This document shows positions 1 to 64,000 of a DNA stretch of 64,000 bases, one piece after another. A program made the translations under genes and the position numbers. The stretch is taken from NCBI GenBank assembly GCA_903882665.1, contig CAIRXW010000043.1, positions 62,001 through 126,000 on the forward strand, in the 5' to 3' direction. The first letter of the stretch is position 1, and each line of letters opens with the position of its first letter. The notes under the pieces were generated by a model that worked only from the letters and a program-made list of their open reading frames with translations, searched no databases and was not told the DNA's origin. The DNA comes from an uncultured Chlorobiaceae bacterium. GTDB lineage: Bacteria > Bacteroidota > Chlorobiia > Chlorobiales > Chlorobiaceae.

Positions 1-72
1 AAAGATAAGAATGACAAACGAAAGCAGCGGCAGCAGCAGTACGACTATTGATAACTGAATTAAACTGTGCAT
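1..72 (-). CDS. nuoL: NADH-quinone oxidoreductase subunit L, N-terminal fragment
   Basis: Only the first 24 codons are in the window; the gene continues past the left edge. On the minus strand an ATG at 72-70 follows an AAAGGA ribosome-binding site and opens a frame starting MHSLIQLSIVVLLLPLL, a hydrophobic first membrane helix as in NuoL. It lies 55 bp downstream of nuoK on the same strand, where nuoL is expected in nuo operons. NuoL is one of the antiporter-like proton-pumping subunits of the membrane arm of complex I. The identification rests on position and the hydrophobic start, since the diagnostic part of the protein is missing. Confidence 0.75.
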   Translation of the reverse strand, partial: MHSLIQLSIVVLLLPLLSFVILIF

Positions 73-127
73 GTTCCTTTAGTTTTACACCGAAAAAAAT
101 TATAACTGATAGTGCTTTTACGCTCTG

Positions 128-445
128 TTACTCTTTCATGGAGTCAATACTTGAGACATCGACACTCTTGTATAGCTTGAAAATATTGATCACGATAGCA
201 AGCGCAATAGCGGCTTCAGCGGCCGCAATGACAATAATGAAGAGCGCAAACATCACCCCTTCCATTCCGCCATTATACTTTGAAAATGCCAGGAAATTAA
301 TATTTGCCGCATTAAGAATAAGTTCAACACCCATCAAAACAACGATCGCGTTTTTCCGGGTCATCACGGCAAAAAGCCCGAACCCCAGCAGAAAAGCCGA
401 TATTGTCAGATAGTGATTGAGTCCAATGGTTGTCAACTGTTCCAT
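128..445 (-). CDS. nuoK: NADH-quinone oxidoreductase subunit K
   Basis: A 105-residue membrane protein, the usual NuoK length. It has three predicted helices and the family's buried acidic residues in the segment LMGVELILNAANINFLAF and in the third helix (AAAEAAIALAI). NuoK is part of the proton-translocating membrane arm of complex I, between NuoJ and the antiporter-like subunits. The gene lies 23 bp downstream of nuoJ and upstream of nuoL, in the conserved order. The first ATG fits the family N-terminus, MEQLTTIGLNHYLTISA. Confidence 0.96.
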   Translation of the reverse strand: MEQLTTIGLNHYLTISAFLLGFGLFAVMTRKNAIVVLMGVELILNAANINFLAFSKYNGGMEGVMFALFIIVIAAAEAAIALAIVINIFKLYKSVDVSSIDSMKE

Positions 446-468
446 GTTGTGATAAACTTATTGATTCG

Positions 469-981
469 TTATTTCCCTGGCTTGTCGAAACGTGCAAGAA
501 ATGCGGCTCCAATAAGTGCCGCAAGCAGCAGGATGGAGACCATTTCAAACGGCAGAACATAGCGTGACATGGTTTCAAATCCAATCCGTTCCACTATGCT
601 GCCCTGCAGTGTGGTCTCGGAGGGCATCCAGCCATGCGTGGTATAAAAGGTGTAGAGCAAAGCTCCGGTGATACCTGCGAGCAAAAGTGTACCGGGAATA
701 ATATGGAGCACTTCACTTTTCTTCGGGGCCTGCATGATACTGTTGGTAAACATAACACCGAAAAGCAGAAGAACAAGAATGCCGCCAACATAGACGACAA
801 CCTGGGTAACAGCAATGAAATCAGCGCTCAAAAAAACATAGAGAGCTGCCACACCAAAAAAAGTAAAGAGCAGCGAAAAAGCGGAATAAATGACATTGCG
901 TGTAAACACGACAAAGGCGGCTGAACAGACCGTAATGGCCGCAAAGAGATAAAAGATGACCGTATAGGTTTGGTTACTCAT
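469..981 (-). CDS. nuoJ: NADH-quinone oxidoreductase subunit J
   Basis: A 170-residue hydrophobic protein with about five membrane helices and the NuoJ segment DFIAVTQVVVYVGGILVLLL, which forms the helix with the functional pi-bulge in complex I. It belongs to the membrane arm. An ATG five codons upstream (996) gives MCSNTMSNQTY. I chose the inner ATG at 981 because MSNQTYTVIFY resembles related proteins, but neither start has a clear ribosome-binding site. The gene follows nuoI and precedes nuoK in one operon. Confidence 0.93.
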   Translation of the reverse strand: MSNQTYTVIFYLFAAITVCSAAFVVFTRNVIYSAFSLLFTFFGVAALYVFLSADFIAVTQVVVYVGGILVLLLFGVMFTNSIMQAPKKSEVLHIIPGTLLLAGITGALLYTFYTTHGWMPSETTLQGSIVERIGFETMSRYVLPFEMVSILLLAALIGAAFLARFDKPGK

Positions 982-1010
982 GGTGTTAGAGCACATTAAT
1001 TGGTTCGCTA

Positions 1011-1631
1011 CTATTCTCCGCCCTTGCTTTCATTGAGGGCTTCGGCTGCCTTCTTCTCCTTTTCTGCCTGCGCCTTTGCCTGAAGATCTGCATTCTTGCG
1101 TCGTTTGGCCTCGGCTTCACGGCGTGAAAGGTTTCCGAAATGATAGATAAAATTGCTGCGGTCAAACTCGGAAAAATCACTGACCGGAGTATGCGCAAGA
1201 CACTCGGTCGGGCAGACTGTTGTGCATATTCCGCAGGTCATGCACTTTGCCACATCAATATCAAAAACAGGAATCCAGAATTTTTTCTGCTGACCGTCCG
1301 AGGTCTTGCCGCAAAGAGCCAGATCATCGGCTGCAACCTTGATCGTATCGATAGCGATACAGGCAATCGGGCAGGCTCTGACGCACTGACCGCAACCGAT
1401 ACAATCCTCAATATTGTTATAGAGACGATAACGGCCGTTTTTCGGTGTCGGTATGACCTCCCGCGGATACTGCAGGGTGCACAGACCGTCAACCTGACGG
1501 AAATAGTTTACATCATCAACACCGGCATCACCTTTGCGATGGATAGCATTGAAAAAATGCTTCAGGGTAATTCCCATGCCGGAGGCAATCGTGACCGCCC
1601 CGGTTTTTATATTCCCGAAATACTCGCTCAT
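1011..1631 (-). CDS. nuoI: NADH-quinone oxidoreductase subunit I (2x 4Fe-4S)
   Basis: A 206-residue peripheral-arm subunit that carries electrons through two [4Fe-4S] clusters (N6a and N6b) towards NuoB. Both ferredoxin-type motifs are visible: CIGCGQCVRACPIACIAI and CMTCGICTTVCPTECL. The C-terminus carries a charged Ala/Lys/Glu-rich tail after the iron-sulfur domain. It sits between nuoH and nuoJ. In complexes that lack NuoEFG this subunit is a plausible docking site for a soluble donor such as ferredoxin; that last point is inference. Confidence 0.96.
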   Translation of the reverse strand: MSEYFGNIKTGAVTIASGMGITLKHFFNAIHRKGDAGVDDVNYFRQVDGLCTLQYPREVIPTPKNGRYRLYNNIEDCIGCGQCVRACPIACIAIDTIKVAADDLALCGKTSDGQQKKFWIPVFDIDVAKCMTCGICTTVCPTECLAHTPVSDFSEFDRSNFIYHFGNLSRREAEAKRRKNADLQAKAQAEKEKKAAEALNESKGGE

Positions 1632-1676
1632 AATCTATACGTCATTACTTTCCCGGTCGTTGACTGTTGAACTCTC

Positions 1677-2795
1677 TTAAGGGACATAGACTTCCCATAT
1701 TGCGGTCAGCACAAAACTGACAAAGGCAAACGGTGTCAAAACTTTCCAGCAAAGATACATAAGCTGGTCAACCCGTAATCGTGGAAGCGTCCAGCGAAGC
1801 CACATCTGTACAAAAATAAAGAAGAACCCTTTGGTGATGATCCAGAATGCGCCCCACAGAGGCCCGTTTGTCATGTCATTAAGGGCAAGCGGCCCGATAT
1901 TGGGAAGCGGTGAGTTCCATCCACCAAGAAATACGATCGAAATAATGGCGGAAACCATGAACATGCTGCCATATTCAGCAAGGAAAATAACTGCAAACTT
2001 CATACCGGAGTATTCGGTGAAATAACCGGCAACAAGCTCTGATTCAGCTTCAGGAATATCAAATGGGGCCCGATTCACTTCAGCAAGCGACGCGATAAAG
2101 TAGATAAGAAACGGCAGCCAGGCAATTGGCGTCTGAAACAGGAAAAAGTGTGCGAAACCCAGCGATCCTGACTGCAACATCGTGATCTTCTGCATGTCAA
2201 GTGTGCCAGCCATCATGGCGCCACAAAGGAGTGCAATGGCGGCAGGAATTTCATAGCTGACAATCTGGGCAACGCTGCGGACAGCTCCGTAAAGCGACCA
2301 CTTGTTGTTGGATCCCCAACCGGCAGCAAGAATACCGACAACTTCAAGTGCCACAATACCTATTGCGTAAAAAAGGCCAACATTGAGGCTCGCTCCGATA
2401 AATGCCGGACTGAACGGCAGTACCGCATAAGCAAGAAAGGAGCCAACAAAGAGAACACCCGGGCCAATAACAAAAAGAAACTTGTCGGCAGACGTAGGAA
2501 CGATATCCTCCTTCTGAAGCAGTTTCAGAATATCGGCAAGCGTCTGCAGAATACCCCATTTTCCAACTTCCATAGGGCCAAGCCGATCCTGCATGAAGGC
2601 CGAAATCTTCCGTTCGCCATACACTCCGTAGGTAAGCGAGTAGAGAGCAATAAAAACAAGGGGGATGGCGGCAAGAATAACCAGACCAAGAGGCAACCCA
2701 AAAAGATTGAACCCGGCCAGAGCTTCAGACCAGGCATTGAGATTATTACCCATAAGAAAAGGGATGCTAAATTGCGATAAAGCCGTTGAACTCAT
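1677..2795 (-). CDS. nuoH: NADH-quinone oxidoreductase subunit H
   Basis: A 372-residue membrane protein with about eight helices. It has the NuoH quinone-chamber loop residues, seen in [20 protein letters not shown], and the N-terminal segment [18 protein letters not shown]. NuoH joins the peripheral arm to the membrane arm and forms part of the quinone site. Its ATG overlaps the nuoD stop codon by four bases (ATGA), so the two are probably translationally coupled. In the 14-gene nuo order nuoE, F and G would lie between nuoD and nuoH; here nothing does. Confidence 0.96.
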
Positions 2796-3994
2796 CGGTC
2801 AACCTCCCCGAGGACGATATCAATGCTGCCGATAATGGCGACAAGATCAGGTATAAGCTGGCCTTTTGAAAGGTCTTTCATCGCTGAAAGATTGACAAAG
2901 CAGGATGAACGGGCCTTGCAGCGAATGGGTTTGGTTGATTTTCCATCACTCTGTATGTAAAAGCCAAGCTCGCCACGCGGATTCTCTGCACGGGAATAGA
3001 CTTCACCGGCTTTTGGACGAATACGCTTTGGGATGGCCGATCTTGGATTGAACCCTTCAGCAGAAGGCATTTTGTCGATACACTGCTCGATAATTTTAAG
3101 ACTCTCGTCCATTTCAAAGGCACGGACAAGGTGGCGTGAGAGGCAGTCGCCGACAACGGAAAGCTTGCCATCAGGCACCGGAACGTTAAAATCGAGTTCA
3201 GGATAGACGGAATAGGGGTCGTTTCTTCTCAAATCCCACTTGACACCTGAACCGCGAAGCATGGGGCCTGACCAGCCATAGTTAATGGCAACATCCGCCG
3301 GCATGATGCCGATTCCAAGGGTACGTTTGACAAAAATCTCGTTTTTGGTGAGCAGGTTGCAAAGCTCTACCGTTTTTGGTCTGAAATAGGCTACAAACTC
3401 CCTGACTCTCGTGAGAAAATCGGATGGCACATCGTATGCAAGACCTCCAACCCATATATAGTTATAGAGCATTCTGGCGCCTGATGCCCATTCAAGAAGA
3501 CCAAGAATGATTTCACGGTCACGGAAGCAGAACAGAAAGGGGGTAAATGCTCCAAGGTCAATGCCATAAGTACCGATGGCGACAAGATGCGACGCAATCC
3601 TGTTCAGTTCGGCAACAATAACACGGATAAACTCTACACGGCGGGGAATTTCAATATCAAGAAGCTTTTCAACTGCCAGAGCATAGGAGAACTCACTGTT
3701 CATGCCCGCCAGGTAATCAAGGCGATCGGTATAGGGCACGACAGCAGGATAATCAACATTCTCACAACACTTCTCAAAACAGCGGTGAAGATAGCCGAGA
3801 TAGGGTACCGCCTCAGTAATCACTTCGCCATCGGTAAGACATTCCAGCTTGAGAACACCATGTGTTGATGGATGCTGAGGGCCCATGGCAAGGACCATCT
3901 GCTCAGTGGCAAGATCCTTTTCTATAACGACAACATTATCGCTTTTTCGGGTGACCCTGACCGAACCAAGTCCGGTTGTATCTAATTCCTGCAT
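2792..3994 (-). CDS. nuoD: NADH-quinone oxidoreductase subunit D
   Basis: A 400-residue subunit of the 49-kDa family. The signature [20 protein letters not shown] is near the N-terminus, followed by [10 protein letters not shown] and the C-terminal segment [18 protein letters not shown]. NuoD forms the quinone-reduction site next to NuoB and is related to the large subunit of NiFe hydrogenases. It follows nuoC by 31 bp and overlaps nuoH by four bases. Length and termini match the family, so the start is unambiguous. Confidence 0.97.
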
Positions 3995-4025
3995 ACTTGA
4001 GCTGCTTTGACTATTAAAACCACTG

Positions 4026-4544
4026 TTAGTAGGGCACCTTTATTCCGTGATAACTCTCCTGTACCTTGTAATCCTTACGAAGCGGGAACCCTTCCCAGTC
4101 GTCGGGACAGAGAATTCTTCTCAATTCGGGATGACCGGTAAAGAGCATACCGAACAGATCATAAGCCTCCCGTTCATGCCAGTTCGCTGTATGCCAGACA
4201 TAAGCAACGGTCGGTATGGAGCCACCATTGCGCGCGCACTTCACCTTGACAGCCAGCTTGTGATTGAACAAACCAAGCGACTCGATATTGCACACAATGC
4301 CCACCTTCTCTTCTGCCTGATAATCCACACCACTCAGGCATGCCATATAATTGAACTTCAGCTTTGCATGATCACGCATGAAAAGAGCGATATCCGGCCA
4401 GAGCGCGGTATCGAGAACCTCAAAAAACGGCATGGTCTCGTTGGCGTCGAAAGCCGACACCGCTGCGCCGAATTTTTCATGGATAATCGCATAAGCCGCT
4501 GCACTCTGCTGAACCGACTGCGAAAAAACCTTACCTTCTTCCAT
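4026..4544 (-). CDS. nuoC: NADH-quinone oxidoreductase subunit C
   Basis: A 172-residue 30-kDa-type subunit. The family signature is clear: [20 protein letters not shown], then [17 protein letters not shown]. NuoC contacts NuoD and NuoB in the peripheral arm and carries no cofactor. It is a separate gene here, not fused to nuoD as in some proteobacteria. It lies 25 bp downstream of nuoB and 31 bp upstream of nuoD, within the operon. Confidence 0.96.
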
Positions 4545-4569
4545 CTGAGTGGTATGCCTGTTTATTTAA

Positions 4570-5139
4570 TTATACTCCGGCAGCCTTACGCTCCTGCTCA
4601 ATTACGAACTGGGGATCAACACTTTTTTCAGCCAGCTTCTTCAGCGCATCCGCTCTGGAAAGACCAATCTGCTCCATGCGAATCAACTCCTGTACCTTCA
4701 TCAGACCACCAATCAACGATTCAGGTCTTGGAGGACAACCCGGCACATAGACATCGACAGGAATAATGCGATCAACACCCTTGAGCACATTATATCCATG
4801 CTCCCAATAAGGACCTCCACAGTTGGAACAGCTTCCCATTGAAAGAACATATCGGGGTTCAGGCATCTGTTCGTAAAGGCGGATAACTCTTTCAGCCATC
4901 TTCATGGTTACCGTACCGGCAACGATCATAAGATCGGACTGACGGGGAGAAGAACGGGGGAAAATTCCGAAACGTTCCAGATCATAATTGGAGGCATTGG
5001 TTGCCATCATCTCAATGGCACAACATGCAAGACCAAAACCCATCGGCCAGAGAGAGGACAATCGCGCCCAGTTCAGAACATTGTCAACCGATGTTACCAG
5101 AACGTTATGCTTTGTTATCCCGGCATCAAGTAAACCCAT
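4570..5139 (-). CDS. nuoB: NADH-quinone oxidoreductase subunit B (cluster N2)
   Basis: A 189-residue subunit that binds the terminal [4Fe-4S] cluster N2, which reduces the quinone. The expected ligands are visible: the tandem cysteines in [11 protein letters not shown], the cysteine pair in [18 protein letters not shown] and the cysteine in [14 protein letters not shown]. It follows nuoA by 27 bp and precedes nuoC. Length and motifs are typical. Confidence 0.97.
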
Positions 5140-5166
5140 AAAGTCAAAAAAATATGGTGAAAGGAG

Positions 5167-5598
5167 TTAACCTCTGAGAGAGCCTGATTTCGATGATGGC
5201 ATTTCAGGCATTTTCGGAATATTCGGGGTTGGCCTTACCCAATCGAGATCCCCTTTTACCCATGCGTAAGCCAGACCGAGCACAAGAATACCGGCAAAAA
5301 CCAGAGCCTCTACAAGCGCAAATTCGCCAAGTTTCTTGAAGACGGTTGCCCAGGGGTAAAGAAAGACAACCTCAACATCAAAAATGATAAAGATAAGAGC
5401 GACGACATAAAAGCGGATATTGAACTTCACCCAGGCACTGCCGACAGCTTCCTCGCCGCATTCGTAGGTCGAATTTTTGACAGGGTTAGGCCGGCTGGGA
5501 CGAAGGAGCCGGGCGGTGAGAAAACCTCCGGCAACGAATACAACACCAAGGGCAAGGAACGCAAAAACATTGCCAAAATTACTCAGAGTCTGATCCAT
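5167..5598 (-). CDS. nuoA: NADH-quinone oxidoreductase subunit A
   Basis: A 143-residue membrane subunit with three helices and the family motif [20 protein letters not shown], then [20 protein letters not shown]. It is the first gene of the operon. The open frame extends about 66 codons upstream, but that part (residues such as [16 protein letters not shown]) does not resemble NuoA, so I start at the ATG at 5598, which gives [18 protein letters not shown]. The operon runs nuoA-B-C-D-H-I-J-K-L on the minus strand. Confidence 0.95.
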
Positions 5599-5817
5599 GT
5601 AACGCCAATTTGAGTTAATCCCGGGCTGAACACAGCAAGATACTTTCGCTCCTGCACACATAACCTGGTTACAGGAGCGCAAATATAAAAAAAAATTCCT
5701 TTGATCACAGAAAAAAAAGATGCTTTTCGGAGTACATCGAACAATGGCTCTTAACGCTTGGCTTCTCCTTGTTGAAGGTATAATTTTTTTCAACAAACAC
5801 CTAATTCTTTTAGGCGA
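5599..5817 (-). promoter_or_regulatory. nuo operon upstream region with hairpin
   Basis: This 219-bp gap upstream of nuoA should contain the nuo promoter. On the minus strand an AT-rich TATATTTG element (5687-5680) lies about 80 bp before nuoA. Just downstream of it is a hairpin with 6-bp GC-rich arms (CTCCTG at 5677-5672, CAGGAG at 5655-5650) that would lie in the mRNA leader. No convincing -35 box was seen, so the promoter is tentative and the role of the hairpin is unknown. Confidence 0.35.
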
Positions 5818-6069
5818 TTACTTGCCTTCGCTATAAAATCTGCTTCCTGTACGCATAAATGTCCTCAACAATAAGGCTGTCACAAGGAGCGCCATAACGA
5901 TTGTTACTGCATGTGCAAAGAACCATGAACCGGTAAGGAGAAAAACTCCCTGCCCAAGAGTGGCCATTACAACAATCCAGATGATCGGAGACCATGCAAT
6001 ACCAACAATAATGGGAAGACCGGTTTTCATAAACCGCTTCTTTGTTTCAAAATCAGGAAAAAGTTTCAT
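5818..6069 (-). CDS. Small conserved-looking membrane protein, unknown function
   Basis: An 83-residue protein of unknown function. A basic, charged N-terminus (MKLFPDFETKKRFMK) is followed by two predicted membrane helices, about residues 17-43 and 48-70, and a short basic tail. Its ATG overlaps the stop of the upstream TPR gene by four bases, so the two are probably co-translated. I recognise no motif or family. Confidence 0.7.
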   Translation of the reverse strand: MKLFPDFETKKRFMKTGLPIIVGIAWSPIIWIVVMATLGQGVFLLTGSWFFAHAVTIVMALLVTALLLRTFMRTGSRFYSEGK

Positions 6070-6680
6070 GGTTTTTCAAAATAAAGGCTTCCAATCTGGC
6101 GGGCCAGTTCAGCATCAAGTGTTTTTAATATTTCATACTCCCTTTGAAGCCCCTTCATATCCCCTCTCGAAAGATAATACATGGCTATCTTGCTGTGGGG
6201 TTCAGCGTTGTCGGGCTCAAGGTCAAGCGCTTTTTCAAATGCCTCCCTTGCATGCTCCAGCTCACCAAGATCAAGGTAGGCATCGCCTAAAACGCAATAG
6301 ATTTCAGCATACTCCGGATCAATCTCGAGCGCTTTTTTAAGGGTTTTCAGAGCCGCATCTTCCTTGCCGAGTGTAAACTGCACAAAGCCCAGATGCTTGT
6401 AGGCCTGTATAAAACCAGGGTCAAGCACGATGGTTTTCATCAAATCACACGCCGCTTTTCGGTATACCCCCATCGACAGATTGGTGACCGCCCGCGCATA
6501 AAGGACCTCCGGATCGCGACGCCTGACCTGGATGCAGCGATCGAGCAACTCAAGAGCCTCGGCATTGCGCTGAAGGTCAATATAGATACGTGCCAGTGCA
6601 TACTGCTTCAGTGGATTTTCGGGATCATGCTGAAGCGACATTTCCAGTTGTTCTCTCTCTTGCTGGTCTACAATGTTCAA
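6066..6680 (-). CDS. TPR-repeat protein
   Basis: About 204 residues of tandem tetratricopeptide repeats. Typical units include AYKHLGFVQFTLGKEDAA and IYCVLGDAYLDLGELEHA, with proline at repeat ends (EIDPEYAE, DLEPDNAE). There is no signal peptide, so it is probably cytoplasmic and acts as a protein-protein scaffold; the partner is unknown. The longest frame starts with TTG at 6680, and an ATG at 6641 (MSLQHDPENP) is an alternative. It lies 11 bp after the ferrochelatase-like gene and overlaps the small membrane protein, suggesting a four-gene operon from 8331 down to 5818. Confidence 0.88.
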   Translation of the reverse strand: MNIVDQQEREQLEMSLQHDPENPLKQYALARIYIDLQRNAEALELLDRCIQVRRRDPEVLYARAVTNLSMGVYRKAACDLMKTIVLDPGFIQAYKHLGFVQFTLGKEDAALKTLKKALEIDPEYAEIYCVLGDAYLDLGELEHAREAFEKALDLEPDNAEPHSKIAMYYLSRGDMKGLQREYEILKTLDAELARQIGSLYFEKP

Positions 6681-6691
6681 TGGTGTGGAAT

Positions 6692-7756
6692 TTACTGGTT
6701 ATGTTCAAGACCCTCAAAAGCCGCCTGCAGGTCATAGAGCTTTTGAAGCTCATCAAAAACCTGATCGGAAAGCCAGCGACCAAATGCCGGAGAATCGTTG
6801 ATGCATCTGACATACTGGGATACAGCAAAATCAGCCGCTTCAAGTTTTTTGCGGGCATCATATTCTGTCTCGCTGTTGTCTGCAAAAAAACCGTAGGGAA
6901 ACATGACCACTCCCTCATACCCCTCACGCCTGAACTCCTCAAGCGCATGCTCGATGGTATCGGAAGTCCACTCCCCTCCCGTTGAATGATTGATGCAGCC
7001 CTGACGCACATCACAGAAAATGTTTTCAGGGTCATCCATAATTTTGCGTTTCATCACCTCAAAAAATGCGATAGTCTCATCAAGCCCGGTAAACAGTTTT
7101 GGAGGATTCCCCGCGCGATTCTTCACCAGAGTACCATGAATAACCAGCACAAGTCCGATTTTGCCCTTTTGGTGGAGACGCACGGATGCGGAAAGCTGAG
7201 CGAAAAGATACTCTATGTAAATACGGTGAAGACGATCCTCTTTCCACAGCTTGCTCATTACTCTGACATGACTGAACATGCTGTCGCCATAAAGATCAAT
7301 AACCATCTGACATGCCACTCCGCATGAAAATGCTGATTCAACAGGAATCATCGGCACCACAACAATCCCGTCAAACTCATGCTGTAACTGCGGAAGCATC
7401 TCATCAAGATAGGGCGGAACAAAATAATAGGCATCAAATACTTCGACGTCAGCCTTCGAAAGAAAGTGGTTTCCGCTTTCGGCAAGAGCATGTGCAAGCG
7501 TCGTTTTCTGCGCACGGTTGATGGCAAGGAGCGAGGAACGGTAACGGTTCAGCTTCCAGTTGATATAATGCTTTGTCGAACGATAATCAGCAACAAAATA
7601 GATCATTGCCACAGGTATTTTGACAATCTGGCGAGTGACTACCTTCAGAATTTTCCTTGAACTCGGCCAGAGGTTCCTTACCGTAACCGCCTCTACCTCT
7701 CCATACGTGGTTACTACAACGGCATATCTTTTTCTCTTCACAGCTTGGTCCACCAC
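6692..7756 (-). CDS. hemH: Ferrochelatase-family protein
   Basis: A 354-residue protein that resembles ferrochelatase, the enzyme that inserts Fe2+ into protoporphyrin IX in the last step of haem synthesis. The diagnostic features are a conserved histidine in LVLVIHGTLV, the segment HSTGGEW, and FPYGFFADNSETEYDARK, which corresponds to the family's GF-x-A-D-x-x-E-T block. The frame opens with tandem GTG codons and overlaps the upstream PAP2-like gene by 19 bp, which supports coupling. The sequence is divergent from proteobacterial HemH, so the substrate is inferred from the family. Confidence 0.82.
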   Translation of the reverse strand: MVDQAVKRKRYAVVVTTYGEVEAVTVRNLWPSSRKILKVVTRQIVKIPVAMIYFVADYRSTKHYINWKLNRYRSSLLAINRAQKTTLAHALAESGNHFLSKADVEVFDAYYFVPPYLDEMLPQLQHEFDGIVVVPMIPVESAFSCGVACQMVIDLYGDSMFSHVRVMSKLWKEDRLHRIYIEYLFAQLSASVRLHQKGKIGLVLVIHGTLVKNRAGNPPKLFTGLDETIAFFEVMKRKIMDDPENIFCDVRQGCINHSTGGEWTSDTIEHALEEFRREGYEGVVMFPYGFFADNSETEYDARKKLEAADFAVSQYVRCINDSPAFGRWLSDQVFDELQKLYDLQAAFEGLEHNQ

Positions 7757-8331
7757 GTTAATTCGGCAACAATCACGGCAAAACCCACAACGGCACCCAC
7801 AAGGGTTTGCATGAAATTATGGGCTTTCAGAACAATTCTTGACCACATAAGGATCGGCACAAGAAGCAGCAGCCACAGTGCAACAACACCAAACTGCATA
7901 AAAAGCAGTCCTGCAGATGATGAAAAGGTAAAGAGATGAATACTGATCTTCCACTGGAGCGTGATAAGCAGGATAAGGATGGTATTAACGGCATTGAACA
8001 GAAGTATACCGGTAAGAAGCCGTGGAGGATGCAGTTGCTTCATAAACTCATAACCAAGCGCATTGACGGCTATCAGCACGAGCAGAGGAAGAAATCGCTG
8101 CTCACGAAAGGGGATGTTATAATCAGAAATTTTCCCGACTTTTTTCAGGCCGGAAATCAGGAGAACAGGGGCAACAGTACTCGAAACAAAGAGTATCACC
8201 AGATACGAGATACTTTTAACGTCATCACAAAATCCAAGCATGACAATCGCAATATAGGCTGCTGGCGCAACAACAATCGGACTGATCACCCAGGAGATAA
8301 CGTTTGCAAAACGGTGCAGGGTAAACGGCAT
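7738..8331 (-). CDS. PAP2-superfamily-like integral membrane protein
   Basis: A 197-residue protein with about six hydrophobic helices. Two segments recall PAP2 phosphatases: KISIHLF in the place of the PSGH motif, and SRIVLKAHNFMQTLVGAVVG, which matches the third motif with its conserved arginine and histidine. The first motif (Lys-x6-Arg-Pro) is not obvious, so activity is doubtful. PAP2 enzymes remove phosphate from lipid phosphates such as undecaprenyl pyrophosphate. It is the first gene of a minus-strand group leading into the ferrochelatase-like gene. Confidence 0.65.
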   Translation of the reverse strand: MPFTLHRFANVISWVISPIVVAPAAYIAIVMLGFCDDVKSISYLVILFVSSTVAPVLLISGLKKVGKISDYNIPFREQRFLPLLVLIAVNALGYEFMKQLHPPRLLTGILLFNAVNTILILLITLQWKISIHLFTFSSSAGLLFMQFGVVALWLLLLVPILMWSRIVLKAHNFMQTLVGAVVGFAVIVAELTWWTKL

Positions 8332-8443
8332 AGGCTTAAAAACGTATAAACCGGAATGAAAATTTTAGCGTCATACGCCGCAAAAGTATCATGAAAGATA
8401 GTTTTTATTAGAACAAAAACCACGTATATTGTTTTTCTGTACT

Positions 8444-8525
8444 GCGAGAGTGGTGAAATTGGTATACACGCTAGTCTTAGGAACTAGTGCCGTGAGGCGT
8501 GAGGGTTCGATTCCCTTCTCTCGCA
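8444..8525 (+). tRNA. tRNA-Leu (anticodon UAG)
   Basis: A complete class II tRNA with a long variable arm. The 7-bp acceptor stem pairs GCGAGAG with CTCTCGC. The anticodon stem CTAGT/ACTAG encloses the loop CTTAGGA, giving anticodon TAG. The T-loop GGTTCGATTCC is present and no CCA is encoded. A TATATT element 13 bp upstream is a possible -10 box. It is followed 14 bp later by a second leucine tRNA. Confidence 0.97.
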
Positions 8526-8539
8526 CCGCTCAAAAACAG

Positions 8540-8624
8540 GCCAAAGTGGCGGAACTGGTAGACGCGCTGGACTCAAAATCCAGTGAGTGAATAACTCGTG
8601 TGGGTTCGATTCCCATCTTTGGTA
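8540..8624 (+). tRNA. tRNA-Leu (anticodon CAA)
   Basis: A complete class II tRNA. The acceptor stem GCCAAAG pairs with CTTTGGT (one G-U pair). The anticodon stem CTGGA/TCCAG encloses CTCAAAA, giving CAA. The variable arm is long and the T-loop GGTTCGATTCC is normal. The encoded CCA follows at 8625-8627. It is probably transcribed with the preceding tRNA-Leu(UAG). Confidence 0.97.
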
Positions 8625-8666
8625 CCATTGTCAAATAAACACGCAACTTAGCAGGGTTCCCTCTCC

Positions 8667-9185
8667 ATGAACAGAATGTATTCACCGTGGCGTGAAGTCT
8701 ACATGCAGTCTTTCAAGGATGACAAGCCTGCTGCCGAAAACGGAAAATCTGTTTTTGCTGACATTCCTCCGGAAGAAGATGAGAAGCGTTTTGTGCTCTA
8801 CAGGGCAAAAAAATGCTTCATCATCATGAACCTCTACCCTTACAATTGCGGGCATCTCATGGTGATCCCCTATCAGCAGACCCCTGATTTTTCAGAGCTC
8901 GACAAGGAGACCAAACTCGAAATCATGGAGTTGACCGATCTCTCCATCAAGGCACTGAAGCTAACCTTGAGGCCGCAGGGCTTCAACGTAGGCGCCAATC
9001 TTGGAAGGATTGCCGGTGGAAGCGTCGACAACCATCTCCATTTCCATATCGTCCCGCGCTGGGAGGGCGACACCAACTTCATGCCCGTCCTCGCCGACGC
9101 CAAAGTACTCAGCAATGATATGCGCTCAACCTATCAAAACCTGAGAAAAGCCTTCATTGACCTCACCGAGGCTGGCGAACAATAG
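8667..9185 (+). CDS. HIT-family nucleotide hydrolase/transferase
   Basis: A 172-residue histidine-triad protein. The catalytic H-x-H-x-H motif is in VDNHLHFHIVPRW, preceded by the family segment NLGRIAGGSVDN, and the N-terminal half has NLYPYNCGHLMVIPYQ. HIT enzymes hydrolyse or phosphorylyse nucleotide conjugates such as Ap4A or AMP-lysine; the exact substrate cannot be read from the sequence. The length suits the Ap4A phosphorylase-like branch. It lies 40 bp after the tRNAs and 14 bp before the methyltransferase gene. Confidence 0.93.
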   Translation: MNRMYSPWREVYMQSFKDDKPAAENGKSVFADIPPEEDEKRFVLYRAKKCFIIMNLYPYNCGHLMVIPYQQTPDFSELDKETKLEIMELTDLSIKALKLTLRPQGFNVGANLGRIAGGSVDNHLHFHIVPRWEGDTNFMPVLADAKVLSNDMRSTYQNLRKAFIDLTEAGEQ

Positions 9186-9199
9186 CCTGCACTTGTGGA

Positions 9200-10141
9200 A
9201 TGGAGAGCGTTCCCTGCCCGATAAGCGGCTCGCCTGACTTCACCCCCTGGCTCAAGGTGCCCAACCGTTTTGACCCTTCAGGAAAAGAGCAATGGTCACT
9301 TCTTCGCTCAACTGCCTCGGGGCTTATCATGCTCAACCCACGTCCCGACAGCTCTGAAATAGCCCTTCATTACCCCCAGGGCCTCTATGACCCACACCTG
9401 CATCAACACAACAGCTCCACATTCAGCAGCAAAGCCTATCTTGCTGCACGATCACTCCTGCTTCGGTACAGGGCCAGTCTCATCCTGAAAGAGTGTGTAA
9501 AGCCCCGCAAAAAGCTCTCCATCCTTGAAATCGGCTGTTCAACCGGAGAGCTCCTGAACTATTTTCACCGGAAAAAGGGAATCCCGCTCCGCAATCTTGC
9601 CGGAGTAGAGACTGACGCCGAAGCGGCCAGCCATGCACAGCAAGTTTTTAGCCTGAAGGTATCCTGCTCACTGCCTGATGAGACTGCTGGCAAGTTTGAT
9701 TGCATTGTGCTCTGGCATACCCTTGAGCATATTCATGCCATCCATCAAACCCTTGATTATGCGGCTAAACAGCTTGCACCGGATGGAGTGCTCATTATTG
9801 CCCTGCCAAACCCGAAAAGTTATGATGCACAAAACTACCGGGAGAACTGGATCGCCTGGGACGCACCACGCCATCTCTACCATTTCCCGCCCGGAACCCT
9901 TGAAAAGCTGCTTGAGCGGCATAACCTGAAGGTTGTCCATCGCCAACCCTACCCCCCCGATTCGCTCTACAACACCCTGCACAGCGAAAAACTTCGCTGC
10001 AAAAGATGCAGGCAACCGTTTACCCTGTTACGGATCGGTGCCGCACTGCTTAAAGGAATCGCAACAGCAGGTATCGGAGAACTGCTGCCACTGAAAGCAT
10101 CAAGTTTGGTCTATTTCGTAAAAAAGTTGTACACGCCGTGA
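9200..10141 (+). CDS. Class I SAM-dependent methyltransferase
   Basis: A 313-residue cytoplasmic protein. A Rossmann-type SAM-binding domain covers roughly residues 95-240, with motif I in LSILEIGCSTGELLNYF, an acidic residue after the second strand (GVETD) and the post-motif FDCIVLWHTLEHI. The N-terminal region (about 60 residues) and C-terminal region have the layout of proteins that methylate small molecules or sugars. A KCRQPF segment with a CxxC pair (RCKRCRQ) near the C-terminus is unusual. The substrate is unknown. It probably forms an operon with the HIT gene. Confidence 0.88.
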   Translation: MESVPCPISGSPDFTPWLKVPNRFDPSGKEQWSLLRSTASGLIMLNPRPDSSEIALHYPQGLYDPHLHQHNSSTFSSKAYLAARSLLLRYRASLILKECVKPRKKLSILEIGCSTGELLNYFHRKKGIPLRNLAGVETDAEAASHAQQVFSLKVSCSLPDETAGKFDCIVLWHTLEHIHAIHQTLDYAAKQLAPDGVLIIALPNPKSYDAQNYRENWIAWDAPRHLYHFPPGTLEKLLERHNLKVVHRQPYPPDSLYNTLHSEKLRCKRCRQPFTLLRIGAALLKGIATAGIGELLPLKASSLVYFVKKLYTP

Positions 10142-10182
10142 TCCAGCTTCATCGCAAATGATGTAAACACTCTTTCACAGCA

Positions 10183-11046
10183 TCAGTGCTCATTTGTGCT
10201 TTGTAATAAATCAGCAATATCCGACACGCTCAAACCTGTGAGTTCGGCTATAGCAGCAATATCAATACCTTTACCAGCCATGTTCAGCACAATGGCTTTT
10301 GATGCTTTTTCTATGCCTTTCGCAATGTTTTTTTCAGCTCCTGTAGCAATGGCGCTTGCTACATCAGAGAACTCTTGCATACGAATGTCATAGACCAAGC
10401 GCTCCTCTGCATCAAACATGCGATCAATGGCGGCAATGGCTTTTACGATATTTTTGTCGGACGCCAGCTCTTTTGGCGTATGATCCCGATCGAGCTGATG
10501 CGCTGTCGTTAAAAAGCTGCTCCAGCGATCAAGGGCGGTCTGAATTTGGCTGTACGTTTTTTTGAACTTTTTCAGCTCGATGTAGTGCAGTTCAAAAACG
10601 TCATGCAATTTATCATCTTTACCGGTGGCGGTATTGATGATTTTGTAGCAACTGTGAACTTCCTCCGTATCAGGGACAAAGTCGTAATCGAGAATGCTTA
10701 TGCTGATGGTTTTCTTCAGCTCCTTGTACATCATCCCTTCACTGAGCTGTTCGGTAACCAGTTTTGCCCAGTAATAAATAGCGCGTTTATCGAAGTTATT
10801 GTCTTCCCTGATCTGCATTTCGACGTTGAACCAGCGGCCATTTTCAGCCTTGGCCTTGATGTCGAGTATGGAAATTTTACCAGCCCGGTAATCGGCCAGG
10901 TTATAGGGATTTTTCAACTCTACCTCCACCACCTGCTCCTCATCGGAGACAATAGCGTTAATCAAAGAGATAAGTAAATCCTTGTTCTCTTCGCTGCCAA
11001 AGAGCTTTTTAAAGGCGAAATCAACACGGGGATTAATTTTACACAT
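10183..11046 (-). CDS. Rpn-family PD-(D/E)XK nuclease (transposase-like)
   Basis: About 287 residues. The N-terminus NPRVDFAFKKLFGSEENKD is diagnostic of Rpn-type recombination-promoting nucleases (PD-(D/E)XK superfamily). The nuclease core follows (SILDIKAKAENGRWFNVEMQ), and the C-terminus ends in a short helical repeat (IAAIAELTGLSVSDIADLL) typical of these proteins. The frame extends upstream to 11142, but MCKINPRVDFAF at 11046 is the conserved start. These genes spread like mobile DNA without terminal repeats. It lies at the leader-distal edge of the CRISPR array. Confidence 0.85.
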   Translation of the reverse strand: MCKINPRVDFAFKKLFGSEENKDLLISLINAIVSDEEQVVEVELKNPYNLADYRAGKISILDIKAKAENGRWFNVEMQIREDNNFDKRAIYYWAKLVTEQLSEGMMYKELKKTISISILDYDFVPDTEEVHSCYKIINTATGKDDKLHDVFELHYIELKKFKKTYSQIQTALDRWSSFLTTAHQLDRDHTPKELASDKNIVKAIAAIDRMFDAEERLVYDIRMQEFSDVASAIATGAEKNIAKGIEKASKAIVLNMAGKGIDIAAIAELTGLSVSDIADLLQSTNEH

Positions 11047-11173
11047 GGCTGTATCCGGTTCATAATCAACAAAAACAGGGAAAAAACGTTTTGCCAGCAT
11101 TGATCGGCAACACAGCGAATTTACTAAAGCAAAATATAACAATTTTTATGCCGGAAACACTCATCGCGGTGGC

Positions 11174-11271
11174 GTTACAGGCAAGCAGAACAAAGAGGTG
11201 CACCCATTTGAGCAGCCGAATAATCTTGAGCTGCAGCATGTTACAGGCAAGCAGAACAAAGAGGTGCACCC
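11174..11271. repeat. Direct repeat pair (32 bp, 66-bp offset)
   Basis: An exact 32-bp sequence, beginning GTTACAGGCAAGC and ending GAGGTGCACCC, occurs at 11174-11205 and 11240-11271 with 34 bp between. The 66-bp offset equals the main period of the neighbouring CRISPR array, but the repeat sequence is unrelated to the array's repeat. No gene is called in 11047-11480. The plus strand has an open frame of about 90 codons across this repeat without an ATG, so a coding relic is the main alternative. Confidence 0.8.
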
Positions 11272-11364
11272 TGTGAATGCACAGGAACGGCAACAAGCTA
11301 TAGGCAAAATCGTTGCCGGGGCATGGACCGAAAGTTCCTAAAGTGCAAGGAGTTCCATGCTCCA

Positions 11365-11458
11365 GGGCTCCCTGAAGCTGCTGAGGTCAACACTTGTGCT
11401 TGTGCGTCGGGATCGCCCTTGATTTCGTCGGGCTCCCTGAAGCTGCTGAGGTCAACAC
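11365..11458. repeat. Direct repeat pair (29 bp, 65-bp offset)
   Basis: A second exact pair, 29 bp beginning GGGCTCCCTGAAG and ending GAGGTCAACAC, lies at 11365-11393 and 11430-11458 with 36 bp between. It ends 22 bp before the first CRISPR repeat. Its sequence is unrelated to the array's repeat and to the pair at 11174-11271, but the repeat-and-gap geometry is again CRISPR-like. Confidence 0.8.
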
Positions 11459-11480
11459 CGGCTTTCAGCGCTTTTGCCAT

Positions 11481-14400
11481 GTTTCAATTCCATATTGGTG
11501 CAATTAGAAGAAGTACTCACCCGCTGGAACTTTCGCGACGTCTTGGGTTTCAATTCCATATTGGTGCAATTAGAAGTACCTATCCGGATCGAGTCGTATC
11601 CAAAGCAGCCTTGTTTCAATTCCATATTGGTGCAATTAGAAGGGGCGAAAAAGAACGTGCGGTACAGGTGAAAGCGGCGTTTCAATTCCATATTGGTGCA
11701 ATTAGAAGCGGCAGTATCATCAGCTTCCTCCTCGATGTCAACTGGTTTCAATTCCATATTGGTGCAATTAGAAGTTTCCAAGCTTACGTCACTAAATCAG
11801 GACTTGCAATGTTTCAATTCCATATTGGTGCAATTAGAAGTGTTGAGTGGTTAAAGCGGTTCTGCTTGCTTTATGGGTTTCAATTCCATATTGGTGCAAT
11901 TAGAAGAGACGAGTATGGCACTTGTGGGAAATATTCAGATTGGTTTCAATTCCATATTGGTGCAATTAGAAGGTCTTCGATTTTCCTACTGTTGATCATC
12001 CTGTTCCTGTTTCAATTCCATATTGGTGCAATTAGAAGCAGCGAATGATTCGCGACATCTTCAGGACGATGATGTTTCAATTCCATATTGGTGCAATTAG
12101 AAGGCGGTCTCAGGCAGTTAATTCGCCGGAGCTGACTTCGTTTCAATTCCATATTGGTGCAATTAGAAGCGATACACGCGCAGCATCGCAGGCATCTTTT
12201 TTGAGGTTTCAATTCCATATTGGTGCAATTAGAAGTGTGATGTCTCTCGTGTCCTACTTGCTCACTATTGTGTTTCAATTCCATATTGGTGCAATTAGAA
12301 GGGGCGTGGCCTTTATCAGCGCATTGAGCGATATACGTTTCAATTCCATATTGGTGCAATTAGAAGTTACAGATATTATGGCGCAAGAGCAGAACAATAA
12401 CGGTTTCAATTCCATATTGGTGCAATTAGAAGCCGGAAACTACAGCGTCGCATTGGTCGAGTTGCCTGAGTTTCAATTCCATATTGGTGCAATTAGAAGA
12501 CAGAAAGGATTGAATCAGGCAAACTGATAGCTGACGTTTCAATTCCATATTGGTGCAATTAGAAGGCCGCCAAGCGCCGCAGTGGCCGGAGCTCCTGCCC
12601 TGTTTCAATTCCATATTGGTGCAATTAGAAGCTACCGGCTTGCTGTCCACGAACTTGATATAATAGAGTTTCAATTCCATATTGGTGCAATTAGAAGGAG
12701 CAGAGTTCTTTCTCGCTGATGACCACCAGAAAGTTTCAATTCCATATTGGTGCAATTAGAAGCAGCGACTCCCGGTATCATAAGAGCGCTTTTTACTCTG
12801 TTTCAATTCCATATTGGTGCAATTAGAAGGTTTTATCGCTGGTGGTTGCAGCATGGCGATACTGAGTTTCAATTCCATATTGGTGCAATTAGAAGTAACC
12901 ATGGCTATGGTTGAGACGCTCAAGAGGCGCTGTTTCAATTCCATATTGGTGCAATTAGAAGAACAACTACAAAAAGATTCTGAAGACAGCGTACAGAGTT
13001 TCAATTCCATATTGGTGCAATTAGAAGAAGCCACCTGAAACACTGTACACCCTTATTTGTTTACGTTTCAATTCCATATTGGTGCAATTAGAAGCGGATT
13101 GACCTACACAGAGGCGGGCGCTGTTTTGTGTTTCAATTCCATATTGGTGCAATTAGAAGTTTCCGGATGGCATGGGACGTATTCGCTGCTCACTCGTTTC
13201 AATTCCATATTGGTGCAATTAGAAGCTCCGCAGTCTGCTGGTTGGCGGTAATTCGAATAAGTTTCAATTCCATATTGGTGCAATTAGAAGTTAATCTCAA
13301 CAAGTCTACGACCCGCTTCCTTAAAGGTTTCAATTCCATATTGGTGCAATTAGAAGTGCTATCACTGACAAAAATACACGCCCCGATCTTTAGTTTCAAT
13401 TCCATATTGGTGCAATTAGAAGTTCAGCAGAGGCACTCCGGCGGAGGTACGTAGAAGGTGTTTCAATTCCATATTGGTGCAATTAGAAGAAGGCGCACGT
13501 TAAAGGGGAGTTGGTGCGGTTACCCGTTTCAATTCCATATTGGTGCAATTAGAAGAAGACGGCGAAGTATGCCCGCAAGGCGGTTACCGCGTTTCAATTC
13601 CATATTGGTGCAATTAGAAGTAAGCTCTTACGATACCGTGACGCAAGACAGTTTGTCGTTTCAATTCCATATTGGTGCAATTAGAAGCCGCCGCAGCAGC
13701 GGAAACAATGCTCGCGTCACTAGTTTCAATTCCATATTGGTGCAATTAGAAGTCGCCATCCAGCTACCAAAAGCCGCCAGACCACCAAGTTTCAATTCCA
13801 TATTGGTGCAATTAGAAGGCAGGACAAAAGAAAGGGAGAGGTTTTTATCATGAAGTTTCAATTCCATATTGGTGCAATTAGAAGCGCACATGGAGAGGAA
13901 GACTCTGCTAGACGGAAGTGGTTTCAATTCCATATTGGTGCAATTAGAAGTATCGACGAGAGCAGGACATTTATAGCTTTTTTATGTTTCAATTCCATAT
14001 TGGTGCAATTAGAAGGCTTGCTCATGCAAGATATTGCGCGATTTGAAACGTGTTTCAATTCCATATTGGTGCAATTAGAAGTGGAAGTAAATCAAGGCCT
14101 CTAAGTATTGAGTGGGTTGTTTCAATTCCATATTGGTGCAATTAGAAGCTCTTTTTGAGTTGAGCAACACCCTTTGCTTGGGCAGTTTCAATTCCATATT
14201 GGTGCAATTAGAAGGTGCAGAAAAACTCTACAGTCTGGGCGTGATATCGTGTTTCAATTCCATATTGGTGCAATTAGAAGATAACAAACATTCGGCGATG
14301 ACGGGTGTGAGGTATTGTTTCAATTCCATATTGGTGCAATTAGAAGGTAGATGGTAGCGTAGCGACGTTTTCCAGATCGTTGGAGTTTCAATTCCATATT

Positions 14401-17400
14401 GGTGCAATTAGAAGAGAGGCTGAACGCGACAACGTCTACGTCACTATGCCGTTTCAATTCCATATTGGTGCAATTAGAAGGCTGAGCGCCCTCCGCTACA
14501 TGGGCTACCAGCAGACGTTTCAATTCCATATTGGTGCAATTAGAAGGGAGGCGTTCACGCTTCCCGAGGGACAGGCTCAAGTGTTTCAATTCCATATTGG
14601 TGCAATTAGAAGCTGAAAAAACCGGATGCTGATTTTTTAAGTTATTATCGTTTCAATTCCATATTGGTGCAATTAGAAGACCGGGATGCGCTTTTCTGAC
14701 ATAGAGGTGCTGAAAGTTTCAATTCCATATTGGTGCAATTAGAAGTAAGGGAGGTTTACGATGGAAGATCAATATGTCATGTGTTTCAATTCCATATTGG
14801 TGCAATTAGAAGTATTTGTCAGAATCTTTTTGATTGTATGCGAGTAGGGTTTCAATTCCATATTGGTGCAATTAGAAGCATGCTATGCGGATTACTCGGG
14901 GAGAACTGGACACGGTTTCAATTCCATATTGGTGCAATTAGAAGGTCGCATTGATTGAGAGCGGCGGCCTGGCTGAATAGTTTCAATTCCATATTGGTGC
15001 AATTAGAAGACCCGGGCTTTTCCCCTGCCTTCTGTGCCATTGAAGTTTCAATTCCATATTGGTGCAATTAGAAGCTGGTGGCATCGGCAGAGTGGCGGCA
15101 GTGCCTCGCAGTTTCAATTCCATATTGGTGCAATTAGAAGTTGGCATAAGCCACAGCCTCTTGTTTGTAAATCAGTTTCAATTCCATATTGGTGCAATTA
15201 GAAGTTGCAGATATGGGCACCATTCACCCCATGATTTGAAAGTTTCAATTCCATATTGGTGCAATTAGAAGAATCACGAAGCGTTTTTATCGCTAAGCGA
15301 GTACGGGGTTTCAATTCCATATTGGTGCAATTAGAAGCAGAATACAACGCAAAGAAAGAGGTTGAACGGATTGGTTTCAATTCCATATTGGTGCAATTAG
15401 AAGGTTCATAAAACCATACCGTTGTATCGCCACTTCGGAGTTTCAATTCCATATTGGTGCAATTAGAAGTTGCCCGCCAGCTTTATGTCGATAGCTCCCG
15501 GCAGTGTTTCAATTCCATATTGGTGCAATTAGAAGTAACGCGTATATCGGAACCGGTTATGCAACTGAGGTGTTTCAATTCCATATTGGTGCAATTAGAA
15601 GGGGCGGAAACCGGGCTCTGTTCGAAGCGTTTGGCCTGTTTCAATTCCATATTGGTGCAATTAGAAGTGAAGAGTATGCAGAGCAGGTTTGCAATGCTAC
15701 CCCGTTTCAATTCCATATTGGTGCAATTAGAAGAAATTGATTTTATCAGGAATAAAAAAGCCTACCAGTGTTTCAATTCCATATTGGTGCAATTAGAAGA
15801 GCGTAAAACTGAAAGCAACTCATTAGCTAATCCATGTTTCAATTCCATATTGGTGCAATTAGAAGGTCAAAGAAAATAACTAAACGGATAATCATTTACA
15901 CGTTTCAATTCCATATTGGTGCAATTAGAAGAGCGCAGAAAAGGGCGGGAGAGGGCTGCAAAACGAGTTTCAATTCCATATTGGTGCAATTAGAAGCAAG
16001 GTTGGCACACTCAAGGTTGGCACCATTAAAGTGTTTCAATTCCATATTGGTGCAATTAGAAGTATCAAGGCTTGGCAGGTTTTTTATCAGTCTGATGAGT
16101 TTCAATTCCATATTGGTGCAATTAGAAGAAAAGTAAGTACGTCAGAAAAAAACTCACATTCTTTGTTTCAATTCCATATTGGTGCAATTAGAAGCCACTA
16201 CCCGCAATTACCGGTTTAGCTGAAAGATATGTTTCAATTCCATATTGGTGCAATTAGAAGTTGGAGTTCGGCAAGAGTTCCGGCGCGACGGGATTGTTTC
16301 AATTCCATATTGGTGCAATTAGAAGGTACCGCTCGATAAAGGATTTTGAAATATTGGAATAGTTTCAATTCCATATTGGTGCAATTAGAAGAGGCTTTTC
16401 TGTTGCTGCAATGGGACGAACTACCCCGTTTCAATTCCATATTGGTGCAATTAGAAGGAAGGTCATACCTGGCTTACTTTTACCATCTATGTAGTTTCAA
16501 TTCCATATTGGTGCAATTAGAAGTCAAAAAAGATGCCTGTGATGCTGCGCGTATCTCACGTTTCAATTCCATATTGGTGCAATTAGAAGCGCTACCAGGC
16601 CATTGTTGCGGCCCAGGTTCCCAAGTTTCAATTCCATATTGGTGCAATTAGAAGTCTATTCCGGGTCTGATAGGCAATATGTAACCTCAGGTTTCAATTC
16701 CATATTGGTGCAATTAGAAGGTCCCTATACTGCGGTGCCTTAATCTTCCGCTCAAAGTTTCAATTCCATATTGGTGCAATTAGAAGAATCGCCCGCCCAC
16801 TCAAGGCCGCAAGCTCGGCCAAGTTTCAATTCCATATTGGTGCAATTAGAAGAATCAATTTGATGTGAGTGAGGTTGAGGTTTGTGTAGTTTCAATTCCA
16901 TATTGGTGCAATTAGAAGCATGGGTGATCTCTTTCATGAGAGTGTTCCTGATGCAGTTTCAATTCCATATTGGTGCAATTAGAAGAAACCAAAGGTGTCC
17001 ACAAAACCTGATTTCAGTGAAGTTTCAATTCCATATTGGTGCAATTAGAAGCCGTGCGGCAGGGCTCTTAACCACCTTCTTCACCGTAGTTTCAATTCCA
17101 TATTGGTGCAATTAGAAGGGGACTTTTGCAAGCGGGAGTACATCAGGAAGATCGGTTTCAATTCCATATTGGTGCAATTAGAAGTCTCTTTTTATTTTTT
17201 TTTTGTTGCGGCGGCGGAGCGTTTCAATTCCATATTGGTGCAATCAGAAGGGGGATTTCACCCCTGCTTTTTTTTTGTGTTGTTTTCGTTTCAATTCCAT
17301 ATTGGTGCAATTAGAAGAATCATCGTATCGTAAAGGTTTTGTCCACCTGCTTGGTTTCAATTCCATATTGGTGCAATTAGAAGAATCCATCCTGAATGGG

Positions 17401-20400
17401 AATTTAAGCCCGGTTACTCGTTTCAATTCCATATTGGTGCAATTAGAAGCTCGGCAAACCTGCCACAGTTGACCTTTGAGGTTTAGTTTCAATTCCATAT
17501 TGGTGCAATTAGAAGCATCCAACACCGTCACCTTGATCGTCGCGTTTGATGTTTCAATTCCATATTGGTGCAATTAGAAGGTGGTCAACCTTGCGGGGGG
17601 TAGTGAGTATCGGCAGTTTCAATTCCATATTGGTGCAATTAGAAGTGATGTATAAGAATGTTTCGAGATTGATCGGTACATGTTTCAATTCCATATTGGT
17701 GCAATTAGAAGGCTGATTTTCACAATTCAACTTGGCACGGGTAGCTTGTTTCAATTCCATATTGGTGCAATTAGAAGTATGATCTTGAGCCGCACAGCGT
17801 TTATTTCGCCGTTGGTTTCAATTCCATATTGGTGCAATTAGAAGCCGGACGGTACGGTGAGTGGTCAGGCAGGGGATGAAGTTTCAATTCCATATTGGTG
17901 CAATTAGAAGTTGAAGCTGCCAAAAGTAAACCGGTTTTGTTTTATTGTTTCAATTCCATATTGGTGCAATTAGAAGCAATTACATCTTTGCTGGTTGAGG
18001 AAGGCGAGAGAAGTTTCAATTCCATATTGGTGCAATTAGAAGGCGTTCCGTCCTTGAAGCTTTCTTATGTGCTTACCCGGTTTCAATTCCATATTGGTGC
18101 AATTAGAAGCCGGAAGCTCAATTTCCGGTGAGGCTGGCGACAATATGTTTCAATTCCATATTGGTGCAATTAGAAGCTGTGAGATATCGACAGCTACAGG
18201 CAATGCGGATAGCGTTTCAATTCCATATTGGTGCAATTAGAAGTCAAGATGCTCTCTATGCTCAAGGCCGGACAATTCCGTTTCAATTCCATATTGGTGC
18301 AATTAGAAGATCTGGTTGCCATCTGGTTGAACACTCGTTGAACGCGTTTCAATTCCATATTGGTGCAATTAGAAGCTGTTGCTGTAATGTTGCCGATCAC
18401 TTCAAGAGTGTTTCAATTCCATATTGGTGCAATTAGAAGGCGCAACAACAGCAAGGCTATCAACGCAATGGCGGGTTTCAATTCCATATTGGTGCAATTA
18501 GAAGCTGCAAAAAAGCCACGGATTATTTTTGTGTGCTCCATGTTTCAATTCCATATTGGTGCAATTAGAAGTGGCTTATCAATGTCATTGCAAGATGGCT
18601 ATGAGATGGTTTCAATTCCATATTGGTGCAATTAGAAGTATACAAACACATGCAACAAAAAGATTTATTTCTGTGTTTCAATTCCATATTGGTGCAATTA
18701 GAAGAATAATCTCTGCCGTCAGGGCAGCAACAGCCTCATCAGTTTCAATTCCATATTGGTGCAATTAGAAGGTCGTCCAGCACGAAGCCAGCTACAAGAA
18801 CCCCTAGTTTCAATTCCATATTGGTGCAATTAGAAGTCTTGTCGTTTGCAACGATGTGCGAAACAACAGGAATGGTTTCAATTCCATATTGGTGCAATTA
18901 GAAGCAGGTACCACCCTTCAGTATAAAGGTTCTTGTCGATGTTTCAATTCCATATTGGTGCAATTAGAAGCTCCCGGATTAACACTGACAATAGATGAAA
19001 TAGGAAGTTTCAATTCCATATTGGTGCAATTAGAAGAATATTTTGATCTGTAGCCCTTCCGTTTTCGCGCCTGTTTCAATTCCATATTGGTGCAATTAGA
19101 AGCCTCCGCCATCTGCATGATTTCAATGTCACCCCACTGTTTCAATTCCATATTGGTGCAATTAGAAGAGGAATTGGAAGACGTTTTGAAGAAAATCAGA
19201 ATCCGTTTCAATTCCATATTGGTGCAATTAGAAGTGGCAACGACTGCCGGAATAGTAATCGCAGGCGATGGTTTCAATTCCATATTGGTGCAATTAGAAG
19301 ACGACACAGCGACAGCTTAACGCGCAGCTCAAAGCCGTTTCAATTCCATATTGGTGCAATTAGAAGCCAACGGATGCGCAGGGTCGAGAAATCAATAACC
19401 TGTTTCAATTCCATATTGGTGCAATTAGAAGGTGGCGCTTGCCGATTGAGGACACAAAATTAACGAGTTTCAATTCCATATTGGTGCAATTAGAAGACCG
19501 AAACATTACGAAGTGGTCAAGTACAGTGATTGGTTTCAATTCCATATTGGTGCAATTAGAAGATACCGATTCGGCGGGAAGCCCTGCAAGATCTCCTTGT
19601 TTCAATTCCATATTGGTGCAATTAGAAGCGTTGACCGTAGACTGGAGACTGCTTTCGCTAAAGTGTTTCAATTCCATATTGGTGCAATTAGAAGCTTGGA
19701 GGGTGGAACACTGATAACCTCATGATTCCAGGTTTCAATTCCATAGTGGTGCAATTAGAAGAGTGTACTGGATCAAGAGGAAATCAATGAACTGATGGTT
19801 TCAATTCCATATTGGTGCAATTAGAAGTCAACTTTCGCCGTTGCTTCCGCCACGGTCGGTAGAGTTTCAATTCCATATTGGTGCAATTAGAAGATCATGT
19901 TACGCTTCTTTTAAAAATGACAATAGCGCGTTTCAATTCCATATTGGTGCAATTAGAAGGCAGCAAGCTTGGGAGTATGCGACAAGTTTTTGCAGGTTTC
20001 AATTCCATATTGGTGCAATTAGAAGCCATTTCAACCGCAATACCATGCATCTCTGCTACTGGTTTCAATTCCATATTGGTGCAATTAGAAGGTGGCCCGC
20101 ATTGCAGGCCGCGACTCGGGGGGCACGTTTCAATTCCATATTGGTGCAATTAGAAGGGGATTGCTCCCCTGCTTTTTTTTTGTGTTGTTTACGTTTCAAT
20201 TCCATATTGGTGCAATTAGAAGCTTGCTCCGCGAGATAGCAAATCGCTCATCTGCCCAGTTTCAATTCCATATTGGTGCAATTAGAAGTGAACCACATAT
20301 CCAATTCACCCCGGGTAATCCGCAGTTTCAATTCCATATTGGTGCAATTAGAAGTTCCGAAATGCTCACAGACCGTTGGTAGCTTATAATTGTTTCAATT

Positions 20401-23400
20401 CCATATTGGTGCAATTAGAAGCATCTGCTGGACCTTGTAATATGCGGCGGAGAGACGTTTCAATTCCATATTGGTGCAATTAGAAGGCTGAGTGTAAAAA
20501 AGTGGCCACAGGCCCAGCTCAAGTTTCAATTCCATATTGGTGCAATTAGAAGCAGTTGCCCGCATGGCAGGCCGCGACTCGGGGGGCACGTTTCAATTCC
20601 ATATTGGTGCAATTAGAAGAGTGGCTGCGCGGATCCATGCGGAATGCTTTGATCTGTTTCAATTCCATATTGGTGCAATTAGAAGGATGCTGCGCGTATC
20701 TCACGGGGGGCTTACTACGTTGTTTCAATTCCATATTGGTGCAATTAGAAGGATGCTGCACGCATAAGCCGGGGGGCTTACTACGTCGTTTCAATTCCAT
20801 ATTGGTGCAATTAGAAGTGGCGACCCTCAATAAGAGTGTCACTGATATTCTAGCTAGTTTCAATTCCATATTGGTGCAATTAGAAGACGTTTTTGCCACC
20901 AGGGAGCTGCTACAGATGATTTGTTTCAATTCCATATTGGTGCAATTAGAAGGGAGAACCTTACACGGAAGATGTACAATCAGCAGTAGTTTCAATTCCA
21001 TATTGGTGCAATTAGAAGGTGGGAGTTCCATTTCATTTCAAGCAATGGGGTGAAGTTTCAATTCCATATTGGTGCAATTAGAAGCTGTTAATTAAAGCTT
21101 ATTGCAAGTTGGCGGCGGGTTTCAATTCTATATTGGTGCAATTAGAAGCCCGCCGCCTCTGCGCGAAAAGCCGCACAAAAAGCGTTTCAATTCCATATTG
21201 GCGCAATTAGAAGTCAATCGAGATCAATTATCGTGGGCTGAAGATATCGTTTCAATTCCATATTGGTGCAATTAGAAGTCGGCAAACTCATGGCAAAGGA
21301 TGAAATCCGGAACAGTTTCAATTCCATATTGGTGCAATTAGAAGTATGCCGCCAAGCGGTGGGACTGCGCGGGCAATGGCGTTTCAATTCCATATTGGTG
21401 CAATTAGAAGAAGAACCGCAAAACTGTCATAAAATCTGGTATTGACGTTTCAATTCCATATTGGTGCAATTAGAAGTGCCTGGTTAAAACAGGGCAAAAA
21501 AGATGTTGATGAGTTTCAATTCCATATTGGTGCAATTAGAAGTATACGCGATTCTTCTTCAGACAACTCTTTTTCAAGTTTCAATTCCATATTGGTGCAA
21601 TTAGAAGAGATGATGATAAAATTGGTGATGAGATGGTAGTGATGTTTCAATTCCATATTGGTGCAATTAGAAGTCCCGGCCTGCTTAGCTCCCCCTCGGG
21701 CGTAAAGAGGTTTCAATTCCATATTGGTGCAATTAGAAGAAGGTAAAGATGAAGATTGCGCTTTGTGCGAAACCATGTTTCAATTCCATATTGGTGCAAT
21801 TAGAAGTATACGCGATTCTTCATCAGACAACTCTTTTTCAAGTTTCAATTCCATATTGGTGCAATTAGAAGGCGTGACCGGCGCGACATCACGCAGAATT
21901 ATGCGGAGTTTCAATTCCATATTGGTGCAATTAGAAGGATGATGATCTGCATATCAACGAGCGGTCTGCCAGGGTTTCAATTCCATATTGGTGCAATTAG
22001 AAGGGCCGGTGTCAAGATTGCTTTTACAGCGTCAGCGAGGTTTCAATTCCATATTGGTGCAATTAGAAGGGAGCTGCAGCCATACTATGCAGAAGCAAAG
22101 ATGGAGTTTCAATTCCATATTGGTGCAATTAGAAGCACCAGTCACAAACGATGATCCTCCAACGCAAACAGGTTTCAATTCCATATTGGTGCAATTAGAA
22201 GTGCAACAATCCGGTGCCACTCTGTCTTGTCAACCTTCGTTTCAATTCCATATTGGTGCAATTAGAAGCCGGATTGCGCGGGATATTGAGCGGGCGAAAG
22301 AAAGTTTCAATTCCATATTGGTGCAATTAGAAGCCGACATTTATCACCGCTCCGCAATAACTACAAATGGTTTCAATTCCATATTGGTGCAATTAGAAGG
22401 TCATACACTAAAGCTAACTGTGCGTCGTGGACTGTGTTTCAATTCCATATTGGTGCAATTAGAAGTTACACTTATTTGCGGGAGCAGGGGGAGGTGTGCT
22501 GTTTCAATTCCATATTGGTGCAATTAGAAGGATTTGTTCAGGATTAATCCTTTGCAGGAATCGGAGTTTCAATTCCATATTGGTGCAATTAGAAGCAGAG
22601 CAGGATATTTTGAGAGTGCTTCAAGAAAAGGTTTCAATTCCATATTGGTGCAATTAGAAGAACGGGCGAAGGGGAGGGGGAGGGAGGAATTTTTTGTTTC
22701 AATTCCATATTGGTGCAATTAGAAGAACCCATTCGATGCGCAAAGCGTCAGGTGTTTACGCGTTTCAATTCCATATTGGTGCAATTAGAAGCTGAAGCCG
22801 CACAGAAGCCGCGCGTCATGAACCCGGTTTCAATTCCATATTGGTGCAATTAGAAGGACTTTGCGGTCTCATCTCTCATCATGCTTAAAGCGGTTTCAAT
22901 TCCATATTGGTGCAATTAGAAGGGGAATGGCGCCGGTGGGCTCCTGAACTGATCAAAAGTTTCAATTCCATATTGGTGCAATTAGAAGAACGCACAAGAA
23001 CACCTTGACCATACCATAAAGCCAGTTTCAATTCCATATTGGTGCAATTAGAAGATACGGTTGAACTCGATGCCGACGTTACCACACCTGTTTCAATTCC
23101 ATATTGGTGCAATTAGAAGTATCCTGAAACATCTGCACTTGTTCAGCGGTAATTTGTTTCAATTCCATATTGGTGCAATTAGAAGGAAGTTCGACAGCTC
23201 GATTCACCTATGGTTCGATTAGTTTCAATTCCATATTGGTGCAATTAGAAGAGCGCATTGTAAGCGTCGTAACCAAGCGCCCTAACCGTTTCAATTCCAT
23301 ATTGGTGCAATTAGAAGGAAGATCACGCGTGACGACATTGACGATGAGGACGAGTTTCAATTCCATATTGGTGCAATTAGAAGTCAAGTTTCGTGCGTTT

Positions 23401-24308
23401 GATGATGGCAAGATGATCAGTTTCAATTCCATATTGGTGTAATTAGAAGTCGTTGCTTGCTTCAGCCCTTGCAATTATCAATGTGTTTCAATTCCATATT
23501 GGTGCAATTAGAAGAAGAAAACCTGCCGATGTTGGCGCAGGCCATAGCTGAGTTTCAATTCCATATTGGTGCAATTAGAAGACGGAGATCAGCAGACGGT
23601 AGATAGTTCAGTATATCGTTTCAATTCCATATTGGTGCAATTAGAAGCGGGGCTTTCGGCTCTTGTTTCAACCAGAATATTCCGTTTCAATTCCATATTG
23701 GTGCAATTAGAAGCAAGAACGACAGAGGACAACAAAGGCAATATCATCAGTTTCAATTCCATATTGGTGCAATTAGAAGTCGCAAATAACCTGGGCAAAC
23801 TTATCGGAGGGAAGACGTTTCAATTCCATATTGGTGCAATTAGAAGACGGACGGTCACTATCTGACCACCTCAAGATTATCAGTTTCAATTCCATATTGG
23901 TGCAATTAGAAGACAGTTGACCCCGTTGAGTACAGCTACAATAGCGACGTTTCAATTCCATATTGGTGCAATTAGAAGTACGCAGACCTCAAAACAGGCC
24001 TTGAATCACTTATCGTTTCAATTCCATATTGGTGCAATTAGAAGGTATGGTTTTGCGGTCGAATGGTGTTGTTAAGCGTAGTTTCAATTCCATATTGGTG
24101 CAATTAGAAGTCGAGCTTACAAACGGATACAGCAAAGCTCTTCATGTTTCAATTCCATATTGGTGCAATTAGAAGTTTATTAGTTCCTGCATTGCCGGTA
24201 GCTTCAGCGTCGTTTCAATTCCATATTGGTGCAATTAGAAGGAGAGAATTCACGGCTACCGAGATATTGCGCATCGTTGTTTCAATTCCATATTGGTGCA
24301 ATTAGAAG
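11481..24308 (-). CRISPR. CRISPR array, 195 repeats / 194 spacers
   Basis: A 30-bp repeat that begins GTTTCAATTCCATATTGG and ends GCAATTAGAAG (plus strand) recurs from 11481-11510 to 24279-24308. Walking every repeat start by hand gave 195 copies. Spacers are 34-39 bp, mostly 36. At least five repeats carry one substitution (17221, 19732, 21119, 21184, 23420); the rest look identical by eye. Reverse-complemented, the repeat ends ATTGAAAC, the typical 5' handle of type I-B crRNAs, so the array is probably transcribed on the minus strand from the leader at its right end. The cas genes lie immediately upstream in that direction. The many open frames inside the array are translations of the repeat and are not genes. 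Confidence 0.99.
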
Positions 24309-24539
24309 CCGCCTTGATTTCGGCTGGAAAGTCCTGATTTTGTTGAAGTCCAATTCATAAAATCACCTCACTTTGTCGTCGGGTGGTAATAACGGTAAAA
24401 AGCCGGAGCCTCGACGACTATCCTAATGTATTACATTTCTGTCAATTAGAAAACTGAAGGCACCTTCTTTTCTTGTTTTGTAGCTCCGAAGGTGACCATA
24501 GGAGCACACTGACGACATCCGCTACGAAATGCATGAGCG
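24309..24539 (-). promoter_or_regulatory. CRISPR leader with promoter candidate
   Basis: This 231-bp segment lies between the cas4 stop and the first-transcribed repeat. On the minus strand it contains TTGACA (24445-24440), a 17-bp gap and GATAGT (24422-24417), a good sigma-70-type promoter that would start the pre-crRNA about 100 nt before the first repeat. A 7-bp inverted repeat (GTCGTCG at 24375-24381, CGACGAC at 24412-24418) flanks the presumed start region. The 3' part is the expected site for spacer integration signals. A 64-codon frame (24446-24640) overlaps cas4 and is probably not a gene. Confidence 0.65.
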
Positions 24540-25040
24540 CTAAGCCCAGCAAAATTCATAATATGCGCAAGTTTTACAGAATTTCTTGTTAATCCGTTCC
24601 GGTGGTTTCTCTTGCTTGATAAGGGCGGCCATGTCACCAAAAATTTCCTGGATTTTTAGCTCATCTTCTGCAGTCAGTACAACATCAAGCGTTTTTTTCA
24701 GCTTTGGATAATCAAGCCTACCAGTGACATCTTCTATCCCAAAGCTTTTCAAATAATATAGGTAATATTTTAACTGCCAGAGGTGAGCCTCCTCCATTTT
24801 ATCAGATTTTTTCACCTCATGGACCACCTTGTGCTGCTTGTCATAAAAATCGAGCACAGCACCATCGCTTAACTGAATTTCGTGACGTTCATCGGGATAG
24901 GCGGTTTCACTGATAAACTTGCCCTCTTCCACCGGACTGAAATCACTTTCGAACTGTAATTGCCGGTCAAACAACCATAATTTCCGATGGCAGATAAAAT
25001 AGTAGCTGATTTTTGTGCCGTTGACCTTTGGATGAAGCAT
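24540..25040 (-). CDS. cas4: CRISPR-associated exonuclease Cas4
   Basis: A 166-residue RecB-like nuclease. It has the four cysteines for the [4Fe-4S] cluster (C17 and C155, C158, C164 in FCKTCAYYEFCW) and the nuclease residues D64, E75 and K77 (VVHEVKK), followed by the Q89-x-x-Y92 motif. Cas4 works with Cas1-Cas2 to trim pre-spacers and set PAM and orientation. It lies 6 bp after cas2 and is the last gene of the operon, next to the leader. In many type I-B loci cas4 precedes cas1, so this order is a variant. Confidence 0.95.
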   Translation of the reverse strand: MLHPKVNGTKISYYFICHRKLWLFDRQLQFESDFSPVEEGKFISETAYPDERHEIQLSDGAVLDFYDKQHKVVHEVKKSDKMEEAHLWQLKYYLYYLKSFGIEDVTGRLDYPKLKKTLDVVLTAEDELKIQEIFGDMAALIKQEKPPERINKKFCKTCAYYEFCWA

Positions 25041-25046
25041 GGCGTA

Positions 25047-25307
25047 TCAAATAAAATTGGAGGCTGGCCGCTTTTCCATACCAAGAATCTCTTTCTTCAT
25101 ATACTTTCCATTCAACTCAAAAAAGATAACTGAATCCTTGTCATCATGGCAGAGGTGTGAGGCCTCATACTTCAGCTTTTGATATGATGCGGGAGTCATC
25201 TCGCCCTCAAAAACGGAATTCTGGATGTGGTGCATATACTTGCGAAATATTTTCAGCATTTTTCCCACACGCTTTTCCTCCACATCGTACACAGCAATAT
25301 AGTACAT
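25047..25307 (-). CDS. cas2: CRISPR-associated protein Cas2
   Basis: An 86-residue ferredoxin-fold protein. It starts with the family strand MYYIAVYDV, with the conserved Asp at residue 8, and continues KMLKIFRKYMHHIQNSVFEG. Cas2 dimers bridge two Cas1 dimers in the spacer-integration complex. It lies 27 bp after cas1 and 6 bp before cas4, in the adaptation module of the operon. Confidence 0.96.
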   Translation of the reverse strand: MYYIAVYDVEEKRVGKMLKIFRKYMHHIQNSVFEGEMTPASYQKLKYEASHLCHDDKDSVIFFELNGKYMKKEILGMEKRPASNFI

Positions 25308-25334
25308 GGCTTTTCGGTGTTTGAGTGTTTGATG

Positions 25335-26489
25335 CTACCACCAGCTTCGGAAAGCATGGAATGCATCTTCGCCGATGAGATGTTTGATGAGCTTATAGCA
25401 TTCAAGACGAATGAGGCGACGATATGAAACATCCCTGCCAAGACCCCGATGCTTGATGGTTGTTCTCATGCGCTCTTCAAACTCCTTGACCACAATCTTC
25501 CTGCCAGCATCGTTCAGGTGGCAAAAGTTCAGAGCTGTGGTAAAATGTTTCGCCTGAATTTCACGGGTGTTAACCAGTTTGAAAATCATCCGGTCAATAA
25601 ACATTGGCTTGAAAATTTCAGCCATATCGAGAGCCAGAGAAAACCTGCGTTCCGACGGTTCATGCAAAAAAGAGATTGTCGGGTTAAGCTGTGTCCGGTA
25701 GATTTCGGTCAGGCAAGCTGAATACATCAGGCTGTTTCCGAATGACACCAGCGCATTGACGGCATTATCCGGCGGACGTTTCACCCGTTCCGAGAATGAA
25801 AAAGCCGGGTCAGCCGAGCGAAGCAGATGCTGCCAAGATTGATAATAAAACCTGCGAATATTCCCTTCAATGCCCATCAGGCAAGGAATATCCGATGCCG
25901 TGGCAATCGCACCCGAAAGCGACTCAATCTGCGCTATGGTATGAAAGAGCATGTCAACACTCTCCTGCCCCAGCGCAGCCTGCCGTGAATCAGCGGTGTA
26001 GTATTTCAAATTTCGCGCAATATTTGCCGCCGCAGCCTCAATAAACTCGCGAGCAAGTTCCATCCGTTTTTTCAGTGAGCTGTAATGCTTCACCTGATGC
26101 ACAACCAGATACCCCGACAACAAGTATTCACGCGGGTAGTAGGAACCTGAATAAAACCCGTAATAGTTGAACAGGTGCATAGGAATGTGGTACTTGGTCA
26201 AGAAGTTCAGAAACTTCGTGTTGAAGTTCACCTCCCCGAACACAAAAAACGAATCAATGTTATTGATCGGGATCACTCGCCTTCCACCGGTATTAAGCTT
26301 GCCATCGTTCACAGGATTGAGCGAAAAGCTCTCCAGCTCATCCGACTCAAAATAGAGCAAAGGATCCGTTTCAATAGTCACCTCATCCTGCGTGACATAC
26401 GGCACAAAACAAATGGTGTTCTCACGCCGCATAAGTACACCATTTGAGAAGATGTAAAACGGCTGTTTTGTAGGAATTGATTGGGACAT
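25335..26489 (-). CDS. cas1: CRISPR-associated integrase Cas1
   Basis: A 384-residue Cas1, somewhat longer than the usual ~330 because of an N-terminal extension of about 15 residues and an insert near residues 55-70. The metal-binding catalytic residues are recognisable: E208 in LMGIEGNIRRFYY, H276 in SFLHEPSERRFSLALD and E291 in AEIFKP. With Cas2 it inserts new spacers at the leader end of the array. It starts 3 bp after cas3 ends. Type I-B-like affiliation is inferred from its neighbours. Confidence 0.97.
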   Translation of the reverse strand: MSQSIPTKQPFYIFSNGVLMRRENTICFVPYVTQDEVTIETDPLLYFESDELESFSLNPVNDGKLNTGGRRVIPINNIDSFFVFGEVNFNTKFLNFLTKYHIPMHLFNYYGFYSGSYYPREYLLSGYLVVHQVKHYSSLKKRMELAREFIEAAAANIARNLKYYTADSRQAALGQESVDMLFHTIAQIESLSGAIATASDIPCLMGIEGNIRRFYYQSWQHLLRSADPAFSFSERVKRPPDNAVNALVSFGNSLMYSACLTEIYRTQLNPTISFLHEPSERRFSLALDMAEIFKPMFIDRMIFKLVNTREIQAKHFTTALNFCHLNDAGRKIVVKEFEERMRTTIKHRGLGRDVSYRRLIRLECYKLIKHLIGEDAFHAFRSWW

Positions 26490-26492
26490 TTA

Positions 26493-28712
26493 CTAACAAT
26501 AAAGATTGTCGAAATTATAATCAATGTTCAAACCTTCTTCAAAAGTGTAAGCAGATTCTAATGCGACCATAATATTCCTTTTCTCATCGCCTATGACTAT
26601 TTCGGTTGGACTTATGCAGCCGTTTGAAATACCCCGCTGAGCCAAATAAATAGGAATTGCTATACCACACTCATTCTTAAATTCTTGAAAATCCATATAG
26701 TTTTTAAAATAACCCTCAGGGTGTTTTATAAATACCTTTACTTGAGCAGGAATATTGCGGCTTTTCCATTGCATGGTATCTTCTTCGTCTTCTTTCATTT
26801 CATCAGCAGGAAGAAATAACCAATTGGCAATAAATGACTCTTCCAAACATCTTGCATTGTTTATTGCATTACTTGGAGATTCTTGCTGCTTGTCATAGAC
26901 TTGGTTCACAAGATTTACAAAATCGGCTGCCGAATAGTCTTTTAGCTCAAGTAAATCTTTTGTTTTCATGAATGCCGGATTTGCTTCCCAGCCAGTTTTC
27001 CGCATGTATGAGCCGTAAGGGGCTGGGTAATCTATTTCATTTCTAGTGGGCAAAATTACATGAAGCAAACCAACTTGTTTTCCAAATCGCGATAACCGCC
27101 CGACACGTTGAACCAGTCTATCTATCGGACACAATTCTGAAATCATATAATCAGCACTAATATTCACACTAATTTCTCCAATTTGTGTCAAAATTGCAAT
27201 CCCGTTTGCTTTATTTTCTTTCCAGGCAGAGGCTCCGAGCATGTCCAGCAATAGCTCTTCTTTTTTCTTCTTATCGGCTTCAATAAACCGACTGTGATAC
27301 AACACAGGCTCAACATTTTGCTTCTTAAATCGTTGATATAACTGCATTGCACTTGCAACCGTGTTAGCATAAATAATTGTCGGTTGTGTTTTGCTTGCTA
27401 TCAATAGTTCATCAATTTCATCCAAGTCCGAGTAAGATTGAATTGATTTCACTTCACAACGGGTGCGGGATAAATCCGAAACATCTTCTTGTATTTTCAA
27501 ATTATGATAACCGGCTTTTTCATATATTTTTAGCGATGAATCGGGGAGCGAGGCACTCATAAGCATAACGGGAACTGCCAAAACCCTTGTTAAGAAGAGT
27601 AATTTTACAATATTTTCCTGTGTAAAAGCATCATAAAAATCAGCTTCATCAATAACCAAACAGCTATGTGCAAGGTTGAACACAATGCCGTGATGGTCTT
27701 CCCGCGAAAGCGTTAGGGAAGCTAAAAGATGGTCTATTGTGCAAACCGTTACGGGTGATTCAAGCAAACGTGCAAACTCGTGAATCATCCGCTCTTTATG
27801 TTCATTTTCTTTTGACAGCTTAGCGTTCTCACTGTGGTGACTAAACCATGAGCTTGAGTGATATAGCCCTGTTTCCGAAACGCACTCATTAACATTCAAA
27901 GCCAATGCATTTGACGTAAAACGAGTCGGCATTGCAATCACTAAACGATCTGCTCGTTTTGCATCAATTTGTTTTTTTGCCCAAAGCAATGCCGCATCAG
28001 TTTTGCCCGCACCGGTTGGAGCGCGAAGTAAAAGCAGCGGTTCAGTTGAAAAATCTGCCACTAATTGCTGAACCGGTCGCATTTCCCATGCTTCGGGGAA
28101 TTCATAGCGAAATGGCTGAAACTCAGGTACAAAACGCTCCCTCTCGTCAATATTTTCCTGAATACTCGCCCGATGGTCTGCAAGTTGCAAATATGAGCGA
28201 ACGCCTGAAAACTTATAATGCCATTGAAGTGCGTTTTCAAAAGCGTCTTTCGCGATAGGGTCAAACGCATTATTTGAAAGACGTTTGAACGAATCCCAAA
28301 AGACTTGTGCACCTTTCAGTTCTGCATCCAACCAACGTTTTTCATGCCCGCTTGACAATTTTTTATGGTGTGCGGCAATTGCAATTTTGACAGGTTCCGA
28401 AAGCTGTTTTTCTTGGAGCATAATCAGTGAAGCAATTTCATGCCGAATACCGACTTTCATTAAATTGCTACCATATTTTTCCCCTGCTAAAAATTTTTGA
28501 TAGTCTTTTTCGCAAGCAGCCTGCCATTTTTTGTGAGCTTTTCCTTCATCGTGAAACAGTGCAGCAATTTCAACTTCTTTTTGGAAGTGATTTCCTGTAA
28601 AGCGTTCATATTTTTCAGCAACAAAGGGATGATTGGAAACGCAAATTTGCGCTTCCTGCTCAACGTCTTTAGAATGTTTTTCGAACGTTATACCTGTAGG
28701 TTTTGCTAACAT
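26493..28712 (-). CDS. cas3: CRISPR-associated nuclease-helicase Cas3
   Basis: A 739-residue fusion of HD nuclease and SF2 helicase. The HD motif is LFHDEGKAH (H54, D55), with a second histidine pair in AIAAHHKKLS. Walker A is RAPTGAGKT (about 231-238), the DEAD box is LVIDEADF (355-358), and the helicase C-terminal part has DRLVQRVGRLSRFG. Cas3 is recruited by Cascade and degrades target DNA. It lies between cas7 and cas1. The base composition appears more AT-rich than in the housekeeping genes, in keeping with the rest of the effector module. Confidence 0.96.
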   Translation of the reverse strand: MLAKPTGITFEKHSKDVEQEAQICVSNHPFVAEKYERFTGNHFQKEVEIAALFHDEGKAHKKWQAACEKDYQKFLAGEKYGSNLMKVGIRHEIASLIMLQEKQLSEPVKIAIAAHHKKLSSGHEKRWLDAELKGAQVFWDSFKRLSNNAFDPIAKDAFENALQWHYKFSGVRSYLQLADHRASIQENIDERERFVPEFQPFRYEFPEAWEMRPVQQLVADFSTEPLLLLRAPTGAGKTDAALLWAKKQIDAKRADRLVIAMPTRFTSNALALNVNECVSETGLYHSSSWFSHHSENAKLSKENEHKERMIHEFARLLESPVTVCTIDHLLASLTLSREDHHGIVFNLAHSCLVIDEADFYDAFTQENIVKLLFLTRVLAVPVMLMSASLPDSSLKIYEKAGYHNLKIQEDVSDLSRTRCEVKSIQSYSDLDEIDELLIASKTQPTIIYANTVASAMQLYQRFKKQNVEPVLYHSRFIEADKKKKEELLLDMLGASAWKENKANGIAILTQIGEISVNISADYMISELCPIDRLVQRVGRLSRFGKQVGLLHVILPTRNEIDYPAPYGSYMRKTGWEANPAFMKTKDLLELKDYSAADFVNLVNQVYDKQQESPSNAINNARCLEESFIANWLFLPADEMKEDEEDTMQWKSRNIPAQVKVFIKHPEGYFKNYMDFQEFKNECGIAIPIYLAQRGISNGCISPTEIVIGDEKRNIMVALESAYTFEEGLNIDYNFDNLYC

Positions 28713-28726
28713 TAAAAATTATTCTA

Positions 28727-29734
28727 TTATTCTTGTTGATTAAAAGGTATCTCTGTTTGACTGATGGCAATATCAGTACTTACTTGATTTTTCAAGCCAA
28801 AATTTGGAAGAAATGCCTCTTCAAAAGTTTTGATTATTGAATCTTTCTCACACGGATCATAAAGATTATTCTTTTCAAGAAACTCGAAGGCGTTCTTATA
28901 TGCCTTTCCGACGCTTACGTCGCCTACCTTGTCATTTCCTAAAAAATAAGTAGCTTCACGCTCATCCAATTCAGCAAGAATGTTAATTCTTTCCTTTTCA
29001 TCGGCATCAAAATAGCGCGATGCCTTACGACTCAGTTTGGAATCAAAAACGATTAAAACAGTTTGCGGTTCACCAGTAGTTGCGTTTCGTGCTTGTTGGG
29101 CATAATCAGTTAATGATCGTGTAGCTTCTAAATACATTTTAGCTCTACGTTTGCGTTCTGTTTCTGCAACATGCTTCACAAATAGTGTTTTAAGATGCAC
29201 GCCCTTATTCCCTGATTTTTCACCGTACTCGAACTTTTTTGAAATACTCAATGAAGAAAGATCAAGATGAAAATTCATGAGCATCATATCGGACTGGCTG
29301 AATTCGCGAGTTGCTAACGCTTGGTCTCTGTCGCCTTCGCTATCCATTTTTAAGCGAATTAACAAATCACGTCCAATATCACTTTGTTCAAGAGCTACGG
29401 CAGGAGTGACACTCATCGGAGAAATTCTACGGCCAGAATAATTACCTGCCGATGGGTGCATAAAACCTCCCAAATCTGCACGCAAATCGGTTTCAATTGC
29501 ATTACTAATCCCATCGCCATTTGAAACATGGGTTGCTCCTCTGTTGGTATCTTCTATATTTAAGCGTTCCATAGCACTGAAAAAGGCATGACGCTGCATT
29601 TGCCCTGAGATATATACACGCTCATCTGGACGGCGTTTTATGGATGAAGCGTTGCCCAATAGTTTTTCTCCTCCATTTGCAATGTGATTTGTCATTGGTG
29701 ACAGTAGCGTAACCAAAATTCCTTTGATAACCAT
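28727..29734 (-). CDS. cas7: Type I-B-like Cas7 (Csp1/DevR family) backbone subunit
   Basis: A 335-residue protein of the Cas7/DevR family. Recognisable segments are LSPMTNHIANGGEKLLGN, the arginine-rich SSIKRRPDERVYISGQMQRH and a glycine-rich MHPSAGNYSGRRISPMSV. Cas7 forms the helical backbone that holds the crRNA spacer in Cascade. The layout resembles the Csp1 branch of the PGING variant; that assignment is from memory. It lies 34 bp after cas8 and 14 bp before cas3. Confidence 0.85.
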   Translation of the reverse strand: MVIKGILVTLLSPMTNHIANGGEKLLGNASSIKRRPDERVYISGQMQRHAFFSAMERLNIEDTNRGATHVSNGDGISNAIETDLRADLGGFMHPSAGNYSGRRISPMSVTPAVALEQSDIGRDLLIRLKMDSEGDRDQALATREFSQSDMMLMNFHLDLSSLSISKKFEYGEKSGNKGVHLKTLFVKHVAETERKRRAKMYLEATRSLTDYAQQARNATTGEPQTVLIVFDSKLSRKASRYFDADEKERINILAELDEREATYFLGNDKVGDVSVGKAYKNAFEFLEKNNLYDPCEKDSIIKTFEEAFLPNFGLKNQVSTDIAISQTEIPFNQQE

Positions 29735-29768
29735 TTTTATTTCCTCGTGTTTGAAGTTTAAATAAATT

Positions 29769-31331
29769 TTAATCTATCTCAGATTTCGAATCATCAAGCA
29801 CTAATTCAGATAATTGCGGCATTTCGTACGGTTCGCGTTCTTCGCTTGTACTACGCAAGCGAGAGTAAGCGACAATTAAGTTTTTTGATTCCTCAAGCGT
29901 TAGTTTTCCACTGGCAACTGCATCAAAAAATAGTGTAGCTGAATTTGGTGCGTCACTTTGAGAAAGTCTTCCTGCACGAGTTACAACCTGAGCTAAAAGC
30001 GCATCGTGAGACTTGGCAGCAAATACAGTGCTTTCCATTTCCGCCAAAAACTTAGACTTTAGCTTGCGAATCGCTTCCTTATCATTTTTTTTATCCCGAT
30101 TCTCCGCCTCTTTACGCGCCGCCCAATAAGCTGTACTGTTAAGCCATTGCCCTAAAGCCCGTGCAGATTGCACGATAGTTTCATCTTTTTGCATAGCATT
30201 GATAAAATAGGTGTTAAATAATTTTTCAAGTATCTGGGGGTATTCGGCACGAATTGAAAGGAAATCCTGAAAGCTTTTTTGTTCAAAAAGCTGAAAAAAT
30301 CGTGATGCAAAAAGAAAAAAAAGTTGGTATTTTGTGCTTGACAAGTCTCTTTCTGAAAGAATTTTAGAATATTGAATAGCGTCAATAATGTCGCTAAGGA
30401 AATCATTTTTTGCTAACTCAACAATCCAGTGGCCAAAGGAAACCGATTTAGCATTTCCATATTCAACAATGTAAATCGGACGCGATTTCAAGCTATCAAG
30501 AACAAACTTGCCTTCGTCCCAATAATTTGCTTCTTTTGCCCAACGGCCAATTGCGCCTAATAAACCGACACTGCCTAAAGCAGATTGCCGTGGCGCATAA
30601 GGAAAGTTTCCACTGCAAATTTTCGGCCGGTTAAAGCTATAAACTGTTTCAGTCTTCTTGTTAACTGTTTTTACCTTACCAAATAAAAGCTTTTTGGTTT
30701 CTGACTCAGACATTTTTCGGAATAGGTGTATAAACCTTTTTAAATCGTTTATTTCCAAGTCAGGAATAATACAGGCAGAGTCAGTTTCTCCACTCATTAA
30801 TTTCGGTAACAACGCAGGCTTATCCGGTGTAAAGGTGGTAATCGCACAGCTTGCCACTTCAATTAATGATGATTTGGAATTTGATTGGGATTGTTTGCCA
30901 TTATTAATTTTACCGGAAAGCGGCATAAGCGACATCGTAGCTTCTTTACTTGCAAAAAGTTTTCCACTCTTTAATTCTTTTTGCGTATCAGAAATCGCTT
31001 TCCAAGCATTTCCTGCACCTTTATTTGAGGTAATGACTGTCGGAGCAAGAAAATACGAAACCTCAGCCGAGACATCTTTTCCTACTTGAACAATAGACTC
31101 CCCTTTTTTACCTATTCTTTTAGGATTTTTATTAAAAAAGTCCTTACTCAAATATCGAAATTCAACTAAATCATTTTCGATATTAAATGGCAATGGTTCA
31201 AGCCGAAAATGATTTTGTCCGTTTTCCAATTCCGAAATAAGCATATCAGGCGTGACTTCTTCAGGAGAATCAAGCTTATTATTCAGCATTGTAAGGGCAA
31301 GACCGTAACGCCCATAAAAATGATTAACCAT
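29769..31331 (-). CDS. Putative Cascade large subunit (Cas8/Csp2-like)
   Basis: A 520-residue protein with no enzymatic motif that I recognise. It sits where the large subunit belongs, between cas5 and cas7, and its length and position fit Csp2 of the PGING-type (type I-B variant) systems. Cas8 proteins recognise the PAM and help recruit Cas3. The C-terminal third is rich in helices and lysine (about residues 400-500), which could act as the small-subunit (Cas11) module; that is inference. Its start overlaps the end of cas5 by 8 bp. Confidence 0.72.
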   Translation of the reverse strand: MVNHFYGRYGLALTMLNNKLDSPEEVTPDMLISELENGQNHFRLEPLPFNIENDLVEFRYLSKDFFNKNPKRIGKKGESIVQVGKDVSAEVSYFLAPTVITSNKGAGNAWKAISDTQKELKSGKLFASKEATMSLMPLSGKINNGKQSQSNSKSSLIEVASCAITTFTPDKPALLPKLMSGETDSACIIPDLEINDLKRFIHLFRKMSESETKKLLFGKVKTVNKKTETVYSFNRPKICSGNFPYAPRQSALGSVGLLGAIGRWAKEANYWDEGKFVLDSLKSRPIYIVEYGNAKSVSFGHWIVELAKNDFLSDIIDAIQYSKILSERDLSSTKYQLFFLFASRFFQLFEQKSFQDFLSIRAEYPQILEKLFNTYFINAMQKDETIVQSARALGQWLNSTAYWAARKEAENRDKKNDKEAIRKLKSKFLAEMESTVFAAKSHDALLAQVVTRAGRLSQSDAPNSATLFFDAVASGKLTLEESKNLIVAYSRLRSTSEEREPYEMPQLSELVLDDSKSEID

Positions 31332-32040
31332 TTGTTAAGCCCTCCCGGAAACTAATATCTACCCAACCTTCGCTTGTACCCAAATAACCAATATTCATAT
31401 CAAAACAAGCAGTTTGAAGTAAACTCAAAAGCTGACGATTTATGTTAATTCTAAACATATAGTTTCCTTTTGCTATGATAAATTCCCGTTTTGGAACTGA
31501 CCGATAGTAAAGCGGAAATAGCGCACGATTATCCATGAAGAATTTTCCAAAATCTTTTTCAGTGAGTTCTTTTGATTTCATTTTGGATTTAATAATGTTT
31601 CTTTCATTTTCAAGTCGCCAATCGTAATTAATTGCACCATCCGCATGGCGTTGATCGCCTCCTATGAGATGCTGTGACCACAAGTCTTCATAATATTGCA
31701 ATATCGGAACAAAAGTCGGTGATACAAGTTGAAAGTAATAGCCAACCAGCGATTGATAGCCAGCTTCCGACTCTTCTTTTTCAAGTTCTTGCTTAAAATT
31801 TTTTTTATGCCTTTTTTTCATCTCTTTGAAAATTTTTGCTCGATCCTCTTTAGAAAAATGCCAACCAAGTAGATTTTCAAAAAGACCTGAAAGCATAAAT
31901 TTTGTAGGAATACTTTCTGTTTTATAATAAGAACCGGGTAGATTATTGACCATTGAAAGTGGTGCAAGAGGCTGAATTTTCAGAATGGCAATTGCATCCA
32001 ACATGGGTTCTTCAAAAAGCAATGAAATATCTATTTCCAT
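31324..32040 (-). CDS. cas5: CRISPR-associated protein Cas5
   Basis: A 238-residue protein. The N-terminal part has the Cas5 pattern of a hydrophobic strand followed by APLSMVNNLPGSYYKTESIP and LSGLFENLLGWHF. The segment MFRININRQLLSLLQ lies in the C-terminal half. Cas5 caps the 5' handle of the crRNA in Cascade. It follows cas6 by 24 bp and overlaps the large-subunit gene. It is longer in the middle than compact Cas5 proteins because of a charged region (about 65-100). Confidence 0.82.
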   Translation of the reverse strand: MEIDISLLFEEPMLDAIAILKIQPLAPLSMVNNLPGSYYKTESIPTKFMLSGLFENLLGWHFSKEDRAKIFKEMKKRHKKNFKQELEKEESEAGYQSLVGYYFQLVSPTFVPILQYYEDLWSQHLIGGDQRHADGAINYDWRLENERNIIKSKMKSKELTEKDFGKFFMDNRALFPLYYRSVPKREFIIAKGNYMFRININRQLLSLLQTACFDMNIGYLGTSEGWVDISFREGLTNG

Positions 32041-32064
32041 TTTTATGACAAATTTATTGTAATC

Positions 32065-32889
32065 TCATTTCCCTCTACCATTTCCTTTCTCATCAACCCT
32101 CACCATCCCAAGCCCCATTGCATTATTTACCCCAAAGCCACATTCATAGCCAACCTTGATCAACTCTGGATGACCCGTCACGGTAAACGGGCATTCGATG
32201 GCCTTGACTCTGCTCTCTCTTCCGTTGGCGTCCTTGATGGTAATCAGCTTTTCCACACTTCTCCCCTTCTCCTCAGTCCGCTTGAGATATCCAGCTTCAA
32301 ACATTATCGAAAATGGGACGCTGCTATCTGGTGGTTCAGCGCCATAGATACCCCGATACTTGGCTTGCAGATTGTGCAACAGCATGTCGGACAGACGGTT
32401 GTCGCTATAGCGGAGATACTCTTTTGTATTCATTCCAAAAGAAGGATCACGATAGAGCGAAGCGGCAAGGGGGGAGAGCATCGAAAATGCCATCCGTTCC
32501 GACCACTCCGGATCGGGTAACGACTCGATAAGCTGCTTCTCGAACAAAGTGTTTTCTATCCGCAATGCACCATCAGCAAAGAGACCGGTAATAAGATGCT
32601 GCAAAAACTCCTCTTTGGGGGAGGAGAGATAGAGCGTCACCGCACGGGAGCGCGACACCATTCGCCCCTGCTCTACAGTGCGTACCGGAATCTGCAAGTT
32701 TGAAAAGGTAAAATATTTAAACTTTTGCCGGGCGCCTTCAGACGCATATCCATGCTCGTGCAACTGCGTGGCAAAAGAGGTTGATGAGTGTGCGAGCGTG
32801 GCGTAAATCGCTGAGGCGAGATGATAGCCTGTATTGAGCGGAAGATACTCTACAGATTTCTGCTGCCGAAGTGTCAGTTTGAGTCTCAT
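32065..32889 (-). CDS. cas6: CRISPR endoribonuclease Cas6
   Basis: A 274-residue RAMP protein. The C-terminal glycine-rich loop typical of Cas6 is clear (KVGYECGFGVNNAMGLGMV). The N-terminal half is a RAMP fold starting MRLKLTL, with a histidine in GYHLASAIY that is a candidate catalytic residue. Cas6 cuts the pre-crRNA within each repeat, leaving the 8-nt ATTGAAAC handle. It is the first gene of the cas operon, with the operon promoter expected in 32890-33144. Confidence 0.93.
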   Translation of the reverse strand: MRLKLTLRQQKSVEYLPLNTGYHLASAIYATLAHSSTSFATQLHEHGYASEGARQKFKYFTFSNLQIPVRTVEQGRMVSRSRAVTLYLSSPKEEFLQHLITGLFADGALRIENTLFEKQLIESLPDPEWSERMAFSMLSPLAASLYRDPSFGMNTKEYLRYSDNRLSDMLLHNLQAKYRGIYGAEPPDSSVPFSIMFEAGYLKRTEEKGRSVEKLITIKDANGRESRVKAIECPFTVTGHPELIKVGYECGFGVNNAMGLGMVRVDEKGNGRGK

Positions 32890-33144
32890 AAGGGGTGAAG
32901 CTCAGAAAACTGTGACACAAATCGCTCATTATTCAGCCATAAATGAGCAAACGGCGGTATGGAGTGTGATGAAATAACCATGAGTTTAAGCGGATAAAGG
33001 ATGGCATCAACAAACACATCAGCTCAACACTCACTTTACACAATATTTTCATCAAACTATAAAGAACCGCAAGGTTATTAATGAATTACTTTTTTTTGCA
33101 TTTTCGCCGATCACCTCGTTCTGAACATCCTTGAAGGGTCGTAA
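32890..33144 (-). promoter_or_regulatory. cas operon upstream region
   Basis: A 255-bp gap between the stop of the TolC-like gene and the start of cas6, both on the minus strand. It is the only sizeable gap upstream of the eight tightly spaced cas genes, so it should hold their promoter. The segment at 33040-33110 is AT-rich. I could not identify a reliable -35/-10 pair or operator. Confidence 0.35.
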
Positions 33145-34515
33145 TCAACCATGTGACGCAACCTCAACCCGTGATCGTCCGAGAGCTTTTTCGAGCTGAA
33201 CACCGGCGACAAGGTAGTCGTATACCGCCTGCAAATAGTTGGTTTTTGCCTTGTTGAGCTGCAGTTCAGCATCGGTCAACTCAAGCCGGGAGCCGATACC
33301 CTCTCTGAAACGCAGGAGTGATATGTTATAACTCCGCTCGGCGACACTTATGGTTTGACTCTGTACTTCGATTCTCTTTTGCGACTCCCTGAAGTTTAAG
33401 ATCCTTACCTCAACCTCAGCGCGGATATTAGCTTTCAGATCTTCAAGTCTTGTGCGGGTTTGCAGTTGCGCTATCCTGGCCTGCTCAACCTGGGCGCTGA
33501 TTCGATAACCGGTAAAAAGAGGCATGGTGAACTGAAGGCCAACTGAGGAAGAGGTTGGCCAGAGAGCATCAGCGTACCGAATATTGTCGTTAAATGCCGT
33601 TTGAGACTCCAGTTTACCGAATGCCGAGATCACAGGAAAACGCTGGGCACGGACGGCACTGACTTTTTCACCCTCCGCCTTGACCTGAAAATCGAGCTGA
33701 CGAAGATCGGGCCTTGAATCCAGAGCCTCACGATATGCCGCAGCAATATCCGAGGGACAGGATGCTGAAGAGAGCTCAAGCTTCCCGGTCAGCACAATGC
33801 TGTTGTCGAGTGGAATACCCATCGCATTTTTCAGCTTTGTCAGAGTTGTCGCCACCCGGTTTTGCGCCTGTAAAAGATCAGGGCGAAGATTTTCAACCGA
33901 GAGAAAAGCCTTGAGGGTATCAATATCAGCAGCAACCCCCTGCCGGAACATGGCACGGGTATCCTTTCTTGATTGCTCCCAGCGAGCTATGCTCTGCTCA
34001 ATCAGCTTCAACTGATCTTTTGATATGAGGGCATCAAAATAGGAGATCTTGATGTCGGCAACAACCGCCGCCTCGGTAGTGCGGTAAGCCGCTTCACTCA
34101 TCTTGCGAACAATACTGGCAGCTTTTATACCGGTAATGGCGGATATATTAAAAAGTGGCTGATGCAGATCAAGTGTGGCATGTCCTGCATTATCGGAGCT
34201 TGTCTCAAGAGTCGTAGGAAGTCCCTGGCCAGGAGGAAAAAGAAGAACAGATGGTTTCAGCGTGCGAGTATAGGTAAAAGCGGTGGAAATCTGGGGCAAT
34301 ACCTCCGACCATGTCTCCCGGATTTTCTGACCCGCCATATTCTTGTCAAGTCGGGCAATCTCCAGTGAGCGGCTTCTTTCCAACCCGATACGTACGGCAT
34401 CGTCAAGCGAAATTGATCTGCTCTCTCCCAAAGCATCGGCTGCGGCCTCTGTAGCAGGGAGTGCAAGCACAAGGAAGGTCAGCAACAACAACAATATCGG
34501 TCTTATCCTGTTCAT
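33145..34515 (-). CDS. TolC-family outer membrane efflux protein
   Basis: A 456-residue protein with an N-terminal signal peptide (MNRIRPILLLLLTFLVLALP, cleaved near residue 28). A duplicated coiled-coil/strand layout is typical of TolC: the first half starts ISLDDAVRIGLERSRSLEIA, and the second has YREALDSRPDLRQLDFQVKA and SRLELTDAELQLNKAKTNYLQ. Such proteins form the outer-membrane channel of RND, MFS or ABC efflux systems. I chose the ATG at 34515 over 34551 because the signal peptide begins there. No adaptor or pump gene is adjacent; the next gene downstream is cas6. Confidence 0.92.
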   Translation of the reverse strand: MNRIRPILLLLLTFLVLALPATEAAADALGESRSISLDDAVRIGLERSRSLEIARLDKNMAGQKIRETWSEVLPQISTAFTYTRTLKPSVLLFPPGQGLPTTLETSSDNAGHATLDLHQPLFNISAITGIKAASIVRKMSEAAYRTTEAAVVADIKISYFDALISKDQLKLIEQSIARWEQSRKDTRAMFRQGVAADIDTLKAFLSVENLRPDLLQAQNRVATTLTKLKNAMGIPLDNSIVLTGKLELSSASCPSDIAAAYREALDSRPDLRQLDFQVKAEGEKVSAVRAQRFPVISAFGKLESQTAFNDNIRYADALWPTSSSVGLQFTMPLFTGYRISAQVEQARIAQLQTRTRLEDLKANIRAEVEVRILNFRESQKRIEVQSQTISVAERSYNISLLRFREGIGSRLELTDAELQLNKAKTNYLQAVYDYLVAGVQLEKALGRSRVEVASHG

Positions 34516-34574
34516 AAAAGAGTCTGTCTTGATGAAAAAAACAATATACAAAGAGCCGTCCGGTTTCGTAACAA

Positions 34575-35912
34575 TCAGAGCCTGTAACGCTCACTCCACA
34601 ACTGGCTCAACCTCTCGCGGATATACTTTTCGCGCCCTTCATCTCCGGGACGGTAATAGGCCTTGGGCTCCATCCCTTCAGGAAAATAGTGCTGCCGGAC
34701 AAAATGAGCGGGATAATTGTGCGGATATTGGTACCCGGCGCCGCACCCTTCACTTTTCATGAGCCTGGTTGGTGCGTTGCGCAGATGGAGCGGGACCCCC
34801 TGATCCTGCATCAACTTTGCCTCACTCATTGCCTCATTAATACCCTGATAGCTTGCGTTTGATTTTGGTGCGGATGCAAGGTAGGTAACCCCCTGTGCCA
34901 GATTGATTCTTGCCTCGGGCATGCCGATCATGGTTACCGCCTGAAAAACCGAGATAGCAAGCGTTATGGCATAAGGATCAGCATTGCCGATATCCTCGCT
35001 TGCAAAGATGACCATTCGCCGTGCTATGAATTTTGGATCTTCCCCTCCCTCAATCATCCGGGCAAGCCAGTAGAGTGCAGCATCAGGATCTGAACCGCGC
35101 ATGGATTTGATAAAGGCAGAGATAATGTCATAATGGTTCTCCCCTCCCTTGTCGTAAATCGGAGCCTTGTACTGCAGGACACGCTCAAGCAGTTCCCTGT
35201 TCAGCACCATCTTAGATGCCCCTTTTGGCAGAAGGGAGATGGCCGCTTCGACCGCATTCAGGGCCTTGCGTGCATCGCCCCCGGAAAACTGCAACAGAAA
35301 ATCGGAATCGGCAATCTCAATGGAGATCTCCTTTAACAGGCGATCCTCTTTAAGGGCACGTCGAATCACCTGCGCAATCGCCTCTGGGCCGAGAGGCTTG
35401 AGAATATAGACCTGCATCCGGCTCAAGAGTGCGCCATTGACCTCAAAAGAGGGGTTTTCGGTCGTAGCCCCGATAAGCACAATGAGCCCCTGTTCAATGG
35501 CATGGAGCAGCGTGTCCTGCTGTGCCTTGTTGAAGCGATGAATTTCATCGATAAAGAGAATCGTCCTCTGGCCAGCTCGCCTTGATTTTTCAGCCTGCTC
35601 AAGCGCCTTGCGCACCTCCTTCACCCCTGAGTCGATGGCTGAAAGCTGTTCAAAAGAGTAGGCAAGCGATGTGGCGCAGATTTCGGCAAGAGTCGTTTTT
35701 CCGGAACCGGGAGGGCCCCAGAAAATCATTGAGGGCATCTGACCGCTGGCAAGAAATTTCCGGATCGGCCCTTTTGGCCCCACCAGGTGCTCTTGCCCGG
35801 CCACATCGTCGAGGGTACGCGGACGAACCCGTTCAGCAAGAGGCTGAAAATAATCTCCGGCGGATGGGAGGGCGGTAAAGCCGAAAAGATCCGATTGCAA
35901 GTGTTCAGCCAT
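34575..35912 (-). CDS. rarA: Replication-associated recombination protein A (AAA+ ATPase)
   Basis: A 445-residue AAA+ protein of the RarA/MgsA/WRNIP1 family, which acts at stalled replication forks. Visible features are the N-terminal [19 protein letters not shown], Walker [15 protein letters not shown], Walker [16 protein letters not shown], sensor [19 protein letters not shown] and the C-terminal tetramer domain ([13 protein letters not shown]). The start directly abuts the riboflavin synthase stop. It belongs to a minus-strand run from 39271 to 33145. Confidence 0.96.
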
Positions 35913-36569
35913 TTAAAATCCCTGTTCGCGGAGCCATCCCTCATCGATTTTTGAAACAGCCGTAGCAGCAGAGGAGGGCGTTCCAAGCTGACGCGCCACA
36001 TATTTGCCAAGAATGTCGAACTCAAGGTTCACCCGGCTTCCCGCTTTCAGCTCATTAATGGTGGTATGGGCAAAAGTAAAGGGGATAACCGCCACGGCAA
36101 AAAGCTGCGCTTCAAGCTTTGCAACGGTCAGGCTGATCCCGTCAATTGTTATCGAACCGGCAGAGACAATGAAGGGAGTGAACGCATCAGGAAAGGCGAT
36201 CCAGAGTTCTCGGCTCGAGCCAAGCTCCCTGACCGCCTGCACAACTGCTGCGCAATCAACATGGCCAAGCACAAAATGGCCTCCGAGGCGGTCAAGGGGG
36301 CGAACTGCCCGTTCAAGGTTCACGAGAGATCCATGGTGCAACAAGCCAAGCGTTGTTTTCGCAAGCGTCTCCTCGACCGTATCGACCTCAAACCACCCCT
36401 CACCATGAGCGACAACGGTCTGGCAGGCGCCGCTCACGCTCACACTCTCGTCAACCGAAAGAGTACTGAACTCCGCCCCATTGCCGAACTGCACCCTGAG
36501 CCGCAGCCCGCCCTGACTCCGTACCACTCCGGCCACCCGGCCAACATCCTTGATAATTCCTGTAAACAT
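35913..36569 (-). CDS. ribE: Riboflavin synthase, alpha chain
   Basis: A 218-residue enzyme that converts two 6,7-dimethyl-8-ribityllumazine molecules to riboflavin. It begins MFTGIIKDVGRV and shows the internal duplication of two lumazine-binding barrels: the first has SVSGACQTVV, the second SITIDGISLTVAKLEAQLF. GGHFVLGHVD is a conserved segment. It lies 6 bp after the thiol peroxidase gene, and ribD of the same pathway is 1.1 kb upstream on the same strand. Confidence 0.96.
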   Translation of the reverse strand: MFTGIIKDVGRVAGVVRSQGGLRLRVQFGNGAEFSTLSVDESVSVSGACQTVVAHGEGWFEVDTVEETLAKTTLGLLHHGSLVNLERAVRPLDRLGGHFVLGHVDCAAVVQAVRELGSSRELWIAFPDAFTPFIVSAGSITIDGISLTVAKLEAQLFAVAVIPFTFAHTTINELKAGSRVNLEFDILGKYVARQLGTPSSAATAVSKIDEGWLREQGF

Positions 36570-36575
36570 CGTTCT

Positions 36576-37076
36576 TTACGCGAGCACCTTGAGTGTTGCA
36601 CTGTAATCCGGCTCTTCAACAATTTCAGCAACCTGCTCCGTATAGCGCACAATTCCGTCGGCATCAATAATGACGATAGCGCGCGATAAAAGCCCCTTGA
36701 GAGGGCCGGAAACAAGAGTCACACCATAATCAAGACCAAATTGGGGAGAGCGAAAGACGGAAAGTGAGACCACATTCTTTAACCCTTCGGTTTCACAAAA
36801 ACGACTCTGCGCAAAAGGCAGATCTGCGGAAATACAGAGCACAACAGTGTTGTCGAGCGATGCTGCCTCCTGATTAAATCGTCTGACAGAAGTTGCACAA
36901 ACTGGCGTATCGAGGCTCGGAAAGATGTTAAGAACCACTCTTTTGCTTGCAAAATCAGCAGGTCCGGCTTCAGAAAGATCGGTTTTCACCAGACAGAAAA
37001 AAGGAGCTTCGGAACCTTTGGCGGGAAGAGAGCCTACGGTTTCAACTGGAGTGCCCTTGAAGGTGATCTGTGCCAT
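36576..37076 (-). CDS. tpx: Thiol peroxidase
   Basis: A 166-residue atypical 2-Cys peroxiredoxin that reduces hydrogen peroxide and organic peroxides. The peroxidatic cysteine is C60 in SLDTPVCATSVRRFN and the resolving cysteine is C94 in SRFCETEGLKNV, both at the Tpx family positions. The start at 37076 (MAQITFKGTPVETVG) matches the family; an in-frame ATG 12 codons upstream does not. Oxidative defence fits an anaerobe. It lies between doxX and ribE. Confidence 0.96.
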   Translation of the reverse strand: MAQITFKGTPVETVGSLPAKGSEAPFFCLVKTDLSEAGPADFASKRVVLNIFPSLDTPVCATSVRRFNQEAASLDNTVVLCISADLPFAQSRFCETEGLKNVVSLSVFRSPQFGLDYGVTLVSGPLKGLLSRAIVIIDADGIVRYTEQVAEIVEEPDYSATLKVLA

Positions 37077-37139
37077 AAAAAAATAGTTTCCGGTTAGAAG
37101 AAATTGATGCAAAAGCCATAAACGTGTAAGTCAACTCCA

Positions 37140-37592
37140 TCAGTCCCACGGACCGATGCCACGGGCGAGATTGTACCGTCCAGCACCAAGAAAGAAAACC
37201 GCAAGGGCGCCAAAGAGATAAAATGCCTGAAGTTCAAGAGCATATCCGCCATGCAGTGAGACCGAAAAGAGCTCTCTGGTATGAACAAGAAAAATTGCCA
37301 TAAGCATGACGAAAACCTGAATCAGGGCTGCCTGACGGGTATAGATCCCCAATATCATAAAAAAAGGAGCCAGAAGTTCACCAACAAGCACCAGGTGTGA
37401 AAAATAGCCGGGAAAACCTGTTTTGACAAGCATCTGCTCCACAAAACCATATCCGTGCTGAAGCTTGTCTATTCCATGAAAAAGCAGCAGTAGACCAACC
37501 AAAAGCCGCAAAATCAGCTTTCCAAGATCGCTGTTATTGACAAAACGGTCAACCACAAGAAGCCTCCTTTTTGGATATTTCTTAGCCATCAT
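37140..37592 (-). CDS. DoxX-family membrane protein
   Basis: A 150-residue protein with four predicted membrane helices and the DoxX pattern LGKLILRLLVGLLLLFHGID, then GELLAPFFMILGIYTR. DoxX proteins are associated with thiol or quinone redox metabolism and detoxification, but the exact role is not known. Tandem ATGs at 37592 and 37589 make the start uncertain by one codon. It is 63 bp upstream of tpx, in a run with redox and riboflavin genes. Confidence 0.9.
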   Translation of the reverse strand: MMAKKYPKRRLLVVDRFVNNSDLGKLILRLLVGLLLLFHGIDKLQHGYGFVEQMLVKTGFPGYFSHLVLVGELLAPFFMILGIYTRQAALIQVFVMLMAIFLVHTRELFSVSLHGGYALELQAFYLFGALAVFFLGAGRYNLARGIGPWD

Positions 37593-37634
37593 AAACCCCG
37601 TTTTATGTTATTTCTCTGATTATGATCCTCCGGT

Positions 37635-38735
37635 TCAAGCTTCAACATAGGCCTCGACAAGCAGATCACGGCCAAAAAACTGCGGTAACCCGAAACAAAG
37701 ATTGACGGCCTGACCAGGGATGCTCACGCCAAGCGGCGCAAACGCACTCAAGCCGTCACCCCCGAACAGTTTTGGTGCTATAAATATAAGGATTTTATCA
37801 ACAAGCTTTTCACGAATGAATGACGCCGACAAACGGCTTCCTCCCTCAACCAGCACAGAGAGTACCTGTCGTTTATGCAGCTCCACAAGTACCTGGTGTA
37901 AATCGAGCTTGCCGGAATGCTCATCGACAAAAAGCACCGTCACCCCTTTATCCCTTAACAGTGCTGCCTTGGGCAAACCAGCATAGACGGATGATGCAAC
38001 AACAAGAGTTTGCGCCTCAGAGTCAAAAATTTTCGATTCAAGCGGCAGACTCAGCCTGCAATCAAGAACAACCCTGAGCGGATTGCGACCGGAACAGTGC
38101 CTGACGGTAAGCTGGGCATCATCGGCACGAACCGTCGCTTCACCGACCATCACCGCATCATAGTCGCTCCGAAGTCGGTGCACCTCACTCCTTGACTCCT
38201 CACCGGTAATCCAGCGTGAGGCCCCGAGCGAAGTTGCAATTTTGCCATCAAGCGTCTGAGCCAGCTTCAGGGTAATAAAAGGGAGCCCTGTTGTATGACT
38301 TTTGATAAAGGCCTCATTGCACTTCATGCACTCCGCCTCAAGCACCCCTTCCGTCACCGCAATCCCTGCGGCATGAAGCCTTGCAATCCCCTTTCCGGCA
38401 ACCTTGAGGTGGGGGTCACGGCAGCCGATGACCACGCGCAGAATCCCCTTCTCCACAATCAAATCGCTGCATGGCGGAGTTTTTCCGAAATGGGCACAGG
38501 GCTCAAGTGTCACATAGAGCGTCGAATGGCGAAGCAGGGCTCCATCGGCAACTGAAGCGATGGCACGCACTTCAGCATGAGGGCCACCAAACTGCTGATG
38601 GTAGCCTTCGCCGATAATCTCCCCGTCAAGAACGATAACCGCGCCGACCATGGGGTTGGGGCTCACACTTCCGGCGCCAAGCGAGGCAAGCTGAAGGGCA
38701 CGCCTCATAAAAAAAGCATCATCACGCAGCTCCAT
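37635..38735 (-). CDS. ribD: Bifunctional riboflavin biosynthesis deaminase/reductase
   Basis: A 366-residue two-domain enzyme. The N-terminal zinc deaminase domain has HAEVRAI and [16 protein letters not shown]; the C-terminal reductase domain begins around residue 148 ([19 protein letters not shown]). It deaminates and then reduces the pyrimidine intermediate that follows GTP cyclohydrolase II in riboflavin synthesis. The start lies 2 bp after the deaminase gene upstream, so translation is probably coupled. Confidence 0.97.
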
Positions 38736-38737
38736 CC

Positions 38738-39271
38738 TTACCCCTTCTGATCAGACTGCATGTTGACCTGCACCAGCCTGATGCCTGAAAGCCTCAGCAG
38801 TTCGTCGATATGCTCAATTTTATAGGGCTTGTCGTAGTAAATGGTCTTTATACCCACGTTAATGAGCACTTTCAGGCAGTGAATACAGGGACTCGCGGTA
38901 ATATAAATATCGGAATCCTTGATCGACACGCCGTGCTTTGCCGCCTGGGCAATGGCATTGATTTCGGCATGAATCGTGTTAACACAGTTCTCCTCGACAG
39001 TTCCATCGGGATGAATACTGCGATAGATACGGCAGTTGCTGTCATTACAGTGAGGAAGCCCTGATGGAGCTCCATTGTATCCGGTCGAAAGAATACTGTT
39101 CTCCCGCACAATGACCGCCCCGATATGGCCTCTGGTACAGGTTGCCCTGCGTGAAATAAGATGAGCTACATTCATGAAATATTCATGCCAGCCAAGCCGC
39201 TTTTCAGCCACTGAACCTCCCTCCACATTCTCCCCCTGGCAGCAACATCCGCTCTTTGTTTCTTCCGCCAT
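38738..39271 (-). CDS. dCMP/cytidine deaminase-family protein
   Basis: A 177-residue zinc-dependent deaminase. The zinc site is HAEINAI and [10 protein letters not shown], and [20 protein letters not shown] with [14 protein letters not shown] matches dCMP deaminases, which make dUMP for thymidylate synthesis. A Cys-rich N-terminus (SGCCCQGE) is unusual. The start at 39271 has an AGGA ribosome-binding site; the frame extends 25 codons further upstream without family similarity. It is the first gene of the minus-strand run and diverges from the NFACT gene. Confidence 0.9.
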
Positions 39272-39366
39272 AGTCCTGTTTTTTGATATTTTGAAAAAAT
39301 AAGAGCCCTGTTTTACCCTTAAAATAGAAAAAAAGATGGCCCTCACACAACCAGCTTATTGATATC

Positions 39367-41013
39367 ATGCTACGAAATTACTTTACCCTCTACCATGCGG
39401 CCATGGAACTGCATCAGCGTCTTGCGGGCGGCCACCTCGCCGAGATCTTTTCAGAACATAAAAACGAAGTGACCCTCGCCTTCATAACCCCCGACGACCA
39501 GCGCGTGCAGCTTACCCTCGTCACCCACACGCCCCTCCTCTGCCTCTCCACAAGAGAGGGTGAGAAGAGAACGGTACGCAACTCGGCAAGCTTGATGGGC
39601 GAACTCTCCATGCAACCGGTAAGAGGCGTTGCCATCTCCCCCGCTGACCGGGAAATCCATATCCATTTTGCCGATGAGGCCATCATGGTGTTGCATCTCT
39701 TCAGTTCAGACACCAACCTCTTTCTTGTCAGGGAGAACCGGATTACCGATGCCTTCAAGCATAAAAGCACACTCACCGGTCAGCCCTGTCAGTCGGCACA
39801 TAACTCTCCCGGAATTTTAAGAGAGCTTGAAACCATCGCCATGAACAGGGCCCTTTTTGTGGAGCGATATAACACCCTGAACGACGAAGGCACTGCCGAA
39901 AGAGTTTTGGCCACCCTTCCAGGCTTTGACCGGAGACTGGTGCGCGAAGTGCAGAAGCGGGCCGGAAAAGAGGAGAACCCCGAAGCGCTCTTCACCGCAT
40001 TTCAATCGGTATTTTATGAGCTGCTCGACCCGCAGCCAAGAGTTTCACAAAAAGAAGATGGAGAGCCGCACTTCACCCTTCTGCACAACGCCGATACAAC
40101 CGGGCGCTCGTTTGACTCTGTACTTGAGGGACTTGCCCATTACACCCTCACCATGCGGCGCTTTCTTGAGACAAGAGATGCGCTGAAAGAGGTGCGAACA
40201 AAACTGCTGCGGCAACTCGGAAAAACCCGGAAAGCGCTTGATGGATTCAACCCCGAACTGCTCGATCAGTTTGCGAGGAACTATGAGCAGTGCGGCCACC
40301 TGCTCATGGCTGCCCTTTACCAGACGAGAACAGAGAGGAAAAGCATCACCGTCAAAAACATTTTTGAACCCGACGCACCCGACAAAATCATTGCGCTGAA
40401 AGAGGCCCTGACGCTGCAGAAAAATGCAGAAGAGTACTTTTCAAAAGCCTCAAAAACCAGGGAAAAACAGAAGAAAATGGAAGCACGGCAAGCCACGCTT
40501 CAAAATGAGATGGTGGTACTTCAAGAGCTTCTTGCCGCAACAGAGAGCATTTCCAGCCCCAGAGAGGCACACCGCTTTCTTCAGCAGCAGAGCGCTCAAA
40601 CAGGCCGCTGCGGCGCTGCGGCACTGAAAAATATCCGTACAGCCCCGCCATTCAGAAGCGTTAGTCTCTCTGGTACCATAACTCTTTTTGTCGGTAAAAA
40701 CGCAGCAAACAATGAACTTCTCACCTTCAGCAACACCAGGCCCAACGACATCTGGCTCCATGCACGGGGCTCCTCAGGCTCTCACTGCGTCCTCAAGGGA
40801 ACAACACTCAACAACCTCCCCGCAATCCGGCAAGCCGCCGAAATTGCCGCCTGGTACTCTTCGGCAAAACACTCCGCACTGGTTCCGGTGATCTATACCC
40901 TGAAAAAGTATGTCCGGCGCGGGAAAAAGCTCGCTCCCGGCCAGGTGATTGTTGAACGGGAAGAGGTGCTGCTTGTGAAACCATCAAACCGGCTTTTCAG
41001 CGATCCGGCCTGA
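39367..41013 (+). CDS. NFACT family protein (RqcH/fibronectin-binding-like)
   Basis: A 548-residue protein. The NFACT-N domain is at the start (MELHQRLAGGHLAEIFSEHK), a coiled-coil middle region spans about 330-400, and the C-terminal NFACT-R RNA-binding domain contains NTRPNDIWLHARGSSGSHCV. RqcH-type proteins bind stalled 50S-tRNA complexes and add C-terminal alanine tails in ribosome-associated quality control. Whether this member is active in tailing cannot be told here. The 3' end overlaps the converging universal stress protein gene by 17 bp. Confidence 0.88.
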   Translation: MLRNYFTLYHAAMELHQRLAGGHLAEIFSEHKNEVTLAFITPDDQRVQLTLVTHTPLLCLSTREGEKRTVRNSASLMGELSMQPVRGVAISPADREIHIHFADEAIMVLHLFSSDTNLFLVRENRITDAFKHKSTLTGQPCQSAHNSPGILRELETIAMNRALFVERYNTLNDEGTAERVLATLPGFDRRLVREVQKRAGKEENPEALFTAFQSVFYELLDPQPRVSQKEDGEPHFTLLHNADTTGRSFDSVLEGLAHYTLTMRRFLETRDALKEVRTKLLRQLGKTRKALDGFNPELLDQFARNYEQCGHLLMAALYQTRTERKSITVKNIFEPDAPDKIIALKEALTLQKNAEEYFSKASKTREKQKKMEARQATLQNEMVVLQELLAATESISSPREAHRFLQQQSAQTGRCGAAALKNIRTAPPFRSVSLSGTITLFVGKNAANNELLTFSNTRPNDIWLHARGSSGSHCVLKGTTLNNLPAIRQAAEIAAWYSSAKHSALVPVIYTLKKYVRRGKKLAPGQVIVEREEVLLVKPSNRLFSDPA

Positions 41014-41407
41014 CGAGGAGCAGTGGTATGGAGACCGTTTGCCGCAAAGTCCGTGACACACTGCCAAAAAGAATTCTTTCCGGCAGGGAGTGGCCATGGG
41101 CAGCCATTGCCACGAGATCATAGCTCTTCTCCTCAATCTCCCCGAGAATCTCCCGCTCCGGTTCTCCGCTCCTCAGCACAACATTGACTCCAATCCCTTC
41201 CGCCTCCAGCTTCTGGCGGTAGCGGTCGAGGATAAGCGTCGACTCTGCACGAAGAAAACGCTCCTGATCAAGGGTGTGAGAATGGACAACATGCAGCAAA
41301 TGCATCGTGGCTCCAAGCTGCAAAGCAAGCGCCGAAACCTCTTCAACAAGAAAATCATCAACCGAAGAACAGTCGATGGCAACAAGAATATTCCGATAAA
41401 CCTTCAT
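40997..41407 (-). CDS. Universal stress protein (UspA family)
   Basis: A 136-residue single-domain UspA protein. It starts NILVAIDCSSVDD and ends with a phosphate-binding loop-like segment AAHGHSLPERILFGSVSR followed by VSIPLLLVR. The usual G-x-x-G spacing of ATP-binding Usps is only partly kept (AAHG instead of G-x-H-G), so nucleotide binding is uncertain. It lies 1 bp after the Nramp gene on the same strand, so the two are probably co-expressed. Confidence 0.92.
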   Translation of the reverse strand: MKVYRNILVAIDCSSVDDFLVEEVSALALQLGATMHLLHVVHSHTLDQERFLRAESTLILDRYRQKLEAEGIGVNVVLRSGEPEREILGEIEEKSYDLVAMAAHGHSLPERILFGSVSRTLRQTVSIPLLLVRPDR

Positions 41408-41408
41408 C

Positions 41409-42656
41409 TCAGCTTCCTCCAGTCATGGTCGTATAAAGAAAATAACCGTTGAGAGCAATAACAAGCGCAGCAACAAGAACGACGGCAGCAAACTCGGCAT
41501 TTCCACTTCGAAAACCACCCATCACCTTTCGACTACGGCAGAGCATCAAAAGCGGCACAAGGGTAAAGGGAAGCTGCAGGCTCAAAACCACCTGGCTCAA
41601 AATCAAAATACGGAAGCTGTCGAGACTGAAGAGAATGACGAGCAGCGCAGGAATAGCGGTAATAAAAACCGCAACGCGGTAGAACGTCGTTCGGGGATCC
41701 GCCGGTTTGGCGAGGAAACCCGTTATCACATCGGCTTCCGCCATAGAGGAGGTGATAGAAGAGCCGACACCAGAAAAAACAAGGGCAACGGCAAACAGCA
41801 ACCCGGCAAGCGCTCCGGCAAGCGGCTTCAGCGTTGCCGATGCCTGCTCAATGCTGTTGACCGGAATGTGGTTGCCGAAAAATACCGCAGCAGCAACAAT
41901 GATCATCGAAGAGTTCACCACCCAGCCAAGCGTCATGGCAAGAATGGTATCCATCTTTTCATAGCGGAGCAGCTCCCTCTTCTCCTCCTCCGAAATCCCC
42001 CACTCCCTGCTGTGAATAACATTTGAATGGAGAAAAATATTGTGCGGCATCACCAGCGCTCCGAGAATGGCCAGAGCAACATAAATACTCTCCCGGCCAA
42101 CCCTCGGCACAACCAGACCGGAAGCTGCCGCACTCCACTCCGGCCTGACAATAAAAAGTTCGGCAAGATAGCAGAGGGTGATAATGCCGAGAAAACCCAC
42201 AATGATGGTTTCTACCCGGTGGTAACGCTGGCTGATGATCAGGAAGAGCGCAATCAGAAGCGTCAACAGCCCTCCCACCCAGAGCGGCATACCCAGGAGC
42301 AGAGTGAAGCCGATAGCACCTCCCAGAAGCTCGGCAACATCGGTTGCAATACAGGCAAGGACAACACTGACACCAAGAAAAGCGGTGACCGGCCGGGGAA
42401 AATAGTCACGGATGTTGACCGCCAGAGATTTCGCGGTGGCAATGCCGAGTTTTGCCGCCAAATGCTGAATGAGCACCAGCATGAGCGTGCCAAGCGTAAC
42501 CACCCAGAGCAGCTCATAACCAAACCTGGATCCTCCCTCAATATTGGTGGCCCAGTTGCCGGGATCAACAAAACCGACCGTTACCAGAAACCCCGGGCCA
42601 AGAAAACCGAGAAGCGTCTTGAGCGAAAAGCCCCTTCTTTCGGCCCCTCCCTGCAT
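41409..42656 (-). CDS. mntH: Nramp-family divalent metal transporter
   Basis: A 415-residue membrane protein with about 11 helices. Both metal-site motifs are present: DPGNWATNIEGG in helix 1 and LGALVMPHNIFLHSNVIHS in helix 6. Members import Mn2+ or Fe2+ with protons. The gene is followed immediately by a universal stress protein gene. Mn or Fe is the likely substrate; the exact choice is inference. Confidence 0.93.
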   Translation of the reverse strand: MQGGAERRGFSLKTLLGFLGPGFLVTVGFVDPGNWATNIEGGSRFGYELLWVVTLGTLMLVLIQHLAAKLGIATAKSLAVNIRDYFPRPVTAFLGVSVVLACIATDVAELLGGAIGFTLLLGMPLWVGGLLTLLIALFLIISQRYHRVETIIVGFLGIITLCYLAELFIVRPEWSAAASGLVVPRVGRESIYVALAILGALVMPHNIFLHSNVIHSREWGISEEEKRELLRYEKMDTILAMTLGWVVNSSMIIVAAAVFFGNHIPVNSIEQASATLKPLAGALAGLLFAVALVFSGVGSSITSSMAEADVITGFLAKPADPRTTFYRVAVFITAIPALLVILFSLDSFRILILSQVVLSLQLPFTLVPLLMLCRSRKVMGGFRSGNAEFAAVVLVAALVIALNGYFLYTTMTGGS

Positions 42657-42744
42657 CAGAGAGCGTGCAGGATGCAGGCTCGCTTGCTGTCGAATGAACT
42701 CCGGCGAAGAGCACCGACGGCGACTGCAATGTGGTATTGGCTCA

Positions 42745-43701
42745 TCATTCCTGTAGCCCCGATGCTGCCGGAGTGCGCGTCGCCTCTGCGGCTTTGGCCT
42801 TCAGGGTGTGGAACTTGTCGCTGACCGCTTCGATTTTTGCTTCCCATGCCGGATCAGGTTTGGTCGATTCCGCCTCCTTCAGAAAGGTCAGCAAGGTAGA
42901 GGTGCAGGCAATCGGATCGAAAAGGATCCATTTTGTTGATATGCCGAGAAAAATGGCCAGCACAAAGAGTGCAAATTTTAAAAACCCAAGAGAAGAGGGA
43001 AGAAAAAAAGCAAGTGCGCCAAGGGGAATCATAAAGAGCATGGTCGTCAAAACAACAAAAACATAGCTGAGCAGCGTCAATGCCACGGCATTTTTCAGCA
43101 ACGCTTTCCATGACTGGCAGTAAATGACAATCCCTGATTTGGCGGCATCAAAAACATTCTCGTTTCCCGTACGAAAGGTATAGGCGATAACCGACTCATC
43201 AATATAGGTAAGGCTGAAATTCACGATACGCTGCACCATGCTCGCAAGACCTTCAAGCGCCGGTATGGGCAAAGCATTCATGACATTGAAGAGCGTCCGA
43301 TTGAGCGAAACAAGCACGCCCTTCACCAGTTGATCAACAAGGGCAAGCACACTCACCTCCTTGTAATAGTGCATCACCCGCTCTTTTGCCCACACCGTCT
43401 GGGAAATACCCTGCGGCAAGCTCCCTTTTGCAGCAATCTCCGTAATCAGGGCAATATGGCCCGCCTGAAGGAGATAAAGCACATATTCACGCAGCAGCCT
43501 GAAACCAAAGCCACCGGCAAAGAGCGCAATAAAGAAAAGGATAACCGCCGCGCCACTGCCGAATACACTGCCAATAAGCACCAGAATGGCAAGAAAGAGC
43601 GCCACAACAAAGGCGATAGCGCTGTAAACCACTGTCCGGTAAAGAAGATAGACCTTTGTTTGTGCCACAATTTTTATGGCTTCACCAAGCTGCAGACCCA
43701 T
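42745..43701 (-). CDS. Integral membrane protein of unknown function
   Basis: A 318-residue protein with about five to six predicted helices (near residues 25-75, 140-160, 205-245 and 250-270) and a charged Ala/Lys-rich C-terminal tail. I recognise no family motif; the overall layout resembles uncharacterised eukaryote-like choline-transporter or Pmp-like proteins, but this is weak. It lies 88 bp upstream of the Nramp gene on the same strand. Confidence 0.78.
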   Translation of the reverse strand: MGLQLGEAIKIVAQTKVYLLYRTVVYSAIAFVVALFLAILVLIGSVFGSGAAVILFFIALFAGGFGFRLLREYVLYLLQAGHIALITEIAAKGSLPQGISQTVWAKERVMHYYKEVSVLALVDQLVKGVLVSLNRTLFNVMNALPIPALEGLASMVQRIVNFSLTYIDESVIAYTFRTGNENVFDAAKSGIVIYCQSWKALLKNAVALTLLSYVFVVLTTMLFMIPLGALAFFLPSSLGFLKFALFVLAIFLGISTKWILFDPIACTSTLLTFLKEAESTKPDPAWEAKIEAVSDKFHTLKAKAAEATRTPAASGLQE

Positions 43702-43808
43702 AAGAGTTTTTCTTTATTCAGATTAGTTATCAACGAGTGGTGATGACGCTCAACTTGTTCGTTATAATCCTGACCATTCACCGGGCACCAAAATGAGCTG
43801 CCAACTGA

Positions 43809-44729
43809 CTACGGGACAAGTACCAAGCGAAAACCAACGCAGTCTTTACGCAAATAGGGGTAGGCATTGAAACGATGAGCCGACCGGCAAAGCCTTGCGT
43901 CGCAATTCCATCCCCCGCCACGAAGCACACGGAGCGAACCGGTTGCTGACCCCGCAGGATTGGAAACCGTTCCTTCCGCTTTACATTCGTCATAGTACGT
44001 TCTGCTGAACCAGTCGCTGCACCACTCCCAGACATTGCCGTGCATGTTGTACAAACCCCACGCATTGGGCGCAAAACTGTTCGCCGTGACAGTCTTCCCT
44101 CTATAGACTCCCTTCTGATTGTTGGTGAACGGATTTTTGTACGGATTTTTGTACGGACTTTTGTAGGGATTAGCACCGTTATAGTTGGCGTTCCCGCTCA
44201 TCAACTCCTCTCCGGAATTGAAAGGTGTTGTGGTTCCTGCACGGCAAGCATATTCCCATTCAGCTTCAGTCGGTATCCGGAACTGCTTCCCTGTTTTTTT
44301 CGTCAGCCACTGGCTGTAGGCTACAGCGTCATACCAGCTCACATGCAACACCGGGTGATTCTCTTCACTATGCGATCGCACGCTGCCAGATAATTCGTTA
44401 CGCTTGTTGACCTCTCCTCCCGCTTTTTCTGCTTCAGTCCGGGCAGAAGCTTCCACGAAGCTCCTGAACTCGGCAACAGTCACCGGATATTTGCACAGAA
44501 AAAAATCACTCACCCGTACCTGATGCTGGGTTTCATCACTGCCGCGAAGAAACTCACTCAAAGGGCTGCCCATCGTAAACTCACCACCGCGTATCAAAAC
44601 GAAGTTATGAAGGAGAGACTCGTCGCCGACAGTAAGAGTGGTCGCAGTTGTAGCGGCAGAAAGCTCTTCAGGTGATTCTTGATTGAGGCGCTCCTGCCTG
44701 TGGCCAAAGATTTTAGTAGACCAACTCAT
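43809..44729 (-). CDS. SUMF1/formylglycine-generating-enzyme-domain protein
   Basis: A 306-residue protein with the FGE-sulfatase fold: FVLIRGGEFTMGSPLSEF near residue 43, then WYDAVAYSQWLTKKTGKQFR, PTEAEWEYACRAGT, WGLYNMHGNVWEWCSDW and the C-terminal LRVLRGGGWNCDARLCRSAH. True FGEs oxidise a sulfatase cysteine; most bacterial relatives act on other substrates or serve as sensor or effector domains, and no sulfatase is nearby. About residue 190 there is a tandem four-residue repeat (NPYKSPYKNPYKNPF). There is no signal peptide, and the substrate is unknown. Confidence 0.9.
   Translation of the reverse strand: MSWSTKIFGHRQERLNQESPEELSAATTATTLTVGDESLLHNFVLIRGGEFTMGSPLSEFLRGSDETQHQVRVSDFFLCKYPVTVAEFRSFVEASARTEAEKAGGEVNKRNELSGSVRSHSEENHPVLHVSWYDAVAYSQWLTKKTGKQFRIPTEAEWEYACRAGTTTPFNSGEELMSGNANYNGANPYKSPYKNPYKNPFTNNQKGVYRGKTVTANSFAPNAWGLYNMHGNVWEWCSDWFSRTYYDECKAEGTVSNPAGSATGSLRVLRGGGWNCDARLCRSAHRFNAYPYLRKDCVGFRLVLVP
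44130..44166 (-). repeat. 12-bp tandem repeat inside the SUMF1-domain gene
   Basis: Three tandem copies of a 12-bp unit (plus-strand GGATTTTTGTAC, the last with two changes) encode the N-P-Y-K peptide repeats. The unit is a multiple of three, so copy number changes keep the frame. It lies in a surface-loop position of the SUMF1 domain. Confidence 0.85.
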
Positions 44730-45139
44730 TCCGTCTTTGATTACCGTTATAAGTTTTTGCTTGCAGGCTGTTGCGATTTTGAATCAATCACGCCATGATA
44801 CCATCACTAATAATCAAGTAACCAAGGCGCACATTTGTATTGAAAATACAAAAAGTGTACAGAAATCTGCCGGGTTTTCTGATTTTTTTCCTGTAACAGA
44901 AACTCCAGGCATTTTTTCATTAACTCCTTATGAAAATTATTTCTAAAAGAAACAAAAAATGCCGTTAACTATTCGCATAACAACGGACTCTTATTACGTC
45001 AATATCGCGGTCGCACCAGTACATCGCCGGGCACTGATCAACTGGATGAATTTAATGACGCGAGCTCTTGTTTATAGCCGCTGTCGGATTTACCTTGATA
45101 AATTATGTCTGCCTCCTCCAAACTTATACTTTTTTTGCA
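44730..45139. other. Intergenic region between divergent genes
   Basis: About 410 bp between the SUMF1-domain gene (minus) and the thioesterase gene (plus). The promoters of both must lie here. It is AT-rich, contains short frames without family resemblance, and has one weak hairpin (CAGAAA/TTTCTG, 44860-44881) followed by a T-run. Nothing else stands out. Confidence 0.5.
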
Positions 45140-45532
45140 ATGGAAACCTATAAACTTGTCCTGCCCGAACATCTCAACCATTACGGCTTTCTCTTTGGCG
45201 GCAACCTTTTGAAATGGATTGACGAAATCGGTTATATCACCGTCTCTCTTGATTATCCCGGCTGCAACTTTGTGACGGTTGGCATGGATAAGGTTGAGTT
45301 CAAAAAAAGCATTCGGGGTGGTTCAATCCTCTGTTTTGTGACTGAAAAAAACAAAATCGGACATACATCAATCGAATACACCGTACGCGTCTACAAAAAA
45401 AGTATTGAGACCGGTGACCGGGTTATGGCTTTCAGCACGCACATCACCTTCGTCTGCCTTGATGACAAAGGTCTAAAGAAAGAGCTCTGCTGCGGCTATA
45501 AGGAGAAAGGTGAAGGAAACAACTGCATCTGA
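45140..45532 (+). CDS. Acyl-CoA thioesterase (hotdog fold)
   Basis: A 130-residue protein with the YciA/BFIT-type hotdog pattern: [20 protein letters not shown] with the acidic catalytic residue, then [13 protein letters not shown] and [13 protein letters not shown]. It probably hydrolyses acyl-CoA thioesters; the chain length is unknown. The open frame extends 24 codons upstream, but [16 protein letters not shown] at 45140 fits the family start. It converges with the LptF/G gene. Confidence 0.88.
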
Positions 45533-45553
45533 GCTCCTTTTCACCTCCTCCCG

Positions 45554-46882
45554 CTACCGGGAGGTATTGAAGACCGAGCCGCTCAGTCTGACCATAAGGG
45601 CTATACCGACCACAATCATTACGGTATTGGCCAGCCACATGGAGATCATGGGGTCGAGGATGCCCCTTTCGGCAATTTTTTCTCCGGAAATCATGATCAT
45701 CCAGTAAAGCACAAAAAAGATAAGCGAGATGGCAGCTCCCACACCAAACCCGCCGCGCTTTGCAAGAACGCCAAGAGGGGCACCAACGAGCACAAAAACA
45801 AAGCAGGCAAGAGAGAGCGCATATTTTTTATGATAGGCCGCCATATAGCGGTTGTACATGTTCCGGTTTGCTTCGATACTTTTGAGTTCCCCGTCAAGCT
45901 GAAGAAGTTGGCGATCCACATAGGCTGCTGCGGCTGACGCTCCCGCTTTTCCTGCCGACTTCAATGATCTGACGGGCTTTCCGGGAGTCCCGGAACTGCT
46001 TTCAGCAATCCACTGCGCGGCCTCTTCAAGCGGCCTGTTGATGAGCTTTTCTGATACTGAAATTCTTTTTTGGAACTCATCACCAATGGCAAGCAGCTCT
46101 TTTGCTGAAAGCTCGGTATCACCTGAACGCATTCGATTCTCGGAAGAGCGTGAAAAACCGAAGCCCGATGATTCAAAAACAAAACGGTGCTTCCGGAAAC
46201 TCATGTGGCGGTAATTTTTATGATCCGGCAAGCCTACCTGATGAATTTCACCATTGAACAGCGTCATGACCAGATACTGGTAATCACCGGTAAAATCAAC
46301 GGTGCCCTTTTCAGCCGTCACCATAGTAGTATAACCATGCCGGGTGGCATCATAGATCACAATACCCATCAGCTCTTTTGAAGCATCATCTGACTTTCGA
46401 ACAAAGATGGAGTAGCCGTCAAGCAAGGTTGAAAAAGCGTTTTCCGTTAATCCGAACAACGGTTTTGAGCGTGCGATGTCGACCATCATCGATTTCGCAT
46501 AATAGTTTGACTTGGGAAGCACAACATTATTAAACCGTTCGACAAAAAATGAAAGAAAAAGGCCTGCAAGGAGAACCGGTATCATAATCCGATAAAGCGA
46601 GATACCGGTGGCCCTGAAAACAGTCATTTCAGAGGTGGTCGTCAGGGAGCCGAATGCCATGACAACGGCAACAAGAACAGCCATGGGAGCCGCAAGCCCG
46701 ACCATCCATGCCGACTGCAGCGCAATAAGCTCAACAATGGCAGCAAATCCGATGCCCTTGCCGATGAAACGATCGGCAAAAGTGGTAAAAAACTGGAGTA
46801 TCAGAACAAAAATAATGGTGACAAAAGCAAACAGGAATGGCCCGATATGCGCTTTCAGGATATAACGATCAATGATTTTCAT
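45554..46882 (-). CDS. LptF/LptG-family permease (lipopolysaccharide export)
   Basis: A 442-residue protein of the YjgP/YjgQ family. It begins MKIIDRYILKAHIGPFLFAF, has two N-terminal helices plus a third (about residues 60-110), a periplasmic jellyroll-like domain, and three C-terminal helices including SLACFVFVLVGAPLGVLAKR, a highly conserved segment. With LptB it pulls LPS from the inner membrane. An upstream in-frame ATG at 47047, preceded by GAGGGGG, would add 55 residues with another hydrophobic stretch, so the start is not settled. Confidence 0.9.
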   Translation of the reverse strand: MKIIDRYILKAHIGPFLFAFVTIIFVLILQFFTTFADRFIGKGIGFAAIVELIALQSAWMVGLAAPMAVLVAVVMAFGSLTTTSEMTVFRATGISLYRIMIPVLLAGLFLSFFVERFNNVVLPKSNYYAKSMMVDIARSKPLFGLTENAFSTLLDGYSIFVRKSDDASKELMGIVIYDATRHGYTTMVTAEKGTVDFTGDYQYLVMTLFNGEIHQVGLPDHKNYRHMSFRKHRFVFESSGFGFSRSSENRMRSGDTELSAKELLAIGDEFQKRISVSEKLINRPLEEAAQWIAESSSGTPGKPVRSLKSAGKAGASAAAAYVDRQLLQLDGELKSIEANRNMYNRYMAAYHKKYALSLACFVFVLVGAPLGVLAKRGGFGVGAAISLIFFVLYWMIMISGEKIAERGILDPMISMWLANTVMIVVGIALMVRLSGSVFNTSR

Positions 46883-47234
46883 AAAAAGTGTTCTCTTTGA
46901 CTCCCCTTTGTTGCAATGATTGCTCTTACGTTGACGACCGGGTTCGAACAGCCAGATGAAGGGAATATAACCTATAATGGAGATGATACACAGAGAGGCA
47001 ATAATGTTGCGCTTTTGCCGCCCAAACATCATACCAGGCTTGCTCATTCGCCCCCTCAGAGTGCTCAAATTTATGCCATAGCAGGATTGGTAAAGAACAT
47101 CACATCATTTTACGACCGTTACCATAACATTTGAGGCGGAACCCATCAATAAATATTACAGGAGAAGATCATCATTCCCTACCTCAAGTCAATAATGGGC
47201 TTTATGGGAATCGAGCATTTCGAACCGGTCGTGC
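46883..47234. other. Intergenic region between divergent genes
   Basis: About 350 bp between the LptF/G gene (minus) and the transporter gene (plus). It should contain both promoters. The left part is open in the LptF/G frame up to 47068 and could be an N-terminal extension of that protein. No RNA gene or repeat was seen. Confidence 0.5.
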
Positions 47235-48506
47235 TTGACGGTGTTTAGTCTTATATTGAAATACATTGCAATTTTATTGAATCTCTTGCCGTACACAGTG
47301 ACCCGTTTTTTGAAAAAAGGTACAATTCCGGAATTGGGATTTGCGGAATTCATTTCACTTGCGGCCATGATGATGTCGCTGGTCGCACTCTCCGTCGATA
47401 CCATGCTGCCCGCCCTCTCAGAAATAGGCCGGGATCTCGGAGCTGTCGACAACAACAGCTCACAGCTCATCATCTCCCTGCTTTTTCTCGGAATGGCTTC
47501 CGGGCAACTGCTCTATGGACCGATGTCGGACAATACTGGACGCAAACCGGCTATTTATGCAGGTTACGGACTGTTCATAACCGGCTGTCTCCTCTCGCTC
47601 ATGGCCACGACCCTTCCCGTCATGCTGGCTGGGAGATTCCTTCAGGGATTCGGAACAGCCGGCCCCCGCATTGTCTCAATCGCAATCGTTCGGGACCGTT
47701 ACGCGGGCAGGGCCATGGCCCGTGTCATGTCCTTTGTCATGACGGTTTTCATCATCGTACCCATTATCGCCCCGACCCTTGGACAGGGTATGCTGTTTCT
47801 TGCAGGATGGCGTGCCATCTTTATGTCATTTCTCATTCTGGCTATGCTCACGCTGGTCTGGTTTGCATGCCGTCAGCCCGAAACTCTGCCGAAGGAAAAA
47901 AGAGTCCCGTTTTCGTTCAAACAGATCATGGGCACCGTGATGATAATTTTGGGGAACCGAAGTGCAATGGGCTATACGGTAACTGCCGGTCTTGTATTTG
48001 GCTTTTTCCTCGGCTACCTGAATTCAGCACAGCAGATTTTTCAGGAACTCTATGCACTCGGAGCGGAGTTTCCTTACTATTTCGCCTTTCTTGCACTCTC
48101 GATAGGCGGCGCATCATTATGTAATGCACGGTTTGTGCTGCACCATACCATGCAGTTCCTTTCAATACGTGCGCTTATTTCCATCAGTGCACTTTCAGCC
48201 GGATTCTTTCTGATTGCTCTTTGGAATCATGGGCATCCGCCACTTTGGATGCTCATGGCATACCTTTTTGCAACATTTTTCGGCACTGGAATACTCTTCG
48301 GAAACCTCAACGCACTTGCGATGGACTCTCTTGGAAAAATTGCCGGTATCGGATCCGGCGTTGTAGGTTCGCTGTCAACCTTCATAGCACTCATTACAGG
48401 AACCGCAATCGGTCAGAGCTACAACGGCACGGTACTGCCTCTTACAGCAGGTTTTTTTATGCTCAGCATAGCATCCCTTGCCACTATGCGGTGGGCGGAA
48501 AAATAA
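47235..48506 (+). CDS. Bcr/CflA-type MFS multidrug transporter
   Basis: A 423-residue membrane protein of the major facilitator superfamily with 12 predicted helices. Typical features are [20 protein letters not shown] at the end of helix 1, [19 protein letters not shown] (the loop 2-3 MFS motif) and [20 protein letters not shown] in helix 4. This subfamily exports drugs such as bicyclomycin. The start is unclear: the frame opens with TTG at 47235, and a later TTG or GTG codon could be the real start because homologues begin near [11 protein letters not shown]. Confidence 0.9.
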
Positions 48507-48653
48507 TCTGACGGTGATCGGCTCCGGGGGTTTGCGTCTATTTTGTTTTACGGGCCATGACGAATATATTTGAGTTACTTGTGGCTGATGTTGGATTGTT
48601 GCAGCAATGAAGAACCTCGGCTGAGTTGATGCTGTTGAAACAATAAGAAACGT

Positions 48654-49618
48654 ATGGAGAGCAAAAACGATCATTACGACAGCCCGTGGAAAGAGGCCAT
48701 AGAGCGTTATTTCCCGGAATTTATGACTTTTTATTTCAGTGATGCTTATGCCCTAATTGATTGGTCGAAAGAGCATGTTTTTTTGGATCAGGAGCTTGGG
48801 CAGTGGTGCAGGATGCTGAGCTGGGAACGCGTTTTGTTGACCGGCTGGTCAGGGTGACCGAGCATTGTGGCGATGAAAGCTTGATATACATTCACGTTGA
48901 GGTACAGGGCACAAAGCAGGCTGAGTTTGCCGAGCGGATGTTTGTATACAATTACAGGATTTTCGACCGATACAAAAGGCCTGTTGCAAGTTTGGCGGTG
49001 CTGGCCGATGAACACAAGATGTGGAAGCCTGCCTCTTATGGTTTTTCGGTGCTGGGATGCCGTCATACCCTGGAGTTCCCGGTTGCAAAGCTGACCGATT
49101 ATGAAGACCAACTTGATGAGCTTCTGGCATCGGATAATGCCTTTGGATGGATTACTGCGGCACACATTCTGACGCAAAAAACCAGAACAGAGGATAAGGA
49201 ACGGTACAACGCCAAACTCCGTCTACTGCGGATACTGTACGAACGGCATTGGGATAAACAGCGCGTCATCAATTTATTCAATGTGATCGACTGGTTAATG
49301 CAGTTACCGGAATTACTGAATAATCAGGTCTGGCAAGAACTTGAAACAATCGAGGAGAGAGAAAAAGTGCAATACATCACAAGCGTGGAAAGAATCGGTA
49401 TGGCCAAGGGTATGACTGAAGGCGTTGCCAAAGGTATCGCCAAGGGCATCGCCAAGGGTGAATCCCGGATACTCAAAAGGCAGCTTGAACGACGCTTTGG
49501 CCTGTTGCCCGAGTGGGCATCAGAACGGTTAGTGAGCGCAAAAGAGGATGAATTGGAGGCCTGGAGTGATACTGTTCTCACTGCCGAGACCTTGGAAGCT
49601 GTTTTCCGCGAACACTGA
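48654..49618 (+). pseudogene. Rpn/DUF4351-type nuclease gene with frameshift
   Basis: Two overlapping plus-strand frames together make one protein. The first (from 48654) reads YFPEFMTFYFSDAYALIDW and FLDQELGQ, then loses the family sequence; the second continues VVQDAELGTRFVDRLVRV through HVEVQGTKQAEFAERMFVYN, the Rpn-like nuclease core, to a C-terminal tail with repeated GIAKG units and RQLERRFGLLP. The switch lies at about 48800-48805, where a single missing base explains it. Related proteins are about 320 residues. The gene is probably inactive unless this is a sequencing error. Confidence 0.82.
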
Positions 49619-50493
49619 CCTTTCATAAAGAATCTACAGGCGTCCGGCTTTTGCGGGAACAAAGTGGATGTGCACTGGCAATTCGATGCGCTGCCAGATA
49701 TAGCAGTTATTATCAGTATGGATGCTTTATATATTATGGTATTCCCTACCCTTGCCGCTTTTCGCAAGCAAGCGGAGCGCGCCGCAAATAGCCGTTCGCC
49801 GTTGTGCAGGGTGGCGATTGCTTTACTTTCGCGGGATGCCGTTGAATCATGCATCTGCGGGCACTTATTCCCAACCTATTGCCAGACCTTGCCGCGTTTA
49901 TCCCTGAAGAAAAAGCCAAGGTATAGTAGAAGAGTAAGGTAGTACCCAGGAGAGCTCGCATACCTGATTGAACGCCCGCCTGCTGCCACAAACTGCCGGT
50001 AGCGAAGCCGCATTGCTATGCTCTGCCTGGCAAGCGAAGCGCGCAGAGAAAGCAATGCGTTCTGCACGTTCTGGAGCCGGAGCGGGCCAAGCGTAATGGA
50101 GCAGCGTGAAACGAAGCGGAGCGGCGGCGGAATGAAGCGAGTTCTTCCCGCGCAGGTGGAAGTGCGATGCAGTACGCCCAGCCTGATCGCGCGTGATATC
50201 AATGCTGCCATAGATCGAAATGCGGTCGGTGCGGTTCTCGATGGCAAGCTTTGGAGTCAGGTTCCGTTCAACCACCTTTCAGCCTGTACAAGAGGAATTA
50301 TGCTTCAGGATCAATTTTTTCATTCTGGGAGAGCCCCCATCCGGCAATTCGCCGAACACCTTTGTGCGATGGAGAAATAAAAAGTGGAATCTGAAGCGGA
50401 TTGAGCTGATCAATATATTCAGCAAATCCTTCGGCTAACCCTGCTCCATCAATCAGTTCATGCAGCTTGATCCAAAGCACCCTCCAGAGGTAT
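49619..50493. other. Gene-poor, decayed-looking region
   Basis: About 875 bp with no credible intact gene. It is GC-richer in the middle (around 50000-50160). A minus-strand fragment at 50275-50190 begins MVERNLTPKLAIENRTDR and ISIYGSIDITRDQAG, which resembles a small conserved bacterial protein, and then degenerates. A further minus-strand 60-codon frame lies at 50480-50298. These look like relics next to the broken Rpn-type gene. Confidence 0.5.
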
Positions 50494-50540
50494 AAAAAAA
50501 TAAAGACCTACAAGCCGCAACCTGTAAGTCTTTATTTTTT
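50494..50540 (-). terminator. Rho-independent terminator after tRNA-Lys
   Basis: A strong symmetric hairpin: AAAAATAAAGAC-TACA arms pair with TGTA-GTCTTTATTTTT, flanked by A- and T-runs, so it can work in both directions. On the minus strand it directly follows tRNA-Lys. Confidence 0.85.
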
Positions 50541-50542
50541 TA

Positions 50543-50617
50543 TGGTGCACCCGGGAGGACTCGAACCTCCAACCCATTGATTAAGAGTCAATTGCTCTAC
50601 CATTGAGCCACGGGTGC
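50543..50617 (-). tRNA. tRNA-Lys (anticodon CUU)
   Basis: A complete tRNA on the minus strand. The acceptor stem GCACCCG pairs with CGGGTGC, discriminator A and encoded CCA follow. The D-stem is GCTC/GAGC and the anticodon loop CTCTTAA gives CTT. It lies 7 bp after secG, so it may be processed from the secG transcript. Confidence 0.96.
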
Positions 50618-50624
50618 AGAAATT

Positions 50625-50984
50625 CTATTTTGCAGGCAGTGCAGGAAGCACTGGTGCGGAAGGCACCTTACCAACCGGAGCTGGAACCTGAGCAGGAGGC
50701 AGTAGAGGAATATTCTGCTGCAGAACACTTTCCGGAGCGTTCTTTGTTGTCCTGCCTGGAAGAGTAAATTCAGCGATAAAACAGATTATCATCACTGCTC
50801 CGGCAAGAATCGCTGTCATCTTGCTTAAAAAATCACCAGTCCTTCTTACGCCAAGCGTCTGAACGGTACCAAGGCTTGCAATACCACCAGTCAGGCCACT
50901 GCCACTTTTGGGGCTTTGCAACAAAATGACCCCGATCAGCAGAATCGATGCAAGTAAACCGACAATGACAATAAAAACATGCAT
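50625..50984 (-). CDS. secG: Preprotein translocase subunit SecG
   Basis: A 119-residue protein with two membrane helices (about 3-23 and 55-75) and the SecG loop [19 protein letters not shown]. SecG assists SecYE in protein export across the inner membrane. The C-terminal 40 residues are a Pro/Ala-rich tail longer than in many SecG proteins. It is followed by tRNA-Lys and diverges from the DUF2905-type gene. Confidence 0.95.
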
Positions 50985-51073
50985 TTCCAGCCGCTTAAAT
51001 AAATTTGCAAATATCGTATCTTCCTCTGAAGAAGGCCTTAATTTAGCAACTTTTGAAAAATATCCAAATCGCG

Positions 51074-51313
51074 ATGGCTGATACAGCCAAAATAGTTGTG
51101 ATAACGGGCGTCGCCATTGTTGTTTTCGGTCTTTTCATGATGGCTTCCGGCAAGACTGGCTCATGGGGTTGGCTCAACTGGTTCGGGAACCTTCCTCTCG
51201 ACGTCAACATTGAGCGGGAAAACTTTCGGCTCTATTTTCCGCTTGGCACCTCATTGCTGCTCTCTTTGCTGCTCACCTTGTTCATCTACCTTTTCAACAA
51301 ATTTATCCGATAA
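51074..51313 (+). CDS. DUF2905-type small membrane protein
   Basis: A 79-residue protein with two helices and the family's [20 protein letters not shown] and [16 protein letters not shown]. The function is unknown. The frame opens with a TTG at 51053, but the ATG at 51074 ([12 protein letters not shown]) is more likely. It precedes hisB by 9 bp, so the two probably share a transcript. Confidence 0.88.
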
Positions 51314-51322
51314 CCCATACCC

Positions 51323-51925
51323 ATGCCTGAAGAAATCAAAAGAGCGGCGCGCAGCGCTACGGTAAGCAGAGCCACCAAAGAGACCAACATCACTGCAACC
51401 GTGACGCTTGACGGCACCGGAAGCAGCTCCGTGAATTCGGGGGTGGTCTTTCTTGATCACATGCTGACAAATTTCTGCAAACACTCCGGTATTGACCTTG
51501 CGCTGGAGTGCTGTGGGGATCTTGATGTTGATGATCATCATACCGTTGAAGACATTGCCCTTGTGCTCGGGAGCGCCCTAGCCGAGGCGCTTGGCGACAA
51601 ACGAGGCATAGCGCGATACGGCTGGGCAATCATCCCGATGGATGAGGCTCTGGCACGCTGTGCCCTTGATCTGGGCGGAAGAAGCTGGTGTGTCTTCCAT
51701 GCGGAGTTCAACCGTCCGGTGATTCAGGGATTTTCAACGGAGATGGTGGAGCATTTTTTCATTTCACTTGCAGGAACACTGAAAGCCAATGTCCACCTTT
51801 CAATCCTTGATGGAGAGAATACGCACCACAAAATCGAGGCGCTGTTCAAGTCGTTTGCTTATGCCATGAAGGCGGGGGTGGCCATAACCGGTACAGAAAT
51901 TCCCTCAACCAAGGGAGAGATTTGA
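51323..51925 (+). CDS. hisB: Imidazoleglycerol-phosphate dehydratase
   Basis: A 200-residue single-function enzyme of histidine biosynthesis. It has the duplicated metal-binding motifs: [17 protein letters not shown] with [16 protein letters not shown] in the first half, and [18 protein letters not shown] with [16 protein letters not shown] in the second. It is not fused to histidinol-phosphate phosphatase. No other his genes are nearby. Confidence 0.97.
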
Positions 51926-51945
51926 GGTTTCCCCCGCACATACAA

Positions 51946-51971
51946 AAGGGCTGCCTTTTCAGGGAGCCCTT
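51946..51971. terminator. Candidate terminator between hisB and rny
   Basis: A hairpin with 7-bp arms (AAGGGCT and AGCCCTT) lies between the two converging genes. The T-run is short, so termination on either strand is only probable. Confidence 0.5.
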
Positions 51972-52026
51972 GTGTCATGTCAGAACGCCGGTTGTTGCGG
52001 CCAATCGTTTAGCGGTTGATACCCGC

Positions 52027-53601
52027 TTATTTTGCGTAGGCAACAGAGCGTTTTTCGCGTATGATGGAGACTTTGATCTGGCCGGGATATTGCGCTTCGG
52101 ATTCGATTTTGTGCGCGATATCATGGGCAAGCACATCTGCCTGTGAGTCGCTGACATTATCGCCCTCAACAATAACCCTGATCTCCCTTCCTGCCTGCAG
52201 TGCATAGGTTTTCAGCACACCGGGAAATCCTTTGGCGATCTCTTCGAGACTTTCAAGGCGTTTTACGTTGCCGTCAGCCGTTACCGCACCACGGGCACCG
52301 GGCCGCGAAAGTGAGATGGTATTGGCTGCATCAACAAGATCTGCGAGTGGAGACTCTTTTTCGACATCACCATGGTGAGCAGCAATGGCATTGAGTACCA
52401 CAGGGGATTCGTTGAATTTTTTGATAAAATTCATGCCGGTGATGGCATGAGATTCGTCACTTTCGGGCAGCACAAGGCCGATATCGTGCAAAAGACCTGC
52501 GCGTTTGGCCAGCCGGGTATCAAGTTTGAGCTCGGCGGCCATAAGGCCAGAGAGCATGGCAACCTCACGACTGTGCTGCAGAAGGTTCTGGCCGTAGACA
52601 GTATGGTATTTCATTTTGCCGATAAGTGCGATAATTTCAGCAGGCATATCGGAAATCTGCAACGAAGAGAGCGCCTCCTCACCGGCACTGATGATAACAT
52701 CGTCAATCTCCTTCTTCGCATCTTCGTAGGCTTTTTCAATCGCTACGGGATGAATAATACCGTCAACAAGCAGTTTCTGGAGTGTCAACTTGGCCAGTTC
52801 GCGACGCAGGGGATCGAAGCAGGAGAGAATAACGACTTCCGGAGTATCATCAACAATGATATCGACTCCGGTTGCATTCTCAAACGCCTTGATATTGCGT
52901 CCTTCACGACCAATGATACGCCCCTTGAGTTCGTCGCTCTGGATGTGAACGACAGAAAGGGCATTTTCGGTAGCCTGTTCAAAAGAGATGCGCTGAATGG
53001 CGGTCAAAAGCGTTTTTTCCGCCAGACGACCGGCTTTCTGCTCAGCTTCTTCATGAATCTGGTGAATGGTTTCTGTCGCTTCCTTCTTGGCCTCCGCAAC
53101 CATATTATCAATCAGCATCTGACGAGCCTCTTCAGCCTGAAGGTTGCTGATGCTTTCAAGGCGCTGGTTCTGCTCGACAATAACCCGCTCAAGATCCTGT
53201 GAACGCAGGGTAACAGATTCCGTGGTCAGCTCTATCTCCTTGCGCTGATCCTGAAGTTTCCTCTCAAGATCCTTGACATCCTGGCTCTGTTTTTTCAGTT
53301 GCGCCTCTTTCTGCTGTGTCTGCTTCTGCAACTGGGTGTACTTGTTGTTTTTGATCACAACTTCCTGATCAAACTCCCGGCGTTTCTTTTTCCACTCCTG
53401 GTTTACTTCACTGACCTTAAGTTCTTTATACTCGTTGGCCTCTTTCTGTGCCTCCTGTACTATCTGCACCGCACGTTCCTCGGCTTCAAGCACCTTGGTC
53501 GTTCCGATCCGTTCAAGAAAATAACGTCCAATAAAAAACCCTGCTGCAAAAAAAATAACTGACGCAAAAACAATTAAAAACAGGTTTATAACTATACCCA
53601 T
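52027..53601 (-). CDS. rny: Ribonuclease Y
   Basis: A 524-residue membrane-anchored endoribonuclease that starts mRNA decay. It has an N-terminal membrane helix (about 2-25), a long coiled coil (about 40-200), a KH domain (DELKGRIIGREGRNIKAFEN) and an HD domain. The metal motif reads AGLLHDIGLVLPESDESHA; many RNase Y proteins have HDIGK here, while HD itself is kept. NAIAAHHGDVE follows. It lies downstream of the probable 6S RNA and zapA on the minus strand. Confidence 0.96.
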   Translation of the reverse strand: MGIVINLFLIVFASVIFFAAGFFIGRYFLERIGTTKVLEAEERAVQIVQEAQKEANEYKELKVSEVNQEWKKKRREFDQEVVIKNNKYTQLQKQTQQKEAQLKKQSQDVKDLERKLQDQRKEIELTTESVTLRSQDLERVIVEQNQRLESISNLQAEEARQMLIDNMVAEAKKEATETIHQIHEEAEQKAGRLAEKTLLTAIQRISFEQATENALSVVHIQSDELKGRIIGREGRNIKAFENATGVDIIVDDTPEVVILSCFDPLRRELAKLTLQKLLVDGIIHPVAIEKAYEDAKKEIDDVIISAGEEALSSLQISDMPAEIIALIGKMKYHTVYGQNLLQHSREVAMLSGLMAAELKLDTRLAKRAGLLHDIGLVLPESDESHAITGMNFIKKFNESPVVLNAIAAHHGDVEKESPLADLVDAANTISLSRPGARGAVTADGNVKRLESLEEIAKGFPGVLKTYALQAGREIRVIVEGDNVSDSQADVLAHDIAHKIESEAQYPGQIKVSIIREKRSVAYAK

Positions 53602-53659
53602 TAAACTTCCTCCATTTTCATGCTCTCATACGCAAGGATGAGGCAACGTTTTAAACAAA

Positions 53660-53892
53660 AAAACCGCACCACGACCAAGGTGTGTAAGATCCAAGAACCC
53701 GTGTTACACGGTGGGTGCCTCCTTCAGATTTTTTGCTTCCAATGGAACAATGCTTCCACTGTTCCTGAAAAAAGCTGACCCGGTAAAGGTCAGAAAATTC
53801 AGCAAGGCCTGCAATCAAAAAGAAGAGTTTGGCTCCCTGTTTTTTGATGTTAGTTCTTTTACTTACAATCACCCCAATCAACCGGTGCGGAT
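53660..53892 (-). ncRNA. ssrS: Probable 6S RNA
   Basis: Between zapA and rny, where 6S RNA is often found in bacteria, the minus-strand sequence folds into a long interrupted closing helix. 5' CCGCACC, GGTG, GTAAG and AAGAAC pair in order with 3' GTTCTT, CTTAC, CACC and GGTGCGG. A long central region with an internal hairpin would form the open bubble. A T-rich run follows the 3' arm and may end transcription. At about 227 nt it is slightly longer than the ~185 nt of E. coli. 6S RNA sequesters the RNA polymerase-sigma70 holoenzyme. Confidence 0.65.
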
Positions 53893-53917
53893 ATTTCTTC
53901 TCCGTCAATGTAACGGT

Positions 53918-54187
53918 TTATTGCAGATTTTGCCCTATAAAAACATTAAGCCGGGCAATGTTCTGCTTCAGCAACGCTATCTCCTCTTCAAGCTCGACCT
54001 TCTTTTCGGCAAACGAAATTGCCGCCAGAACCGCCAGCTTTACCGCTTCAAATGTCGGAGCCTTTTCGGCAAAAAGCCGCATCGCCCCATCAACATCACG
54101 AGCCGCCTTTTCGGTCAATTCCCGCCGTTCGACCCTTAAGGGATAGCTATAACCATAAACATTGACATCAATTTTTTCCATCGTCAT
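53918..54187 (-). CDS. zapA: Cell division protein ZapA
   Basis: An 89-residue protein that bundles FtsZ at the division ring. It begins MTMEKIDVNVYGYSYPLRV, has the central EKAARDVDGAMRLFAEKAP and ends in a coiled coil (AEKKVELEEEIALLKQNIAR). Upstream lie a small coiled-coil gene (1 bp away) and pheT; downstream is the probable 6S RNA. Confidence 0.93.
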   Translation of the reverse strand: MTMEKIDVNVYGYSYPLRVERRELTEKAARDVDGAMRLFAEKAPTFEAVKLAVLAAISFAEKKVELEEEIALLKQNIARLNVFIGQNLQ

Positions 54188-54188
54188 A

Positions 54189-54494
54189 CTACAAGGCCTG
54201 ATTGTTCCTGAGTTCCATCTCTATTTTCTGCAAAATCAGAACCAGCTTCTGTTTCACCTGCACTTTTTCAGCATAGTCAAGCGCTCCGACTGGAGTGCCC
54301 GCTGCATCCACAGCGGTTGAACCGACGCTTCCGGGCAACTTGTAATTCCTCAGAATATTCTGCAGACTTGAGAGTTCAGATCGCAATACATCATTCTCTT
54401 TCCGGCATTCAGTCAACCGGGCAACAAGGAGTTCAATATTTTTCTCAAGGATGTTGAATTCACCCTTACTGTTTTGCCCATCAGAATTTTGCAT
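54189..54494 (-). CDS. Small coiled-coil protein, unknown function
   Basis: A 101-residue protein. Residues 13-55 form a clear coiled coil (EKNIELLVARLTECRKENDV), followed by a Gly/Ala linker and a helical C-terminus. It lies directly between pheT and zapA with almost no gap, so it may be a ZapB-like division partner, but the sequence alone does not prove this. Confidence 0.75.
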   Translation of the reverse strand: MQNSDGQNSKGEFNILEKNIELLVARLTECRKENDVLRSELSSLQNILRNYKLPGSVGSTAVDAAGTPVGALDYAEKVQVKQKLVLILQKIEMELRNNQAL

Positions 54495-54507
54495 AGAACA
54501 AAGAGAA

Positions 54508-56925
54508 TCAGACTTGTCGAATTACCGCACCAAGCTTACTCTCGGCATCGCTGCCGACTTTCGAAAGAATATCGCTGATTCTTTCGTCCTGCAATGTTCC
54601 CTTGTAATCAGCAATTTCAAGAGAGAGCGCTACGCTACGCTCACCTCCATCCCCCTGGGGGCGCTCAAAAAGATCAAAAACAGAGACACTCCTGACAAAA
54701 GGGTCACTTGAGCGCACAAGCTCAACGAGTGACTGAACCGAAACATCCGGCGGCAGAACAAGCGATATATCCCTCTGGACAACCGGAAATCTGGACGGGG
54801 GCTCATAGGTGACACCCGGATTGAAACAGCGTTCAAGCACTGCTGCATCAATTTCCGCAATATAAACATCCTGCCAGATATCAAATTTACCCAAGAGGTC
54901 TGAACCGAGTTGCTGAACAACACCAAGCCTGTTCAAGCAACTCTTTCCCTTTACTGTCAACTCTACATCAATGCTGACAGAGACTCCATTATAAATATTC
55001 ACCGCTGATTTATCAAGCAAATTCAGCTTCTCAAGAAGCATCTCAACGGCGCCCACAAGATCGTAAAAATCAACCTTTTCTGTCGACTGGTTCCAGATTC
55101 TCGGAAAACGGTTCCCCGTCATGGCGATAACAAGAGATTCATGCTCACTGAACGCATCAAGCAACGACTCCCCGGAACGCTCACCATCAGGAAGAGCCTG
55201 AAATCCCCTCGCAACCTCAAAGAGCCGTAAATCCTTGCTCCCGTGCCTGATATTGTGGCTGATCACCTTGAGAAATCCGGGTACCAGCCCCGGCCGGAGC
55301 ACTTCAAGACCTTCGCTGATTGGATTGAGGACTCCAACAAGCCTGTCGCTGAACAAGCCTGCCTCCTCTCTTTTCATGAGCGGATTGGTAAGAATCTCGC
55401 GGAAATTCAGGCCAACCATCAGTGAGCGGAGAAAATCGGGGAAAAATTCCGGAACGTTGCGGGATTGGGGATAGATGGTCGCCATCCGGGCTGATGGCTG
55501 GATATTGTCGTAACCATGAAGGCGGGCAATCTCTTCGACAAGATCAATCTCCCCTGAAACATCGACCCTGAAGGAGGGCACCGTAAAGGTAATCGACTCG
55601 CCAGCCGTTCCGGTGGGGGTTGAAAACCCGATCCCTTCGAGCATCGTAACCATTTCTGAAGGGGCTATCGAACTGCCAAGCAGCGAATTAACCCGCGCTG
55701 GCCTCAATGGAACCTGAAGCAACTCTTGCGCTGAAGATCCAGACTCCTGGGCATCTTCAACACATCCACCTGCAAGTTCCAGAATCAGGGCCACGGCGCA
55801 CTCTGCCGCCCTTTTGACATTGTTCGGGTCTATACCCCGCTCAAAACGGTATGAGGAATCCGAGGAAAGCCCTAAATCTTTTGATGTCCTTCTGACAACT
55901 GACGGATTAAAATATGCTGATTCGAGTACGATATCCGTTGTAGCTTCACTGACGGCTGAGTGCAATCCTCCCATTATGCCTGCAATTGCGGCAATTTTTC
56001 CCTCACCGTCACAAATTGCGGTCATTCCGGGAGAGACGGCATATGCAATATTGTTCAAGGCAATAAAGTCGGCATGACGATCATTTCTGACAACAATCCG
56101 CCCACCGGCAAGCTTGCCAAGATCGAAGGCATGAAGAGGCTGACCAAGGGCGTGAAGAATATAGTTTGTGATATCAACAATGTTGTTCTTCGGCCTCAAA
56201 CCGATGCTTTCAAGCTTTTTTCGAAGCCATGCGGGAGATTCGGCAACGGTTATGCCTCTAATGACCACACCGTTATAATAGGGGCAGGCAACGGCATCCA
56301 TGACTTCAACCAGTGTGCCGGATTTTGAACATGCCACAGCGCTACGAGCGGGATAGTGCAGCTCTTCGCCGCCTGCAAGCTCCCTTGCAACACCAAGGTG
56401 GGAAAGGACATCGGGACGGTTTGGAGTGACGGCAATATCAAGCACAACATCGCCATCAAGATAGCGGGCTACAGGATCGCCAGGCTTGCAGGAGGCATCA
56501 AGCTCCATGACGCCGGAATGGTCCAGAGAGAGCCCAAGCTCATCAGCGGCACAAATCATGCCGAAAGAGCGCTCACCGCGTATTTTTGAGGGTTTGATGG
56601 TAATGGTTTGGCCGTCGGAGGCTGTAAGCTTCGCTTTTTCTGTTGCAACGGGGACAACCATCCCGGCTTTGACATTCGGCGCACCGCACACAATTTGAAG
56701 AGGTTCTTCACGACCAACATCAACCCGGCAAATCGTCAACCGCTCGGCATTCGGATGCGACATAACCTCCTCGATTCGCCCGACAACAACAAGATCGTCA
56801 GGAAGAGAGGGCTCCTCGACCTCCTCCACTTCAAAGCCAAGAAAGGTGAGTTTTTCAACAAGCGAAAACGTATCGGAAGAAAAAGAGGGAAGAAAATCTT
56901 TGAGCCAACTGACAGATATTTTCAT
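54508..56925 (-). CDS. pheT: Phenylalanyl-tRNA synthetase beta subunit
   Basis: An 805-residue subunit. Domains in order are the N-terminal KISVSWLKDFLP, a tRNA-binding (EMAP-like) domain (GRIEEVMSHPNAERLTICRV), the B3/B4 editing domain, the B5 domain (VRRTSKDLGLSSDSSYRFER) and a C-terminal anticodon-binding domain ending around FPVVQRDISLVLP. It acts with PheS, which is not next to it here. It is the first gene of a run leading to zapA and rny. Confidence 0.97.
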   Translation of the reverse strand: MKISVSWLKDFLPSFSSDTFSLVEKLTFLGFEVEEVEEPSLPDDLVVVGRIEEVMSHPNAERLTICRVDVGREEPLQIVCGAPNVKAGMVVPVATEKAKLTASDGQTITIKPSKIRGERSFGMICAADELGLSLDHSGVMELDASCKPGDPVARYLDGDVVLDIAVTPNRPDVLSHLGVARELAGGEELHYPARSAVACSKSGTLVEVMDAVACPYYNGVVIRGITVAESPAWLRKKLESIGLRPKNNIVDITNYILHALGQPLHAFDLGKLAGGRIVVRNDRHADFIALNNIAYAVSPGMTAICDGEGKIAAIAGIMGGLHSAVSEATTDIVLESAYFNPSVVRRTSKDLGLSSDSSYRFERGIDPNNVKRAAECAVALILELAGGCVEDAQESGSSAQELLQVPLRPARVNSLLGSSIAPSEMVTMLEGIGFSTPTGTAGESITFTVPSFRVDVSGEIDLVEEIARLHGYDNIQPSARMATIYPQSRNVPEFFPDFLRSLMVGLNFREILTNPLMKREEAGLFSDRLVGVLNPISEGLEVLRPGLVPGFLKVISHNIRHGSKDLRLFEVARGFQALPDGERSGESLLDAFSEHESLVIAMTGNRFPRIWNQSTEKVDFYDLVGAVEMLLEKLNLLDKSAVNIYNGVSVSIDVELTVKGKSCLNRLGVVQQLGSDLLGKFDIWQDVYIAEIDAAVLERCFNPGVTYEPPSRFPVVQRDISLVLPPDVSVQSLVELVRSSDPFVRSVSVFDLFERPQGDGGERSVALSLEIADYKGTLQDERISDILSKVGSDAESKLGAVIRQV

Positions 56926-56952
56926 AAGGAGAAGGCAATCTGCATTGATAAA

Positions 56953-56989
56953 TTAAAAAAAGCCCTGTACCGGCAATGAACAGAGCTTT
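56953..56989 (-). terminator. Rho-independent terminator after the tRNA cluster
   Basis: On the minus strand AAAGCTCTGT pairs with ACAGGGCTTT, followed by a T-run. It would end the transcript of the four tRNAs before pheT. Confidence 0.8.
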
Positions 56990-56995
56990 GAAGTG

Positions 56996-57067
56996 TGACC
57001 CCAACGGGATTCGAACCCGTGCTACCACCTTGAAAGGGTGATGACCTAACCACTAGTCGATGGGGCC
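56996..57067 (-). tRNA. tRNA-Glu (anticodon UUC)
   Basis: A complete tRNA; the acceptor GGCCCCA pairs with TGGGGTC. The anticodon stem TCACC/GGTGG encloses CTTTCAA, giving TTC. The CCA is not encoded. It is the last gene of a four-tRNA cluster on the minus strand. Confidence 0.96.
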
Positions 57068-57073
57068 TTATAT

Positions 57074-57149
57074 GGGTGAATGAGGGGACTCGAACCCCCG
57101 GCCTCCAGGGCCACAACCTGGCGCTCTAACCAACTGAGCTACAATCACC
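57074..57149 (-). tRNA. tRNA-His (anticodon GUG)
   Basis: A complete tRNA; the anticodon stem CCAGG/CCTGG encloses TTGTGGC, giving GTG. The acceptor GGTGATT pairs with ATTCACC with one mismatch. Position 73 is C, as in tRNA-His. Confidence 0.95.
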
Positions 57150-57178
57150 GTGTAAAAAAATTTACGGACTTTTACCTG

Positions 57179-57251
<73 letters not shown>

Positions 57252-57278
57252 AGCTCCAATCGTCATAACCTCTCCCTG

Positions 57279-57351
57279 TCGGGGTGCCGAGACTCGAACT
57301 CGGGGCCTCCTGCTCCCAAAGCAGGCACGCTACCAACTGCGCCACACCCCG
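57279..57351 (-). tRNA. tRNA-Pro (anticodon UGG)
   Basis: A complete tRNA; the acceptor CGGGGTG pairs with CACCCCG. The anticodon stem CCTGC/GCAGG encloses TTTGGGA, giving TGG. It is the first gene of the cluster in transcription order. Confidence 0.96.
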
Positions 57352-57415
57352 TTCTTTAACGGAAGGCCCAATATAGCACAAGAACATTAATTACAAAAAA
57401 ATATTTCAGGAATCC

Positions 57416-57820
57416 CTAAACATTGTTCAGAAAAAAATCAGCAACAATCTGCTTCAACTCTGCATGGCGAAGCATCTCAAAAGCTTCGGAAGGCGTCACC
57501 AGTTTTCGCTGACGGTCATGCATCTCATCCCACTCATCAAGCATGGTCTCAATGAAGAGCGGATAGACCTGAACCGAAAAGAGTTTCCCGAACTTGCGAT
57601 ACCGGTAGTTCCCCGCCTCTTGATGATGGACAACCCCGATCAGGCCAGCCTCCTCATAGGCCTCTTTGGCGGCTGACTCCGCAGGAGAGAGCCCTTTTTC
57701 GACATATCCCTTGGGAATGATCCATCGATCCGATTTTCGGGAGGTAATAAGCACCAACCGGTCATCGAGAACCGGAATCACCCCGGACTGCATGAAAACC
57801 CCCTTGAACCTCCCTGCCAT
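57416..57820 (-). CDS. NUDIX hydrolase
   Basis: A 134-residue protein. The NUDIX box is GYVEKGLSPAESAAKEAYEE followed by AGL, all catalytic positions present. Members cleave nucleoside diphosphates linked to another group; the type with the IIPKGYVEKG lead resembles diphosphoinositol or Ap4A-type hydrolases, so the substrate is uncertain. It stands alone between the tRNA cluster and a divergently oriented nucleotidyltransferase gene. Confidence 0.92.
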   Translation of the reverse strand: MAGRFKGVFMQSGVIPVLDDRLVLITSRKSDRWIIPKGYVEKGLSPAESAAKEAYEEAGLIGVVHHQEAGNYRYRKFGKLFSVQVYPLFIETMLDEWDEMHDRQRKLVTPSEAFEMLRHAELKQIVADFFLNNV

Positions 57821-58053
57821 AACGCATTATGTTATATCGTTCCTGACCCCTCTTTTGCCATCTGCAACCGGAACTCCCCGCCCGATAGCCATAATAGGCA
57901 TAATTATCATTGCCTCAGTTTAAAATACAACTGATTTCTCTATTTAACAGCGCTCCTCCGGCAATTGGTATATTTATTTTTATAATGCTTTTTTGTAACA
58001 TAAGAATAGTGAGGTCGGGTGTATGATTTTACAACCAAAACCATTGAGAAAAC

Positions 58054-59031
58054 ATGAAAGCAATCATTCCTGTTGCCGGTGTCGGCACCCGTTTACGCCC
58101 CCACACCTTCTCTCATCCAAAGGTACTGCTCAACGTGGCCGGAAAACCCATTATCGGCCATATTATGGACAAGCTTATCGACGCCGGAATTGATGAGGCC
58201 ATCGTCATTGTCGGCTATCTGGGCAACATGATTGAAGAGTGGCTGGTAAAGCATTACAATATCAAATTCACCTTTGTTACCCAGACCGAGATTCTTGGGC
58301 TTGCCCATGCCGTATGGATGTGCAAACCCTACGTCATCGACAATGAGCCTCTCTTCATCATTCTTGGCGACACCATTTTTGATGTTAATCTCGAACCCGT
58401 ACTGAAAAGCCCCTGCTCAACCCTTGGAGTCAAAGAGGTTGAAGACCCAAGGCGATTCGGAGTAGCCGTAACCGATGGAAACGAGATTCTGAAGCTGGTG
58501 GAAAAGCCCGACACTCCCGTCAGTAACCTTGCCATTGTTGGCCTTTATTTTCTGCAGCAGGCCAACTCGCTCTTTGCGAGTCTCGACTATCTCATCGCCA
58601 ACAAGATCAAAACAAAGGGCGAATACCAGCTCACCGACGCCCTGCAGTTCATGATTGAAGGGGGAGAAAAATTCACCACCTTCCCGGTTCACGGATGGTA
58701 TGACTGCGGCAAGCCCGAAACACTGCTCTCTACCAATGAAATTCTTCTCAAAAACAACGTCTCCATAAAAGCCTATCCCGGCTGCATCATCAACGATCCG
58801 GTCTTTATTGCCGATAACGCCATTCTTGAAAATGCCATTCTTGGCCCCTATACCACCATAGGGGAGCTGGCTGTTATTACTAACACCATTATCAGAAACT
58901 CCATTATCGGCAATGAGGCACGGGTCAGCCATATCATGCTCAATAATTCAATCGTCGGTAACAATGCCTTCATTACCGGAAGCTCACAGGAGATCAATAT
59001 CGGCGATTACTCGGAAATACGGGAAGGATAG
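58054..59031 (+). CDS. Sugar-phosphate nucleotidyltransferase
   Basis: A 325-residue protein. The nucleotidyltransferase domain has the signature AIIPVAGVGTRLRPHTFSHP and KVLLNVAGKPIIGHI, with LFIILGDTIFD as the metal-binding aspartate. The C-terminal part (about 240-320) is a left-handed beta-helix of hexapeptide repeats (ENAILGPYTTIGELAV). It transfers NMP onto a sugar-1-phosphate, probably dTDP- or GDP-sugar formation. It lies about 260 bp upstream of metK. Confidence 0.9.
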   Translation: MKAIIPVAGVGTRLRPHTFSHPKVLLNVAGKPIIGHIMDKLIDAGIDEAIVIVGYLGNMIEEWLVKHYNIKFTFVTQTEILGLAHAVWMCKPYVIDNEPLFIILGDTIFDVNLEPVLKSPCSTLGVKEVEDPRRFGVAVTDGNEILKLVEKPDTPVSNLAIVGLYFLQQANSLFASLDYLIANKIKTKGEYQLTDALQFMIEGGEKFTTFPVHGWYDCGKPETLLSTNEILLKNNVSIKAYPGCIINDPVFIADNAILENAILGPYTTIGELAVITNTIIRNSIIGNEARVSHIMLNNSIVGNNAFITGSSQEINIGDYSEIREG

Positions 59032-59099
59032 GCAAGAGATTTTTTGCATAGAAGAGGACGAATGGTTACATTTTGACTTTATTTTCATCGGCATCCCCA

Positions 59100-59290
59100 T
59101 TACCTATGGACACGGTGTCTCAAGCTCCCTCAATATTTTTTTCGAAGGAACTTGCCGGAAGTTTTTCCGTGTCCCGGGTCATCTCTTTGTGACATCCTCT
59201 CACGGAAAAACTTTCCACTGGTTTGTTTTTTTCTTGCTTGCACTTTTTTGACGTTGTTAGTTTCATTCGTTTAACCAAAACCTTATCAGA
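59100..59290 (+). ncRNA. metK leader RNA, SAM-Chlorobi RNA candidate
   Basis: The 260-bp gap before metK contains a long imperfect hairpin: GGAAGTTTTTCCGTG (59157-59171) pairs with CACGGAAAAACTTTCC (59201-59216), and its loop holds a small GTCA/TGAC stem. A T-rich run follows (59227-59233). From the literature, the SAM-Chlorobi RNA is a conserved candidate found only in Chlorobi, always upstream of metK-ahcY operons, which matches this location. I could not check the sequence against the published consensus, so extent and identity are inferred from position and structure. Confidence 0.65.
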
Positions 59291-59292
59291 AC

Positions 59293-60507
59293 ATGTCACA
59301 AACAAGGTATTTCTTTACCTCAGAATCCGTTTCAGAAGGACACCCGGACAAGGTTGCCGATCAGATTTCCGATGCTGTACTTGATGATTTTCTTCGCCAG
59401 GACCCGAGTTCACGCGTTGCCTGTGAAACATTTGTAACAACCGGCCAGGTAATTGTTGGTGGCGAAGTCACAACCAAAGGAATTGTTGATATCCAGACTA
59501 TAGCCCGCAAGGTTGTCGCCGAAATTGGCTACACCAAAGGCGAGTACATGTTCGAAGCCAACTCATGCGGCGTGCTTTCAGCGCTTCACAGCCAGTCACC
59601 CGATATCAATCGCGGCGTTGACCGCAAGGAAGAGATTGCTGACGAGTTTGACCGTGTCGGCGCTGGCGACCAGGGCATGATGTTTGGTTACGCATGCACG
59701 GAAACCCCGGAACTGATGCCGGCAGCAATCCAGTTTGCCCAGCAGTTGGTCAAAAAACTTGCCGAAATCCGCAAGGAGGGCAAAATCATGACCTACCTCC
59801 GTCCGGATGCAAAAAGTCAGGTAACCCTTGAATATGAAAACGAAAAAGTGATCCGTGTTGACGCTGTTGTTGTTTCAACCCAGCACGATCCGGAACCGGA
59901 AGATGTCAGCGAAGCTGCATGGCAGGAAGTTATCAAGCATGACATCATTGAGCATGTCGTCAAGGTTGTCATTCCCGCCAATCTGATTGACGAAAATACC
60001 AAGTTTCACATCAACCCGACCGGACGCTTTGTTATCGGCGGACCACACGGCGACACCGGCCTGACCGGACGCAAGATCATTGTTGATACTTACGGCGGTG
60101 CAGCTCCTCACGGCGGCGGAGCATTCAGCGGCAAAGATCCTTCCAAGGTTGACCGCAGCGCAGCCTACGCGGCACGTCACGTTGCAAAGAACATTGTCGC
60201 AGCAGGTCTGGCCGACAAATGCACCGTGCAGGTCTCTTACGCCATCGGTGTTGCCCGTCCGGTATCGATCTATATCAATACGCACGACACGGCAAAACAT
60301 GGCCTCAACGATGCCCAGATCCAGGAAAAGGCTGAAGTGATCTTCGATCTTCGTCCGGCAGCCATCATCAAACGCTTCAGCCTCGACAAACCGCAGGGAT
60401 GGAGCTACCAGCAAACCGCAGCCTATGGCCATTTCGGTCGTGATATCTTCCCATGGGAAAAAACTGAAGAGGTTGCAGAGCTGAAAAAAGCCTTCAATCT
60501 TGCCTGA
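59293..60507 (+). CDS. metK: S-adenosylmethionine synthase
   Basis: A 404-residue enzyme that makes SAM from methionine and ATP. Family segments are [40 protein letters not shown], the phosphate-binding [20 protein letters not shown] and the C-terminal [11 protein letters not shown]. It is followed 34 bp later by ahcY, so synthesis and recycling of the SAM cycle share one operon. Its leader region carries a structured RNA candidate. Confidence 0.98.
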
Positions 60508-60541
60508 GAAAATCGCAACACATTAAAAATTAGATGACAAT

Positions 60542-61957
60542 ATGACAACAGTCTCAGAGGTGCTTGATTATAAAGTGGCGGATCTCTCCCTTGCAGAATG
60601 GGGACGCAAGGAAATTGAGGTCGCTGAAAAAGAGATGCCGGGCCTTATGGCTACCAGGCGCAAATATGCTGGCAAATATCCACTGAAAGGCGCCCGTATT
60701 GCAGGCTCACTGCACATGACCATCCAGACTGCCGTGCTGATCGAAACTCTTGTTGAGCTCGGAGCCGAGGTTCGCTGGGCAAGCTGCAACATCTTTTCAA
60801 CACAGGATCATGCCGCTGCAGCCATCGCAGTAACCGGTGTCCCGGTCTTTGCATGGAAGGGCGAAACCCTTGAAGAGTACTGGTGGTGTACCCGCCAGAT
60901 CCTTGAGTTTGAAGGCGGAAAAGGGCCAAACCTTATCGTCGATGATGGTGGTGATGCAACACTGATGATCATTCTCGGTTACAAAATCGAGAACAACCCG
61001 GAACTGCTCGAAAAAACTCCGGGCAATCTGGAAGAAAAAGCACTCTACCAGCAGTTCAGGGAGGTCTTTGCAGAGGACAACCAGCGCTGGCACAAGGTTG
61101 CAGCAGAGATGAAGGGCGTATCGGAAGAGACCACCACCGGTGTTCACCGACTTTACCAGATGATGGAAAAAGGCGAACTGCTCTTCCCTGCCATCAACGT
61201 CAACGACTCGGTCACCAAGTCAAAATTCGACAACCTCTATGGATGCCGCGAATCACTGGCTGACGGCATCAAGCGGGCAACCGATGTGATGGTTGCCGGT
61301 AAAGTGGTTGTGGTGCTCGGTTATGGCGATGTGGGCAAGGGCTCGGCCCGCTCAATGCGTGCTTACGGTGCCAGGGTGATTGTTACGGAAATTGACCCGA
61401 TCTGTGCGCTGCAGGCCGCAATGGAGGGCTACGAAGTCTCCACCATGGATGAGGCAGTCAAAGAAGGGAACATTTTTGTAACCACGACCGGCAACAAGGA
61501 TGTCATCACCCTTGAGCACATGAAGCAGATGAAGGATGAAGCCATTGTCTGCAACATCGGCCACTTCGACAACGAGATCCAGGTTGAGCAGCTCTACGCC
61601 TGCGCTGGAGCAAAAAGGCTCAACATCAAGCCACAGGTCGACAAGTATACCTTTGAGAACGGTAACTGCATCTATCTGCTTGCAGAAGGACGCCTTGTAA
61701 ACCTCGGGTGCGCAACCGGACACCCTTCGTTTGTGATGAGCAACTCCTTCACCAACCAGACACTTGCACAAATCGAACTCTGGACCAGGGAGTATGCCAT
61801 TGGTGTTTACCGTCTGCCGAAAGAGCTCGATGAAGAGGTTGCAAGACTGCACCTTGAACAGCTCGGTGTAAAACTTACCCGTCTTTCAGACGAGCAGGCT
61901 GCCTACATCGGTGTTCCACTCGATGGGCCCTACAAACCAGAGCATTACCGCTATTGA
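60542..61957 (+). CDS. ahcY: S-adenosylhomocysteine hydrolase
   Basis: A 471-residue NAD-dependent enzyme that splits S-adenosylhomocysteine, the by-product of SAM methylations. Signatures are [14 protein letters not shown] and the NAD-binding [20 protein letters not shown], then [11 protein letters not shown] and the C-terminal [12 protein letters not shown]. It is the second gene of the metK operon; the terminator at 61989-62023 follows it. Confidence 0.98.
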
Positions 61958-61988
61958 TTTTGTTGTGGCCCGGAATATGATTGACAAT

Positions 61989-62023
61989 AAAAAAGGCAAC
62001 CTCTCAAAAGGTTGCCTTTTTTA
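61989..62023 (+). terminator. Rho-independent terminator after ahcY
   Basis: A strong hairpin AAAAAGGCAACC / GGTTGCCTTTTT with a T-run. It ends the metK-ahcY transcript and could also serve the convergent tRNA-Gln. Confidence 0.9.
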
Positions 62024-62027
62024 TTTG

Positions 62028-62099
62028 CTGGGGCGGCAGGATTCGAACCTGCGGATGTCGGCTCCAAAGGCCGATGCCTTACCACTTGGCGACGCCCCA
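62028..62099 (-). tRNA. tRNA-Gln (anticodon UUG)
   Basis: A complete tRNA on the minus strand. The acceptor TGGGGCG pairs with CGCCCCA. The anticodon stem TCGGC/GCCGA encloses CTTTGGA, giving TTG. No CCA is encoded. Confidence 0.96.
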
Positions 62100-62255
62100 A
62101 TCATACGGCCCGCAATGTACGTATATTAATATGAAATCACAATACGTTACATTGCGAAATATAGGGCGGGGCAGGGTTACGGAATAGAGGACGGGATGAC
62201 CCCGCCCGTACGGGTGATATATTTATTGGTATTGAAAACGGAATTATATTTGACG

Positions 62256-62903
62256 ATGACAAAAATCAAAATCTGTGGAATAACGCGGCTGGAGGATGCC
62301 CTTGAGGCGTGCCGGACCGGGGCTGATGCTCTTGGCTTCAATTTCAGCGGCACGAGTCAGCGAAACATAACTCCTGAGCGGGCCAGGGAGATCATCGAAA
62401 AACTGCCCCCGCTTGTTCATTCTGCGGGTATCTTTGTTGATCACTCACCCGAAGAGATCAATGCCATCTGCCGCTTCTGCGGACTTCAGATAGCGCAATT
62501 GCACAGCGAACAGTACAGCCCGGAGCAGGCACAATCAATCACCGAGGCAAGGGTAATCAAGGTTTTTAGGCCTGAAGAAAATTTTGCGGTAGAGGAGGTT
62601 TTTGCGTTTGCAAAAAAAAGCGGAGTCAATGCGTTCCTCTTCGATGCGTACCGGCCCGATATGGCTGGCGGAACAGGAGAGAGCATAAAACTCTCTCTTG
62701 CAGCGCGTATCTTCCGTGAACTTGGCGACTCCTGTTATGCCATACTGGCCGGAGGGCTCACGGCCACCAATGTCGGCGAAGCAATTCGCCAGATCCAGCC
62801 CTACGGCGTCGATACCGCAAGCGGAGTCGAAACCGTAGCCGGTATCAAGGACTGCTTAAAAATGAGATCATTCACGAAAGCAGCACGCGAGGCTCTCTCT
62901 TGA
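62256..62903 (+). CDS. trpF: Phosphoribosylanthranilate isomerase
   Basis: A 215-residue TIM-barrel enzyme of tryptophan synthesis. It has TKIKICGITRLEDALEACRT, GADALGFNFS, the QLHSEQ segment and the C-terminal phosphate-binding YAILAGGLTATNVGEAIRQI followed by GVDTASGVET. The ATG at 62256 fits the family; the longer frame upstream does not. No other trp genes are adjacent, and it converges on the hydrolase gene with a 2-bp gap. Confidence 0.97.
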   Translation: MTKIKICGITRLEDALEACRTGADALGFNFSGTSQRNITPERAREIIEKLPPLVHSAGIFVDHSPEEINAICRFCGLQIAQLHSEQYSPEQAQSITEARVIKVFRPEENFAVEEVFAFAKKSGVNAFLFDAYRPDMAGGTGESIKLSLAARIFRELGDSCYAILAGGLTATNVGEAIRQIQPYGVDTASGVETVAGIKDCLKMRSFTKAAREALS

Positions 62904-62905
62904 CT

Positions 62906-63868
62906 TCAACGGCCAGCAACGGCTGCAAGATGCCCAATGATAAGCTCCGAGGCCGTATCAGGCAATTCAACGGTGATCAGGTGCCCGCATTTCGGTATTT
63001 CAACATAGCGGCCCTTGCCGGTCAGCTCAACCAGTTTTTTGGTATTCTTGCAGGTCATGATCGCATCTCCCGCACCTGCTACAAAAAGAAGAGAGGCATC
63101 AACAGCCCTGACCATATCAGGCACTGAGCCCGTTACCTCATAAGAGGTTATCTGAAGGGTTGTCTGTTCAATGGCATCCGGTGCACAAAGCCCGAGACTC
63201 CTGAACGCTATAAGAATATCATGATGCGGAACCGGATTCTTGGCCAGCACCAGCCGGGCATAGACATAGGCAGGAAACCACCAAGTCAGTTTGCGTAACA
63301 TATTATTGAAAACGAACGGAATGATACTCGATGAAACGGCCTTGATGAAGGCATTGTTCGGGAGCATGCCAAAATTGAAAAAGGTCATCGACCGAATAAG
63401 ACCGGGATTGGAACGGGCATAATCGAGCGCCACAAACGGCCCGAAAGAAAATGCGGCTATATGAAACCCTTTAAGCTCAAGCTTGCTGACAAGCTCACGC
63501 AGGTCATGCGCAAAAAAATCGATGTGGTAGTGGTTCTTTGGATCATTGTCTGACCATCCATGCCCGCGCATGTCGTAGGATATGGTCCGTACCCCTTTGC
63601 GGTTGAGATAGTTGACCACATGATGCCACCACATCCACCAGCAATCCCAGCCATGAATAAGCACAACGGTCTCTTTGGCATCTCTGGGGCCTGAGTCGTG
63701 ATAATGATGAACAATACCGTTCAGCTCTATAAAGCAACTGTTCTCCATTAATGAAAGCTCATAGGTTGCGCGTTTCGCCGCATCCACGTCCTGCGATGCC
63801 TGGATAGTGAGCTGCTCCTGCCGATAACGATTGAATTTGCTGGTCGGGGATGACGCCTGTTGTGCCAT
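62906..63868 (-). CDS. Alpha/beta-fold hydrolase
   Basis: A 320-residue protein. The fold is shown by TVVLIHGWDCWWMWWHHVVN (oxyanion-hole region), YDMRGHGWSDN, the nucleophile elbow AAFSFGPFVALDYAR with Ser in a degenerate G-x-S-x-G, and KCGHLITVELP with the catalytic histidine. The substrate is unknown. Relatives in phototrophs include the Mg-chelatase-associated BchO, but nothing here supports that. About 45 N-terminal residues precede the core. Confidence 0.88.
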   Translation of the reverse strand: MAQQASSPTSKFNRYRQEQLTIQASQDVDAAKRATYELSLMENSCFIELNGIVHHYHDSGPRDAKETVVLIHGWDCWWMWWHHVVNYLNRKGVRTISYDMRGHGWSDNDPKNHYHIDFFAHDLRELVSKLELKGFHIAAFSFGPFVALDYARSNPGLIRSMTFFNFGMLPNNAFIKAVSSSIIPFVFNNMLRKLTWWFPAYVYARLVLAKNPVPHHDILIAFRSLGLCAPDAIEQTTLQITSYEVTGSVPDMVRAVDASLLFVAGAGDAIMTCKNTKKLVELTGKGRYVEIPKCGHLITVELPDTASELIIGHLAAVAGR

Positions 63869-64000
63869 AAGATTAAGCGGCTTATGATGAGTTAAGATAT
63901 GCCTGAATATAATCTATAAATGAAGAAAAAATGCGCGGTCATGGGGGAATTCCAATAAAACGGCCATTTGCAGCGCCAAAAAGAGGATATCGAAAAACTC
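63869..64000. other. Right-edge sequence without a firm gene
   Basis: The last 132 bp hold no supported feature. A minus-strand frame is open from the edge to a TAG at 63914 (ending MAVLLEFPHDRAFFLHL) and could be the end of a gene beyond the window, but 28 codons is too short to decide. Confidence 0.4.

What the first reader, a model, noticed from the sequence alone, without database searches (positions are those of the whole stretch)
11481..24308. Very long single CRISPR array (195 repeats)
Counting each repeat start gave 195 copies of one 30-bp repeat over 12.8 kb with a mean period of 65.97 bp. Most arrays are far shorter. The high repeat uniformity indicates an array that is still growing or under strong homogenisation. 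It records about 194 past encounters with mobile DNA in one genome.
Basis: seen in the sequence. Interest (0 to 1): 0.75.

Follow-up and report, generated by a model that had tools for sequence, protein, structure and literature searches.

The report
Long CRISPR array with integration scars
A green sulfur bacterium really does carry 195 copies of one CRISPR repeat in a single intact immune-memory array; the array is an unusually large member of an ordinary, known system, and beside its old end lie two small scars that look like misplaced memory insertions.

Summary
It is a canonical type I-B array of the csp/PGING variant, read on the minus strand. A leader and intact cas4-cas2-cas1-cas3-cas7-cas8-cas5-cas6 lie at 24309-32889. 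Spacers match Mu-like and other prophages of related Chlorobium genomes, next to a CCN PAM. The size is rare but not a record: 587 spacers are known (PMC7145573).

Two things were added. (1) The same repeat, leader, cas6 and cas1/2/4 sit beside non-homologous I-B effector cassettes in related genomes, with breaks at the cas1 start codon and the cas6 3' end. Such in-situ swapping is a known process (PMC12669027). (2) Within 310 bp of the trailer end lie two 65-66-bp units: 29- or 32-bp direct duplications around 36- or 34-bp inserts. Relatives keep unduplicated sites, and the half of the genome scanned holds no others. Off-target Cas1-Cas2 integration is the best reading, unproven. 'Homogenisation' and '194 encounters' are not supported.

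The parts
11481..24308 (-). CRISPR array: 195 repeats of 30 bp, 194 spacers; read on the minus strand, leader end at 24308, trailer (oldest) end at 11481
   Evidence: orientation from the repeat's minus-strand 3' end ATTGAAAC, the adjacent leader and the cas operon on the minus strand
24309..24539 (-). leader, conserved with G014 and G097 (same genus)
   Evidence: alignment of leaders; its last 16 nt GCCGAAATCAAGGCGG abut the first repeat
24540..25040 (-). cas4
   Evidence: TIGR00372, 81 bits, over cut-off
25047..25307 (-). cas2
   Evidence: TIGR01573, over cut-off
25335..26489 (-). cas1 (I-B); the only cas1 in the genome
   Evidence: TIGR03641, 437 bits; PF01867 search of own genome gives one match
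26493..28712 (-). cas3 (helicase plus HD nuclease), gene of the exchangeable effector cassette next to cas1
   Evidence: TIGR01587 and TIGR01596 over cut-off
28727..29734 (-). cas7 (csp1)
   Evidence: TIGR03489, 452 bits, over cut-off
29769..31331 (-). cas8 (csp2-like)
   Evidence: TIGR03487, 387 bits, full length but below its cut-off of 461.75; PADLOC Cas8b, E 8.8e-122
31324..32040 (-). cas5 (cas5p)
   Evidence: TIGR03488, 164 bits, over cut-off
32065..32889 (-). cas6, conserved side of the effector cassette
   Evidence: TIGR01877, 122 bits
26490..32084 (-). effector cassette that is replaced by non-homologous I-B effector cassettes in G014, G023 and G013
   Evidence: Nucleotide homology stops at 26489 (A of the cas1 ATG) and resumes at 32084-32099 (3' end of cas6) in three genomes
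11365..11458 (.). presumed off-target spacer unit B: 29-bp direct duplication around a 36-bp insert (period 65), within a remnant of a YcaO gene
   Evidence: undivided homologous sites in G033 and G012
11174..11271 (.). presumed off-target spacer unit A: 32-bp direct duplication around a 34-bp insert (period 66)
   Evidence: undivided orthologous sites in G034 and G026

Best explanation
The feature is the memory array of one complete, probably working type I-B (csp/PGING variant) CRISPR-Cas system. Cas4-Cas1-Cas2 cut CCN-flanked fragments of about 36 nt from Mu-like and other phages and insert them at the leader end near 24308, copying the first repeat each time (shown: leader, intact genes, PAM, foreign matches; inferred: activity). 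Cas6 cuts the long transcript, and the Cas5-Cas7-Cas8 complex with Cas3 destroys matching DNA (inferred from families). The effector part of the operon is an exchangeable cassette, while array, leader, cas6 and adaptation genes stay constant (shown by comparison). The two 65-66-bp units beside the trailer end are most likely off-target Cas1-Cas2 insertions: each duplicated about 30 bp of local DNA around one spacer-sized insert (structure and undivided sites shown; enzyme inferred, about 0.75).
For: Array geometry. Cas families. One cas1 in the genome. Spacers hit phage DNA and controls do not: (three exact matches in one Mu-like prophage, L073; portal, major head protein and transposase genes identified there). 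PAM CCN: 14 of 20 distinct spacers against a background of 0.059, P = 1.7e-13; the arrays of G014 and G023, with other effectors, show CCA or CCG at all 7 of their hits. Cassette exchange: Cas1 95-97% and Cas6 90-93% identical across G000, G013, G014, G023, while Cas3 shares 24-33% and Cas5/7/8 align only over short scattered stretches; breaks at the cas1 ATG and cas6 3' end; the four cassettes belong to different I-B kinds. Off-target units: 29+36 and 32+34 bp; the collapsed sequence aligns end to end with undivided sites (unit A 102 bits in one piece against 65+52 in two); no other unit of that size in 1.37 Mb of the genome.
Against: No source was found for either off-target insert, and the duplicated sequences do not resemble the CRISPR repeat (69% and 98% of random windows score as well). 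The undivided homologues of unit B are at other loci, not orthologous positions. The newest spacers have no close matches in the DNA searched, so present activity is not shown. The Cas8 match is below the csp2 cut-off.
Confidence: 0.85

Rival explanations
1. The count is inflated or the array is wrongly joined by the assembler.
For: The genome is a 57-contig draft, and arrays of relatives are broken at contig ends, for example in G097 and G026.
Against: All 194 spacers differ, so there is no exact unit longer than one repeat to collapse or expand; the array lies well inside a 151,654-bp contig; single relatives have 132 and 161 copies in one array.
Confidence: 0.04
2. Repeat uniformity is kept by active homogenisation (gene conversion) rather than by copying at the leader end.
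For: 190 of 195 repeats are identical; the same repeat is identical in other genomes.
Against: Five private variants persist without spreading, at positions 14, 48, 49, 70 and 108 from the leader; frequent recombination between repeats would be expected also to remove or duplicate spacers, and no exact spacer duplicate is seen. Leader-end copying alone explains the data.
Confidence: 0.07
3. The two trailer-side units are remnants of other CRISPR arrays or plain tandem duplications, not off-target insertions by Cas1-Cas2.
For: Their period (65-66 bp) equals that of the main array; the neighbourhood is gene debris (Rpn nuclease, NHLP-like peptide start, YcaO fragment), where rearrangements are common.
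Against: The two 'repeats' are unrelated to each other and to the array repeat, and exist as single native copies in relatives. A tandem duplication would repeat the insert or the flank, and it does not. The genome has one cas1 and no second cas locus was found.
Confidence: 0.2

Closest known systems
Type I-B CRISPR-Cas, PGING/csp variant (NCBIfam TIGR03489, TIGR03488, TIGR03487)
   Same: cas6-cas5p-csp2-csp1-cas3-cas1-cas2-cas4 order, 30-bp repeat ending ATTGAAAC, 36-nt spacers, leader next to cas4
   Different: Cas8 is full length but below the csp2 curated cut-off; the array is much longer than usual
Haliangium ochraceum array (587 spacers; PMC7145573, PMC8047081)
   Same: very long single array in a bacterium
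   Different: three times longer; other organism
[quoted passage not shown]
   Same: near-identical Cas1 next to unrelated effectors; criterion Cas1 >= 90%, effector < 50% identity met here
   Different: here a whole multi-gene I-B cassette is exchanged between cas6 and cas1, four kinds in one genus, with the repeat and PAM kept
Off-target spacer integration making new CRISPR-like loci (Nivala et al. 2018, known to me from memory and as cited in PMC9456107; text not held)
   Same: spacer-sized insert flanked by a duplicated target of repeat length, outside an array
   Different: two units side by side at the trailer end of a type I-B array; target sequences not repeat-like

Membership tests
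CRISPR array | Regular direct repeats separated by unique spacers of near-constant length | tested here: met
   195 repeats, 194 unique spacers of 34-39 nt
CRISPR array | Spacers match mobile DNA next to a PAM | tested here: met
   20 distinct spacers at up to 9 mismatches, controls 0; CCN P = 1.7e-13
Type I-B CRISPR-Cas, PGING/csp variant | Cas3 with helicase and HD parts | tested here: met
   TIGR01587 and TIGR01596 over cut-off
Type I-B CRISPR-Cas, PGING/csp variant | Csp1 (Cas7) and Cas5p over their curated cut-offs | tested here: met
   452 against 340.65 bits; 164 against 100 bits
Type I-B CRISPR-Cas, PGING/csp variant | Csp2 (Cas8) over its curated cut-off | tested here: inconclusive
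   Full-length match of 386.8 bits, cut-off 461.75; PADLOC Cas8b E 8.8e-122
Type I-B CRISPR-Cas, PGING/csp variant | I-B Cas1, Cas2, Cas4 and Cas6 | tested here: met
   TIGR03641, TIGR01573, TIGR00372, TIGR01877, all over cut-off
Type I-B CRISPR-Cas, PGING/csp variant | crRNA production and DNA interference | not testable with these tools
   needs RNA sequencing and plasmid or phage challenge
In-situ effector shuffling (criterion of PMC12669027) | Cas1 at least 90% identical while effectors are under 50% identical | tested here: met
   Cas1 95-97%; Cas3 24-33%, Cas8 and others without full-length similarity among G000, G013, G014, G023
Off-target Cas1-Cas2 integration (units A and B) | Target duplication of about repeat length around an insert of spacer length | tested here: met
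   32+34 and 29+36 bp against 30+36 in the array
Off-target Cas1-Cas2 integration (units A and B) | Undivided ancestral site | tested here: met
   Unit A: orthologous sites in G034 and G026; unit B: homologous YcaO genes in G033 and G012
Off-target Cas1-Cas2 integration (units A and B) | Insert derived from foreign DNA with a PAM | tested here: inconclusive
   No source found: insert B in phage records and (27-nt part) IMG/VR, both inserts in fetched loci
Off-target Cas1-Cas2 integration (units A and B) | Target resembles the native repeat | tested here: not met
   Similarity of the duplicated sequences to the repeat is not above random windows

The most novel reading that the evidence does not exclude
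Cas1-Cas2 of this I-B system does not insert off target at random but favours DNA beside the trailer end of its own array, so that new repeat-like units arise next to the old array; combined with free exchange of the effector cassette, the array-plus-adaptation unit is the stable core and everything else is replaceable.
Probability: 0.15. Interest if true: 0.65.

Novelty: new member of a known kind. Interest (0 to 1): 0.42.

Why it matters
A 194-spacer record with a readable PAM is a good handle on the little-known phages of green sulfur bacteria. The same repeat, leader, PAM and adaptation genes paired with four effector kinds in one genus form a natural experiment on which parts of a CRISPR system must match each other. 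If the two trailer-side units are off-target insertions, they are natural examples of how CRISPR-like loci could begin, with ancestral sites at hand.

Tried and rejected
Phage records (INPHARED): no spacer match beyond one weak hit to a Synechococcus phage at E = 0.6; no use.

IMG/VR pattern scans for a shared spacer site (back-translated, then DNA) gave nothing, nor did a 27-nt part of insert B.

The idea that the units at 11174 and 11365 are old arrays of another CRISPR system was dropped when single native copies were found in relatives.

The idea that the duplicated sequences resemble the canonical repeat was tested and rejected.

Csp2 is rare in the order (2 of 98 genomes), which first suggested that the relatives with this repeat had lost the effector; they turned out to hold other effectors.

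Self-targeting: no exact self match in about half of the genome; a few diverged matches (7-9 mismatches, two with CCA) lie in a phage-like region of the same contig, and two more at 9 mismatches lie on another contig, where the reversed control also gave one. The other half of the genome was not scanned.

Full report
Observation. The array is exactly as described: 195 copies of GTTTCAATTCCATATTGGTGCAATTAGAAG from 11481 to 24308, mean period 65.969 bp, 194 different spacers of 34-39 nt, 190 repeats identical and five with one private change. The whole genome (2,806,896 bases, 57 contigs) holds 195 copies, all in this array. The repeat's minus-strand form ends in ATTGAAAC and the cas genes lie on the minus strand to the right, so the array is read leftwards; 24308 is the leader (new) end and 11481 the trailer (old) end.

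What it is. Genes at 24540-32889, all on the minus strand, are cas4, cas2, cas1, cas3, csp1 (cas7), csp2-like (cas8), cas5p and cas6, a type I-B system of the PGING/csp variant. Csp2 is full length but below its curated cut-off; PADLOC calls it Cas8b. There is one cas1 in the genome.

Size in context. Typical bacterial arrays have fewer than 50 spacers and more than 100 is rare; the longest known has 587 (PMC8047081; PMC7145573). The same or nearly the same repeat occurs in related genomes: 132 copies in G014, 60 in G023, 45 in G097 (one base different) and about 257 in G038 in two arrays of 161 and 98. G038 has 3,293,456 bases, which from memory is the size of Chloroherpeton thalassium. Long arrays are therefore a habit of this system, and 195 is the longest single one found here.

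Targets and PAM. No phage in INPHARED matches convincingly, but related Chlorobium genomes do. Scanning 28 fetched stretches, 20 distinct spacers match at up to 9 mismatches; reversed and shuffled spacers match nowhere. Three match exactly and two more with 2 and 5 mismatches in one prophage of G012 that has a Mu-type portal, a major head protein, a terminase and a Mu-like transposase. The three bases before the protospacer are CCN for 14 of the 20 (background 0.059, P = 1.7e-13), mostly CCA. The same flank is seen for arrays of G014 (5 of 5) and G023 (2 of 2), which use other effectors. Several spacers are repeat captures of one site from related phages: 38/42, 57/64, 63/107 and the overlapping 55/118/184. 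Hence 194 spacers are not 194 separate encounters. In the window's own contig, about 17-19 kb past the window end, a phage-like region (RusA-like resolvase, replication loader, small terminase) holds diverged matches to spacers 110, 120 and 141, two with CCA.

Uniformity. Each new repeat is copied from the leader-end repeat, so identity is expected. The five variants are singletons at positions 14, 48, 49, 70 and 108 from the leader; none has spread and none lies in the oldest 87 repeats. This gives no sign of gene conversion. The leader is conserved with G014 and G097 and the adaptation genes are intact, so growth is plausible, not shown.

Exchangeable effector cassette. In G014, G023 and G013, Cas1 is 95-97% and Cas6 90-92% identical to the window's, but Cas3, Cas5, Cas7 and Cas8 are not close orthologues. 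DNA homology stops at 26489, the A of the cas1 start codon, and resumes at 32084-32099, the 3' end of cas6, in all three. The cassettes are csp1/csp2 (window and G097), cst1/cst2/cas5t (G014), csh2/cas5h with a Cas8b (G023) and another I-B set (G013). On the far side, homology ends at 33055-33066 in every genome, so the whole island also sits in different surroundings. The criterion of PMC12669027 for in-situ shuffling is met; the process is known, this example is clear.

Two units beside the trailer end. At 11174-11271 a 32-bp sequence is duplicated around a 34-bp insert (period 66); at 11365-11458 a 29-bp sequence is duplicated around a 36-bp insert (period 65). The two duplicated sequences are unrelated to each other and to the CRISPR repeat. 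Orthologous DNA of G034 and G026 has the first site once, without insert; YcaO genes of G033 and G012 have the second site once. Removing insert and one copy from the window restores an unbroken alignment. In 1.37 Mb of this genome (49%), no other direct repeat has such dimensions. A duplication of repeat length around a spacer-length insert is what Cas1-Cas2 leaves; I take off-target integration as the likely cause (about 0.75). Against it: neither insert has a known source and the targets are not repeat-like. Insert B shares 11 nt, CGAAATCAAGG, with the leader end, expected in 0.26% of random 36-mers; this is unexplained.

Verdict. Its added interest lies in the cassette exchange around a constant array and in the two scars.

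Noticed in passing
window 11272-11480: Debris of a modified-peptide gene cluster: a start that reads like an NHLP-type leader peptide (VNAQERQQAIGKIVAGAW) and a fragment of a YcaO gene, next to the array's trailer end; intact YcaO relatives exist in G033 and G012.
   Followed up: partly
window 11394-11429 and 24309-24324: The 36-bp insert of unit B contains CGAAATCAAGG, which is also part of the CRISPR leader next to the first repeat; chance about 0.3% per insert.
   Followed up: partly
L109 (contig C43, about 143-145 kb): Phage-like region in the window's own genome with diverged protospacers of spacers 110, 120 and 141, two keeping the CCA flank; possibly a prophage that escapes the array.
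   Followed up: partly
L021:6989-8933: Two open frames (384 and 279 aa) between cas6 and cst1 in G014 match no NCBIfam or PADLOC family.
   Followed up: no
window 10183-11142; L029: Rpn-family PD-(D/E)XK nuclease gene just beyond the trailer end; in G026 two tandem copies of its homologous region lie on the same contig as that genome's array.
   Followed up: partly
L030 and L031 (G038): Two distant long arrays (161 and 98 repeats) share two spacers and hold exact internal spacer duplicates; the adaptation genes with cas6 stand beside one array without an effector between cas6 and cas1.
   Followed up: no
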